In this document: piece by piece, positions 1-64,000 of the stretch
Position numbering within the stretch: the first letter of the stretch is position 1
Layout: every line of letters begins with the position of its first letter
Assembly (NCBI GenBank): GCA_958510825.1
Contig: OY294044.1
Span: 79,902,895-79,966,894 of the forward strand
DNA from: Brachypterus glaber
Taxonomy: Eukaryota; Arthropoda; Insecta; Coleoptera; Kateretidae
Direction of reading: 5' to 3'
Length of the DNA: 64,000 bases
The notes under the pieces: generated by a model
The model's input: only the letters and a program-made list of their open reading frames with translations
Databases searched by the model: none
Told to the model about the DNA's origin: nothing
Program-made: the position numbers and the translations under genes

Positions 1-3000
1 TCCAATGGCCAAGATTCGCACATTTTCAGTTGTTCACTTGTTTTGACAACAAAAAGCATTTTTAACCTTTGCTACTAAATTAATTTAAACGAAAAATTCG
101 TCCCTGAACAGGTTAAGCGATTTAATGTTAATATTACCTCCTCCTAATTTGACGGGAAAATCAAAACGTCAAAATCAATGTATTCATTTAAAATTGTTTT
201 TCAAGGTTTTGATTTAGATTAATTCATATCGAGTTTTGTTACTAATTGTTTTTATTTAAGTTTATTAACTTAACTTAAAAGATTAATAGGTACGTTTTTT
301 AATTAATGCAGTGATTTTCTGTACCCCGCGCTAGGGACACAGTGAATCAAATGACTGACTGTCAAAAAAATACTTGTAGAAAATAATGGTATATTTAGTT
401 TTATTTTAAACCTCTAAATTAGGTTAGCTTAAAGATCAAAGAAACGTAGTATGAAATAAAAACTTAATAATTGTAATTTTTTTTAGAAATATGCACTCTG
501 AAAAAACAAGTGATCCACTGTGCCCCCTTTGGGAACGTTCAAGTATTAGGTAACGCAAATTTTCATCATTTTTGACCCCTCCCCCCCCCCCCCGTGTAAC
601 CCTATTTTCCTATACCATTGACATGGGCGTAACACTCCAAAATGACCCCCCCCCTAGGAGCGTTACGTAATAATTGAACGTTCCCTTTCCCCTACTACGT
701 TTACCTGAAAATAATTTATTTAGGTAACTACGCAATTTTTTTGGTGGATACAATAGGACAAGGTGTCCAAAATGATCAAACTTTGCGTTACGTAATACTT
801 GAACGTTCCCCAAGTAGCTTTTTTAAAAGTTTTTTTTTCTTAAAAATATTTCTTTTTTGGTTAACCTTCGAAGGAAGCTTCCCCTACCATATTCATCAAA
901 AAAATTCAGTATTCACCTAAAACTAGATTTGGGTGGATAGATTCTGTTATAGACAAAGATAATATATAGTAGGGTTGAGCGTCTATATATATAAATCAAT
1001 TTTATTTTTGAAAATGAAGATGCCTGACGTCGGAAAATATGTAGTTGGGAAATAGGAGATTTTTTGTTTTTTATTTATTTATGAGCGTTTCTTTCACCGC
1101 CACAATTTGTTTGTTTGAAAATGACTTTGGAATTGTTTTATTTTTTTTCTACTGGTCGGTGTTCGTCGTTCGAGTCGTGTCGAGTCGAGTAGAGTCGAGT
1201 CCGAGTCGACTCATAGCTGACGCAGACGTGTTTTAATAACAAAGGCCTACTCTTTTACAGGCCAGTGTTATATCTTGTGAATTTCAGGCCAATATTTGTT
1301 CACATATTTTTAAGAAAAAAATGTCCTGACCATAGAAAATATTTATTGCAACAATTATAGCACATATTAAAAAAAAAAAAATAAATAAATCGATGAGACC
1401 TATTCTTTCACCGCCACATGGCGCTGTAATGAAAAAATAATAAAAGTGGTCGGGGTGGTGAAAGACCTTGACCCAAAATTTTTTTTTTCCGGAAATATTC
1501 ATTTTTTTTTCGTTCCATCTTCCACCGACACATGTGCGCTAAAATGAAAAGTGGTGGAAGCACTTGACACAATTTTTTTTTTACCGGAAATATTTATTTT
1601 TGACTTACACAAGTTTCTGTACGTCAGGCGTAATTTTTTTTTGCTCCACCCTAATATACAGTGTAGCCCAGAAGTTAACTTTTTAACGAGTTCAAATATC
1701 GACTTCAAATTTGAAACATATAAATAAGACAACCTAAACTATACAGTGCCTGTCTAAAGTCCGCCTCCCTTTTGAATGGCTTAAGATATCAACTTGAAAT
1801 TTGGAACACGTAAATAACATAACCCAAATATTTTTGTGGTATATTTTAAAGCTTATAAAATACTCTATTTGACCACATACTTTTTATTTTTTTGAAGCAC
1901 GAATTATTTTGTTTCTAATTTTTTAAGTATAGATAAATTATGCCTGATACATTCTACAGAATGAACCCTCAGAACTTTTGAAAAAATATATTTAAAAACT
2001 TTTAATCATATTCTAGTTTTTATGTGGTACGTGTTCAAAATCACTATTTTTTCAATTTTTCTGAGCTACGAAACTTCTCTGGGCTTCTACACCTAGTTGT
2101 CATATAATGACACCATAAAGAAGTGTTCCAGTAATACCAACAATACTTTTCTGGTGAACCAAGCTACGTAGCTATAGCTATAGCTATTTTAGCTATAATA
2201 GCTGTACTACAAGAATCAAACCTTATTTTTTTTTGCAAATTTTGCAAGCGTACTCGGGGACAACTGTGATAATGATTTTTTTAAATTTTTAAAAATATTT
2301 TTTAAAATACGCATGCAAATCTTAAATGCCATATAATTTGAAAAAATAGTTTATTGTTTTACTAAGAGGAATCATTTTTAATCAATTTCACACAAGGTTT
2401 TTGCACAGAATCTCAAGTCAACCACCTGTTTACATAATAAACAAACAAGTTTGAAGTATGGCTGTCATCAAAGTAAAAGAGTGCTGCCGCCAGTGGTGGT
2501 TTTGCTAACTAACTTTTTTTTATTTTCTTTTCGCTATCTTCCCTTTATTGCAAATATTTATTTTTTTTATTTTTTGGTTTTATAGTGTGTATGTATGAGA
2601 TACACATGTGTTACGCCGTGTTAAATGTATTAATGCTTAAACCCTTGAAAATACAGAAACTTTCAAAAATATTACACTATCCTCTAAATAAATTAATAGA
2701 ATAAACTTGTCTGTTTTTTAAAGATATTATTATACATTGTATAATGTATAATGAATATTTAATTGCAAAGAAACTATTTTAAGCTATGCACATGGGGTCT
2801 GAAGGGGGTTAAAATGATTATCATTAATAGAAAGGGTAGTCCTCTCTATTAAAAAATGCCCCTTATATCCCTTGCGCACATTTTTAGTTTGAAGTTGAAA
2901 AAAATTGAAAATATCAAATATAGCCAAAAAATTTTTTTTTATTTTATTTACGTGTCGATTATCAACTCGTTCAAAAGATAAGAAGATGAATGACTTTTGT

Positions 3001-3070
3001 ACCGCACTGTACTATGCTGAGGTAATATTTTTTTATCAAAAATTTTAATATGTATTAATTAATTTTTTAG
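1..3070. other. AT-rich DNA upstream of the first visible PTCD2 exon
   Basis: Long A and T runs, with no coding exon that I can support. It holds a poly-C MITE (531-810), short imperfect repeats around the word TTCACCGCCAC and the word CCGGAAATATT (about 1084-1600; two degenerate copies of a roughly 95-bp unit near 1440 and 1540), a GAGTCGA-rich patch at 1160-1205 and a TAGC-rich patch at 2165-2205. The AG at 3069-3070 is the acceptor of the first visible PTCD2 exon, so at least the right part should be intron of that gene. Confidence 0.5.
531..810. mobile_element. Poly-C MITE, composite copy with three terminal-repeat ends
   Basis: The left end reads GGGAACGTTCAAGTATT. Its inverted complement occurs twice on the right, at about 659-685 and 782-810. 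The 531-685 part is the reverse complement of the compact 140-bp copy at 62481-62620, including a run of C and the words GGGCGTAACACTCCAAAATGA. The extra 125 bp look like a second, diverged half-element. It has no coding capacity. I could not assign a superfamily. Confidence 0.7.
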
Positions 3071-3265
3071 TGCTTTAAATCTGAAGAAATGTCCGGTTTT
3101 TTTGATCAATTAATTTCTTACCAAATATTATTAGATTTATTGTTTGAAAATAAGAAATACCAAGAAATGTTGGATGTTGTCGATGCTATTACCGATAGAC
3201 AATTAGAAGGTGCTAAATACCCTAGGAATATTGTTGTTTTGGCTATGGCTGCATGCTTTAAAATG
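3071..3265 (+). CDS. PTCD2: PTCD2-like mitochondrial PPR protein, first visible coding exon
   Basis: An open 65-codon exon with acceptor AG at 3069-3070 and donor GTATG at 3266. The peptide includes SYQILLDLLFENKKY and GAKYPRNIVVLAMAACFK. These fit the helical repeat region of PTCD2, a mitochondrial pentatricopeptide-repeat protein that in mammals acts in maturation of the cytochrome b transcript. The recognition rests on my recall of the vertebrate protein and is strongest in the next exon. Reading in phase 0 from TGC at 3071 runs through the ATG at 3089, so that ATG is internal. The mitochondrial targeting sequence and roughly the first 130 residues of a usual-length protein should lie in earlier exons, which I did not find here. 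Confidence 0.75.
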
Positions 3266-3904
3266 GTATGTTTTTTTTTTTAATGAAACTATCTGTGTAT
3301 GATTCAGGAATACATTTTACACCCTTATGTGTTGTAGTCTTGGAGATAATTTTTAACATTTTTAAAATATCGCTAAAAGTACTTGTCATTACTAAATATC
3401 TAGAAAACTTACAACCCGACCGCATTTTTAAGCTAATATATTGCTTTCTTTTAATAAATGTTAAAAAACATGTCAAGTCTAAAATGAAATATTTTTAGCC
3501 ACTTATTAGGTACACCAAAAGGTTCACTTTTATTTTCATTAAAAACATTGTCGCGCCACTTTTGTTCGTCGTTTCTCTATTTAAATCATAGACAAAATAA
3601 ACAAATAGATTGATTTTTGACCGTCTGCTCATACTTCTCTCTCTCTCTCAAAACAAAATGGCTTTTTTCTTTGAAATTTTAGCCAGCACAATATAAATCT
3701 GTATTTATATTATTCTTGAAAACCGAATCACTTGCGTGGTCTGGATGTTTCCATACCCGGTTTTCTTGACCATTCCATAAAAATCGATATTTTTCTTTCC
3801 TTCACATAAATTGCCTACATATGGTCAGGCACTCCACAAATGCACGCACACTCTTTGACATATACAAAATATGTTATGTAACATAACCACACATTTAGTT
3901 ACTT

Positions 3905-4690
3905 ATTTTTATCTTTTTTTTTTTTTCCTGTTTTTTTTTTTTATTTTTTGGTGGGGATCGAAGGAATTTTAGGGAAGGATGATTATTGGAAAAAAGGATT
4001 ATAAGTTGATATTATTGTAATTTAGAAACTTGTTTAAAACTTTAATCAGTTCTGTATTTAAATTTGCTAGCACTGTTGCCATATTCAGAGGTTTTTCTAT
4101 ACCCAATTGATGAAGAATGTTGTACATTTCAAAATTCGGAGACATATTTATCGGACACTCTAGGAAGATGTGGTCCAGATCTTCCTCCATACCACATTCA
4201 CAATAAGGATTTGGTATCCTATTGATCCTGTGTAGATGTTTCTTAGTTAGGCAGTGACCCGTTCTCATCCTGATAATAGTTGTAATGTGTCTTCTGTCGA
4301 TATAATTGGTTTTTGTAAACCATGGTTTTACTGGTAGGATCGGTTGTATACCTTTGTACCATTTTCCTTTAAGTTCGGTAGATTCTTCCCATTCTTTCTT
4401 CCATTTTTCTGTGATATTCTTCTTTACAACTGGTTCGAATTCGGTTGTATTTAACTTTATAGGGTAAGGTACTTTTAGATTACATCCAACTTTGGCTAAT
4501 CCATCAGCAGTTTCATTTCCTTTTATTTTTTCGTGTCCTGGAATCCAGGCAATTTTTATATTTATTCCTTCTTCTTTGGCCACTAGGATTAGTCTTCTTG
4601 TATTTAGTCTCTGCTCATACTTCTGCGTCCCGACTAAATGCGTCCTCCATTTTGATTCCAATTGTCCAACATAAAGTAAAAAAAATATAT
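3905..4690 (-). mobile_element. 5'-truncated LINE with RNase H tail
   Basis: On the minus strand the coding fragment at 3999-4661 is followed by a short 3' UTR and A-rich tail (T runs at 3911-3945 on the plus strand). The upstream end is cut near 4680, as usual for target-primed insertion that stops early. RNase H after RT is found in the I/R1/LOA group of LINEs, which is the likely affiliation. No clear target duplication was seen. Confidence 0.75.
3999..4661 (-). pseudogene. LINE pol C-terminal fragment: partial RNase H plus cysteine-rich tail
   Basis: A 220-codon open stretch. At residues 40-57 it has the RNase H motif WIPGHEKIKGNETAD, with conserved His43 and final Asp53. Near residues 158-172 is the YCECG...DHIFLECP cysteine-histidine cluster that commonly ends such proteins. 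Endonuclease, RT and the first half of RNase H, including its earlier acidic residues, are missing, so it cannot act alone. The frame is open to the truncation point, so it has decayed little. Confidence 0.8.
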
Positions 4691-5584
4691 ATTTTATGTT
4701 GGTAACACTGTGTTGCGTTAGATAGGAATATTTTCTTTGTTAGAGATGTGTCTTTTTATTTCACTTTAGTAGTCAGTAAAAGTTTCTTTTTGTCGTTGTT
4801 TTGTTGCAACAGTTTGTTATATATGTAAAAACTAAATCAATATGTTATACTACACAGATATTTATTTATTTTTACCAGTAATTTAAATATAAAAATATAA
4901 TTCTTCGCACACACCTCTAACATATTCGTGCAACAGGTTAACATAACCTAATTTATGTATGTTTTGAGTTTGTTTTCGAGATTTTTCTGTTATTTTTTCT
5001 ACGCGTTTGGTGTTTTGTGCTAGAAGGGTGAACATTTTATTTTATTATAGACTATATAATAGCGTCTTTCTGTGTTTTTTGTATTTTTTATAGTGCTTTT
5101 TCAAAGAACTAGTAAAGTCTTTGCAATGACGTGTTTTATAAAAAGTTGTAGAAACATAAAACGACTGCTACCTGCAGACAGCAGTATCATATTTTTTAGG
5201 TAAGTTTGATTTTTTTTAATATAACATAAGAAAACATTAAAAAGTAAAGTTATGTCGTTTATTTATTTACATTTTACCCACTAATTTAAATTTCCCGGCT
5301 GATCAAAATAGAGGACTCGTAAATTTGTATATAACCTTGAGATGATAGCTCATCTATGTTCTTTGTCTATGATTTAAATGAAAACGTCTAGAAAACTAGT
5401 ATTATTAAACTAACTAATAAATTTATTCTTTTAATAACTATTAAAAATATTAGTTAGGGTTAAAAACATGTAAATCCAAAATGAAATATTTTGTCTTCCC
5501 ATTTTGAAAATTTTCAAAATTTCGGAAACCCTTGTATTCGTCAAAAAAAAATTCAAAATTATTTTTTGTGTGTTTTTGCGTTTT

Positions 5585-6420
5585 GTGACGTTTTATGTCG
5601 ATATAAATCAATTTCAAGCAAAAAAAAAATTGTCGGTCGATCGGTCGGTAGGTTGATCGGTCTGTCCGGGTAATCTTGTAGGCACGATAACTTGAGAGGG
5701 GTTTAAGCTAGAGACTTAAAATTTGACATACAGGTATATTACCAAAAGTTCTCGCTTGGTATTGTTTTTGATGAACATTGGGGTGCGGCAAGGGGGGCAA
5801 AATACATTTTTTCACAAAAATTTTAAAATTGCTATGTAGGGGTTTTTAAGGTTGCTGAAATTGAATCTGATAATAAAAATTTTCCTTCACTCAACCCCCT
5901 CAATGGTGAGGGGGTAAATATTTTTAAATATTTTCAATATTTTCGTCATATGGGGTCTACGAATATGAATCTGATAATATTTTTTTTCTCTAATTTCACC
6001 CCCTAAGGGTTGGGGGGTAGTTTTCGTGAAAACTGGTATATTGGGGTTCTTGAGGTTGCTGAAAGTGAATCTGATAATAAAAAAAAATCTTACTTCACTC
6101 CCTTAGGGGTAGGGGGTAGTTTTCTTAAAAATTTATATATTGGGTTTTTGACGTCGCTAAAACTGAATCTTGTAATAAAATTTTTCTAATTTCAACCCGT
6201 GAGGGCTGGGGCTGGATAGTTTTTGTGAAAATTGGTATATTAGGCTTTTTAAGGTTGCTGAAAGAGAATCGGATAATAAAAACTAACGCCACCCCCTGGG
6301 GTAGTTTTCGTGAAAACTGGTATATTTTTAAGGTTGCTAAAAGTGAATCTGATAATAAAAAATCCATTTTGCGAGCGGAGGTGAAAAATGGGAAAGCTCT
6401 TTTACTGGGCGTTTAGCTGC
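5585..6420 (+). repeat. Diverged minisatellite, about 90-110 bp unit
   Basis: Repeated blocks contain AGGTTGCTGAAAGTGAATCT, then GATAATAAAAA, a TTCACCCCCT-type stretch and TAGTTTTCGTGAAAA. At least five blocks are visible between 5830 and 6370. The leading segment (CGATATAAATCAATTTCAAG, then AGAGACTTAAAATTTGACAT) and the closing GCGGAGGTGAAAAATG are shared with the copy at 54975-55935, so both are copies of one longer repeat. Confidence 0.75.
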
Positions 6421-7151
6421 TTATTACGCCAAAACGGTCACTTGAATTATCATGAAAAAAATTGTGAGTATTTTTTGTTCTTTTGGTTAGGTGTGGTGAC
6501 GAACGTAGGTTAGGTTTGGTTAGGTGTGGTCTAAATTTTAAGATGACCCTTCTATTGGTTCGTCTGGAACAAAATCAAATGCAGTAAGCGCGCACTTTAG
6601 ATTTGATCAATGGTGAGCCTCGCGCCACTTTTGACCTTATATGCGCTGGGGGCTCCTGCATTTTATTTTATTCTATTTCAGCCATGCCATAAAAAAGTCT
6701 GTTTTGAAATTTGGACCACAACTTATAGATAGAACAGCAAACACATTTTTTTTCATAAAAATAAATAATTCAAATATTTTATTTTGAACTTGACTTTTTT
6801 TTTTGACCCAAATACATATTTTTTTATATTTATAAAAAACAAATTTATCCGGTTTAAAATGCGATCGGAACAAAATTTCTAGATATTTCCAGTTAGTAGA
6901 GCATTGAGGTGTTTTTGGCGATATTTTAAAAATTTCAAAACTGGATCTCCAAACACCATCCAAGAGATAGAGCTTTAAAATTATTTCCTGAATCATACAG
7001 AGATTGTGTCTATTCATATGTATTAGGGTGACCTACCGAAATTTCAAATTGAATAATTTGGAGGTCTCACCCCTTAAATTTGTTCTTTGGGGTAAGAGTA
7101 TCATCGCTGATTTTTTGCAGAATTTTTGAAAAAAATTTAGAGGTCGCTTAC

Positions 7152-9236
7152 ACACGGTACTCTTAAATGATTAATAGGTTGAACTAACGTGGCAAAAAAA
7201 TCTGACCATGGAACATGGTAGTAGAAGGTTCACTTGTTATAGAATCACCGACAGCCAAATCCCAAAAACTTGTTTTTGGAAAATAATGTTAAATAACCAT
7301 CTGCAGAGTTCATGGTCAATACAAACTTAAAGTGTACATTATGTTGCATGATTTTGGTAGTAATTCTCGTGCTGATTCCGAATATGTTTTAAGTTACTCT
7401 CTATCTTTTTCCGTTTTTGAGAGAAAAGCGTATAAAAAACACAAAAATTATTTTTTCGCATTATTTAATGTAGCCTAGACATTTTGCTATAAGACAATAA
7501 AATAACTTTCTTAGCCTAAATTATTGTCGGATTCTTGTTCTGTATTATTATAAAGGAACATCTCGTCTAACATTTTTGTGAAAATTTTTAAAATTTTATT
7601 ATAAACGTGTTTAAATAAAAAAATTAATTATTTTGTTACATAGTGTTCATAATATATCTTTCACTTTGAAAAGTAATTGTCAGATGTGTACATAGACGTT
7701 CCTAAAGTTATTTTCTATATTTTGCCCAGACAAAAACATTTATTATTATAGACTTCACAGTGTGAAGTATGGAACGATGGTTTTTAAATTAAATTAAAAA
7801 CTCATCAACAATTTACCTCAGATCAAAAGTTTTTTACAATATACACGTTTTTTTATCAAATACTGAACTACCTTCTTTCATTTTCTGCATAAAAAATAAG
7901 TAAAAATTAAAGGAATTAGATTTATATGCTTATGAATTTAAAAACGGCTGCTTGTTTTTTTTTCTAATACATGATAATTAAAGCTTAAGCATATAGCATA
8001 TTATGTCTAAACAAAATAAAATAAAAATGCCCTTATGTAAAACATAGGTTTATTCATCTAAATAAAACAAAATAATAAGATGCTATGGTCTGTTTCATCA
8101 AGCAAGAGAGTACCTAAATTAAAAATCGCACAGAGAATATTTTCAAAACAGATTCGAATATTGGATGTGCGAATATAGTTTATTTTATAAAATATAACTA
8201 TTCTATACACAAAAATATACTATCAAACCTGTTGTAAAAATATTTACTCAGCGATTTTTAATTTGCTTTCTTGCTTGATGAAACAGACCATAGTGGTACA
8301 CGATATTTTTAAAATGTTAATTTTCCCTGGTTATACCTCGTTATACCTTCAGGCAGCACAAACTTTTTTTCTATTATTTTCGTGGTCGCTCATTATCTAA
8401 GATAAATTTAAAAGTTATCAGTATAGAAGCAATTATTTATTTTATATAACCGTAATATAAATTCTTTTTGGCAAATTATCACTCTTAAATCAAATATATA
8501 ATTATTAAGTTCAAAATACTTACATATATGTAAATAATACTGAAGGTAAAAAATAAAAGCCTTCATCAAAATTCAACATTTATTGTTATAACATTATATC
8601 TGACAAATAAGTCAATTTATAACAAGCTAGTAAGGTTAATAGTATTATTAACATTCTCAAGTATTCGGTAAAAATTATTAACGCGCCTCTGTGTTGGACA
8701 AATCCATCAAATCTGAAACATCTGTAATGACACTAATTAACAAAAAAAAGTATTTTAATAAAAACGCGATTTCAAGGGTGTTTAAATATGTATTTAGATT
8801 TACCAAAAGAAAAAAAAATCCAAGATATTCCTTTGGTACTATACAGAACGAGAATCGCACTACAATTTAAGCCAAGAAAGTTATTTTATCGTCTTATAAC
8901 AAAATGTCTAGGCTACATTAAAACATGCGAAAAAATATTTTTTGTGATTTTTATAAGCTTTTTTCTCAAAAATGGAAAAAGATAGAGAGTAACTTAAAAC
9001 ATATTCGGAATCAGCACGAGAAATACTACCAAAATCAAGCAACATAATGTACACTTTAAGTTTGTATTGACCATGAACTCTGCAGACGGTTATTTAACAT
9101 TATTTTCCAAAAACAAGTTTTTGGGATTTGGCTGTCGATGGTTCTATAACAAGTGAACTTTCTACTACCATGTTCCATGGTCAGATTTTTTCGCCACGTT
9201 AGTTCAACCCATTGATCATTCAAGAGTACCGTGTAT
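7152..9236. mobile_element. 2.1-kb foldback element with about 400-bp inverted arms
   Basis: The left arm starts ACACGGTACTCTT at 7152 and runs to about 7560. Its inverted counterpart runs from about 8810 to AAGAGTACCGTGT ending at 9236. The arms match over most of about 400 bp, for example GACCATGGAACATGGTAGTA and CAGCACGAGAA (and complements). The centre is AT-rich, holds a separate MITE (8094-8293) and has no convincing reading frame. Confidence 0.75.
8094..8293. mobile_element. 200-bp MITE nested in the foldback element
   Basis: The ends are TATGGTCTGTTTCATCAAGC and its inverted complement. An inner pair AAATTAAAAATCGC / GCGATTTTTAATTTG extends the hairpin. TA at both edges is compatible with a TA target duplication. 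There is no coding content. Confidence 0.75.
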
Positions 9237-10057
9237 AGCTATTTTTTAAAAACATATGTTTCTTAAGCTTTTTATTTTTTTTTAAAGGCCGAAGCATTTT
9301 TTAGTTAAATCTTTTTAACACGACACAGTATAAAGGGATGGTAAATGGATAACCTCAAAAAAAAAAACAGAATGTTTTCTTTTAAATTGGCGGAGCTGTG
9401 CCCTTTTAAGTTCGAAAATGCACTACATTGCTTCATTTTAGGCGTAATGACAGGCACATTTGTTTTTTCATTGGTTTAAAATATTGTGCGTGTGGCCCAA
9501 TATGTCCCCACATAAAAACCACTATATATATATTTTTTTTAATTGGATATACGGGGTATCCAGAAAAAAAAATACATTTTTTTAACATTTTTAAGAGATA
9601 AATTCGGTTTTTAGGCGATTTAGTTTTAATTTTCAAGGTTTTTTTGTCTTTAGATAAATTCCGAAATAAAAATACATAAAATCTAGTATTTTTTTTATTG
9701 TATATACATGATGTCCAGAAAAAAAAATTAAAATTTATACATCCAATAAAAAATTACTAAAAATTTTATGTTTATATCATAATTTGTCCAGAAAAGAAAT
9801 GAAATTAAACTGCTAAAAACGTTATAATTATAAGGCGTTACAGTCTCCTTAAAATGCTTCATTTTTAAAGCTTTATTTTTGTAGCTTTAAAAGCAATTTT
9901 TGGACACACATATATAGGATTTTTTTTTCTTAGTTTTTAATGTCTACTAAGTTTAAGCTAAAGTAAGACTGTCCAAGTTGTAGCGGCGAAGCAAAACTAT
10001 ATTCATAGCCTGATTTGATAATTATTAATTACTTTTATGTTAAAAATTGTTTTTCAG

Positions 10058-10246
10058 AACTCAAAAGAAAGTTTAAGTTATGCTTTAAATCTATGGAAAC
10101 AGTTGAATGAGGTGGGGCATTTACCCATGCGCAGGGCCACCACATTCTTTGCTGGATTAGCTTTAAATCAAGGGGAACCATCTGTAGCTATTGAAGTACT
10201 GAGTTCAGCTAGGAACCAAAATTACACAACTGTTAGAAATTTAAAG
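10058..10246 (+). CDS. PTCD2: PTCD2-like PPR protein, second visible coding exon
   Basis: A 63-codon exon between acceptor TTTTCAG and donor GTAAGT. The peptide contains LWKQLNEVGHLPMRRATTFF and AGLALNQGEPSVAIEVLSSA. The segment with RRA..F...LALNQ is what I recognise as characteristic of PTCD2 and is the strongest support for the family call. The exon is clean, in phase 0 at both ends, and has ordinary codon use, so the gene looks functional despite the large element-filled introns on both sides. Confidence 0.85.
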
Positions 10247-10289
10247 GTAAGTGTCAAGAGAGGCAAACATCCCTGTAAAAACGTTCTGG

Positions 10290-10779
10290 TTAATTCTTAT
10301 TCAGACTATAATATCTTATAAGATTATATAAGACCAATAAGAACTTAAGAGAACATAAATTAGGATTTAATCAGATTTATTAAGAAAATTTACATAAAAG
10401 AAAATTCTTCTAGATTCCTGTAAGATTAAATACGAAAATGTACTTAACTTATAATGGTTAGGTTTTAATAATAAAATACTAATTAGAATGTGGATGATTT
10501 ATTAAGCAAATTGGTATAAATTTAAATAGCAGGTTTTAAAGAGAAAATTCTAATGAAGTACTAATAAAATATAAACAGAATATTCATATTAACTTAATTT
10601 CAGAGTTTTAAGGCAAAAATTTAGAATGTAAAAGCTTTAATGAGAAAATTGATATTAAATTTAGACACCAGGTTTAAAAAGAAAATTCTAACGCAGTCTC
10701 AATAAGATTTAAACAGCAGATTTATGTTGACTTAATTACAGTTTTAAGGCGAAAATTCCTATGGTATAGGTGGCGCTAC
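10290..10779 (+). repeat. Degenerate tandem repeat, split by the BEL insertion
   Basis: About 90-bp units repeat words such as CAGGTTT(T)AAA, AGAAAATTCTAA and ACTTAATT(A/T)CAG followed by TTTTAAGGC and AAAATT. Related words (AAGATTAAACAAGAAAATT) return at 14170-14290, beyond the BEL element, which suggests the element landed in or beside this array. Confidence 0.5.
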
Positions 10780-10784
10780 ATGTT

Positions 10785-10970
10785 TAATAAAACACAAGCG
10801 GATTCTGACCTACCCGGTCTACAGTTCAGAAAAGGGAATCGGTATCTTCTATAAAAATTATATTTTAAATACAGACTCAAATAATATTGACAGTATCTAT
10901 CAACTTCAAAAAGTAACCATTATTAATTAAAAGGTAAAAAAGTAAATACTGGTACTACTGAAATCCAACA
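10785..10970 (-). repeat. BEL element 3' LTR
   Basis: 186 bp, identical by eye to 13670-13855. In element orientation it begins TGTTGGATTTCAG and ends GTGTTTTATTA. The purine-rich CTGGTGGGAGTA (10971 onward, minus strand) just before it is the polypurine tract. Confidence 0.93.
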
Positions 10971-11008
10971 TACTCCCACCAGAGCCACGTCAAAATATAA
11001 AAAGTGAC

Positions 11009-12700
11009 TCAAACACCATATCTTTCAGGAGGCTTCACATTTCTTTCAGATCTTCGTAAAACAGTATTTTCTGAAGAACTTAAGGAACTTAACTGTACGT
11101 CGTTTTTCATTTGTTTAAATTTTTTATTTAATATATTGCATTCTATTTCCAACGGAAAAACTCTTTGAAGAGGCCTTAAAACTTCGCCATTCGAAGTTTT
11201 CAGTCGGGCTATTCTACTTATGCCATCTCTTCCAGGTATAAGTTCAACAATATAAGCAAGAGGCCAATCCATTCTTTTAATATTATCATTACCAATCAAA
11301 AGAATATCTCCTTCTTTAATGTTCTTAAACTTTTTTGCTTTTCCAAACAACGCCAGATTTCCCAAATACTCGCTACGAAATCTTCTTTTGATATTTTCTT
11401 TTATTCTCTGAACATATCGATAATGTCTATTTAAATATCCCTTTTCAATAATATCGATATCTGGTACTCCAACTTCTTTTATTTCATTTAAAAACATATC
11501 AGGAGTTAAAACTGTAAGATCCTTACTATCCTCAGATAAATATGTAAGGGGTCTATTGTTTATCGTAGACTCACAGTCACAAAGTACTGTCAACAATTCT
11601 TCAAAATTTAAACTTGCCTTTCGTAGATTTTTCCTTAGTAAATCCTTTACTAATCTTATTAACCGTTCCCACCAGCCACCCCACCAGGCAGCTGTAGGCG
11701 GATTAAATCTCCATTCAAACTTTTGAATGTTACTAAAATCTGATAATTTATTCCAATCTAGTTGTCTGAACAAATTTTCACTTCCCACAAAATTTTTTCC
11801 ATTATCAGTATAAATTATTGAAGGTCTGCCACGCCTACTTATAAACCTTCTTAATGCTTGTAAAAACACATCAGTTGATAATGAAGAAATCAGTTCTAAA
11901 TGTATGGCTCGATAAATAGCACAGGTAAATAAACAAATCCATACTTTGTTACCAGAACGAAGATACATTGGACCTGCCACATCAATACCAGTTACTTCAA
12001 AAACTAAAGCATCTCTTACCCTACTCTCAGGTAAAGGTATGGGTGGGGTTTCGATATTTTGAGCCGTATACCTTTTACAAATAGAGCACTTGAAAATTAT
12101 TGACTTTATATATTTTCTACTTCTTAAAATCCAAAATCGTTCTCTCAAAATACTGATCAAACCCTGAACACCAACATGAAATGATTTTTTATGCTGTGTA
12201 AAAATCAATCTTTCAACTACAAGATGATTATAAGGTAGTACAACAGGATAACGAAAATCAGTTGTATCATCTCTGTCAGAAACTTTGGTTTTAATCCTGA
12301 TAACACCATCACTATCATAAAAAGGGCATAGCGTAGAAAGTCTACCATTTTTTAATCCATCAGGAAAAACTTCTTCTTGAATAAGTCTAAAAATCATTTT
12401 CTCGGCTGACTTTATTTCTTCAAGATTTAAGTGACTTGTTTTCTTAGAATTTTTGTTTTGGCAATTAAATGTAAATCTTCTAACCCATGCAACTAAATGA
12501 ACAATCTTATCATAATTAGAAAAATAACTATAATACCATAAATATCCATCCTTATTTCTCCCACACAAAAAAGAAGAAACGACAGTTTTCTTTCTTTCAA
12601 GATTAATATCTTCTTCGTCGTGAGAATAAGTTTGAGATGGCCAATTATCTGGTGATTTCAATAACCAACAAGGACCCATCCACCATTTAATTTTCAACAA
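11009..12700 (-). CDS. BEL/Pao pol C-terminal part with integrase
   Basis: 563 codons. It opens with the WWMGP...SPDNWP stretch that in BEL pol lies between RNase H and integrase. Integrase follows: an HHCC-type zinc site (His170, His175, Cys205, Cys208), then catalytic Asp240 (GIDVAGP), Asp299 (YTDNG) and Glu345 (WWERL), about 45 residues between the last two as is usual in this family. The C-terminal region around GDILLIGND and LARL..SNGE matches the domain (DUF5641 type) found after BEL integrases. It stops just before the polypurine tract. The first codon is not ATG. In the parent this would be part of one gag-pol frame, and here the upstream 60% of pol is deleted, so translation of this part is uncertain. 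The integrase itself looks intact. Confidence 0.88.
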   Translation of the reverse strand: MLKIKWWMGPCWLLKSPDNWPSQTYSHDEEDINLERKKTVVSSFLCGRNKDGYLWYYSYFSNYDKIVHLVAWVRRFTFNCQNKNSKKTSHLNLEEIKSAEKMIFRLIQEEVFPDGLKNGRLSTLCPFYDSDGVIRIKTKVSDRDDTTDFRYPVVLPYNHLVVERLIFTQHKKSFHVGVQGLISILRERFWILRSRKYIKSIIFKCSICKRYTAQNIETPPIPLPESRVRDALVFEVTGIDVAGPMYLRSGNKVWICLFTCAIYRAIHLELISSLSTDVFLQALRRFISRRGRPSIIYTDNGKNFVGSENLFRQLDWNKLSDFSNIQKFEWRFNPPTAAWWGGWWERLIRLVKDLLRKNLRKASLNFEELLTVLCDCESTINNRPLTYLSEDSKDLTVLTPDMFLNEIKEVGVPDIDIIEKGYLNRHYRYVQRIKENIKRRFRSEYLGNLALFGKAKKFKNIKEGDILLIGNDNIKRMDWPLAYIVELIPGRDGISRIARLKTSNGEVLRPLQRVFPLEIECNILNKKFKQMKNDVQLSSLSSSENTVLRRSERNVKPPERYGV

Positions 12701-13640
12701 ATTTTTTACATGTTACATCAAAACCAGAAGTTGCTAGAGTTACACGCTCCTCATTTTCAACCTCCTTTCTTACAAATGCCATCAAATTATCCAACCGAAC
12801 TTTCAGTGTGGACTCAGTATCATATGAGCTACTTCTTTGCCATACTCTAATCAAATCTTCAGGAAGACAAGACTCAACAAGGGGATAAAGTATAGCAGCA
12901 CACGCATCGGAAGTAACTCCTAACGAATCTAAAGCTCGCAGTTGGGACTCCATTTTATCATATAGCAATGCAATATTTGTTTTTGAATTCAAATTATTCA
13001 AAATAAGTTTTAATAACTCTCGAACATAAACTTCGACCAACAAATCGTTGCGACCAAATCGGTCTTTTAAACTTTGTATAACTTTGGGATAATTCTCATC
13101 AATTGGAGGATAACTATCAACAAGTTGGCGAGCTCTGGAGTTCATTATAGTAGATTGGATCAAATATTGAAACTTGTCCTCATTTGGAATGTCTTCATCA
13201 CCATCTATTCTTTGAAACTGACTCCAAAAGTTAAGCCATTCTTTTACATCACCACCAAATCTTACCAATTCTATTGTTGGAAGCTTTAATTTTCTTTTCG
13301 AGCGACTTAAACTGACTGATTCCTCAACATTTTCTTTGTTTAATACTCGTTCAACTCTTGCTTTCAGTTTATAATATTTTAAATTATAATTATCAGCTTC
13401 TAAAATTAGAGTATCTCGTATATTTTGAGAATTTTTCTCGTTATTTTCGGTTTCCAACAATAATTCTAACATTTGACCATCATAATCTGTGATTACCTCT
13501 ATTTTCTGGCGTAAAAGACTAAAGTTACCTTCAATATCACAAATGTTAATCTTAGATTTATCAAAATCAGCAACGATTTCATCATAAATTCTATCAAAAG
13601 AAATCCTCTGTAATCGTAGTCCCTCCTTCACCTTTTCCAT
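12687..13640 (-). CDS. BEL/Pao gag, truncated
   Basis: Starting from the ATG at 13640 (MEKVKEGL) it is about 317 codons; the frame is open for 14 codons further upstream into the leader. The region KLKLPTIELVRFGGDVKEWL followed by FWSQF is the DUF1759-type core of Pao/BEL gag, with a charged coiled-coil-like N-terminus before it. The protein ends abruptly after VTCKKFVEN at the deletion junction, so the usual C-terminal zinc knuckles and protease are missing. The following integrase frame is offset by +1. Confidence 0.85.
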   Translation of the reverse strand: MEKVKEGLRLQRISFDRIYDEIVADFDKSKINICDIEGNFSLLRQKIEVITDYDGQMLELLLETENNEKNSQNIRDTLILEADNYNLKYYKLKARVERVLNKENVEESVSLSRSKRKLKLPTIELVRFGGDVKEWLNFWSQFQRIDGDEDIPNEDKFQYLIQSTIMNSRARQLVDSYPPIDENYPKVIQSLKDRFGRNDLLVEVYVRELLKLILNNLNSKTNIALLYDKMESQLRALDSLGVTSDACAAILYPLVESCLPEDLIRVWQRSSSYDTESTLKVRLDNLMAFVRKEVENEERVTLATSGFDVTCKKFVEN

Positions 13641-13650
13641 ATCTGCTTGT

Positions 13651-13666
13651 CCTGTCACGGTCGCCA
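13651..13666 (-). promoter_or_regulatory. BEL primer-binding site
   Basis: TGGCGACCGTGACAGG on the minus strand, three bases after the 5' LTR. This is the position and sequence type used by BEL elements to bind the tRNA primer of reverse transcription. The tRNA identity was not determined. Confidence 0.75.
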
Positions 13667-13669
13667 AAA

Positions 13670-13855
13670 TAATAAAACACAAGCGGATTCTGACCTACCC
13701 GGTCTACAGTTCAGAAAAGGGAATCGGTATCTTCTATAAAAATTATATTTTAAATACAGACTCAAATAATATTGACAGTATCTATCAACTTCAAAAAGTA
13801 ACCATTATTAATTAAAAGGTAAAAAAGTAAATACTGGTACTACTGAAATCCAACA
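13670..13855 (-). repeat. BEL element 5' LTR
   Basis: 186 bp, identical by eye to the 3' LTR at 10785-10970, followed on the plus strand by the target duplication ATGTT. Confidence 0.93.
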
Positions 13856-14398
13856 ATGTTATTTCCTAGCACTAACAAAACTTATTAAATGGATAAAGTC
13901 GCTTTCTTGGAATACTGTCGTTATAATTTACTAGTCAGTTAGTTCGATACACATTATCGGATTGGTACAGACAAGATATCTGGAGGCTTCCGGTTTCTTC
14001 ACTTCCGGTGTCCTCAAATTGTTGAAAATGAATTTATGTGGGAATGTATGTCTAGGGGGGTCGAGTTTTTCGTTATTTTTTTGATATCTATTCGCGTTTT
14101 CAAGATACAAGCAAAAATGTGTGTGTCTTTAAAACCATTGATCCATTGTAGAACCAGGTTCATTCTTATAAAAACCTGATTCATTGGCAAGAAATTTAGT
14201 TCAAAATCTTATTAAAACTTCTTAAGATTAAACAAGAAAATTTTAATAAGAAATTCTTCATTTTATTCTTATTAAGAATAAAATGGCGACTAAACTATTT
14301 TTTTAGGTATATTAAAGGTTTTAATTATATTCTTTTAGTTATCGCTTATAATTTGTGTATTTTTTAATAGAGATTTATTAACTTTTTTTATTTTCCCA

Positions 14399-15312
14399 AG
14401 CTTTAGAGTTCTGCAGTTATAATGTGTTATAGTGTCGGACTAAGGGGGCGGCCAGGGGCTGTAACAACTTGAAAAGCAGACCATTTTTCACTTTTTTTTT
14501 CGTGTTCTTTTATTTCACCACAGTAAAAAATGTATTTTGGTGTTAAATTTCTACAATTACTTTATTATCGGATTTTGACTGAACTTGATAAAAAATTGGG
14601 CATAACATGCTTTATAATAAAACACAAATATATTTTCATTCCTAACATAAAAAAAAATAATTTTAAAAAATCGATCAAAGTGAACGTTTTCGGATTCATC
14701 ACAGCATTCTCTAAAATTGTGCGCTAAGGATCCTAAAATACGTAAATGCTATTTTTTTTTAAAATAAATTCTATTTCAGGGGGTGCCAGTCAAAACAGTG
14801 GGGACGCTTTCATTTTAGTGATTTGCTTTCCGTTATCGCTTACAACGAGGAAATATTTTAAGAGAGCATCATGAACTTGTGTTCTACTAAGCTTTAGAGT
14901 TCTACAATTATAATGCAAAGCTCAAAATCCAGAGCCGAACTAGAGAAGGGTGGCCAGGGGCGATAACAACTTGAAAATCAGGCCATTTTTTTTTCATGTT
15001 TTCTTAGTATTTTACCATAAAAAAATATATTTATGTAAAATTATAAAGGATATTATGCCTCTGATTTTTTATTTAATTTAATCAAAAGCTAATAATAAAG
15101 TAATTTTAGAAATTTAACATCAAACTACATTTTTTATCATGGTAAAATACTAAGAAAACACGAAAAAACGTGAAAAAGTGGTCTGCTTTTGGAGATTTTA
15201 TCGCCCCTGGCCCTGGAATTTAAGCTTAAGCTTATAATTGTAGAACTCTAAAGCTTAGTAGAACACAAGTTCACAATAATCCCTTAAAATATTTTCTCGT
15301 TATAAGCGATAA
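14399..15312. repeat. Foldback repeat with an extra direct half-copy
   Basis: Segments around 14830-15000 and 15130-15305 are inverted copies (TTAGAGTTCTACAATTATAA, GGCCAGGGGCGATAA and TTTTCTTAGTATTTTACCAT with complements). A third, direct copy of the half-unit (TTTAGAGTTCTGCAGTTATA, then GGCCAGGGGC) lies at 14400-14500. GGATCCT occurs at about 14728 and 15434. No reading frame of interest. Confidence 0.6.
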
Positions 15313-16249
15313 AAGTATGTAACTAAACTCAAAGCGCCCCCACTCTTTTGCTTGGCGCCTCCTGAAATGCATTTATTAAATGAAAAATTGAATAATATGT
15401 GTATTATACGTATGTATAATATACGTATTTCAGGATCCTTAATGCACAATTTAAGGGCATGCCGAGATGATATTTTTGCACGTTCATGACCAGACAAAAA
15501 TTTTGAGCACTTATACGTTACATTTTATCAATTCCAACCGAAGTTACAGATGTTTGAAAAAAAAGCTAATTTTGCGGTCACTCTTTGTCGCCTTATGAGT
15601 CCGAAAAAGTTTACTTTTTTGGGCTTGTACAGTTCATTTCAACAAAACTGGAAAAGTGGGGTTATAAAAAAATTACATTGTGAACTATCTTTCATTTGAC
15701 AAATATTTGTTTACTTGTTAATAAATTTAGTGTCTATATTGTCACATCAATGTCAAAGTCAAAAAATGTTGGTGTATTTTTTTAAAATTGGGAGAGATAA
15801 AGCAGAAAAACAAGAATACTCGAAGAATACTGGTGTAAAACCCATAATTATAATTTTTAAATTAAGGAACTATGAGGAATACCTAGTTGTAGGAGACCAA
15901 TATACTAGTAGTGTTTTTTAAAAATAAAGGTATTTAAAACAAGTTTATTAGATACAAAATATATTGATAAGGGGATTTAATAATAGACATTTTAGAATAG
16001 GAATATTTTAGAGCAGAAATACAGTAATTAACAATAGAGATACGCTTCAAAATCCAAATAGTATTTACTAAACACAAATGCATAGAATAACATATGATTT
16101 TTGACATGGTTAATGTAACCTTATTTTTCAAACAGGCATAACCCCATTTAAATAATCCACATTCACACAACTAAATTTTACCCAATTGCGAAAATCAAAA
16201 ATATTGAGATCCATAATTTAACGTACGTATACTTATAGTGAAGAGATAT
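15313..16249. other. AT-rich intron stretch, no gene
   Basis: Holds the block CCGAAAAAGTTTACTTTTTT (about 15601), which recurs near 63267, and a 36-bp segment (15632-15667) that is an inverted copy of the sequence just before PTCD2 exon 3. Otherwise only short chance frames. Confidence 0.5.
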
Positions 16250-16868
16250 TATTTTAAAAAATCAAACTTTTAGTCATCATTCACTTTATTAATAATTTAG
16301 GTTAGTTACCGGTTTCGATTATCATCGTCAGACTACAAGAAATTACACAAGTTAGAGATTATTTTAAGAAAAACAAAGTTTATCTTACCTAGCCAAAAAT
16401 ATATAAAAATACTATATCCATAAAAGGTCAAAAAAGGTCAAAAACAACCAACATTTATAAATGTAAAACACAGTAACGTAACGTCCACTTCAATTTACAA
16501 GAAAATATAAACATAATATTAACAATAAAATCACAAAACACGTGTTTAAACATACAGTATATAAATAATAAATGTCAAAAATCAAGAGTTTTTTTTTTTT
16601 TTAAATCTATAATCAATATTAGGGATGTTCTAAGCTAAGGTGTGTAAGAAAAAGAAGTACAAGAAGAAAAGGAAAAGAAAAGCAGAAGAAGGAAAGAAAA
16701 CGAAAAGGAAGAGGAAGAAGAATAGGTATAAGCATTTTAAGGGATGGGTAAAATATTTTTAAACACTATTCAACACGAATCCTGAAAAATTGAAATTAAA
16801 ATATTAAGAAATGTTATTTCTTAAAATTTCAATCTACTTATTGCAATAATAATACACAAATAGATACA
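16250..16868. repeat. Penelope left arm (outer part)
   Basis: Inverted copy of about 26625-27243. It contains a hammerhead-like motif on the minus strand (16313-16331) and the purine tract. The TACA at 16865-16868 is the errantivirus target duplication; the arm resumes at 24719. Confidence 0.88.
16309..16333 (-). ncRNA. Hammerhead-ribozyme-like motif, left Penelope arm
   Basis: The minus strand has the CTGANGA box (CTGACGA) and a GAAA box eight bases later, followed by CCGGTAAC. Hammerhead motifs are known in Penelope-like element repeats. Stem II could be only about two base pairs here, so self-cleavage is doubtful without testing. Confidence 0.35.
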
Positions 16869-17117
16869 AATTATCTACCGAGTTCCCGAAGTTAGGTTTT
16901 TAAAAAGGAAATAAATTTATTAATTTATTTAGATAGAAAAATACAAGTTCGTTTATTGATCAAAGCTAAGTACAGACTGAAGTTTTGGAATATACATTTT
17001 AGGTATCTGAGGTGAAATGCTTACAGAGCTATTTCCTAATAAAGAAATGTTTATAAATTATAATAAGCAGAAATGATATTTAATATAATAAAGGTGAGTG
17101 ACTGCAGGTCGTTAACT
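16869..17117 (-). repeat. Errantivirus 3' LTR
   Basis: 249 bp. In element orientation it begins AGTTAACGACC and ends GATAATT, the AGT...AATT form seen in gypsy-type errantiviruses. It has one extra A compared with the 5' LTR (GGTGAAATGC against GGTGAATGC). The env stop codon lies in its first bases. Confidence 0.93.
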
Positions 17118-18783
17118 CCTCCCTCCTTTGAATGAAGCTCCCCCTGGGAGGGAAATTTTCTTCCCCTGTGGTTGAAGTTCCATTTCCTCTGGAGTGCTTT
17201 CGCTTGGTTTTCTTTGAAGTTGTTTTCTCAAATATTTTGTGAGAAAAAAGGCACATACGCTGACCAGAATGATATAGAGTGGGATGGTCATGTGTAATGA
17301 AAAGTTTTGTTTTTCCTCCTGGACTGGGATGATGTTGTTAAGCGGGATATTGCTTAAGGCCTTTAGGGTTCTTAGGCCAATTTTAAAGTTTCTTACTTGC
17401 TTTTGGGCTGGTTTGAATGATAACCCGTTGAGTAAAAGTGGTTTTCCATGGGAAGTTTGTTGGAATTCCAGTTTTTCTTTCCGGAGGTTTATTTGGCAGT
17501 CTTTTCCGTTTATTAGGAAAATTCCTTTTAGGTTATGTACTTCGGTATCGCTGCTACATTGGACTTGTAGCTTTTCTTCTGCTGGAAAAACGGCTAGATA
17601 TTGGTTTATTTCTGATATGATTTCGATGTGGTTTTCGGGAATGTCTACTTTTGTATAGGAGCAGGAGTGTGAGACTTCTTTCAGGATGATGTCTCTCTCG
17701 CAGGTTATATCCTGATTTGCTTGGAAGTGATTGGGACATTGGTACAATTTACCTTTCGTACAAATGTCATTTAGAGGTATAGTTATGTCTTTTGACATTA
17801 AAATATAATTTATTTTAGGAATGGTTGTAACAAACTCAGAATTAAATTTAGTGGGAATAGGGATTAAATGGTTTAAGTTAAAATCTTTTTCATAATTTAT
17901 GGGAATAGAAAGTAAATAAGTAACTTTTAGGGGTTCAATTTTACAATGTAATTTAATAATATTTTCAAAATCTAAAATATTTTCATAACTTACTTCAAAA
18001 GGAAGTTGGCTATGATAATGATCCGAAATTTTCTTTAATTCATAGAAAAGCTCGTGAGTTTTTATAATGCTAGGATGGAGGGAACCCATCTTGCAAAAAG
18101 TTAGCGAGTTTTCAATATCTACTAAAATATCTAAAATTGAGTTATAAACTATTAAAATTTGATTATGTAACTCTTGTGAAAAAAGAACAAATAATTCATT
18201 TTGGACTTTTTCAGTTAGGAACTCATTAAGTTGCAAAATTTTCTTTTTCAGCAAATTTTCATTATACTGAATATCTAAAATTGTATTGTTAAAATTTTTG
18301 ATAATATTTTGGTTAATTGAATATTCATTATTTAATTGAGTTTGAAAATTTATTTGATTATTTTTTATGTGAGCTAAAATACGACTTATTTTTTCTCCGA
18401 AATCGTTATCTAAATTTCCTGTGACTGATCGTATAACACTGCCGAGGCCGTTTATTAAACCTCTTCTATCTCTCTTAAAACTATTTTTATATTCTAAGCT
18501 TATGTGACTAAATTTTTCTCTAATTTTATCCTTAGTGAAAATAATTATTTTATTATAATTTTCTAACTCTAAGTTATATAAGGTTTTATTTAAAGTTACT
18601 GTACTAAGTTTACTATACTCTACGTTTAAATTTTCGAATTGGTCATACAGGGGTTTAAGGTCATAAAAGTGTACAAGGGTGTGTTCCGTACGTTGTAGTT
18701 TTGCAGGGCCAAGGTTGACGGGGAGTATTCCCAAGTTTTGGGTGATATTCTTTATGTCGGCTGTCCATCCAGATGCGAAGGAC
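17112..18783 (-). CDS. env: Errantivirus env (fusion-type envelope glycoprotein), main exon
   Basis: Open frame from about 18783 to the stop at 17112-17114 inside the LTR; 540 codons if counted from the TTG at 18734, with no ATG at its start. Visible features: a basic furin-type site (KRDRR, residues 87-91 of that count) followed by a Gly-rich hydrophobic segment as in the baculovirus-F-like envelope proteins of errantiviruses, several cysteines in the second half, a membrane segment at about 483-501, and a 39-residue cytoplasmic tail. The missing start is best explained by splicing: acceptor AG at 18784-18785 and a leader donor at 24295. The protein would act in the membrane in infection or cell-to-cell transfer. 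No internal stop or frameshift seen. Confidence 0.85.
17118..17129 (-). promoter_or_regulatory. Errantivirus polypurine tract
   Basis: AAAGGAGGGAGG on the minus strand directly abuts the 3' LTR start; this is the position for priming plus-strand DNA synthesis. It is overlapped by the env coding end. Confidence 0.85.
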
Positions 18784-21700
18784 CTGGAATGGGTTCATTA
18801 TTAGTTTTTTCGTCCGTCAAATTTCTAAAGTTATAGGGTTTTTTCCTAGGTCTTTTAATATTTGAGAGGTGAATTTTTTCTACAGTATTGTGGTGGGTTG
18901 GGGTAATTTTGGCCGTTTTAAGATCAGGGTCAAGACTTCTAATTTTTTCTGGTTTATATTTATTTTTTGTTTTACTTTGTTTTTGCTTATTTTTAACAAA
19001 AACTTTGTCAGGGATTTGGGGCAAATCTTCCCTGTTTTCGTTACACTTATTAATAACTTTTTCTTTAGATTTTTGAAGTCCTTCATTAATTTTTTGGTAT
19101 AGTAACTTAACTTTTTCTTTGTGACTTAAAATATAATTATTCATAATTTGTTTATCTAATTCTAAACTAAAAGGGGAATTTGTTTCTAAATGACCTGTCA
19201 AAATTTCTGAGGGTTTTAATTTTGTTGAACTGTGTATCGTATTGTTGTATGCTAAAATTGCGTAATTTACCTTAATTTCTACAGGTTCATTTTTAAATTC
19301 CTTTTGATTGTTAAATAATCTGATATGCTCTATTAGGGTGGAGTGAAAACGTTCAAGATTTGAATTCGAGTCGGGGTGTTGAGAACTTATAAAGTGTAAT
19401 TTTATTTTATGGAGCTCTAGAAGTTCTCTGACGAGACCACCGGTAAAAGAACCGCCATTATCCGAGACAATTTGTTCAGGGATTGTATGGTGTGTGAAAA
19501 ATTTAACTAAATTGTTAGCCACCTCAATATTTGTTAACGTGTTTAATTTATAAGCCTGTGCGTATTTACTAAACGCATCAATTATGGTTAGAAATTTAGT
19601 TTTTTCAAGGCTTATGCTGTCTATATGCAAGGTTTGAAAGGGTTTAACAGCTGTGGGGGTAATATTAAATTTTAGATTAAGAGGGTTTCTATCATATTTG
19701 GTGATTTGACAAACATCGCAATTATTTATGTAAGTTTGTATCGACCTTCGTTGATTAAGCCAATAGTATACTTCTTTTATACGATTTTCGGTTTCATCAA
19801 GTCCCCTATGATTTGTTTTCCCTTCGTGGTAATCTTTGATAAATTGAACTATTTCTATGTCGTCCTGTACGTCAATTAAAAATTTCGTACACCTAACTAG
19901 GTTAATTTGAGAATTTTTAAAATGAGTTTGTAGGACTGTGCTAAATTGCTTATAAATTGGGTCTTCGAAATAAACGTAATATTTAATATTTGGTACAAAA
20001 AATTCTTTCATTATTTTAATTATGTCATTTTCAAAATTATTTTTTGATATTTGCACAAACATTCTTTGTTTGGTTTTGTATAGGGAAATTATAAAGGGTT
20101 CTATTGGTGCCATTTCCACTTGTGATACAACAACTTGGTGTTTGCCATAGTTTACAGGGCAAGTTATTATGGGAATATTAATTATGGGGTGTTCCGCTTG
20201 ATTTGAATGTACTGTATTTAAGTCGGTATTGTCTGGTTCTCCAAAGTCTATAAGGTCATTATTCGTATTTTCATGGTCACCGGGTTCAACTATAAGAGAC
20301 ATATTATCTGCGGTAATATGATCCTTATCTTTGTTTTCGTTATTTAGTTTCTGATAAAATTTTTCCATGTAATTCTCTAGGGCGTTATCGTTTGTTACGT
20401 TTATTTCTACGCTAGACAGTTTGTCTAAGGTGTTAGCTATTTTATGAGTTTTTGAAATGTCAGTGTCGTAGATTAAAATTTTAATTTCAGAATTTTTAAA
20501 AATTAATTTTATTAAATTAAATACTATGTTCCAGTCTAGTTTGTCAAGACCGGATGCTATTTTAGGCATTGCTATAATGTTATCATTAAAATCTAGACAA
20601 AGTTTTTTCAGACTTATTAGTGCTACAATAACGGAGGTATAGGTGGGTTTATCCCTAAAAGTGCCCTTAGTAATAAGATAATAAATATTTCTTTTGGGGT
20701 ATCTTAGATAAGCCACCTCTCCTATTTTTTTATTTTGGGTTTTTAGCGTATTAATATGATTAAACTTTTTCCTAAAATCTAGGGCTATGCCTTTACTCAT
20801 CGTTAGGCATTCTGAAACACAGTGTGCTAGTGAAATATTTTCGTTACAGTTAAATAGGTTATCTTGCAAAGTTGTAACATTTGGGTTTTCGACAGACATG
20901 TTATTTTTAATTATTTTACTAATGACTGGGTGTTGCTCTATAATTTGGGAGTACGACTCTAAATTATTAATTTCAACTCTGCTAAGTGCGTCTGCATTTG
21001 TGTTTAATGAACCTTTTTTGTAGCTGACTTCATAGTCGTATTCTTCAAGTTTTAAGCGCCATCTTGTGAGTTTTGAGTCCGGTTCTTTTAGAGAAAAGAG
21101 CCATTGGAGTGGTTTATGATCTGTCAAAATTTTAAAGCGTCTGCCATACAGATAGGGGCGAAAGTATTTCACGGCCCAAACTACAGCCAAAAGTTCCCTT
21201 TGGATTGTGCTGTATTTAGTCTCTGCAACATTGAGAGTTCTGCTGGCGTAAGCTATTGGCAGATCTTTTCCAGCTACCTGCTGCGAAAGGACCGAACCAA
21301 TTGCGAAACTACTGGAATCAGTACTAAGAACGAAAGGCTTAGTGAAGTCAGGATATTGCAAAATAGGTTCATTTGTCAATAATGTTTTGCACAAATTAAA
21401 ACATTTAATATAATCTGGGTCGTTTACGTTAACTTTGTTACCCTTTTTTAAACAGTTAGTAAAAGGTTTCGTTATTTTAGCGAAGTCTTTTATAAATTTT
21501 CTGTAGTAGCCTAGCAATCCTAAAAATGCTTTGATTTCTTTTTGAGTCTTGGGGATCGGGTAATTTTCAATTGCTTTTATTTTATCGGGGTTTGGTTTTA
21601 TGCCTTCTGGGGTAACTATATGTCCAAGAAAAGATATCTCCCTTTTTAGAAAATCGCATTTATTAATTTGTAATTTAAAATTTGCATTGCGTAATCTTTG

Positions 21701-23104
21701 AAAGACTTGTCTCAAGTGGTCCAGATGCTCCTGTAAGCTGGAGCTAAAGACTATTATGTCATCCAGGTACACCAGGCAAAATTTATTGAGTATACCGCGT
21801 AGCAGGGTGTCCATTGCGCGTTGGAGCGTGGTTGGTGCCGATTTTAGGCCAAATGGCATTCTAAGAAATTCGAAGTGGCCACCTTCAGTAGAAAAAGCAG
21901 TTTTCTCTATATCTTCAGGTGCCATTTCTATCTGATGAAATCCGGATGCCAAATCTAATGTAGTGAAGTAAAGACAGCGTCCCAACTTATCCAAAAGGTC
22001 GGTAATATTAGGAATTGGGTATTTATCCCCTATGGTTTTATCATTGACCTTTCGATAGTCGATAACAATACGCCATCTAGGTTCCCCACTAGCATCAGGT
22101 TTTTTTGGAACTACCCATATTGGAGAACTCCACGGACTGTAAGAGGGGCGTATAATTTTTTGTTTAAGAAGGCTATTTATTTGTTTACGCACCTCTTTTC
22201 TATGTATTTCGGGATATCTATAGGTTTTCGAATAAACAGGAATTTCATCTGTAGTTCGAATGTGGTGCTTAACTTTACCCGTATAAGTTAGTACATCCCC
22301 TTCAATATAAATTAAATCGCTATATTCCTTAATTAAATTTAAAATGGCTTGTTTTTCTTCCGCATTCATGTGGTTCATGCGTAAAGAAGAAAAATCAAAC
22401 GAGCCTTTTTGGAACATAAAGTTATTAAAATTTTCACAAGGGCGGTGTTCATATTCGTTGAACTCTTCCACCCCAATAGAAATATCGGAATCAAAAGAAA
22501 TATTTTTTTCGCTACGATTTACAATACTACAGTTTGTAGTAAAATTTTTTACGTTACAAACGCATTCTGGTATTTCCAGACCGTTAATTTTCGTGTAAAG
22601 GATGAAAACATCACCCTCTTTAATATTTTTAATTTTTAATTTAATTATTTGTTCCGTCCCTGACGGGACTTCAATGCAATTCAAAGAATTAGCTACGTTA
22701 AAAAAATGAATTTTTATCCTACGTGTAGGCGTAATTAATACGTTATTGTACAAGTCAATTACCGCATTAAGTTTCCTAAGGTTATCTAGACCTAAGAGAA
22801 TATCGAAATTTTTATGAAAATTAAATAGATGAAATTTTAATTCTTTGCCGTAAAAATTTGGGATCTTTGTACTATGCTTTTCCAAAGAACTTCCATGAGC
22901 ACTAGAAATTAAAAAAGGATCATCGATTATATTTTCTGAAAAAAATCTTTTTGCAATTTCGGGCTTAACGAAACTTTTCGTGGCACCGTTATCGATCAGA
23001 ACTTTTAAATTATGTTCGGGAAAAATAACATATGATAGCTCACTTTTAGAGTCCGTTAGGCTCATTAAATTAATTTTTTCTAATTTTTCGAGGCTAGATT
23101 TCCT
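18752..23104 (-). CDS. pol: Errantivirus pol: protease, RT, RNase H, TARG1-like macro domain, integrase
   Basis: 1437 codons from the ATG at 23065, plus 13 more if entered by -1 frameshift from gag at 23104-23110. Domains by residue from that ATG: protease near 22-35 (IDNGA, where DTG or DSG is usual); RT about 290-480 with YLDD at 433-436; RNase H about 565-700 with Asp573, Glu624 and Asp649; macro domain about 729-868; an acidic linker to about 965; then the usual pre-integrase region and integrase, with zinc site His1080, His1086, Cys1116, Cys1119 and catalytic Asp1149, Asp1202, Glu1238 (35 residues between the last two). Without the macro domain and linker it would be of ordinary errantivirus length. 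No stop or frameshift inside, so it may be active. It overlaps the start of the spliced env exon. Confidence 0.93.
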   Translation of the reverse strand, partial: RKSSLEKLEKINLMSLTDSKSELSYVIFPEHNLKVLIDNGATKSFVKPEIAKRFFSENIIDDPFLISSAHGSSLEKHSTKIPNFYGKELKFHLFNFHKNFDILLGLDNLRKLNAVIDLYNNVLITPTRRIKIHFFNVANSLNCIEVPSGTEQIIKLKIKNIKEGDVFILYTKINGLEIPECVCNVKNFTTNCSIVNRSEKNISFDSDISIGVEEFNEYEHRPCENFNNFMFQKGSFDFSSLRMNHMNAEEKQAILNLIKEYSDLIYIEGDVLTYTGKVKHHIRTTDEIPVYSKTYRYPEIHRKEVRKQINSLLKQKIIRPSYSPWSSPIWVVPKKPDASGEPRWRIVIDYRKVNDKTIGDKYPIPNITDLLDKLGRCLYFTTLDLASGFHQIEMAPEDIEKTAFSTEGGHFEFLRMPFGLKSAPTTLQRAMDTLLRGILNKFCLVYLDDIIVFSSSLQEHLDHLRQVFQRLRNANFKLQINKCDFLKREISFLGHIVTPEGIKPNPDKIKAIENYPIPKTQKEIKAFLGLLGYYRKFIKDFAKITKPFTNCLKKGNKVNVNDPDYIKCFNLCKTLLTNEPILQYPDFTKPFVLSTDSSSFAIGSVLSQQVAGKDLPIAYASRTLNVAETKYSTIQRELLAVVWAVKYFRPYLYGRRFKILTDHKPLQWLFSLKEPDSKLTRWRLKLEEYDYEVSYKKGSLNTNADALSRVEINNLESYSQIIEQHPVISKIIKNNMSVENPNVTTLQDNLFNCNENISLAHCVSECLTMSKGIALDFRKKFNHINTLKTQNKKIGEVAYLRYPKRNIYYLITKGTFRDKPTYTSVIVALISLKKLCLDFNDNIIAMPKIASGLDKLDWNIVFNLIKLIFKNSEIKILIYDTDISKTHKIANTLDKLSSVEINVTNDNALENYMEKFYQKLNNENKDKDHITADNMSLIVEPGDHENTNNDLIDFGEPDNTDLNTVHSNQAEHPIINIPIITCPVNYGKHQVVVSQVEMAPIEPFIISLYKTKQRMFVQISKNNFENDIIKIMKEFFVPNIKYYVYFEDPIYKQFSTVLQTHFKNSQINLVRCTKFLIDVQDDIEIVQFIKDYHEGKTNHRGLDETENRIKEVYYWLNQRRSIQTYINNCDVCQITKYDRNPLNLKFNITPTAVKPFQTLHIDSISLEKTKFLTIIDAFSKYAQAYKLNTLTNIEVANNLVKFFTHHTIPEQIVSDNGGSFTGGLVRELLELHKIKLHFISSQHPDSNSNLERFHSTLIEHIRLFNNQKEFKNEPVEIKVNYAILAYNNTIHSSTKLKPSEILTGHLETNSPFSLELDKQIMNNYILSHKEKVKLLYQKINEGLQKSKEKVINKCNENREDLPQIPDKVFVKNKQKQSKTKNKYKPEKIRSLDPDLKTAKITPTHHNTVEKIHLSNIKRPRKKPYNFRNLTDEKTNNEPIPGPSHLDGQPT
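20462..20881 (-). other. Macro domain (TARG1/OARD1-like) within pol
   Basis: Pol residues about 729-868. Recognisable blocks are SLAHCVSE, M.KGIALDFRKKF, KKIGEVAYL, YYLITK, DKPTY, AMPKI and SGLDKLDW, in the order and spacing of human OARD1/TARG1, which removes ADP-ribose from proteins. The TARG1 catalytic pair Lys84/Asp125 corresponds to Lys800 (codon 20666-20668) and Asp841 (codon 20543-20545), 41 residues apart in both. One Gly of the MGAGIA loop is Ser here. That the domain binds or hydrolyses ADP-ribose is inference from family knowledge. Confidence 0.85.
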
Positions 23105-24285
23105 AAAAAATTTTCCGAATTTTCATTTTCCGGAGTTTTATTTGATTTTCCCAAATGTACGTTAAAATTTTCTGGGGGAAATTCCACCATTGGTTCGTTT
23201 TGCAAAGTGAACAACTCTTCTACCGTATAGTTAGGGCTGTTTTGAGTTAAATTTTGTCTAAAATAATTATTTGTTCTATGTGTATTTCGAGTAGATACAC
23301 TCATTGGCGTTGGTTTAGGCAACGGCTGGTTAGGGTTAGGTTTGAAAACATTTATATTTTTTGAACCAGAGCCGGGTTGATTAGAAAAATTCTTATTTTG
23401 ATTTTGGAAATTTTGGTTGGGATTAAAGTTTTGCCTAGCATTATGGGCAAAATTTGTTATTTGTAGGGGCCTTGTTGTTTGTGGGGGGTAACGATTTGGA
23501 CTTTTTGGATTTCTAAAATTTCTCTGCGGGATCTGTCTATGATTTTCCCGAGGATTTTCCGTAACAAATTGAAAATCATTAGTTAGCATATTAAGTGCAG
23601 AATTTAAATCATCAGGATTTTTCGTCCGCATTAAGGATCCTATAGGTTCTCGTAGGCCCCTTAGTAGAACTCTTAATGCGTATTTTCGCAGATATCCTGT
23701 TATTATAGGTTTTTCATTATCATCCCCATGGATATTTAAAAACGCTATTTGTAAATTGAGGTACATAATAATTCGGTGATAAAAATCAAAGACAGATTCC
23801 GAAAATTGTTGTCGTTGGCCAGTCATCTCTATGCTTAAACTAAACACATCACGTTTATCTGAATAAGTGTTAGTTAAAGCTATTTTAAGGTCGTCCCAAG
23901 TACTTACTATGCAAGCAGATATTTTTATTGCTGCATCGCCTTTTATTTTGGAAATTATACTTGACATAAGATATTCGTTTTGAAAGTCTGTCGGGTCTGT
24001 CGTATTATAAAATTTATTTACGAGTTTTTCGCAGATTTCTATGAATCTAGGGAGAAGCTCTGTTTCTCCCCGAAAATCTGGGATCATATTAATATAGTCC
24101 TGTTTAAGGACGGGTACAACAGGTTCGTTTCCTGTAGACATATCGTTAATATTAAGGTTTTCAAATGAATTTAAAATTTCTAAACTAAAGTTATCAATTA
24201 GGGTTTGTTCTAAATCTAATTCTGAGCCTGCACTTGAGCTAGAACTTGAGCTTGAAATTTCTTGTCTAGGACCTCTAAAAAACAT
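23080..24285 (-). CDS. gag: Errantivirus gag
   Basis: 401 codons from the ATG at 24285, which lies a few bases after a strong splice-donor sequence. The N-terminus is Ser-rich and acidic. The middle (about 60-230) is the helical capsid-type region of Gypsy gag (DFRGE...LPRFIE, YSDKRDVFSLSIEM). The C-terminal 150 residues are rich in Asn, Pro, Phe and Gln (FNPNQNFQNQN). There is no CCHC zinc knuckle, which errantivirus gag often lacks. It ends at TAG, 30 bases after the slippery site used to enter pol. Confidence 0.9.
   Translation of the reverse strand: MFFRGPRQEISSSSSSSSAGSELDLEQTLIDNFSLEILNSFENLNINDMSTGNEPVVPVLKQDYINMIPDFRGETELLPRFIEICEKLVNKFYNTTDPTDFQNEYLMSSIISKIKGDAAIKISACIVSTWDDLKIALTNTYSDKRDVFSLSIEMTGQRQQFSESVFDFYHRIIMYLNLQIAFLNIHGDDNEKPIITGYLRKYALRVLLRGLREPIGSLMRTKNPDDLNSALNMLTNDFQFVTENPRENHRQIPQRNFRNPKSPNRYPPQTTRPLQITNFAHNARQNFNPNQNFQNQNKNFSNQPGSGSKNINVFKPNPNQPLPKPTPMSVSTRNTHRTNNYFRQNLTQNSPNYTVEELFTLQNEPMVEFPPENFNVHLGKSNKTPENENSENFLGNLASKN
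23104..23110 (-). promoter_or_regulatory. Programmed -1 frameshift site between gag and pol
   Basis: The minus strand reads T TTT TTA in the gag frame, a canonical X XXY YYZ heptamer. The -1 frame is open from there to the pol ATG at 23065 and beyond, while gag stops shortly after. The gag and pol frames differ by exactly -1. Confidence 0.8.
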
Positions 24286-24290
24286 AGGTA

Positions 24291-24327
24291 CTTACAGTAG
24301 AATTGTGAAGATCGTCCCCTGGTACAT
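24291..24327 (-). other. Leader splice donor and upstream ATG for spliced env mRNA
   Basis: ACT|GTAAGT on the minus strand: exon ends at 24296, intron begins at 24295, just before the gag ATG. With the acceptor before 18783, the ATG at 24325-24327 falls in frame with env and contributes 10 codons plus two bases that are mostly hydrophobic, resembling the start of a signal peptide. Removal of gag and pol by splicing to express env is established for gypsy-type errantiviruses. The exact sites here are inferred. Confidence 0.65.
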
Positions 24328-24454
24328 TGGCTGTGATGTTCACTCACACTCCTGGATGTCCTGGCTGGTCCTGTCTTCACGGAATTTTTTTCTGGTTCTT
24401 TTTTCTCTGGTAAATCGCCGAACCGATACGAATTTTTGCTTAATTCGCCCAAAG

Positions 24455-24470
24455 AAATACCGACTGCGCC
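24455..24470 (-). promoter_or_regulatory. Errantivirus primer-binding site
   Basis: GGCGCAGTCGGTATTT follows directly after the 5' LTR (last LTR base T). The first 13 bases agree with the 3' end of insect tRNA-Ser, apart from one position by my recall. Several errantiviruses use tRNA-Ser. Confidence 0.65.
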
Positions 24471-24718
24471 AATTATCTACCGAGTTCCCGAAGTTAGGTT
24501 TTTAAAAAGGAAATAAATTTATTAATTTATTTAGATAGAAAAATACAAGTTCGTTTATTGATCAAAGCTAAGTACAGACTGAAGTTTTGGAATATACATT
24601 TTAGGTATCTGAGGTGAATGCTTACAGAGCTATTTCCTAATAAAGAAATGTTTATAAATTATAATAAGCAGAAATGATATTTAATATAATAAAGGTGAGT
24701 GACTGCAGGTCGTTAACT
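24471..24718 (-). repeat. Errantivirus 5' LTR
   Basis: 248 bp; identical to the 3' LTR except for one missing A. The promoter should lie here; no clear TATA box was located. Confidence 0.93.
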
Positions 24719-24780
24719 TACATAAATGTATGCACATATATAAAACAACCGCAAGTATTACAAGAATAAGCTAAAAAGTG
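24719..24780. repeat. Penelope left arm (inner part)
   Basis: Resumes with TACATAAATGTATG and ends CTAAAAAGTG at 24780, matching the inner end of the right arm at 26558. The RT gene stop codon (24758-24760) lies inside it. Confidence 0.85.
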
Positions 24781-26218
24781 TAGTGTTAGAACGGGGGAAC
24801 GTAAGCTGTTTATTTAAAATATTTTCAGGATACTTATGAGCAAAACTACTAATCTCTAATTCTTCATAAAGATCCAATTTAACTCCACCATCTTGTATAT
24901 GTAGAATTTCAAAATTAGAATTCCGCTCGAATGTATGTGTTTCGTCTCTTAGGTGATTTAAAAAATGTGAGAACTTCTTTTCTTCTAAATGTTCGCCCAA
25001 TCTAACACCAAAAGATCTTCCCGTTTGTCCAATATAAAAACACTCACAAGAGTTACAGTTGATCTTATAAACTCCCGATTTTGACAACTTTTCAATAGGG
25101 TCTTTGTTTTTAATCAAGTGGGTTTTAATATTAGAAAGTGGTTTAAATGAGACTTTAAATGAACCCCTAAATAAATTTGCAATACTTTGACTAATTGGAC
25201 CTATGTAAGGAATTGATATATATTTAATTTCATTTTTGATATTTAACAAAGAAGTGAGGTTGCTGTTAGCCAATTTAATTTGTTTTCTTCTTAATAGTTT
25301 GTTTATCAGTTCTGGGTTGTAGCCATTCATGTAAGCAATGTATTTTATTGTATTTAGCTCTGTTTTAAAATCTATAGAGGAAAGAGGTAACGATAGTAAA
25401 CGATGAATCATACTATGAAATGCAGCCATCTTGTGGTTAAAAGGGCTGTTGGAAGTAAAAGGAATAACATGATCAGTCTGTGTCGGTTTTCTAAAAATGC
25501 TAAACGAATGCCTATTGTTAACCCTAGATACAGTCAGATCCAAGAAATTAATCTTATTACTTTCTTCAATTTCAAAGGTTAAATTTATACTATCATTCAA
25601 AGTATTTAGAAAATCAAAAAAGACAAAAAATTGCATTAAAGTACCTCTCCAGTATAATAAAATATCGTCAACATATCGAAGCCAGTACTTTATGAAAAGC
25701 AGACATGAATGACCAGAACCAAAAACTAAAGATTCAAAAAAATTCATAAATATTTCTGCCAGTATTGGACTCATTGGTTCACCCATAGCTAAACCGTCTT
25801 TACTCCTATAGTGCTTACCATTAAAAGTAAAGAAATTCTGTTCGGCACAATGTTTGATTAAAGCTTTAAAAGATGATCCTTCATTATCGGATAAGTCGCT
25901 ATCAGTTATGAGTTCATCCACTATACTTAAGACTTTTTTGATTGGAACATTGGTAAACAAATCTTTCACATTCAAACTAACGAAAAAACCTTCCTTACCA
26001 AGGTCCAAGTCCTTGACCTTATTAACAAACTCGATTGAGTTCTTGACTGATCTCTTTGGTTTAAATATATCCAATTTTATAAATGTTTTGTTTAAATACT
26101 TCGATAATTTATAAGTGGGAGCATTTACACAACTTACTACCGGTCTGTAGGGTATACCTGCTTTATGTATTTTTGGCAAACAATAAAGTCTTGGGGTTAC
26201 GGGATTCATTACAGCCAA
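24758..26218 (-). CDS. Penelope-like RT with GIY-YIG endonuclease
   Basis: 486 codons; first codon is TTG, and the true N-terminus is the broken segment upstream (26219-26557). RT blocks: YCLPKIHK near 12-19, motif A at 81-92 (SLNVKDLFTNVP), KDGLAMGEPMSP at 140-151, catalytic YVDD at 182-185. The C-terminal GIY-YIG nuclease has GVY at 382-384 and YIG at 395-397 with the cysteine cluster CNSCEC before it and Arg406 after it, as in Penelope proteins. Motif A has Asn83 where the catalytic Asp is expected, so the RT is probably dead. It is antisense to PTCD2 and ends within the inverted arm. Confidence 0.9.
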   Translation of the reverse strand: MAVMNPVTPRLYCLPKIHKAGIPYRPVVSCVNAPTYKLSKYLNKTFIKLDIFKPKRSVKNSIEFVNKVKDLDLGKEGFFVSLNVKDLFTNVPIKKVLSIVDELITDSDLSDNEGSSFKALIKHCAEQNFFTFNGKHYRSKDGLAMGEPMSPILAEIFMNFFESLVFGSGHSCLLFIKYWLRYVDDILLYWRGTLMQFFVFFDFLNTLNDSINLTFEIEESNKINFLDLTVSRVNNRHSFSIFRKPTQTDHVIPFTSNSPFNHKMAAFHSMIHRLLSLPLSSIDFKTELNTIKYIAYMNGYNPELINKLLRRKQIKLANSNLTSLLNIKNEIKYISIPYIGPISQSIANLFRGSFKVSFKPLSNIKTHLIKNKDPIEKLSKSGVYKINCNSCECFYIGQTGRSFGVRLGEHLEEKKFSHFLNHLRDETHTFERNSNFEILHIQDGGVKLDLYEELEISSFAHKYPENILNKQLTFPRSNTTLFSLFL

Positions 26219-26557
26219 CTTAAGATCGGTATATTTGTTTATAAATGTTTTGTGTGTGTTTATTAATCAGTGTTTAAACAGTTTTTCTATTATAGCTAAT
26301 AGCTGGGTCTATTTTCGGATCGTATTCTTTAAAACCGTTATCTGTCAAGAACTCATTAACCTTGTCAACGTAGTCAGTTTTGTCTAAGACAACCAAACAT
26401 GAACCTTTATCTGCCTTTGTAAGAAATAAATTTTCGTTTTTTATCTTTAATTTAAGTTGTTTTAAGATTTTATCATCTTCAGTTTTAGACGACGAATTTA
26501 CTCGACTAAATTCATGTTGTAGTTTTCTTAGGCAACTATTGCGTGTATTATCTAAAT
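26219..26557 (-). pseudogene. Broken N-terminal part of the Penelope RT gene
   Basis: The minus strand encodes an RT N-terminal segment (NLFLTKADKG...VVLDKTDYV) up to TAA at 26274-26276. The downstream frame is offset by one base and has TGA at 26267-26269. So a frameshift and a premature stop separate this part from the main frame. Confidence 0.75.
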
Positions 26558-27243
26558 CACTTTTTAGCTTATTCTTGTAATACTTGCGGTTGTTTTATAT
26601 ATGTGCATACATTTATGTATCTATTTGTGTATTATTATTGCAATAAGTAGATTGAAATTTTAAGAAATAGCATTTCTTAATATTTTAATTTCAATTTTTC
26701 AGGATTCGTGTTGAATAGTGTTTAAAAATATTTTACCCATCCCTTAAAATGCTTATACCTATTCTTCTTCCTCTTCCTTTTCGTTTTCTTTCCTTCTTCT
26801 GCTTTTCTTTTCCTTTTCTTCTTCTACTTCTTTTTCTTACACACCTTAGCTTAGAACATCCCTAATATTGATTATAGATTAAAAAAAAAAAAAAAAAAAA
26901 AAAACTCTTGATTTTTGACATTTATTATTTATATACTGTATGTTTAAACACGTGTTTTGTGATTTTATTGTTAATATTATGTTTATATTTTCTTGTAAAT
27001 TGAAGTGGACGTTACGTTACTGTGTTTTACATTTATAAATGTTGGTTGTTTTTGACCTTTTTTGACCTTTTATGGATATAGTATTTTTATATATTTTTGG
27101 CTAGGTAAGATAAACTTTGTTTTTCTTAAAATAATCTCTAACTTGTGTAATTTCTTGTAGTCTGACGATGATAATCGAAACCGGTAACTAACCTAAATTA
27201 TTAATAAAGTGAATGATGACTAAAAGTTTGATTTTTTAAAATA
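26558..27243. repeat. Penelope right arm (uninterrupted)
   Basis: 686 bp, inverted copy of the two left-arm parts joined. It shows the site before errantivirus insertion near 26600-26630 and has a longer poly-A run (26881-26904) than the left arm. Confidence 0.88.
27161..27187 (+). ncRNA. Hammerhead-ribozyme-like motif, right Penelope arm
   Basis: CTGACGA at 27162-27168, GAAA at 27177-27180, then CCGGTAAC. Same motif as in the left arm, opposite strand. Short stem II; activity uncertain. Confidence 0.35.
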
Positions 27244-27349
27244 AAAAAAACTAAATTTTATGGAAAACATGAAATTTTACTTAACCCCACTTTTCCAGTT
27301 TTGTTGAAATCAACTGTATCCAAACCTCTATTATAATATTCACTTTTAG

Positions 27350-27568
27350 GCCGCAGCTTTGTCAGATTTGGGCAGAGTTGACGATGTTATTCCAATTTTA
27401 AAGAGTATCTTATCAGAGGATATGCCAGACAGTAACACGCATACATTCAATAAAGATGTTATGGAAAAAGTGAAGACTGCAGTTACTAAATCAGGAAATG
27501 CTGAAGTTTCTTTAGAATTTAATCGTTTGGAACAAATGTTGGAAAAACAAGGCCAAATTTCATCAGTG
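27350..27568 (+). CDS. PTCD2: PTCD2-like PPR protein, third visible coding exon
   Basis: 73 codons between acceptor TTTTAG and donor GTAAGT. Reading starts with three Ala codons, then LSDLGRVDDVIPILKSILSE. This continues the PPR helices of exon 2 and then passes into a charged helical region (FNKDVMEKVKTAV, FNRLEQMLEKQGQIS) corresponding to the PTCD2 C-terminal part. Phase 0 on both sides. The Penelope element ends only about 106 bp upstream of this exon. Confidence 0.85.
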
Positions 27569-27699
27569 GTAAGTATACCAGGTTTCCCAAATTTTTATTC
27601 CCAGACAATATCTCTATATCTTTTTACAATCAAGCAGCTAGAACAAATACAATGCGCGTTGATTCCATTTTTAACATGATGTTTAATTTTAATACCTAA

Positions 27700-27925
27700 T
27701 GCAACGGTTGTGACATTCAGTTTGACTCACTTAATACTATAGTTAACTGTATTGTTTTAGCATTTTGGCCTAAATGTTAATAATTTTCAATATTTGTACT
27801 TTTTTTTTCTTAGTTTTTAGTCTCTTATTTAGTTAATGTAATTCAAATGTTTTTTTTTTTGTATATTGTCCTGTAAATGGATGCTTCTGTGGGGCAATAA
27901 AGATTATTATTATTATTATTATACC
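27700..27925 (+). mobile_element. LINE 3' end with (TTA)n tail
   Basis: Ends TGTGGGGCAATAAAGATTAT followed by repeated ATT, a typical 3' end of insect non-LTR elements that terminate in a microsatellite. No coding part remains. Family not assigned. Confidence 0.55.
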
Positions 27926-28204
27926 TGAGAGGTAGATTGGCCGAAGTCCACTTTTTATTGACACATGCAGTTTTCTTCAGGTTTAAATTAAAATATCTGG
28001 AACGCAAAAGCGTTTGTAAACTTTTATATTTTAAACGAGCAAAATACTGAAAACGATCTACACGAACATCCCCAGACTTCACCCCCTCCCCTCACCTTTC
28101 ATTTACCTTACTAACCTCAGAAAATATAACCTTGATCTAACTTTCTGTTAGGTGGGTCAACTGGTCTTGTTTCAAAGACAACCCGTACCAAATTTCATGT
28201 TTCT

Positions 28205-30005
28205 AGGTCTAGGCGGCGTAGAAAAAAGGGATCTTTTTAAAAAAATATTTTAAAATAAAAATGAGGATGTTTTACTTTTATCAAATTAAAAAAGGGTAAC
28301 AGCCCCACCTGAATCTTTATATGTGAAAGCTTATACCAGTGGCGTAGCAAAAAAGTGATTTAATTTTGAAAACGGGCGCACGGTGCTCCTGAAAATAGTT
28401 TTAACCCATTTACTATATAGGTGTTATTTTATGAAGAGTACTGACTAAAATAAGACCAAAATTAAAATCTTCCCCATATCAGTTTTTGAGAAAATCGATT
28501 TTTCCAAAATTTGCAGCAACAGGTGCCATTCGTTGATTGCATTTTTCATTCAAAGGTAGCAAAACCATAAAATGGTTAACTTGTAATGGTTTAAAGAAAT
28601 AAGAAAGGATTTTTTTATTTATTAAGCCGTGGTGGCGTAGAAAAAAAAAGAAAAAATACTGCTGACAACCAAATAATACTTTGCCTCATAATTCTCCGTT
28701 CATTAATTTTTTTTTTGGAAAACAATAACATTTTGAAAATAAGTTTTTAATTTTGTTGGCAGCAGTATTTTTTATTCTTTTTTCTTTGTCTAAGCCACTG
28801 TTTTCCCTCTACCACAGCTTAATAAATAAAAAAATCCTTCATTACGAATTTAAAATATTACAAAAGTTAACAATTTTATGGTTTTGCTTCCTTTAAATGA
28901 TTAATGCAAACAACGAATGCAGCTGTTGCTGCAAATTTTGGAAAAAAACGATTTTTTTAAAAACGGCTATTAGGAAGATTTTAATTTTAGTCAGTACTTT
29001 TCATACAATAACACCTCACACGTCCCCCCAAATGGAAATAGGTTTAAAAAATATCAAGATTAGATTACTAATAATTATGTTGGCAAAGGGTCTGTAAACT
29101 TCAAAACCTCTAAGAACGAAATCTTAATGAGCACTAGTTCTTAAATAGTGGTAAAAGTTCTTCTGCGGACTGCATGCTAGACAACAGTAACCTGCAGTTT
29201 CTTTGTAGGTGCTTTAATAAATAATTGATTGTTCACCTAAAATGAAATTTTTTAATTTTTTCAAATTTTCGGCAGGGTATTTCTCAAAAACGAAAAGAGA
29301 TAGAGATTTGTCTAAACAAAATCGAAATCAGCAACAAAAACACTATTAGAATTGTGCAAAAGAAATTGCAGTTTGTTACTGTTGTTTAGCATGCAGTCTG
29401 CGGAAGAACTTTGTCCACTATTTAAGAAGAAGTGCTCATTAGGATTTCGTTCTTAGAGGTTTTCAGACCCTTTGCCAACATAATTACCAGTCATCTAATC
29501 TTGCTATTTTTTAAACCTATTTCCATTTGGGGGGACGTGTGAGGTGTTATTCTATGAAAAGTACTGACTAAAATTAAAATCTTCCTAATAGCCGAAAATC
29601 GATTTTTTCCAAAATTTGCAGCAACAGCTGCCATTCGTTGTTTGCATTAATCATTTAAAGGTAGCAAAACCATAAAATTGTTGAAGTTAACAGACCCTTT
29701 GCTAACATAATTAATAGTCACCTAATCTTGCTATTTTTTTAAAAACCTATTTCCATTTGGGGGACATGTGACCTATATAGTCATTCTCTTGATACGAAAA
29801 CTTTTATTAAAACTATTTTCAGGAGCACCGTGCACCCGTTTTCAAAATTGAATCACTTTTTTGCTACGCCACTGGTATAAGCTTTTACATATAAAGATTC
29901 AGGTGGGGCTGTCACCCTTTTTTAATTTGATAAATGTAAATCATACTCATTTTTATTTAAATATATTTTTTTAAATAGACCCCTTTTTTCTATGCCGCTG
30001 AAATA
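28205..30005. repeat. Nested palindrome complex, 1.8 kb
   Basis: The outer arms are 28205-28400 and 29815-30005 (GCTTATACCAGTGGCGTAGC, CACGGTGCTCCTGAAAATAG and complements). Inside, 28420-28720 is inverted at 28740-29000 (GGTAGCAAAACCATAAA, GCAGCAACAG, TACTGCTG), and 28900-29180 is inverted at 29400-29690 (TTCTGCGGACTGCATGCTA, CACACGTCCCCCCAAATGG). A mosaic of foldback insertions, with no gene. Confidence 0.7.
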
Positions 30006-31235
30006 ATGTTTTGTTTTTTAAGCTTTTGGTGGGGCTATTACTATTAGTACATGTTTAGTATAAAAAATGTGCGTTATCTTCGAGTTAAGCTAAATTCAGT
30101 TTTTAAATGTAGTGCCCTCTAACGGCTAAACGGTAAGATCTAGGATGTTGGCGACCACACCATCGTCTTAAGGATGATCATATTCAAGCAAATTTTCAGG
30201 AAGTTCAATTTCAAGGTTGAACCTATCAGCATGTCTGGTCACCCCTAAAATTAAAATTAATCTTTATTCGATTAAAACGAAACTTTGACTATAAAATGCC
30301 GGATTCAAGTTTTTTTTGTTTTACTTCCGGTTTCGCCGTAAGTGGTATAAATTTTTTTAAACGAAAACCCTGTAATTTTCTACATTTTGGAATTCAGCCG
30401 AAAGTTATATGTACTTACCTATAAAAAACTGATTTTTTTTTTACTTTTTTACTTTTTTTTTCGTTTTTGTTTTTATCGTATAAAAACGAGATACACAAAA
30501 TTTACTTTTTTTTACTTACTTATGTTTAAAGTAAATCATAAATTTGGCATAAGAAAAATAGCGGAAAAATACTCTACAAAGTTTACAAGGAAATAAAAAA
30601 ATAGGAGTTCAGGGCAAAAAACCGTTTTTTTAGCTCTAATTCGCTGTCAGTGATCAAATTTGTATGTTAATATTAGTTTTATATTTTTTTAAACTTAAGT
30701 AAGTAAAAACAAGGTAAATTATGTGTATGTAAATAAATTACAATAAATATATTTAAAAACATTTAAAATTAATACAACCTTAGCTGCAACTTTACTTGGG
30801 ATTTGAATTTGCTCAGAGTCAATGAAAAATTCAAATGCATTTTATTTGCTTGATTGCATATCCTATTAATTGGAGCATTCATTGGATAGTTCGTTCTGAT
30901 ACTATGTTTTACTTTTTAGCCTACTATTTAATAATAATATTAGGACAATTAGTCAGACCGTTCACCAATTTAGATGATATCAAGATATTTTCTTCTATTT
31001 TCAAGGTTATCAATTTCACTGAATCAATATTACTCCATATGTCAGGTAGTTTTACCTAGAAGTAATTCAGGGAGTTTTGATTTTGGGTTTATTTTGTAGG
31101 GTATAGGGCCGCAAATAAAAAAAAAAATTTGTGACCTTAAAATAGATTTGGAACTGTCATTTTTTTGACGTATTTTTCACAAAAAAACGGAATTTTCAAA
31201 ATATCTCCAAATTGGCGAATCCTAGGACAAAAAAC

Positions 31236-31237
<2 letters not shown>

Positions 31238-31305
<68 letters not shown>
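31238..31305 (+). repeat. (AT)n microsatellite
   Basis: About 34 uninterrupted AT units, ending 28 bp before the last PTCD2 exon. It occupies the normal branch-point and polypyrimidine zone. Confidence 0.95.
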
Positions 31306-31308
<3 letters not shown>

Positions 31309-31333
31309 TATTTTATAATTGTATTTATTTCAG

Positions 31334-31492
31334 ATCTTAAATGAACAGCTTTGTGCTGAAATTCAAAAACCACCAATGATGAATAGTAGAGAGAGAGACA
31401 GCAGACAACAACCTAGGTATCAAAGGGATTTTAAAAATCAAGGCAAAAGTTACACTTATCGTCAACGTCCAGGTTTATCTGAATTAGTTTAA
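31334..31492 (+). CDS. PTCD2: PTCD2-like PPR protein, last coding exon
   Basis: 52 codons and TAA (31490-31492) after acceptor TTTCAG. The peptide is basic and Arg/Gln-rich (MMNSRERDSRQQPRYQRDF, then SYTYRQRPGLSELV), a poorly conserved tail as expected of the C-terminus. Together the four exons give 253 codons. A purine tract AGAGAGAGAC inside the exon is the site where the inverted duplicate at 47.8-48.0 kb has expanded into a long GA repeat. Confidence 0.82.
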   Translation: MLNEQLCAEIQKPPMMNSRERDSRQQPRYQRDFKNQGKSYTYRQRPGLSELV

Positions 31493-31529
31493 GTTTTTTT
31501 TTATGAAAATATAGTCCTATATAACAAAA

Positions 31530-31543
31530 AATAAATTAATAAA
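31530..31543 (+). terminator. PTCD2 polyadenylation signals
   Basis: Two overlapping AATAAA hexamers (31530-31535 and 31538-31543) about 40-50 bp after the stop codon. Confidence 0.65.
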
Positions 31544-31780
31544 AAAAAGATTTGATTCATTAAATTAAATTTTGCTTCATTTTTCTCCTTTCAATACCAC
31601 TATAGGTTTGTTGAGCAACGTTGCCGAAAAAGCAACTGATTGTACAGTTGGATCCGAAAAAAAAAACAAGATAGAAAATCTAGTTGTGTAAATTGAATAA
31701 TTGTTTACAAACAATGCAGTGTCAATGTTGACAATATTTCTCAAAATTATTTATAATTATTATTATAAAGTACATATATA

Positions 31781-31926
31781 AGGTCAATTCAGGCATAATT
31801 ATCTCTAACTAAACTAAGTCATTCTGGGGTTTTAGTTGGCCAGGTGAGGAGCCATCTTTCTTTTTGGCCAATCAAAAAGCCAGAATGGCTTAGTTTAGTT
31901 AGTGATAATTATGCCTGAATCGACCT
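31781..31926. mobile_element. 146-bp MITE nested in Tc1-like copy 1
   Basis: Near-perfect hairpin: AGGTCAATTCAGGCATAATT and complement, then CTAACTAAACTAAG and complement. Copy 2 lacks it and shows the empty site (AAGTACATAATCAATAAAGG), proving insertion. Confidence 0.85.
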
Positions 31927-31982
31927 ATAATCAATAAAGGATTTAATTTAATTAAATACATAATTAGAAATGCATCAATTAA

Positions 31983-32290
31983 ATGATTAAGAAAGCTCAA
32001 GCTATTGGGTTATTGGAAGCAGGATGTGAGCAAGTAGACCTCGCAAAGTTTAATGTTTCGGAGAGTTTTCTTAAGGTTGAAGAAAAAATGGATACAGAAG
32101 GAAACGTTTAAAAGGCGTGCAGGCTCGGGAAGAAGGAAGTGAAAATTTACTTAATTATTTAAGAGAACACCTTTTACGAGACGCGGTGCAGGCTATAAAC
32201 GAAAAAAAATTTGATGGGTCGAAAACCACCGCCCGGGCCGCATCTATAATTCTGAGATTGGAAATTTTTATGCACCAAAAAAAACGTTTT
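31983..32290 (+). pseudogene. Relict coding segment of the Tc1-like element, copy 1
   Basis: Starts MIKKAQAIGLLEAGCEQVDL; after about 40 codons the meaningful frame shifts by one and continues NLLNYLREHLLRDAVQA. The same peptides, slightly different, occur in copy 2, so this was once coding. It resembles the C-terminal tail of pogo/Tigger-type transposases (inference); no catalytic motif remains. Confidence 0.5.
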
Positions 32291-33045
32291 TAAACGAAAA
32301 TCATAATTTTCATAAATTATATATTTCATTACTTAGGAGTTCAAAGTTTTATTACCCATAAGATTTACTAAATATTGTGTTTAAATATTGTATATGATTA
32401 AATATTCTAAATGTTTTTTCAGTTTACTATTTATTAGGTATATCTGGACCCCGGAGGTAAACGACACCATGTCACAAAAACGTAATTTTTCAGGAGAGCA
32501 AGTTTTCGATTATTTTTCAACATTAAATACATGTTCTAGGGGCTCTCCATTAATTTTGTAAAAAATAGGAATATTAACATAAAAATAACCATCTTAAGGA
32601 GACTTCTTGCTTCTGCAGATCAAGAACCTCTATATTTGCTAGTTTTCTATTTCTTTTAGCTTCATATACCAGCAGTTACTGGTATTTAACATTATTCGCA
32701 TTCACGCATTATCTCTAGTCTTATTAGAGACTACTAATAAACTTTATATAAAAGAAAAACTGACAATATGTCAAATTATTCTAACCTCTCTCTTAAAATC
32801 TTACTATAAAACTATAAAATAATTAATAAAATTTACATTTTAGAATATTTAAAACTTGCATTTTTGTGGGTCCAACTGTACCCGAGATGGCTGACCTTCA
32901 AGGATAAGTCAAAATTAAAAAAACAAGGTTGGCTTGACTTACAAGTATATTTACTGTTGATTCTGAGGCCACCAGATCATGGACGAAAAAGGAGTGAAAG
33001 TCACGTGATCTTATCGGTGTTTAGTTATACTAACATTCAAGCATT

Positions 33046-33180
33046 AATAGTATATTACGCACCGAGCATGCTAACCTAGTTTTCAGTGCATGCGAGTGAT
33101 TTTTTTACGAGAAAGTCGAGTAAAAAAAGCACTCGAATTGCACTAAAATAGGTTTGCGTCGAGGTGCGTATACTATTTTT
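33046..33180. mobile_element. 135-bp foldback MITE
   Basis: Imperfect hairpin: ATAGTATATTACGCACCGAG...AGTGCATGCGAGTG against CACTCGAATTGCACT...GAGGTGCGTATACTAT. Confidence 0.6.
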
Positions 33181-33280
33181 CCTACGACCTAACACCGAAA
33201 CATCCATGATGTTACCATTTAGCAAAGTCCGATACCTCTCATCTAGGTATCAACATGGTTTATTAATCAAATTACACCTC

Positions 33281-33330
33281 TGATCCGCTTCAACACTACT
33301 GATCCGCTTCAACACTACTGATCCGCTTCA
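33281..33330 (+). repeat. Short tandem repeat, 19-bp unit
   Basis: Three copies of TGATCCGCTTCAACACTAC, the last incomplete. Confidence 0.85.
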
Positions 33331-33435
33331 CCTATTTTGTCACCTTCCATGGGGACGTCCCTGAGATCATCAACTGTATAATTTTCCTAACTAAGGAGTA
33401 GATTTGCGGTATTAAAAATCGTCCGGCATTGCAAT

Positions 33436-33661
33436 AGGTTTGTTTTGATTCTGTAAAATCTCAGTTCTGAACTGATTCGGAACCAGCCCAGTTGCAATGC
33501 TCAGTCGCACTGCGCCCGTTCCGAACCAGTTTAGAACTGCGATTTTTGAGTAACGAAACAACCATAATCAGTAGCGGTTTGCAACTGGGCAATGCTCAAT
33601 CGCAACTTCGCACGTTCCGAATAGGTTCAGAACTGCAATTTTCGAGAAACAAAACAAACCT
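33436..33661. mobile_element. 226-bp foldback MITE
   Basis: Ends AGGTTTGTTTTG and CAAAACAAACCT. The interior repeats GAACCAGTTTAGAACTGCGA-like words in both orientations, and the flanks of a central CAACTGGGCAATGCTCA repeat twice. Confidence 0.65.
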
Positions 33662-33864
33662 AATGTGGTCCGATTTACTTTATAATTTTAACTTGAATTT
33701 TATGACTACAATTTTGTACTATTGATTATTATAGTCATAAGTTATATCTATTTTATTTAGTTTGCATAAAAATCCGTTCTATGATTTAATTAGAATCTTC
33801 AATGGAGATCTCTACAACTAGAATTATGAAACAAAAGACGTCTACCCTATCTCTATCTCATTTG

Positions 33865-34140
33865 TGCTACACTTTCCAGCCAACCAAATAAATACTGTAT
33901 TTCTTTTTCATACAACAAATACAGTATTTATTTGGTTGGCCGGAAAGTGTAGCACTGAGCGGCACGAACGAACATAGCTAATGTGAATCTGTAGAATAAG
34001 ATAATTCTACTGAAATTTAGATGGCGCCCGTAATTTCTTTAATTAAAATAATATAGTTACAGTTTTCGCCCGGCCAAGTAAATATTGTATTTGTTCAACA
34101 AAGAACAAATAGAGAATTTGTTTGGTTGGGTCGAAGTGGG
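33865..34140. repeat. Two related hairpins
   Basis: 33865-33954 is a perfect-stem hairpin (TGCTACACTTTCC, CCAACCAAATAAATACTGTA and complements). A diverged hairpin of the same family is at about 34064-34138 (GGCCAAGTAAATATTGTATT against AATTTGTTTGGTTGGGTC). Confidence 0.65.
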
Positions 34141-34432
34141 AGTGTAAGTATGTGTTCTATCCTTTTTGGGTAGAACTTTTGTCTCTGTCTAATCTAATGG
34201 GAGAAATCGCCATTGTACTTAATTTTGGTGTTGTGTATTCTTGACCAAATAAGTTATGGGCTTTTGCCCGGTAAAATGTATAGTCAGTACGACACTGGTA
34301 GTACCAACCAAAGTTACAAAAATAAAGATAATCAGGTCTATTCACGTGCGCAAACAATATTGCTATTTTGGCAATATCGGCAAAAATCGTACCTATGCGA
34401 TTTTGGCCCATATTGTCATTGGTAATACTATG

Positions 34433-34953
34433 CACCCCTCCTATGTTGTTTCAATTAAAAAACTATGCTTGCATACCAACTTTCAGGTTACTTGAACATT
34501 TTTTGACCCCCGCCCAACTTATTTATAATAATGAGGTATTTGTATTGTTTAATTTCTTACATTGTTACAGTTTATAGACAAAACAAGCCGTGAAGATATT
34601 TAATGATACGCATTCCATTATATACTATTCACAGTTTTCAAAAAAATACCTTTTTTTGGAAAACTTTTTTTCAATTTTTTTTTTTTTGAAAAAAAATTGT
34701 TATTTTTTTTTAAATTTTTTTTGCGTTATATTGGAAAATGCAATATACCATCCACTGTGAATAGTATATAATGGAATGCGTAGCATTACATATCTTCACG
34801 GCTTGTTTTGTCTTTAAAACTTTAACAATTTAAGGAATTAAAAAATACAAATACATCATTATTATAACTGAGTTGGGCAGAGGTCAAAATGTTCAAGTAA
34901 CCTGAAATTTGGTATGCAAGCATAGTTTTTCAATTGAACCAACATAGGAGGAA
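34433..34953. mobile_element. 521-bp foldback element
   Basis: Arms of about 180 bp: CCTCCTATGTTG at the left and CAACATAGGAGG at the right, with AAACAAGCCGTGAAGATAT and CCATTATATACTATTCACAG plus complements inside. The loop is T/A homopolymer-rich (34650-34735). Confidence 0.75.
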
Positions 34954-35139
34954 CGCATATAAAAGATTAGGAAAAATTGTTGGTTTGCAATGCCCTACTG
35001 AGTAGTGTTTTAAATCTCATGTTCCGGAAAACCATAGAATAGCATTTGACCAAATACTGCGAGGATTCTGAGGAGGATACTTACTAAAATTAATTTAATT
35101 TGCCCCATGAGAAAAAATACAAAAGAATAAATTCTTTTG

Positions 35140-35300
35140 CATTATTTATTTATTTATTTATTTATCTTGTAGTTTTTAGAGGCGTAGAGGACCCCAAATA
35201 AGCTTTAAGCTTGTGCTAGGGGCTCTCTACTAATTTTGATCACAAAATTACATTCCAAATATTAATACTGATATTTACAAAAAATTTTGCTGCCATATTT
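35140..35300 (-). mobile_element. LINE 3' relic with (TAAA)n tail
   Basis: On the minus strand a short unique 3' UTR-like segment is followed by repeated TAAA (35145-35165). No coding part. Confidence 0.4.
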
Positions 35301-35461
35301 TTATTTCTCTTCGTACCCCTTCTTTATAACAGTTTTATGTATCCATAGGAGTCATATAGTTAAATTATCTGTGGTCCATAATGTAAATTTTCGATTTTGA
35401 AAGCAAAAAAAAAATACACATATTTTTTCAATTATATCTGCTTCTATTGAAATCGTCTTAC

Positions 35462-35668
35462 AATTCCATCGAAAAGGCTTCCACTTTGGATGCAATAATT
35501 CTGTTAACATTACAAATTGTGACTGGCGGAAATTGCATTGCTGTCGTGGGTGAAAATGTTGTTTTAATCGTTGTTCGTGTCGGGTTGCTCGTGTAGCGCT
35601 GCGAAAATAAAATACTCATGTATCCCGAGCCAGAAACACCGCAAATCACTATTACCAACCAAAACAAT
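35462..35668 (-). CDS. Pickpocket-type DEG/ENaC channel, N-terminal exon
   Basis: A 207-nt exon on the minus strand, acceptor TTTGCAG before 35668 and donor GTAAGA at 35461-35460; one base enters and two bases leave the frame (68 full codons). The peptide starts LFWLVIVICGVSGSG, the first membrane helix, then RYTSNPTRTTIKTTFSPT and the motif FPPVTICNVNRI. The last is the hallmark FPxVTICN of insect pickpocket/ENaC subunits (cation channels of sensory neurons and epithelia). No stop inside. I could not find neighbouring exons in 31.5-44 kb, so this is either one exon of a gene with very long introns or a stranded fragment. Confidence 0.8.
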
Positions 35669-35969
35669 CTGCAAATTAAATAATATTGACTACACAATCG
35701 GAATTGTACGTTTTACATTGTTTATAAAATACACTATAAAAAATATTTCCGGCACGGATAACCTGCAGTTTAATTGTAAAATGAAAAGTTTACGGTAAAA
35801 TTACATTTTTGCTTCAAGTTTGGACTTTAAAACTAAAAGTTTTACCCAGTTTTATAATATGAAAATGATATTGTAACTTTATAACTTGGTTTTAAGAATA
35901 AAACTTTAATATGTTGTCATCGTAAAACTAAAGGGTTAAAGAATTTTTTAAAATCACAATAATATTGTA

Positions 35970-37140
35970 TCCCTGGTAGAAAAGTACATAAATCTAACTT
36001 AACATAACATAAGATTAGTGACATTTTTATGTTTAGTCTCAAACGTTATACAAAAACGTTTTAAAATATATAAATCTAACCTTAAAAACTAACGTTTGCC
36101 AAAAACGTTATAGAATATATAAATCTAACCTTAAAAACTAACGTTTGGCAAAAACGTTATAAAATACATAAATCTAACGTTAGTTTCCAAACCAAATTCT
36201 AACCTTTTTCTAACTTTAAATATTTTTTTAATTTCCAATATCAATACGTAACCTATAGTAGAAAATACTCATTTCAGACAACTATGTGCCTAGGTTTGAT
36301 AATTATTTATTATTTCTATAATAAATTTAAAAAAATATCCCCCAAAAGTCAAAATTATAGTAAGTCTGACAACGCTGTACTAGAATTGAACAAATATTTT
36401 AAAGCTTTGTTCGGGATACGCTAGAATCAGTTCTGGACTACTGTTTATTGGTTATTTAAAGTCACATGGTAATAAGGATTAAAGCTCCATTGGTCAGAAC
36501 CAGTTCTGAACAGTTCTGAACTCGAATCTCGAACAAGCCTTAAGATTCTGAATGTATACATAAATATTAACTAACTTAATATAAAGTTATTCTGAGAGGT
36601 AAACGTATTTGTCGAAGTATAATAGCATATTACACGAAAAATATTTAGGGCCACCTAAAAAGATGGCTATTTTATAAAAAAATGTAACAAAATTATGTTT
36701 AAAAATATTATGATTGCTAAAATATATTAAGATTTATTTAGGGATACTTGCACCAATGATGATTTAACTTTATACTTGGATTAAATTGATGGTCACCCAA
36801 TCAGAACGCGGCATTTTTAACTTAAATTCGGTTTAGTCGAGATAATCCCAGATCAAAAGTTGGTGCAAGTGGCCCTTATATGAATAAATTTGTCTTCAGC
36901 TGCCATTTTATGATGCAGGTAGAAATTTCCTAGTTGGCCACGCCCCCTCCGAAAGTTAGAAATTAAACCTACTTATAACGTATTTCTAACTTAAAAATCT
37001 AACTTTAGATTAACGTTTGTAACTAACGTTTGATTCTAACGTTAAAAAGCGGGACATTTGCACATATTTTATAACGTACTTTTATACAGTTTTCTAACAT
37101 TAGAAAAACGTTATTCTAACGTTAAATTTCTACCTGGGAT
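35970..37140. mobile_element. AACGTT-rich DNA element, copy 1
   Basis: Ends ATCCCTGGTAGAAA and TTTCTACCTGGGAT (one mismatch). Both subterminal regions are packed with AACGTT/TAACGTT words, including a 58-bp direct repeat at 36050-36180 (AAATCTAACCTTAAAAACTA, then ACGTTTG). A Harbinger-type MITE sits inside. Copy 2 is 56673-57862. Confidence 0.65.
36741..36875. mobile_element. Harbinger-type MITE, copy 1
   Basis: 135 bp with TTA on both sides; right end CTTGCACC...AAGTGGCCC form. Same family, opposite orientation, as 54713-54847. A 3-bp TTA/TAA duplication fits PIF/Harbinger. Confidence 0.75.
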
Positions 37141-37333
37141 TGTATTTCGAAAAATCAGTCATGGGATAAAACTTTAATATTACATACCTAAAGCATTCAG
37201 TCAAATGTCCTATAAAACAGAAAAAACTTCGGTTTGAATCAATCACTTTTACAATTTAATCTTAATGTTACTCTTTAATGATTTAATCTTAATGTTAATC
37301 TTTAATGATTTGCCTTTTTCAGTTAATTAATAA

Positions 37334-37503
37334 TTGAAATTTGGCGAAGGCGATAAGTGAAACGGACAATCCCTAGAAACTGGTTCGAAAGTCAGTATAA
37401 GCCGGTGGTTCCCTCTACTACTAGCCCACACAAGTCCTGGACTTAGGGGATGCTTAATTAAGTAGAATAGTACGAGGTTAAACAAATAAACAAACAAACA
37501 AAT
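37334..37503 (+). mobile_element. SINE-like element, copy 1
   Basis: Starts ATTGAAATTTGGCGAAGG, with a possible A box (TGGCGAAGGCGA) and B box (GGTTCGAAAGT) about 40 bp apart, then a 90-bp body and an AAAC/AAAT-rich tail. Near-identical to 54297-54437 apart from an indel of 13 bp near the B box. These features suggest a tRNA-derived SINE. Confidence 0.6.
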
Positions 37504-37524
37504 GTTAATGTTCATCTTTTACAG

Positions 37525-37830
37525 TGTATACAGGGTGATCCTTTGAAAGAGATTAATTCCAAATATCTGTTGTATATAGTATATAATTTTGGGGGTTGTA
37601 TATTTCACCCCCGAACTCCCAGCCACCCCAATATTAGAGGGGGCCTAAAAAAATGCTATGTTCTGGTTATAACAAAAATGTAATACGCCAACCCTTAACT
37701 TAAAATTCGAAATTTTTAGGAAAAATCCAGTTCTATGAGGGGAAGATCCCCATCGTTTTTAAAAGTAATCTCCCCAAAAACATAAAAGTTATGGCGGGTT
37801 AAATAAAAAAGTATCATTAAAAAAAAATAT
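37525..37830. repeat. TACAGGGTGATCC-type repeat, one end only
   Basis: TATACAGGGTGATCC is shared with the end of the element at 48058. The following 250 bp contain C-rich words and no frame. The other end was not identified. Confidence 0.35.
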
Positions 37831-37908
37831 ATTTTTTTATTTTTCGTTTTTTAAAAAATATGTTTTTTAAAAAGGAGAGAAGAAAGTATTGTTATGGCGA
37901 ACAAATAG

Positions 37909-38036
37909 TAGTTTATGATACAAGGACAAAATATGATGTTTTTAGGGCGATTACTGAAATTGCCATCCGAACTAGGAGAGCGAGGTTGGCAACTGTAATC
38001 GCCCTAAAAACAGTTTTCGTCTGTGTATCATACACT
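37909..38036. mobile_element. 128-bp foldback MITE
   Basis: GTTTATGATACAAGGACAAA and TTTTTAGGGCGATTAC with inverted complements at 37990-38036; central loop near 37970. Confidence 0.6.
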
Positions 38037-38128
38037 GAACCAAAATTATACGTAATATCCTCGGTGATAAAAATTACATTGATTTTTCAGCGATGTTTGT
38101 TTTTAATTGAGACAAAGAAAATGTTATT

Positions 38129-38930
38129 AGGGGAAGTCAGGGTTAACTGGGTCACATGGTTAACTGGTCCACCTGGATTTTATCAACTTTTTTTATTAGT
38201 ATTGGCGCCTTAGGGCGAATTCTAGTGATATTTAGTTAATAGTATTGTTTAAAATATTATGACGGACCGTGTTGTCCACGTGTAAGTTGTAGTAAAGAAA
38301 GTTATTTTTTTTTCGATGAAATGTGGGTATTTACCTTAACTTTTATTTTTTAATTAATACTTTTTTATTAATAGGAGGATCTAGACTATAATTTTATCTA
38401 ATATACTGAGTATTTTATTAATTATTCTGCATAATTTCCGCCTTCTAATATCTTATTAAGTAATAAAATTTTATGATTCAGTGGTGTCACTCAGGGTTAA
38501 CTGGTTCGAGGTTAACTGGACCACTTATGTCAATATTAATTAGTTCGGGGTTAACTGGGCCATGTCCAGTTAACCCCGGACTAGTTAACCCTCGGATATA
38601 TCTAATATTTAAAATATTATGTTGTTTATTTTTATGTTAGAATTAAATTTTATTTGATTTCAAATCGTTTTTATTCACAATAATTACAATACAATACATT
38701 TTTGTTAGTGGACCAGTTAACCCTGCCCTATGGGGTTAACTGGTTCAGCGGGGTCAACTGGTTTATCGTTAATAACTTTTTTTATATAAATAATATTTGT
38801 CTGAAATATTAATATGTTCTAACTATAGTATTAATCTACCGTTTGCTATAGAAAATATTTGAAAATTGTTTACAGGTTTTTCAAAAACTCGATATCAAAA
38901 AAAGCGGCCCAGTTAACCCCGACTTCCCCT
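38129..38930. mobile_element. GTTAAC-rich DNA element
   Basis: Terminal inverted repeats AGGGGAAGTC(A/G)GGGTTAACTGG; 802 bp. About eleven copies of GGTTAACTGG or its complement are spread over the element in both orientations. No coding frame. Confidence 0.65.
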
Positions 38931-40278
38931 ATATGAATGCTTAAAATTGGTTGTCTAAATGTAAAATGCAAATTTAAATAATAAAATTCGTTAATATAAT
39001 GAACTTATACATAAAGGCAAGAAATTTTAAGCATCGATACAGTAACAGTGTTCATCGGTTCAAATTTTTTTAGTTTTTTCTAGAAATTGAGACAAGACTT
39101 AAAATTTGGATCATATTTTGCTTATCCAAAGTTCTAGGCTGGTTTTGTTTTTGTTAGAAATCGGGATGGGATTAGCGGGGTTAGCCGGTAAAATGCGGTA
39201 AAAACGATTTTTTTTTCAACATTTTTCGCTTTTCTAAATAAAATAAAGTTTTTTTGTTAAAAAAATTGAAATTTTTTTTTTTTAATTATTTTTGTTTAAA
39301 AAAAATGTTTTTTTTTTAATTTGATTTTTTTTTGTATCTAGCGAACCTAGGAACCTAGGTCTGCAGGGGAAAATATTCTATTTTTGGCAGCAGTATTTTT
39401 AATTAAAATCATAACTTTAACTTTGTCACTTAACAATTTAAAAAAATAAACAGTTGAAAATTTTATTAAATGTGTTAAATTTATCATCCACACTTTGTGC
39501 ATTATATTTGTCAAGCCAATTTTCTTTTGATAAATGGTCTAAAAAAGTGTTGTTTTTATCTAAAGAGGATCTAAAAGTAAAGTTTTTTGTGTCGACAAAC
39601 CATTATTATACTTCTCGCAGCTTCACAGCGGAGGAGTATTATACGTTTAATTGGGATCCCCCCAGTAAACACAAATGTCTAGTTTTTGTTAAAATGTCCC
39701 CTTACTAAACATTTTCTACAGGGGTTATTTTAAGCTTTTTTCCTACTGCACAAATTAACAAAGAATAATGAGCATCTACTAAAATTGTAAATGGTTCAAA
39801 ATACATTTTTTGCACGACCAAGACTAAAACCTAATTTTACACTTTCATTTTCGGGACTAAACTTGCCGTTTTTCTCCCTAGGGAATAAAAATCACGGCAA
39901 CCTTGATAATATTAAAACATTATACTTACTATAGTAAGCACATATATGTGCTTTGCTGCTTCAAAAATTAGGTTTGGCGGTGTTTTGTAATAAATTAGCG
40001 ATTCTAACCAATTTATTTGATTTTAACAAAGAAAACCTTTAAATAACATTGTTATAACAATTTATAAATAACTTAAAATTTATCATCTTCGTCCATTTTT
40101 TTGACGTTTGTGTCAACCATATTAAAAAACAATTGAAATCGCGATAGCCATGAAACTGACTTTTCGCAATTTACAGGCAATTTAAATTACGAAAATAAAA
40201 CAACCGATTTTAGACACGTGGTTTTTAATTTTATCTACCTACCTAAATTATGTTTGGTCCTGCAAAAAATAGTGTATG
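38931..40278. other. AT-rich stretch without identified gene
   Basis: Long T runs (39200-39350), the word CTAGGAACCTAGG near 39350, and a block GGACTAAACTTGCCGTTTTT (about 39853) that recurs near 40286 and 40345. No supported gene. Confidence 0.4.
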
Positions 40279-40397
40279 TACCTCAGGACTAAACTTGGCT
40301 GTTTTAGTCCCTTGCATTTCTGTTTCCCTCGCTCGCTACGCTCGCTCAGGAAACACTAATGCAGCGGGACTAAAACAGCCAGTTTAGTTCCTTGGTA
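40279..40397. repeat. Hairpin with GC-rich loop
   Basis: AGGACTAAACTTGGCTGTTT on the left pairs with AAACAGCCAGTTTAGTTCCT on the right; the loop has CTCGCTCGCTACGCTCGCTC. Confidence 0.6.
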
Positions 40398-40509
40398 TAT
40401 AAATAACTATTTCTTTTGATTTTGAAGAAGGTAGCGCGCCGCAGGAAAAATTTTTGAGCGTTTCAAGGTCAAACGCTGCACAAAAAAATATGAGTAGATT
40501 TTTGTTTAA

Positions 40510-41476
40510 CCTTCGTTAGGCGCGCTTGTTTTAGTTACGAGATTAGTCGCGCGGTCTACACTTGTAGACCATTTTATTTTTTGTTTAAAAAAAAACACAT
40601 TTATATTTTTAAAAACCAAATATCTTATGTTATTTATTTGGTTGTATTTAAAAGTTATTTAAATATTTTTTTCAAATTATTATTGTATTAGTAAGTGTTA
40701 AGGGTAAAAGAAAAATTATATACAATTCTAATATATATTTTACATCTGTACGGTAATTTGTAAAAAAAATAAAAATAACTTAACACACTTTCTGAAACTA
40801 AAACATTTGTTTTTTTTAACATGTAAGATTATAAAAAAATAAAAAACACCTAAATTAAAAGAAAAAAATATTATAAAATTTGACTCGAAATCATGCAATA
40901 TTTTAGTAACTCATGCGCCTTGTACATGTGCTCTTTGCAATCGTAGTTATGATATTTTGAGCATTTTTTTTCGATTTATTTTCCCTTCTTAGGCACATTT
41001 AGTGTCCAAAGTAATTTTTAGTTTTATCGAACAGAAAATTACCAAATTTATCAAAAACAACACGTATGAGCTCTTTCATGCCCAAAAAGACTCGTGCCAG
41101 TGTCTTCCTATAAACCGCTATTTTTTTTGGTGGTAAAGACATATTGTATCTTTAATTTATCTTTAAACTAATAAACTAACTTTGAAAAACAATATTCACA
41201 AAAAGAAACCATAAAAACTTACACAAAATAAAAAAATGCAAAAATAAAAAAGGTAACGTGGTTAGTCGCGCGGTCTATAATTGTAGACCAGGCAGGTTTC
41301 AATATGAATAAAAACAATATTATACCCATTCAAAGTGTGAATTATTACTGATCTAATAGATTGATGAATAATGCACAGCTACTCGAAGGGGTTCAAGCGT
41401 AAACACTCCGTGTAAAAAGTTACCCAGCTAAAAAAAAAGCATGGTCTACGATCGTAGACCGCGCGCCTAATGAAGG
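40510..41476. mobile_element. DNA element with GCGCGC-containing ends
   Basis: Ends CCTTCGTTAGGCGCGC and GCGCGCCTAATGAAGG. Three subterminal palindromes of the form GGTCTAC...GTAGACC, each next to CGCGCG, lie at about 40552, 41269 and 41442. 967 bp, no transposase. Superfamily not assigned; no TTAA duplication visible. Confidence 0.65.
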
Positions 41477-42527
41477 GATAAGTGAGCATTTAACGAACAG
41501 AAAACAATTTTCGGTACGAAACAAATCATATCACGGCCATTAAATTCAGCTACAGCAAAGAGCCTTGCGGAATACCCAATATTTAAAATTAAAGTTGCGT
41601 AGATCGTGACATATGAATTATTTGTCATTTTTAAAAAGTAGGGTTAGACATACTGTCATTCTTAAATAACAACTAAATTTCATTTTTATTATTATCAATA
41701 TACAAATATAAATAGTAACGATAGTCCTGAGGTTAGTTTAAGTTTTAAAGAATGACCAAATCAAACTTATATTATATTATATTATAATAATAATGTAAAA
41801 AAATTGTGCTTTGTGTTTATTAATTAACTGCAGTGCAGTGCACAAACTTTCAAGTTTAAAATGTAGAATTTTTATACTAAATTTTGTTTTGTTATAATGA
41901 AACAATGTAATGTAAGGTATTTTAATTTGTATATTTTTCTACAATAAATAAATACATAAAATAAATAAATGTTGGTAGAAGCTGGTTTGGTCTTTATCTA
42001 TTCATAATCGTCAACAGCAAAATCGCAGCAGATGATGGTTTTCGGAAGATACTGTTAAAAGTCCTTGGTGTGATGGCCATGTTCAACGAATACATGTTTG
42101 GCATACCGTAATGGAACTAAAATACTGATTTATTTCCAAAAACATTCCTAAAATCTAAATACCTAAAAAATTATATATCGTTCTTATACTAAAACCATCA
42201 TAATTGTCAATTTTTTGTGGTAAGGCCGGTTAACCAGTATGTTACTCTTTCTTTGTTTGGACTTTTTGATGAGAAATACATATTCCCCTAACTTGGTTAG
42301 TAACTGCTGCTCCACAAAAAATCGGCAATAGTTTTGCTGTTAGAATTGCTTTTTTTAATTCGCTTGGCATGATTAAAAAAATATGTCAATTTAATTATTT
42401 GTCAATTTGACATTTCTTGTCAAAATTTAAAATTTAAGTTAAGTATTACAGATGTCTGTAAAATTTTAAAGTTGGTTTTAATATATATCATTTTTGGGTG
42501 TAGCTGAATTTATTGGCCGCGATGGTA

Positions 42528-43600
42528 CAGTTGGACCTACAAAAAATGCAAGTTTTAAATATGCCAAAATGTCAATTTTATTAATTATTTTATAGTTTAA
42601 GTAAGATTTTAAGAAAGAGGTTAGAATAATTTGACATATTGTCAGTTTTTCTTTAAGTTTATTAGTAGTCTCTCATAAGTTATTACAGATAATGCTTGAA
42701 TGCGAATAATGTTAAATAACACTAACTACTGTTATATGAAGCTGCAAGAAATAGAAAACTAGCAAATATAAAGGTTCTTGATCTGCAGAAGCACGAAGTC
42801 TCTCCAAGATGGTTATTTTTGTGTTAATATTCCTTCTTTTTTACAAAATTAATGGAAAGCTCCTAGAACATGCATTTAATCTTAAAAAAGAATCGAAAAC
42901 TTGCTCTTCTGAAAGATTACGTTTTTGTGACATGGTGTCGTTTACCTCCGCGGTCCAGATATACCTAATAAATAGTAAACTGAAAAAGGATTAGAATATT
43001 TAATCATATAAAACATTTAAACACAATATTTAGTAAATCTTATGGGAAATAAAACTTTGAACTCCTTAGTAATGAAATATATAATTAATGAAAATTATGA
43101 TTTTCGTTTAAAAAAGGTTTTTTTGCTGCATAAAAATTTCCAATCTCGGAATTATCGATGCGGCGGCAGGCGGTTGTTGGGACCCAGCAAAATTGTTATC
43201 GTTCATAGCCTGCACCGCTTCTCGTAAAGGGTGTTCTCTTAAATAATTAAGTAAATTTTCACTTTCTTCTTCCTGAGCCTGCACGCCTTTTAACTGTTTC
43301 CTCCTGTATCCATTTTTTCTTCAATCTTAACAAAACTCTCCGAATCATTAAACTTTGCCAAGTCTACTTGCTCACATTCTACTTCCAATAACCCAATAGA
43401 TTGAGCTTTCTTAATCATTTAATTGATGGATTTCTAATTATGTACTTAATTTAATTAAATCCTTTATTGATTATGTACTTTATAATAATTATAAATAATT
43501 TTGACAAATATTGTCAACATTGACAACTGCATTGTTTGTAAACAAGCATTAAATTTACACAACTAGAGTTTCTATCTTGTTTTTTTTTCGGATCCAACTG
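42528..43600 (-). mobile_element. Tc1/mariner-pogo-like DNA element, copy 2
   Basis: 1073 bp, inverted relative to copy 1, TA on both sides (42526-42527, 43601-43602). Same ends and interior without the nested MITE. Confidence 0.75.
43110..43418 (-). pseudogene. Relict coding segment of the Tc1-like element, copy 2
   Basis: Begins MIKKAQSIGLLEVECEQVDL; in the next frame GVQAQEEESENLLNYLREHP continues to AAASIIPRLEIFMQQK. The second-frame part here is open for about 60 codons. The two copies differ mostly at single bases. Confidence 0.5.
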
Positions 43601-43706
43601 TAGCAAATTTAAAATATATCCATTTATAAATAAAAAAACAAAAAAAGCAATTTGAAAGATGTATACTATAGAATGCGAAGCATTATATTGCACTATGAAT
43701 GCAAGA

Positions 43707-43905
43707 CCACCATAACTAAAAAAAAAAACTGTAGTATGGTTTATTTTGTACCTCGGTACTTTTGAATGATAACAAACTCCAATTTATTGCTGTAATATAA
43801 CGTAAACTAATTGGAATAGTTAATTGGAGTTTGTATATGTTATCATTTATCAAGTACAGAGGTACAAAACAAACCATACCACAGTTTTTTTTTGAGTGAT
43901 GGTGG
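43707..43905. mobile_element. 199-bp foldback MITE
   Basis: ACTGTAGTATGGTTTATTTT, TGATAACAAACTCCAATT and inverted complements around a short centre near 43800. The left flank also repeats the ATGCGAAGCATTATAT word. Confidence 0.65.
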
Positions 43906-44462
43906 TCTTAAATTTATGGGAGGATTGGTGTACATATATAAAAACGGCTTTACCAGGATAAAAACATTGTAAAAATTGACGTATGAAGCTTATTTATGCT
44001 ACAAAAAAGGTTACTTAGAAATTTTTCTCATGGCTCATTTTATTTTATAAATTCGTTAATAAGTACCAATTAACGCCACCGGTTATTTTTTTAAAGAAAA
44101 ACAACAGGGTGTCCAAAAATCCCATAAAAGGTAAAAAAACTCTTTATTTCCATAAAAAGGATGATATTTGGCCAAAAAGCATAATAATACAATATATGTA
44201 TGTACAATTTGCTTTGAAATGTGTTTATTTTTATAACCGGGTGTTGCGAATTTTTTTTTCAGATTTTTAAAATAAACGTCCTACATTTTTTTTTAAAGAA
44301 ACTTTATTTAATGTGTTTTATTGCATAATATAACATACTACAAGGCATTTTTAAAACAATTTTTATTTATTTGCTACAAAATTGATATTTTATTGCAATT
44401 TAATGCATTTTTTTTTTAACTTTTATTGAGATATTTAATTACTTTTGACACCCTGTACTTTT

Positions 44463-44662
44463 NNNNNNNNNNNNNNNNNNNNNNNNNNNNNNNNNNNNNN
44501 NNNNNNNNNNNNNNNNNNNNNNNNNNNNNNNNNNNNNNNNNNNNNNNNNNNNNNNNNNNNNNNNNNNNNNNNNNNNNNNNNNNNNNNNNNNNNNNNNNNN
44601 NNNNNNNNNNNNNNNNNNNNNNNNNNNNNNNNNNNNNNNNNNNNNNNNNNNNNNNNNNNNNN
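44463..44662. other. Assembly gap
   Basis: Exactly 200 N. The true distance across it is unknown. Confidence 1.
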
Positions 44663-44814
44663 TACTGATTTGATAAAATTATTAAATAACATTAAGTGCT
44701 TTATTTAAAAATATGTGTTTTGTTGCATTTACAATGTCGAGTCACAAAAAACATTGTGTTTAACATTGTCCGCAATTTAAAGCGATACAGTGTTTCATAT
44801 TTTCAGTCGAAGAA

Positions 44815-44950
44815 AAAGTATAGTCTACAACACGTATGGAATAGTCATTCCGCGCTCGAGGGACCCTCATACTCGCCTGCCGGCTCGTATGACAAACTTT
44901 CCGCTCGCGCGGAATATTGTCTATTCCATACTAGTTATAGATTATACTAT
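44815..44950. repeat. Hairpin / foldback
   Basis: AGTATAGTCTA...GTATGGAATAGTCATTCCGC against GCGGAATATTGTCTATTCC...TAGATTATACT with a GC-rich centre. Confidence 0.6.
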
Positions 44951-44952
44951 TT

Positions 44953-45355
44953 TGTACTATTTTTCTCGATACTTGTGACAGAACCTACCCTTGTGAAAAG
45001 GGGCCTTAACGACAATCAGGGCCTTATAAGTGTATTTTATTCTATTTTATTTTTATTTGATTTTATTTTATTCATTCATTTATCATTATTTTCGTACTAT
45101 TTTTTTTGATACTTGTGACAGAACCTACCCTTGTGAAAAGGGGCCTTAACGACAATCAGGGCCTTATAAGAGTATTTTATTCTATTTTATTTTTATTTGA
45201 TTTTATTTTATTCATTCATTTATCATTATTTTTGTACTATTTTTCTCGTTACTTGTGACAGAACCTACCCTTTTGAAAAGGGGCCTTAACGACAATCAGG
45301 GCCTTATAAGTATATTTTTATTCTATTTTATTTTTATTTGATTTTATTTTAGTTT
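44953..45355 (+). repeat. 140-bp tandem repeat, three copies
   Basis: GAACCTACCC occurs at 44981, 45121 and 45261, exactly 140 bp apart. Units share TTGTGAAAAGGGGCCTTAAC, then GACAATCAGGGCCTTATAAG and a TTTTATTCTATTTT stretch. Copies differ by a few bases. Confidence 0.9.
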
Positions 45356-45500
45356 GTAAAATTACTGAAGGGTTGGCGTTATTATTTATAATTCCTATTA
45401 ATTTTATTTTATATTTTTAACACTTGTCCTAATTTTAACTTTTATTTTAATTTTGTGTTTTAACTGAAGGGTTGGCCTTCTAACTTATAAATATTATTAT
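45356..45500. other. AT-rich segment with ACTGAAGGGTTGGC repeated twice
   Basis: ACTGAAGGGTTGGC(G/C)TT occurs near 45364 and 45463. Possibly UTR of a decayed element; no frame. Confidence 0.35.
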
Positions 45501-45506
45501 GAGGAT

Positions 45507-45541
<35 letters not shown>

Positions 45542-45754
45542 TTCAAAAACTCACACAGGTTTCCCCAATTACAGAGTTTGTTATGTTAAGTAAATTAATA
45601 ACAATATCAGTGATCATTACCAGCAGGTGCAGCAAAAAAGTTTTTTATTTTGCAAATAGAAGTATTTAAAATATCGACCCTAGAGCAAATACTATTATAG
45701 TAATTGCACATAAGAATCACAGGTGAAAACAGATAAACATTAGTTCTGGACGTT

Positions 45755-47125
45755 CTAACATAAAAAAAATGGAGAGATTCTAGCAGAAATTCTGGGCACG
45801 TTTATTTGCAATAAGTTTAATAGCTCTATACAGTCAATCTTATTATTGATCAATTTATACAAAAATATAATTGATGCTTGTTGACGTCTTACAGATAACG
45901 ATTGAAACGAGAAATCATTTAGCAAATTCACATTAGGTATCCCTCTAGCTGGATACTCACCATATTTCCTATGATACAGATATTTGAGGTAACGTCTTTG
46001 AACGTTTTCTAAAGCAGTAATAAGAACAGCATAATTAGGGCACCAAACTACCGAACAATATTCCAAATGTGATCTGACATAGGACATATAGAGCAAATTA
46101 ACAGTTTTAATGCTAAAACATTTAGTATTCCTAATAATAAACCCAAGTGATTTGTAAGCTTTGGATACAATGTTGTTTCTGTGTGGATGAAAAGATAATT
46201 TTTTGTCAAAAGTGACACCAAGATCCTTGATGGTATCAGGTCTGTCCAAACTGTGCCCATCGATCTTGTAGTCAAAAGTGATGACATTTAATTTTGTAGT
46301 AAAACTGAATATGTGACATTTATCAGCATTTAAGGGTAACTTGTGTCCATTGCACCATTTAACTACAGTATCTAAGATATCTTGTAGTTGAATACAATCA
46401 TTTAAACTTTGGATTATCTTATATAACTTCATATCGTCTGCGAAAAGAAGACCATATACATTAATCAGGATCATTATTAGATCATTAATAAAAATGATAA
46501 ATAACAGTGGACCCATAATGGATCCTTGCGGAACACCCGACGTTGCAATGTATATGAAGGATTTTATACCATTGCACTTAGCATATTGCATTCTGTTATA
46601 TAAATAAGTAATCATTAGACATAAGAGAGGAATTGAAAAACCGAATATGTCGAGCATCATGATAAGAATTCTGTGGTCTAGTCTTTCGAAAGCCTTAGAG
46701 AAGTCAGTGTATATACAATCAGCTTGAAGAAAATTGTCTATACACCCAGATAGAAACTGAGTGAAACAGGCAAGATTGCTAGAAGTGGACCTACCTTCCA
46801 TAAATCCATGCTGGCTCGGATGTATGAGATGTTTAACATGGGAATATATATTTTTATGTAGTAGAATTTCATACACCTTAGAGAAGTTGTTTATTATAGC
46901 TATAGGTCGGTAATTACGAATATCGGATCTGTTTCCTTTTTTAAAAACTGGACAAACCTTTGATATTTTCCAACAAGCAGGAAAAACGCACGTTTTAAGT
47001 GATAGATTAAAAAGGAGAGCTAAAGGTTTGGAAAATATACAAGCACAATCTTTAACTAAAAAAGAAGGAATACCATCAGGGCCCATGGTAAGCTTAGGCT
47101 TTAATTTTTTTGTAGCCTCACACAC
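45755..47125 (-). pseudogene. LINE reverse transcriptase
   Basis: 456 codons. RT blocks: GPDGIPSFLV near 15-24, RNYRPIAI near 70, catalytic Asp141 in YTDFSKAF, SGVPQGS at 196-202, FADD at 228-231. The C-terminal region has the YVRSHLEYCSVVW...ALENVQRRYLK signature of CR1/Jockey-type LINEs. The RT frame itself is intact, but it is separated from the upstream coding region by a frame change near 47250 and lacks the endonuclease. I call it a pseudogene for that reason. Confidence 0.85.
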
Positions 47126-47244
47126 CTCGGTTTCGGAAAAGCTTTTAATTGTAAGTAAGTTTTGATTGCTGATTTGTTGAATAAAGTCCGAATTAGGGTC
47201 ATTAGGTATGGTATAAGACTCTTGAAATAATGTTGCAAATGAAT

Positions 47245-47544
47245 TTAAAATATCGGGCGAGAGTTAACGACATTACCATCGAAGTTCATTTCAGAAGGAA
47301 TACCATAGGAAGATTTCTTTTGATTAATGTAAGACCAAAATTTTTTAGGATCAGAGGTGATATCGTTGTCCATGTTTTTAATGTACGTATTATACGCATT
47401 AGATATGTCTCTTTTTAAAGAAGCTCTTAATTCCTTAAACTGATTAAGGAATTCTGAATTATTACTCTTTTTATATTTTTTCCAAGCATTTGTTTTATCT
47501 CTGATTTTTTTAATGATAGAAGAAGAAAACCATGAAGGATACAC
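47245..47544 (-). pseudogene. LINE connector between endonuclease and RT
   Basis: About 99 codons with the typical PSWFSSSIIKKIRDK and DPKKFWSYINQKKSS pattern that precedes RT in these LINEs. It ends at a stop just before the RT frame, consistent with a frameshift. Confidence 0.7.
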
Positions 47545-47769
47545 ATTCCAATTTATTGTTAACTAAACAGGGGTTTTTACTATTTAATTAAACTATATTT
47601 TTATATTTAATTTTACCTTGTATTCTTGAACATTACCCTAACAAACATAGCTTTGACGTACTTCCAACCTTAAGAAGGGTTCTGGTGGCAGCGATAACCA
47701 GTAGATTTTAAAAGATAATTTAATTTAACTTGGCCACGTGTATCACCGCATTTTAACTGCTACAACTAT

Positions 47770-47972
47770 CAACAAATCTATAGTGGTACTGAAAGGAGAA
47801 AAATGAAGCAAATGTATCAAATATTTTTTTTTTGATTAATTTATTTTTTGTTATATAGGACTATATTTTCATAAAAAAAAACTTAAACTAATTTAGATAA
47901 ACCTGGACGTTGACGACAAGTGTAACTTTTGCCTTGATTTTTAAAATTCCTTTGATACCTAGGTTGTTGTCT

Positions 47973-48033
<61 letters not shown>

Positions 48034-48045
48034 TTTCATTATAAC
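47770..48045 (-). pseudogene. Inverted partial duplicate of the PTCD2 last exon and 3' UTR
   Basis: The minus strand matches 31386-31610: the exon from the GAGAGA tract to the stop, then the 3' UTR with the AATAAA region. There are a few substitutions (for example Glu to Lys before the last codons) and a deletion of about 12 bp in the UTR. Homology continues about 20 bp beyond the GA tract (TAGTAG side). The upstream half of the exon and the acceptor are absent, so this is a dead fragment. Confidence 0.85.
47975..48029 (+). repeat. (CT)n microsatellite
   Basis: About 27 CT units, grown from the short GA tract of the PTCD2 exon copy. Confidence 0.95.
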
Positions 48046-48057
48046 ATAATTGTTTAT

Positions 48058-48790
48058 ACAGGGTGATCCATAACTGGCATGCCAAAATTTAAGAGGTGAT
48101 TCTAGATCCAAAAATATAAAAAAAGTTCCTATAAAGGTTGGTCCGGAAATGAGCCCTAAGGGATCTAGGGCTGTTTAAAATTGTAATAAAAATAAGGTTT
48201 TTAATTAATAACTCGGGTACCGTTTAAGCTAGAGCGGCGAGCTTTTGCATGTATACTAGTATTAATAAGGGCAATAAGTTTATGTTAATTTATTTTTTTA
48301 ATTTATCCAGAGGCGTGCCCAGACGGACAAAATATGAGGCTTAAAACATTTTTGCCCCAAACTTTTCTATGTGTATGTTTTTTGGATTTGTTGTAAAAAA
48401 TATAGATTTCTAGAGTAAAAATACATATAAAATATCATATAGTGCAACACTGTAGGAGCAACCGTTATAAAAAAAAATGCAATTAAGAGGAAGTAACATT
48501 TTGTGCCACCAAAAACGTTACTGTTTAAAAGGCTATTACTCCTTTAATATTAAATTTAGGTGTTTGGTGTATAATACATTTTGCTCAGTTTTAAATGAAG
48601 AATCACCCTGCAGCATTAAAATTTTATTGGTGCTTTTTTTTGTTCCCCATTCAATACGTCATCTTCGAAGGGCCGTAGCTCCCTTAGGGCTCATTTCCGG
48701 ACCAACCTTTATAGAAACTTTTTTTCATATTTTTGGATGTAGAATCACCTCTTAAATTTCGGTACGCGAGTTCTGGAACAGGCTGTATAT
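48058..48790. mobile_element. TACAGGG-ended foldback element
   Basis: 733 bp. TATACAGGGTGATCC at the left and ACAGGCTGTATA at the right. Long inner inverted parts (AAGAGGTGATTCTAGATCCA, TATAAAGGTTGGTCCGGAAA, TGAGCCCTAAGG and complements). No transposase. Confidence 0.7.
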
Positions 48791-50929
48791 ATTCTATTTG
48801 ATTTTTTTTAATACAAAAATTAGAACTTTATTAAATATGAACAAATATACGCTTTAAATAAACAACTTCCTATCCAATACATCACGACAAAAAATGTTCA
48901 GTTAACAATTTATAATTGGTAAATAAAAACCACGCTAAACCCTTTGACGTCAAATATAAAATTTGCCTATTCTGATTTTTGAAATAATTTATCCCTCGAT
49001 TTGTCCTTTTTTTTGTGATTTTTAATCAGAATAATACCATAAAATAAAATACCATAGATCACGAGAGTCAGGGAAAATCAGGGAATTTGATCAACTTTAA
49101 AATAATCATAGAAATTGTAAAAATTTCTACTTTAATAAAGATATAATAATTAATTACTAAAAGTAGTAATCTAAAACTAGAAAAGAAGGAAAATTTAAGG
49201 ATTGATTAAATAAATAAATTAAAAAATTAATAAAATGCAGAAATAATATAAAAATACTTTTTTTTTACTAAGTAGTACTAGCTAGTACTAGCTTTAGAAC
49301 ATACCATTATTTATCATGTTTTCAGACTGTGAAATCAATTTTCTTCACCTATAGCAATAATATTTTTTTCTCTCCTAATAGGAGTTAATTTTATAAACAA
49401 GTGATAGCTGCCACTTGATTTTTCTTGAACTGCAAAGACATGTCATTGCTTATAATTTGAATGCACAAAATGCAACAATATTTTGCCACTAGATAAAAAA
49501 TGAGAATGACAAATATTATAAATTAATTAATTATAATAGAATATAACATATTATTCAGTAAAACCAAACTTACCGTAGTTTTCACATATTTAAAAATGTC
49601 AAAATGCCACCCACTAGAACTGTCAACTTTCAGTGAATAAATAAATTTATTCATTTGTTTTCAGGAATGGCGATTTCAAAGCCTACTTGTTTTTGCGCGG
49701 TTAATTAAGATTTAGCAAACGTTTTAGTTTATGATTGATATAAAAATGTTAAATAATAAGAATAAATGCGCTAGTAGTAAAAAATAATATATAAACATGA
49801 TACAGTTGTGTGGGATAGACTGAAAACTAAAACTTTTAAACTTTTAACCCTTTAAGGGCGGTTGATGGATTTATCCGACAGTGCATTACTTAGTTCACAG
49901 ACGACTGTCGGATATATCCTACATGAGGTCTAACATTGTCCTTGGACTGTGATTTGGGTTTGTGCATCGTTCCTTGTTTCAGTGATTATAATCACTGAAT
50001 TATCATAATTGCCACATCAAATTTTTAGATTAGGTTGTGGTATTCTTCTTCTTAATAAAATTAAGTAATTTAAACCATCTCGTATGTATTTTATTTGCAA
50101 TATCCGTCAACCGTCGCGATGGTCCAGTCCTGCATTGTTTATCTTCTAGGAGAAAAAAAAATAAATGAAAAAAAAAATAAAAAAAATCCTTTCTTAAAGG
50201 GTTAAGCAGCGGCGGACTGGCTATTCTCATTTCGGTGAGTTTTATTCACTCGTGAAAGCTAACTTCATAGCAGTTCTTTTGACGAATTGATTGGCCCAGA
50301 TCGTATAGCCCATAATCATCAAAATATCAGGCAGAAAAAATCCACTCGAAACCAGAAAGGGCAGTGTTATGTTTATTGGTAAATTAATTAAAAAGCATCC
50401 AAAAAAATACTGTATGTAGCTCAAACTCGAACTCAAAAAGTACAGTAGAAAAAAAAACTGTAAATATCTCATCTCATTAAGTATTTCTATCAAAGTTTTT
50501 TTTTGGAAATTTCCTCTTGAGTTTGTTTATCGGAGTGACATTTACAATCATGGGATGAACCGGCTAAACTATCAGGCATAAGCTTAGTAAAACGGGAATT
50601 CTTTAAAGAAGTGGTTAAATGTTTGTTTTTTCATATAGCATCTCATTTGAACGATAAAATTGAGGGTTATTAGGCTTTCTGATACAGGACATTGTTCTTA
50701 AGCAACTCCTTTTGGCGACTTTAATGTGGTTTAATGCGCTTCTATTACATTTCCGTTGTCTAGTAGAGGTCTGCAAATACTTTTGTAGATCATGCAGCCG
50801 GTGTTTGTTTATACCATGGTTTTATAAGACATTCCTCTAAAAAAAGTTTTAAATCGAGCTTATTTTCTAGAAATTTTGCTGTTGAACAAGTCTGATTGTG
50901 GTTGTATCCATTGTTATTACTTGAGGTGA
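48791..50929. other. AT-rich stretch, no supported gene
   Basis: Only short chance frames. Near 49860 an interrupted pair GACAGTG / CGACTGTCGGATA is seen. Confidence 0.4.
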
Positions 50930-51180
50930 CCCTGACCTAAAATCCCAGGTTTTTTTTGACAAGTGTCGAAAAACAATCACCTGGACCACCGTTCCACATA
51001 AGCAACACGGCGACAAGACTCGGAGGTTGTCGTCCGGCAAAGCGGCAATACCGGAACGGGAGTGACAAAGTGGCCTCTTTATGGGTGGTGCGTTATCGCC
51101 GTCGGCTGCGAAGAGGGGGTCAGATTGTGCGTGCGGTCTGTGAATCGTGTCCGGGTACGTCTATCTTTGTTAATTATAGT
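50930..51180 (+). promoter_or_regulatory. GC- and CpG-rich island, possible first exon
   Basis: A stretch from about 50975 to 51165 is far richer in G, C and CpG than its surroundings (AACACGGCGACAAGACTCGG, CGTTATCGCCGTCGGCTGCG). It ends with CCGG|GTACGT, a good splice donor on the plus strand (GT at 51155). This looks like a promoter with a non-coding first exon of a plus-strand gene, but no protein supports it. A second, smaller GC-rich patch follows at 51560-51615. Confidence 0.35.
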
Positions 51181-52070
51181 TAAATAAAAGGTTTTGTTTA
51201 TTTGTTGATGTAAATATCATATCACATACTACCTCTAATCAGGTACACACGTTTTAAGCAGTTTGTAAATTGTTTTAAAAGAAATTTCACCTAACTGCGC
51301 AGTTCGCGTCAGAGGCAGTTTGAATGATGTATTTTTTCTGGAAGGTTTTGGGTACATGAAATTGAGTTTTTCATGAAATAAACAATATCTTGTACTAGGA
51401 GAACCTTATTTTATATACGGAAAAATAATCATAGAATTCCTGCAGAGATTTGATCAAATGGGAATTCGTGAGGTAGTGATGTGATATGGTTTTTATAACT
51501 GCTTTTCTTTCTTTGTTCCGAAAGAGCGGCAATATTTGATCATGTAATTAGCAGTCATCGGCGAATTTCCAGTGCTCGCATAGGCGCCGCGTCGATTCTA
51601 TCGTTGACGCGAGGTTTTAAATATTTACATTTTTATTTTCTTCGAAAAACACCGATATATTTACATATTTATAGTTAATATGTATATTCAATATTGTTGT
51701 GTGTACAAATTAGTCGTCAAATGTTTCGATTTAGTAACCTTTATAAAAATTTCCCTCATAATTCGGCAAAATTATTCCGTAAGCCTATGTTTCTGTGTTT
51801 ATTTTCAACGTTGATGTGTCATAACTAAATTTATTCCGATTAATGGTAATTAGCTCCCGAAAAGGGGGAGTTCCATGTAAAAAGGTCTGGTTTTAGGTTA
51901 AGATACTTTGAGTGTTATTTACTAGATTTGTGTACAGTTTATTTACATTTCATGCTAATCGTTGCAACTTTAATATTCAAACGTTACGTAAAAAAACATA
52001 CTCTTTATTAAGAACGAAAATAATATCAAACAGAAAAACAAAAAACAACTTTTATATTAGAAAATGTATG
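51181..52070. other. AT-rich stretch, no supported gene
   Basis: Apart from the small GC-rich patch near 51560-51615 nothing stands out. Confidence 0.4.
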
Positions 52071-52143
52071 GGAGGCATAGCGTAGTGGCTAGCGCGTATG
52101 CATAGCAAGTCTACTATCGTGAGTTCGATTCTCACTGGCGCCG
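52071..52143 (+). tRNA. tRNA-Ala(AGC)-like sequence, probably a pseudogene or SINE head
   Basis: T arm GTGAGTTCGATTCTCAC has a perfect 5-bp stem; D arm GCGTAGTGGCTAGCGC folds well; the anticodon loop reads ATAGCAA (AGC, Ala). The acceptor stem GGAGGCA/TGGCGCC has two mismatches and the anticodon stem is imperfect. No T-run terminator follows within a few bases, although T6 occurs at about 52150. Confidence 0.45.
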
Positions 52144-54296
52144 ATTTGCTTTTTTCAGTTAATTAATCTGTACCGTAATTAATACGTTCACTGCCAACGG
52201 CTAGTTTTGACAGCGGAGCAATGGGTATGGGCAAGGGAAAAATAGAAAGAATTGATTAATGTTGTTAGGGGCGCCAGTTACTTTAGCTTTTACTCCTTTA
52301 GGTAAGTAACAACCTAGTGTAAATACTTAAGCTTTTCAGTTTGAGAAAATATAACCCCTAAATAAAATAAGATAATTCATTTGAGAAATTTATTATAAAT
52401 AAACTTAATGAAAGCACATCAAGTAATGTATTAATATATATAAAAAATATGTGTAATTATATTAAGATATAATTAAAGAAATCTTAATAAAAATTACTAA
52501 ATTCAGAAATCATTCGACTTAAATGTATAAAGAAAACATGAAGTTCAGCAAGCACCAAGAAATGTATGTAAACAACAATCATTTCTTGCAGTGTATAAAA
52601 GTCATGCTTAAATTAGAAATCATTTAATCAAAAGTATGATATTTAATAATTAATAAATGAGATTAAATGTTTTAAAAAAAATAAGTACCTAAAAATGAAC
52701 AAAAGCCAGAAGGGCATATAGTATTAATCAATACTATATCAGATCTGATAAAGTTTACAGTTATAAGAATATTGAAATAAAAGAATTTAAAAATATGAAA
52801 TATTGCTTTCAAAAGTTTTCAGAATGAGTACTTAGCTGGTTTCTGCAAAATCCATGAGGTATGAATTCCATCGTCTCCATCTGTGCAAGTCTCCCCTATG
52901 CTGATGAATTCATTTCTCAAATGAAAGAAAAAAAATATAGGCTGTCCCATCTACTTTGGAAAAATCATCTTCCAGGATAAAATGTACGATTGAAAATGTT
53001 GTCCGGGATAAAATATGCTTTTGAAAATTATGTCCAATATAAAATTGTCTGCTAGACGGTCATATAGAATTTATCTATGCCGAAAATTACAGAACCATGT
53101 TCCAACAGAACATCACTCCATGCGGAGAACTTGTATATCAAGTATACCAAAATAAACTTCAACTTAAATTAATGTAATTCCATATTAATGGTATAGAAAT
53201 GGTGAGTAATTAATGGTAATTAATTAATGGTCTAGTAATGTAGTAATAATGGTGGTTAATGGTGCTTAATTAATGGTGCTAAAACAATAATTATATCTCA
53301 GAAATATTCTAAGAAACAGAAAAACTTAACTTACATGTCATTCTAAGTCTTCGATGTCCATCGAAACGTTATAAATGCATAATTGTAGAAAATAACAGTT
53401 ATAATATCTTCCGCATTGTTTAAATATTCATTTTCACTAACTTTAAATAAAAATACATGAAGGATTACTTCGATGATTACAGAAAATAAACACTCGTCAA
53501 AATGAGACCACCATTGTACAGAGTTGCTTCAAGAAGGAGGAAAATCGACCTTATCAACCGGTATGAACCCTTCAGGTAAATAAAATCCTATTTCTGAACT
53601 ATTAGCGACATCTATGCAAGTCATTATCAACTACAGTTTTACCGTATAGGATTCCTAATAAAGGTAACTGAAACGACACCAAAAATAATAACTAATTAAA
53701 AGAATGTTTCCTAATAAATCCGTATTAGTGATATCTAACCTCAAAATATTACTCTAAGAAACAAATATAAACAATACTTATTGTTTATCAGCAAAACTAA
53801 TAAAAATACGAACTGAATACTAAGTGTCCTGTGAACTAAGTATAAACAAAATACTGAATCTAAGTGAGCAGTTCCAGCAAACTATTTTCAACAAATTCTG
53901 GATTATCCCGAAGCAATAAGCATATGAAACTTTCCAGGAGAAACAAGCTACAGATGAAAGCCAGTGAAATCCAACCCTCAATAGACTCTGAAACATATAA
54001 AAACCAGGTAAGTCCATAGACAAATGCACTATAGAGAAATAAGTCATATGATTCTTTATTATTAAAAATCATATTCTAATTATGTTTTCTTTATGTTATT
54101 TTCAGGTAGAACTATGGAATAGAGACTCATATGGTTAGAATTCAGTTCCTGCTACAAAATAGTCCCAGATACAAAATAGTTCTGTACGTACGTAACTATT
54201 TATATACAAAATAAACATAAATTATAACGTAAGTAAACGAATAGTTTAATTAACCCTTGCTATATTACAAAGTGACGATTTATGTCGTTACAAATC
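52144..54296. other. AT-rich stretch, no supported gene
   Basis: Contains short direct repeats of TTAATGGT at 53190-53280 and several exon-like short pieces with splice-site-like borders (for example an ATG at 53503 before CAG|GTAAAT near 53577), none with recognisable protein. Confidence 0.35.
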
Positions 54297-54437
54297 ATTG
54301 AAATTTGGCGAAGGCGATAAGTGAAACGGACTGGTTCGAAAGTCAGTATAAGCCGGTGGTTCCCTCTACTACTAGCCCACACAAGTCCTGGACTTAGGGG
54401 ATGCTTAATTAAGTAGAATAGTACGAGGTTAAACAAA
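54297..54437 (+). mobile_element. SINE-like element, copy 2
   Basis: Nearly identical to 37334-37503 but lacks 13 bp just before the B box and has a different tail. Confidence 0.6.
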
Positions 54438-54712
54438 CATGTATGTATGTAGAAAAACAAAAGGAAATTAATGTTAAATTGAATCGTATTTATTTTATCT
54501 AACATGTACAAACTAATGTGTAAATTTAAAGGCTGGTTTCACAAACTGTCTAAACTTCTTTTAATAATAAATAAGTGGCATTTATCCGCGCTAGTATCAG
54601 ACTGTGTGTATTTGAGGTTTTGAGAAAGGTGTACTTGAGCGAGAAAGGGAACCTGTTGAATGAACTAACTTTCCATTCGGTTATCTTTATTTACATTTAC
54701 CTGTTAGTTTTA

Positions 54713-54847
54713 GGGCCACTTGCACCAACTTTTGGTATGAGATTATCTTACCTAAACCGAGTTTAAGTTAAAAATGCAGCGTTCTGATTGGTCAGCCGTC
54801 AATTTAATCCAAGTTTAAAGTTAAACCATCATTGGTGCAAGTGGCCC
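54713..54847. mobile_element. Harbinger-type MITE, copy 2
   Basis: GGGCCACTTGCACCAA at the left and its complement at the right, TTA on both sides (54710-54712, 54848-54850). 135 bp, same length as copy 1. Confidence 0.8.
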
Positions 54848-54974
54848 TTATTACTACTGTTTAAACCATATTGTTGTTTTTCCGTCAAATTATTTTATTT
54901 ATTATTACTAGGTCGTCTGGAAGAGTATAGGGACACTTTCTGGCAGTAAAAGCAGACCCGCAGCTGATTATTGA

Positions 54975-55935
54975 ACGTTTTATGTCGATATAAATCAATT
55001 TCAAGCAAAAAAAAATTTTCCAGCAAAAAAAAAATATTAATAAGCACGATAACTTAAGAACGCTTTAAGCCAGAGACTTTAAATTTGACATACAGGTATG
55101 TTACCAAAAGTTCTCGCTCGGGATTGTTTTTGGTGAACATTGGAGTGCGGCAAAATGGACAAATGAGGAAAAATACATTTTTTTTACCAAAATTTGAAAA
55201 TTGAATCTAATAAAACTGGTATATTGGGGTTTTTGAGGTTGCTGAAAGTGAATCTGATAATAAAAAATTCTAACTCCACCCCCTTAAGGGCGGGGGTAGT
55301 TCTCGTGAAAATTTGTGTATTGGGGCTTTTGAGGTTGCTAAAAGTGAATTTGATAATAAATAAATTCTAACTCCACCCCCTAAGAGGCGGGGGGTAGTTT
55401 TCGTGAAAATTGGTATATGTTTAAGGTTTCTAAAAGTGAAACTGATAATAAAAAAACCATTAACGCGCGGAGGTGAAAAATGAGAAATCTCTTTTACTGG
55501 GCAGTGTATTTTTAATATGTGGTCGTGTGTTTTTTGGCTGATTTTGGCGAGTTTGTCTATGAAGGTTGCATCAATAGAGTTATTTTCGCTGATATATTGA
55601 TCTGATAATAAAAAATTATAACTTCACCCCCTGAAGGGCGGGGGTAGTTCTCGTGAAAATTTGTGTATTGGGGCTTTTGAGGTTGCTAAAAATGAATTTT
55701 ATAATAATAAAACTCCAACTCCACCCCCTAAGAGGCGGGGGGTAGTTTTCATGAAAATTGGTATATTTTTAAGGTTTCTAAAAGTGAAACTGATAATAAA
55801 ACGCGCGGAGGTGAAAAATGAGAAAGCTCTTTTACTGGGCAGTGTATTTTTAATATGTGGACATGTTTTTTGGGCTGATTTGGCGAGTTTGTCTATGAAG
55901 TTTGCATCAATAGAGTAATTTTCGCTGATATATTG
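54975..55935 (+). repeat. Minisatellite, second locus
   Basis: Same family as 5585-6420. About 100-bp units (AGGTTGCTAAAAGTGAATTT, GATAATAAA, CTCCACCCCCTAAG, GCGGGGGTAGTT, GTGAAAATTTGTGTATTGGG). The terminal block GGAGGTGAAAAATGAGAAA through TTCGCTGATATATTG is present twice (55465-55600 and 55803-55935), about 338 bp apart. Confidence 0.8.
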
Positions 55936-56305
55936 TAAAATATCCCATTTATTGCGTCAATGTCGGAATTATTAAAGTTATAGTAATAATTTTTGTCGGA
56001 ACAGCAACAGGCGAAACAAGGTCCAGTTTAAATTAAATTGATGGGTGATCAAAGATCGGAATAAGTTTGACTTTGTTTAAATTTCTATTTTTAGTGCACA
56101 ACAGAATACCAATTTAATAAATAATTAAGATTTTTCTAGAAAATTCACGATGGCCCACATGATAGCTGCTAACCCATTAATGCCTTGCGTGTGCATATGA
56201 TCACAGCTAGCAACATTTCACAATATCAGACTTTTTTAGGTTGTGTTATTAGTTGACTGTTTTGTTTAAATACGTATTCCTGAATAACATGGCTAAATTA
56301 TCACA

Positions 56306-56656
56306 ACCAAGGGCGTAGATGAGGGGGGGGTAATGGGGGTAATTACCCCCCATAGGCGTGGGCGCCAATTTTGTTTGCAGGGCGCCAAGTTTGGTAGAAA
56401 CCGTCAGGGACAAAGCTTTTGTCTTAGGGTATTTTTTTGGGCGCCGTCATTTTTTTTGTAGGGGCGCCACGTTTGGTAGAAACCGTCAGGGACAAAGCTT
56501 TTTTTCTTGATGGCATTTTTTGGGGGGCAATTTTTTTTGTAGGCGCACAAAGCTTTATTTTAGGGTGTTTTTTCTTTTGCTAGGGGCGGCAAATTTGAGG
56601 CTTGAAAGGCCGGCCCTGGGTATTACCCCCCCCATAGAAGAAAAAGATCTACGCCC
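56306..56656. mobile_element. MITE with CAAGGGCGTAGAT ends
   Basis: Ends CAAGGGCGTAGATGAG and ATCTACGCCCTTG; G8/C8 runs just inside. The interior holds a direct repeat of GGGCGCCAAGTTTGGTAGAA, then ACCGTCAGGGACAAAGC, at about 56385 and 56461. Confidence 0.7.
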
Positions 56657-56672
56657 TTGTGTCTTTGTAAAT

Positions 56673-57862
56673 ATCCCTAGTAGAAATTTTACATTAGAAC
56701 GTTATCCCGACGTAGTTGTAATGTATAATTTTTAATATATGCCCCGATTCCTAACGTTGGTAACCTAACGTCTAATATTAATATAACGTTTATCATTACT
56801 TAGTTCCTGCGAAAATACTTGCTTCATATCTTGCGATAATAGAGCTCGTACATTGCGCGTGCATAAAAAAGGTATGAGCCATCTAATGCAGGGAACGGCG
56901 CTGGATGAAACCAAGCGTTGCGATCTGCAAAAAGTACTACACCCAAAAATTGTACCATTTAAATCTAACTTGCCACTAAAGTCAATTCAGGACCTAACTA
57001 ATTCAGAGATATATAAAACTAAATGTAATAGTCATCTTGTTCGACACATAGTTGTGTCAAATGAGTCAACATGCAACACTTAAGCCAGCAACAAAAATCA
57101 ATTTTAACAATATATTTTGGGGCTAACAAGGAAAATGGTCGAGAAATTAAAGATTCAGAGCTAAAATATATAGAAATGAAGATTTGTGGTCCTCTAAAGT
57201 TTTAACTGCTATTAATAAGGTACCTTATTGCTTTTCGTTATTTTATTAATTATATATTTTTATTTCTGTTATTATTTTTTAGTTCTATATATTTCTATAA
57301 ATTGTACAAATAGGAATATATTTAACGAGAAATGAATGTGTTTTATACCGTTTTTAAATCCACTGACAATGTACATAACCCTAAAAATTTCATGGTCAGT
57401 AAATCACTTGAAACACCTAAAATTTTAAAAATTTGGTGTACCTCCAGGTCCAGTGATTTAGTACTTTTTTTAAATTCCAAGTGTACCTGTAATTTGATAC
57501 CAAAATTAAGTAAATTTTCGATAATCTGAATTATGCGGTAAACCGAACAGTGAAACATACATGCATGTACTTTGAAGTCCGAATTTCTTTGTTCGGATTA
57601 CTGCCTCATTCGGAGTATCGAACATTCGGGTTATCGCGACATTAACTGTATAATATGTAAAAAAAATTGAAAAAAGAATAAATGGTCACCAGCTCGCCGA
57701 CTAAACTGAAAAAAAATATTTGGTTGAAAAGTCCAAAAGTATAAGTATATTGGGTTTATGACGTTAGATAAACGTTGTTTTAGTAATAGATCCCTAACGA
57801 TACAGACAAAACATTCTCCTAACGTTAGGTAAAGTGGTTTTAACGTAAATTTCTATAAGGGA
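56673..57862. mobile_element. AACGTT-rich DNA element, copy 2
   Basis: TATCCCTAGTAGAAATTTTA at the left and TAAATTTCTATAAGGGA at the right, with AACGTT words near both ends. 1190 bp against 1171 bp (with MITE) in copy 1; the interiors are too diverged for me to align. No intact transposase. Confidence 0.55.
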
Positions 57863-58259
57863 AGTCCCTTGCTTAAGAAAAATAATCACTTTATTTAATT
57901 TGCAATAGGTTTTTCGGACTATATGGTGAGTCAATATAATCAACTATTCCATTTCAGAAAGTTCAATATCATAAAATGAAATGTTGTTTATTTCCTCTAG
58001 AGGAAAGCTTAATCATAAATGGTATTATGCAGGAGAGTTTCAATCATGGCGTTTTCCCGGTAAAATGCATTGCCAATCCTAAAAATTTTGATGTTTAATT
58101 TGAAAAGGGACTCTATGGTGATATAATGATGTTTAATTTTCTTATTAGGTTGGAAATATACTATTATTTATGAAGAAATTCAATCTGCTTAGCGAAATAA
58201 TTTTTGAAAACCGATATTACATTCAAAAGTTAACTTATAATTATAAGGTTTACATACCA

Positions 58260-58920
58260 TAAGACAAAAAGATGGACAGACAGATAGACATTTTTTTACT
58301 CTTTACACTTACCACCTCTAACTAGAAGGGTTGTGCTCTTTTCCACACCACCCAGGAGGTAAAGCACTAGGTGCGTTACGGTTAACGTGCCGTTCCCCAG
58401 TGAGAAAACCTCAGTTCCCCTCTGAGGATCCCTCAGTAGGCCTATACACGTGGAGTATAATCTCATCAGGCGACAATTTAACATACACTATATATACCTA
58501 ACCCTGGTATGACAACTGCCCACTTTGTAAGTTCGGTCTCACCGATGTCTGGGTTGGTACTACTCTCTCTTTCGAGATACCTGGCGTGTATGGGAAAAAT
58601 TCGACCATCCAGAGAGAACACCTCAAATGTCCGTCTGTTCCTTTGTCTTTTGTTCGCGGTTATCCTTTCCCCCTTGAGGGAATTTTTGCGGATATTGATA
58701 ACCTGTGCGTGTAACCCTACCTATCCATTTCCCCTTGAGGGAATTTTTACTGATATTTACTACCTGTTCGTGTAACCCTGCCTATCCATTCCCCCTTAAG
58801 GGAATTGGTGCGGATTTTGGCTATTTAACTATATACTAAATTAAACCTAGGGGAAACTATGCCAACAACCCGGGTTCGTTTCCTGGGTGGGGGAAATTGG
58901 CTTGGCTTGAATGGAAAGAA
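58260..58920. repeat. GC-richer repeat with three 61-bp tandem units
   Basis: Units CCCCCTTGAGGGAATTTTTG...CCTGTGCGTGTAACCCTACC start near 58668, 58729 and 58790. The downstream AACCCGGGTTCGTTTCCTGG resembles a B box. Possibly a composite SINE or LINE UTR; unassigned. Confidence 0.5.
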
Positions 58921-59931
58921 AAAACCTTAACCTTAAAAAAACTTACTGTTACTAGCTGTCAATTTACCTTAAGGAACCTTACAAGTTCTGATTACACTGT
59001 CTGTAAAAGTTGTCCTTCAAAGATCTAAAAAATAAAATAACACATTATACATAAAAATTAAAACTTTAATTAAATCCTTCTTTCTGATATATCTGAAATA
59101 AATAATATTTACATATTAGTATTAGTCTATCCCAGGTTATTCTACACGCCCCATGCTACCTTAAAAAACATACTATGTTATTATATTAAGGATATTATCC
59201 TTAATGTTTATGTTTATAGGCCTATAAACTTCCAAAAACCTACAGTTAATATACCTAGCGTATTTTTGCATAAAACAATATGTAACTATCCTATAATTTT
59301 AATCTGATTGTAGATTAAAATTGTATTTGTACCTGTAAAAAAATAAATACCTGAAAAAAATATAACCAACGAAAATATCCAATAAAACATATCAAAAAAA
59401 ATACATAAAATAATAACATTATAAATAAAAAACACTTATATCCTGAAAAAAATATACATAAATATAACCAAAATTATTATAAACAATAACATTAACAATT
59501 AAAAAATATTAATATACCTAGTAAACTTTCAAATAAAAACTAATATTACATTATAATGTAATTAATACCTGAAAAAAAAAATAAATGTTTAGAATATTTA
59601 ACCTAAGAACACTTTTGTTTTCAAAAAATACCTAATGCACAATATAGGCTATATATTATATAGCATTATCTGAAAAAAAGAAAATAATAAAACCAACATT
59701 TTATAATATAGTTCTTCATTATGGGCTTTCTATAGAACATAGAACCTTATCATTTTAACCCAGTGATATAATGCATAAAAGAAAAAAATAGTACCTGAAA
59801 GTAATAAAATACTTGAAATAAAAAATAATACCTGAAAAAAAAATATATATATAAAAAAATATATGTGTGTAAAATAAGAATAAGAACAATGTTCTTTTTT
59901 GATTAAACTGTAAAAAAATATTTATAACACC
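58921..59931. other. Very AT-rich stretch, no gene
   Basis: Dominated by repeated words such as ACCTGAAAAAAA(T/A) and ATATAACC every 60-100 bp between 59330 and 59860, suggesting an old low-complexity tandem expansion. Confidence 0.4.
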
Positions 59932-60149
59932 GAGGTGACTTCTGACGGGGTAGGATGACTTCGGACACTTTTTCTCAAAATCTTCTGAACCAAAGCACGT
60001 GTGTAAAAGTTGTGGGGTTGTGTGCTCAAGTTGTGGGGTTCATTTCCACAACTTTTACACACAAACGCACAACTTTTACACACGTGCTTTGATTCAGAAG
60101 ATTTTGCGAAAAAATGTCCGAAGTCACCTTCTCCGTCCGAAGTCACCTC
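59932..60149. mobile_element. 218-bp hairpin MITE
   Basis: GAGGTGACTTCTGAC and GTCCGAAGTCACCTC ends; inner inverted words AAAATCTTCTGAACCAAAGC and ACGTGTGTAAAAGTTGTGG. The word CACAACTTTTACACAC is directly repeated near the centre. Confidence 0.75.
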
Positions 60150-60424
60150 AGTTGATGATACCTGTAAAAAATATTATTATATTAGGCTCTATACTCTTGG
60201 CGGTTTTAGATTCCAAACTATTTTGCTTTTGTGCCTTATATTAACTGTGCCTTTGAGCACAACTCTTCTATTAGCACTACTTCCACTTCCGTTGTTTTCA
60301 TTGCAGTTAAAAACAAACTCAGATCTTGCCTATATCCTATAACATATTAGTGTTAATTACCTATAGTCCAGTCAAATAATAAATTTAAATTGCAATAAAT
60401 GTACACGGGCTGATATTTTTAAGG

Positions 60425-61128
60425 GTAGTAGTGGATGGTAACAGAACACATTTGTTAGTTTTTCACTGGATGATTTGCGTAAGGCATGTCCGATATCTTG
60501 AATTTTAGGAGTGAGTTGCTTAATATGCATCTAGCGATAAAAATGCATATAACCAATTTTGTTAAGGAGGAAATTTCCATTTATTGGGATCATTTTTGTA
60601 ATATATTAATAACAATGGTTAATTTAAAAATAGTCATGTTGGAGGTGGAATTGGTTTTTTCCATTTTTCAGCCAAATTATTCATCGGACGATATGAGCAA
60701 ACTTGTAGCTCTCGAAATTCTCTTTAAGTTTAATATACTATTAATTTTCATAGGTACTTTGGTACGGTTACAGAGGGCGCAACCGCCCACTGTAACCGTA
60801 ACAAAATACTTATGAAAAAGCATAACATATATATAATACTTCAAGAGCTACATGTTTGCTCATAACCACTTTTATCCTTCGATGAATAATTTGGCTGAAA
60901 AATCGAAAATTTCATGGCCATTTTTAAATATTTATAACTCGATTGTTATTAATATAATAAAAAAAATATCTAAAATTGTTGTAAATTTTCTACTTAACAA
61001 AATTAGTTATATGCATTTTTATCGTAAGATGCATATTTAGCGAGATAACCGCACTCACCCCTAAAATTTAAGATAGCGGACATCCCTTACGCAAATCACC
61101 CGGTGAAAAACTAACAGGAGTGTTCTGC
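60425..61128. mobile_element. 704-bp foldback element with nested hairpin
   Basis: Outer arms of about 300 bp (AACAGAACAC, GTTAGTTTTTCACTGG, GCATATAACCAATTTTGTTA, CCAAATTATTCATCGGACGA and inverted relatives). The loop holds a smaller inverted repeat at 60755-60815 (ATAGGTACTTTGGTACGGTT, ACAG and complements). Confidence 0.7.
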
Positions 61129-61568
61129 TACTATGCACTACTACCCATTAAAGTATCAGCCCATGTACATTTATTGCAATTTAACATAGGAATTTTTCGT
61201 TATTTGACTGGACTACTAGGTTTTCTTACCGGTACTGTCTCTGTTTATATGACTGACTTCTCCAGCTTATGTAGTCCTGTAACAAAAAGATTTAGTTTAA
61301 AAAATTTACCTCAAAATAACCGATATCAAAGTTAAATAACAGTTTAAATAAAATAACTTAATAAGATATTAATAAGTTTTAGGACGTTAAATCAGCATCG
61401 GACTGGCGGCTGTAGGACATAACGAGTTCTCGGATGGGATTTTTTTTTGATAAAAATCGGGCTTAATATTGGTCGCATAACAAAAATTCGTTTTTATAGG
61501 TTTTTACTTTTTTAAGTACTTTTTCGAAAAATAGTAATATGAAACTAATCCGTATTTAATATAAGAGT

Positions 61569-61743
61569 TTAACAGCGGCCATATTTAAAAGTTCACAAAA
61601 AATGTATGATGTGGACTCCGTGAGCTATAGAAATCTATTATTTGCCGCAATTATACATGAGACTGATATCATTCTTTAGTGCACGGATCCGCCAGTAGTG
61701 TCATCTCGTAAAAAAATAAACTTTTAAATATAGCCGCCGTTAA
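61569..61743. mobile_element. 175-bp MITE
   Basis: TAACAGCGGCCATATTTAAA and TTTAAATATAGCCGCCGTTA ends; unique centre. Confidence 0.7.
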
Positions 61744-61744
61744 A

Positions 61745-61888
61745 GGCTTAGTTTACACCATGGGTACTATATTTTAAGTCCAGGTACTTTTTATCTACCT
61801 ATCTCTGTTTACAAAATGCTATAAACAGAGATAGGTAGACAAAAAGTACCTGGACTTAAAATATAGAACCCATGGTGTAAATTAAGCC
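61745..61888. mobile_element. 144-bp near-perfect hairpin MITE
   Basis: GGCTTAGTTTACACCATGGG, TTAAGTCCAGGTACTTTT, CTACCTATCTCTGTTTA and complements, with a loop of fewer than 15 bases. Immediately adjacent to the preceding MITE. Confidence 0.8.
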
Positions 61889-61912
61889 AACGTGCACAGA
61901 ATAGTGCACTTT

Positions 61913-62300
61913 GGGAACGTTTAAGTATTACGTAACGCAATAAATAAAACAGTTACTTTTTGAAATATTTTTGAATATAGTATTTATTATAAAAGGAACG
62001 TTCAAGTATTACGCAATGCAAATTGTAACAAAATTCATACACTTCATACCCCGGTTCTCGCGTTATGTAAGGCAGTAGAGATTTCATATTTTGGCTACCC
62101 CCTAACACACCCCCTATTTGGGGGGGGGGGGGGTAGCCAAAATATGAAGTCTCTATATCGTATAATAACGCGAGAACCGGGGTATGAAGTGTATGAATTT
62201 TGTTACAATTTGCGTTACGTAATACTTGAACGTTCCTTTTATAATAAATACTATATTCAAAAATATTTCAAAAAGTAACTGTTTTATTTATTCACAAGTC
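61913..62300. mobile_element. Nested poly-C MITE relatives forming a long hairpin
   Basis: An outer pair of arms (AATAAATAAAACAGTTACTT...GTATTTATTATAAAAG, 61939-62000 and 62235-62293) encloses an inner element with GGAACGTTCAAGTATTACG ends (62000-62237). Its arms contain CATACACTTCATACCCCGGT and TTCTCGCG; the loop includes G13. The left edge carries another GGGAACGTTTAAGTATTACG end at 61913. Confidence 0.75.
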
Positions 62301-62351
62301 CACAATTAAACCCAAAAAAAATAAAATTTAATAATTCTAATCCAAAATAAC

Positions 62352-62757
62352 ACAGCCACACAAAAAAGGTCCGGATTTTTTTTTGGAGACCATTTTATTC
62401 CTATGTATTTTGAGGCACCTCATCCAATTAGTTTTGGAGATAACCTCAAAAAACCTTATTTTCGAGTAAAACGAGCATAAGGGAACGTTCAAGTATTACG
62501 TACGCTCCTAGGGGGGGAGGTCATTTTGGAGTGTTACGCCCATGTTAATGGTATATGAAAATAGCATTACAGGGGGGGGGGGTGTCCAAAATTTGCGTTA
62601 CGTAATACTTGAACGTTCCCTAACATTTTTTGAGTTTATCTCCAAACCTAATCGGATGAGTTGCTATTTTGACCTCAAATTCGGGTTCAGCTCCATAAAA
62701 TACATGGTAATACAGTGGTCTCCAAAAAAACACTTTTTTTTTTGTGTGGCTGTGTAA
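62352..62757. mobile_element. Foldback element interrupted by the compact poly-C MITE
   Basis: Arms ACACAGCCACACAAAAAA and inverted complement at 62737-62757; inner words TGGAGACCA, TGTATTTTG, TTTGGAGATAA and complements. The centre is occupied by the 140-bp MITE at 62481-62620. Confidence 0.75.
62481..62620. mobile_element. Poly-C MITE, compact 140-bp copy
   Basis: GGGAACGTTCAAGTATTACG at the left and the complement at the right; G7 and G10 runs inside. Reverse-complement relative of 531-685. Confidence 0.8.
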
Positions 62758-62789
62758 TTAAAAATTGTTCAAAATCGTTTTAAAATTAC

Positions 62790-64000
62790 TTACATTTACT
62801 CTCGGTTTAAAAATTATTCCTAAATACACTATAGTATTATAAAAAAAACACACAAAACATACACTAATACTGTTTAGAACAAAAAACAAACAAAAACGAT
62901 CCACTTTATTCGGCAGACTGTAATGAAATGACTAAAATATTTAGTTTACAATGGCACTTGTTACATAACATTATCATATGCGTCAGGAATATCGTTGCCG
63001 ATTTTATTATAATAAACTTTAGAAAGTTTTGTGCAATGATACCGCTCAAAATGGGGGCCCACTTGGGCATGCTCAGCTGCAGCTTAATTTCGATATTTCA
63101 GCTGTCGTAAATTGCCCCTCCCCATTTAAAAATTTTCCGTTCCCCGAAGTTACTTATAATTGCTCAAAGTTAAAAAATATTTATCTTAATAACACTGGTC
63201 TACTAAATAAGAAAAAAAAATCTTATCCAAAGACCAAAACCTATCATGCGTTAAGAATTTTTGTGTGCTGATAAATCCGAAAAAGTTTACTTTTTTAGGC
63301 ACGTATAACCAATGTCTAATAAAAACCGGGATTTACTCGAAATCTACGCGGTAGAAAGTTTTTTAAATTGAAAATTCGGTTTCAGCACACAAAAATACTT
63401 AAGGCATGATAGGTTTAGTCCTTGGAGAAGATTTTTTTTGTTGACCAGCGTAATCAAAATTACTTACACTTGCGGTTGAAAAATTATTCCTAAGTAGTCC
63501 GACAAGCCATATATAGTTAGTGTAAAAACACAAAACATACACTAATAACGTTCAGAACTAAAAACACAAAAAAAAAAACACGGAACGATCTACTTCATTC
63601 GGCAGACTGTAATGAAATGAACAAGATTAAATTTAGAATACCTTTTGTTAAAAAATTACATAACATTATCATATGAGTCAGAAATATCTTTGTTGACTTT
63701 ATTATAATAAATGTTAGGAAGTTTTGTGCAGTGTTATCGCTCAAAATGGGGGCTCACTTGGGCAGATTAATTTTGAGATTTCAGCTGTCGTAACCCCCCC
63801 CTCCTACATTTAAAAATTTCCCGCGCCCCAATGACTTATACAGCACTTTTACCACTATAGCACCAAGCTAAATTTTCTATTTATTATAAAAATTAAATGA
63901 AAAATAAATATCTTAATAATTAAAATTACTTACATATACTCGTGGTTGAAAAACAATTCATAATAATCCGACATAGTGTAAAAACACAAAACGTACACTA
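62790..64000. repeat. Tandem array, about 440-bp unit, running off the edge
   Basis: Unit starts (AAAATTACTTAC) at about 62784, 63459 and 63924. Shared words: TTCGGCAGACTGTAATGAAA, ACATAACATTATCATATG, CGCTCAAAATGGGGGC, TTTCAGCTGTCGTAA. The first unit is lengthened by a foldback insertion at 63194-63452. On the minus strand each unit has GTAAGTAATTTT, a good splice-donor match. Confidence 0.75.
63194..63452. mobile_element. 259-bp foldback MITE inside the tandem array
   Basis: ACTGGTCTACTAAATAAG, CCTATCATGCGTTAAGAATT, TTGTGTGCTG and inverted relatives (CAGCACACAA, AAGGCATGATAGG, TTGACCAGC). Its left inner part contains CCGAAAAAGTTTACTTTTTT, also found at about 15601. Confidence 0.65.

What the first reader, a model, noticed from the sequence alone, without database searches (positions are those of the whole stretch)
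20462..20881. A TARG1/OARD1-like macro domain built into an errantivirus pol polyprotein
Seen directly: pol has about 140 extra residues between RNase H and integrase with SLAHCVSE, KGIALDFRKKF, KKIGEVAYL, YYLITK, KPTY, AMPKI and GLDKLDW in order. Established: these blocks match the single-domain deADP-ribosylase TARG1/OARD1, whose catalytic pair is Lys84 and Asp125. Here Lys800 and Asp841 occupy those places with the same spacing of 41. Inference: the element captured a host macro-domain gene and may use it to strip ADP-ribose marks (host PARP defence or DNA-repair signalling) or to bind ADP-ribose during integration. The surrounding pol is fully open and the LTRs are nearly identical, so the domain has been kept through recent transposition. 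I know of no report of this arrangement but could not search.
Basis: partly seen in the sequence, partly recalled or inferred. Interest (0 to 1): 0.92.

Follow-up and report, generated by a model that had tools for sequence, protein, structure and literature searches.

The report
ADP-ribose eraser inside insect retrovirus polymerase
A recently active virus-like jumping gene in an insect genome carries, inside its replication protein, what looks like an intact enzyme for erasing ADP-ribose marks, and many relatives in the same genome carry it too, which suggests these elements use it against, or to work with, a host signalling system.

The parts
24471..24718 (-). 5' LTR (248 nt)
   Evidence: 248 of 249 columns identical to the other LTR, one indel
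16869..17117 (-). 3' LTR (249 nt)
24719..24722 (.). target-site duplication TGTA (element sense), upstream copy
16865..16868 (.). target-site duplication TGTA (element sense), downstream copy
24460..24470 (-). primer-binding site GGCGCAGTCGG following the last T of the LTR; tRNA-Ser type by recall
   Evidence: for the letters; tRNA assignment recalled
23080..24285 (-). gag ORF, 401 aa (assigned by position; no Pfam match)
18752..23065 (-). pol ORF, 1437 aa, open
21614..22108 (-). reverse transcriptase core (RVT_1)
   Evidence: E 3.9e-37
21038..21349 (-). RNase H (RT_RNaseH)
   Evidence: E 4.8e-40
20882..20962 (-). linker before the macro domain; its IEN-type end recurs in other families
20462..20881 (-). 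TARG1/OARD1-type macro domain, pol 729-868
20666..20668 (-). Lys800 codon, equivalent of TARG1 Lys84
20543..20545 (-). Asp841 codon, equivalent of TARG1 residue 125
19883..20170 (-). pre-integrase spacer domain, present also in the relatives without a macro that were aligned; macro-like fold, no macro sequence signal
19697..19849 (-). integrase zinc-binding domain (H2C2)
   Evidence: E 8.3e-13
19373..19642 (-). integrase core (rve)
   Evidence: E 5.4e-08
17112..18734 (-). env ORF, 540 aa, furin-like site and fusion-peptide-like stretch from env residue 88, hydrophobic segment near residue 480
   Evidence: no Pfam match

Best explanation
The segment is a captured, probably still functional TARG1-type (ALC1-like class) ADP-ribosyl hydrolase. 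As part of pol it should be packaged in the particle and delivered with reverse transcriptase and integrase. There it most likely removes ADP-ribose that host PARPs attach to element proteins, to chromatin at the insertion site or to DNA ends, so that cDNA synthesis and integration are not hindered. Shown: identity of the domain, predicted fold, catalytic pair, open frames in many near-identical copies, purifying selection, more than one macro lineage and site, position on either side of integrase in different families. Inferred: enzymatic activity, packaging, substrate and benefit.
Against: No biochemical data. Macro domains can bind without hydrolysing. 119 of the 120 closest RT records have no macro (113 of the 120 span the linker), so it is dispensable for such elements. 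In L047/L048, the one pair with unsaturated dS in all three segments, the macro is less constrained (0.137) than the RNase H tail (0.049) and the 240 codons downstream (0.028). Two very close pairs give 0.335 (L059/L069) and 0.706 (L047/L077), with few changes, and four macro comparisons have no defined ratio. The authors of the PARP paper say the derepression may be indirect.
Confidence: 0.6

Rival explanations
1. Reader, not eraser: the domain binds ADP-ribose on PARP-marked chromatin or repair proteins and tethers the integration complex to such sites.
For: In 13 of 14 family representatives it lies in pol on one side or the other of integrase, where a targeting module would be useful; integrase-linked targeting domains such as chromodomains are known (recalled).
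Against: Both residues of the TARG1 catalytic pair are kept in 105 of 108 loci, more than a pure reader should need; one family has it in a gag-like ORF.
Confidence: 0.22
2. Passenger or structural filler: the linker tolerates inserts and the macro is merely a folded spacer.
For: 119 of 120 close RT records have no macro; in L047/L048 the macro is less constrained than its flanks.
Against: Purifying selection and an invariant active-site pair across 14 representatives whose macros are 39-74% identical; the same kind of domain at three sites and in at least two macro lineages.
Confidence: 0.1
3. Ancient inheritance instead of repeated capture: an early Ty3/gypsy ancestor had tandem macro domains before integrase; most lines lost the active one and keep a decayed one as the spacer.
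Confidence: 0.2
4. Artefact: assembly chimera or a host gene beside an element.
For: None found.
Against: One uninterrupted frame, 16 identical copies on several contigs, several diverged families.
Confidence: 0.01

Closest known systems
Human TARG1/OARD1/C6orf130 (4j5r, 4j5s)
   Same: Whole fold, 42% identity, both catalytic positions
   Different: TARG1 is a free-standing cellular protein; here it is a module of retroviral pol
DarG macro domain (5m3i, 5m3e)
   Different: DarG keeps only the lysine of the dyad (PMC7050489, passage); the domain here lies in a retroviral pol
Macro domains of alphaviruses and rubella virus
   Different: About 10% identity; RNA viruses, another class of macro domain (class recalled)
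Epsilon-like fish endogenous retroviruses with macro-domain ORFs (Basta et al. 2009, cited in PMC4977317; passage of the review seen, original not held)
   Same: Retroviral capture of a macro domain
   Different: Described as additional ORFs in fish retroviruses; not a pol linker domain of insect errantiviruses. The class of those macro domains was not seen
dUTPase between RNase H and integrase of non-primate lentiviruses (recalled)
   Same: Captured cellular enzyme at the same place in pol
   Different: Other enzyme, other retroviruses
Errantivirus-like pol P0080 with Ulp1 (Peptidase_C48) after integrase
   Same: Close RT relative (71%) with a protein-modification eraser at the pol C-terminus, the slot that families L059 and L065 fill with a macro domain
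   Different: Ulp1-type protease, not a macro domain

Membership tests
TARG1/OARD1 (ALC1-like macro hydrolases) | Sequence similarity over the whole domain | tested here: met
   E 5e-30, residues 2-138
TARG1/OARD1 (ALC1-like macro hydrolases) | Minimal macro fold of about 140 residues | tested here: met
TARG1/OARD1 (ALC1-like macro hydrolases) | Catalytic Lys84 with acidic residue 125 | tested here: met
TARG1/OARD1 (ALC1-like macro hydrolases) | ADP-ribosyl hydrolase activity | not testable with these tools
   needs purified protein
Errantivirus (insect Metaviridae with env) | LTRs, gag, pol order PR-RT-RNaseH-IN, third ORF | tested here: met
   gag by position only, no Pfam match
Errantivirus (insect Metaviridae with env) | F-type Env: furin site, fusion peptide, transmembrane segment | tested here: inconclusive
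   motif and hydropathy present, but no Pfam Baculo_F match at E 1; a close relative, P0092, carries PF12259
Errantivirus (insect Metaviridae with env) | Closest RT relatives are insect pols of this kind | tested here: met
Errantivirus (insect Metaviridae with env) | Spliced env mRNA, infectivity | not tested
   needs expression data
DarG antitoxin | DarG model above cut-off | tested here: not met
   38 bits, cut-off 250
Decayed macro domain, for the pre-integrase spacer | Macro sequence signal | tested here: inconclusive
   15-17 bits in the L047/L049/P0009 type; none in the errantivirus type, fold similarity only

The most novel reading that the evidence does not exclude
A TARG1-type de-ADP-ribosylase is a mobile module of insect LTR retroelements: captured several times, passed between element families and refitted at gag, before integrase or after integrase, as part of a wider habit of arming pol with erasers of host protein modifications (Ulp1 in P0080). 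The spacer before integrase in Ty3/gypsy elements is itself the remnant of an older macro domain, so macro folds have been recruited beside integrase more than once. It would imply that ADP-ribosylation is an antiretroviral or integration-linked pathway in insects.
Probability: 0.35. Interest if true: 0.88.

Novelty: new variant of a known kind. Interest (0 to 1): 0.8.

Why it matters
Viral macro domains are known as counter-measures to host ADP-ribosylation in RNA viruses. Finding TARG1-type domains with a conserved catalytic pair fused at several points of the gag-pol system of insect endogenous retroviruses, under selection and in very young copies, makes it directly testable whether PARP signalling restricts or guides retroelements in insects.

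Tried and rejected
Chance or artefact: excluded. Pfam Macro alone: weak for the window (E 0.11), so membership was settled by TARG1 itself. Finding the host's own OARD1 gene: not achieved; score at most about 150 candidates each, the loci that I read from them sat in repeated elements, and rows not fetched were not classified. IMG/VR: the single-protein scan found no relative; the alignment scan kept 80 loci at 26-42% identity, judged phage-like from contig sizes only and not examined further. Nucleotide scar of the capture: a protein-level repeat, LSRVEIN before and LSSVEIN after the macro, but no DNA-level repeat longer than 7 bases. OTU-like domain in Daktulosphaira P0018, read by eye: not supported by Pfam or by PDB sequence search (best rows are SH3 domains at E 0.06 and above). 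Retroviral protease in P0008 is weak (E 0.049); protease in P0018 is by eye. Recombination between families L045 and L049: the macro tree joins them (93/81), but a clade L047+L049 is not rejected (p 0.227). The tree holds 10 of the 14 family representatives. Ends of the gag-macro family could not be found: no repeats within the 3.4-3.5 kb held in six loci tested. Literature: no paper held macrodomain with errantivirus, none macro domain with LTR retrotransposon and ADP-ribose; macrodomain with LTR retrotransposon gave three chromatin papers, two of them on macroH2A by title or abstract; some searches gave background and the fish review. One zebrafish ERV paper was searched by term and shows no macro domain passage (PMC8672886); one insect ERV paper has no term beginning with macro (PMC12992720). 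Subscription papers and preprints are mostly not held.

Full report
What is there. The reported segment is real. On the minus strand 20462-20881 reads through 140 residues without a stop inside one pol ORF of 1437 aa. Around it Pfam finds protease, RT and RNase H on one side and the H2C2 and rve parts of integrase on the other. LTRs of 248 and 249 nt differ by one indel, and the site shows a TGTA duplication. The third ORF has a furin-like site followed by a fusion-peptide-like stretch, plus a hydrophobic segment near its C-terminus, but no Pfam match. The closest RT relatives are up to 75% identical; those with a name come from insects. So the element is a young errantivirus; gag is assigned by position only.

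How common it is. In the window's own genome (648 Mb) a search with the domain returned 151 matches; 150 of 596 candidates were scored, so this is a lower bound, though at least one copy appears as two adjacent rows. 16 rows have identity 100%. Pieces of 108 loci were fetched. 14 family representatives, with macros 39-74% identical to each other, were compared. In 11 the macro follows RNase H (11 of 11 by search) and precedes integrase (seen in 10 of 11; not within the L097 piece). In two (L059, L065) it follows the end of an errantivirus integrase: the 190 or so residues before it align with the C-terminal part of relatives' pol at E 2e-87 and 7e-79, and in L094 an env-like ORF starts just after it (by eye). 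In one (L051) it ends a gag-like protein: 21 fetched loci belong to this family, 20 of which show the same upstream region, and about 60 of the 79 matches look like it by frame length and range. The gag assignment is tentative (Pfam PNMA E 0.012). K and D are kept in 105 of 108 loci, 14 of these with a stop inside the macro; the exceptions are L025 (KN), L042 (RD, frame broken) and L075 (gap).

Selection. Nei-Gojobori dN/dS of the macro is 0.137 for L047/L048 (dS 0.20) and 0.112 for L051/L052 (dS 0.13); seven more distant pairs give 0.08-0.16 but their dS is saturated. In L047/L048 the RNase H tail (0.049) and the 240 codons downstream (0.028) are more constrained than the macro. Two very close pairs give 0.335 and 0.706 on few changes, and for the rest the ratio is undefined.

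Origin. Of the 120 closest RT records listed (from 7177 hits within a length limit) only P0033 has a macro domain; 113 of the 120 span the linker. In P0033 it lies at another point of the linker: after, not before, the conserved YMxxFN-like stretch. The two macros are 44% identical although RT (71%) and integrase (69%) are closer. A tree of 27 macros, with 10 of the 14 representatives, groups the linker and pol-C-terminal families of this genome with P0008 (85/90) and puts P0033 with the gag-type macro (81/90), both below the star level. A clade of four window-type macros with P0033 is rejected at p 0.04, a nominal value since the tree had been seen. Several linker and both pol-C-terminal families share a short IEN-type stretch just before the macro. 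The simplest account is more than one capture plus transfer of the module between co-resident elements; the transfer is an inference. Outside this genome, Athalia P0009 has macro and integrase in one protein, and P0012, P0013, P0016 and P0017 are candidates from other retroelements; only P0017 (PHD, macro, GDSL) has a domain set that I recall from CR1-like LINE ORF1 proteins.

How it most likely works. Pol enters the particle, so the domain should travel with RT and integrase. TARG1 removes mono-ADP-ribose from acidic residues and ADP-ribose from phosphorylated nucleic-acid ends (PMC7050489, passages). An eraser placed beside integrase could keep cDNA ends, integrase or target chromatin free of PARP marks. 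PARP-1 loss in Drosophila raises most misregulated mobile elements, including gypsy-type ones, though the authors allow an indirect cause (PMC7712786, passages). A reader role in tethering is the main rival. None of this was tested biochemically.

Novelty. In the library searched I found no report of a macro domain in an errantivirus or in a pol linker. The review PMC4977317 (passage) states that epsilon-like fish sequences occasionally include ORFs for macro domain proteins, citing Basta et al. 2009, which is not held (the DOI tried was recalled). So capture of a macro domain by a retrovirus is known; the TARG1-type domain in pol of insect retroviruses, its spread over many families and its three positions look new within that library.

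Noticed in passing
window 24758-26218 (-), flanks 16493-16868 and 26616-27000: The errantivirus sits next to and apparently within a Penelope-like element (RT plus a GIY-YIG match below cut-off) whose inverted repeats lie on either side (search limited to 14000-27000).
   Followed up: partly
window 11009-13682 (-): Integrase with DUF5641 and an upstream DUF1759 ORF, a BEL/Pao-like retroelement by domain set (naming recalled).
   Followed up: no
window 3999-4661 (-) and 45755-47125 (-): Possible non-LTR remnants: RNase H with zf-RVT (both below cut-off), and an RVT_1 ORF.
   Followed up: no
window 52071-52143 (+): tRNA-Ala (AGC).
   Followed up: no
protein P0080 residues 1276-1449: Close RT relative with an Ulp1-type Peptidase_C48 domain at the pol C-terminus, E 1.9e-29.
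   Followed up: partly
proteins P0010, P0011, P0015: DNA ligase III-like proteins with a TARG1-like macro domain between ligase and BRCT parts (P0010; the others by precomputed domains).
   Followed up: no
loci L109-L188: 80 IMG/VR contigs, many above 100 kb, encode TARG1/DarG-like macro domains at 26-42% identity.
   Followed up: no
proteins P0014, P0019: Arctopsyche and Rhopalosiphum proteins have a macro domain followed by a stretch that by eye looks like a second, decayed one.
   Followed up: no
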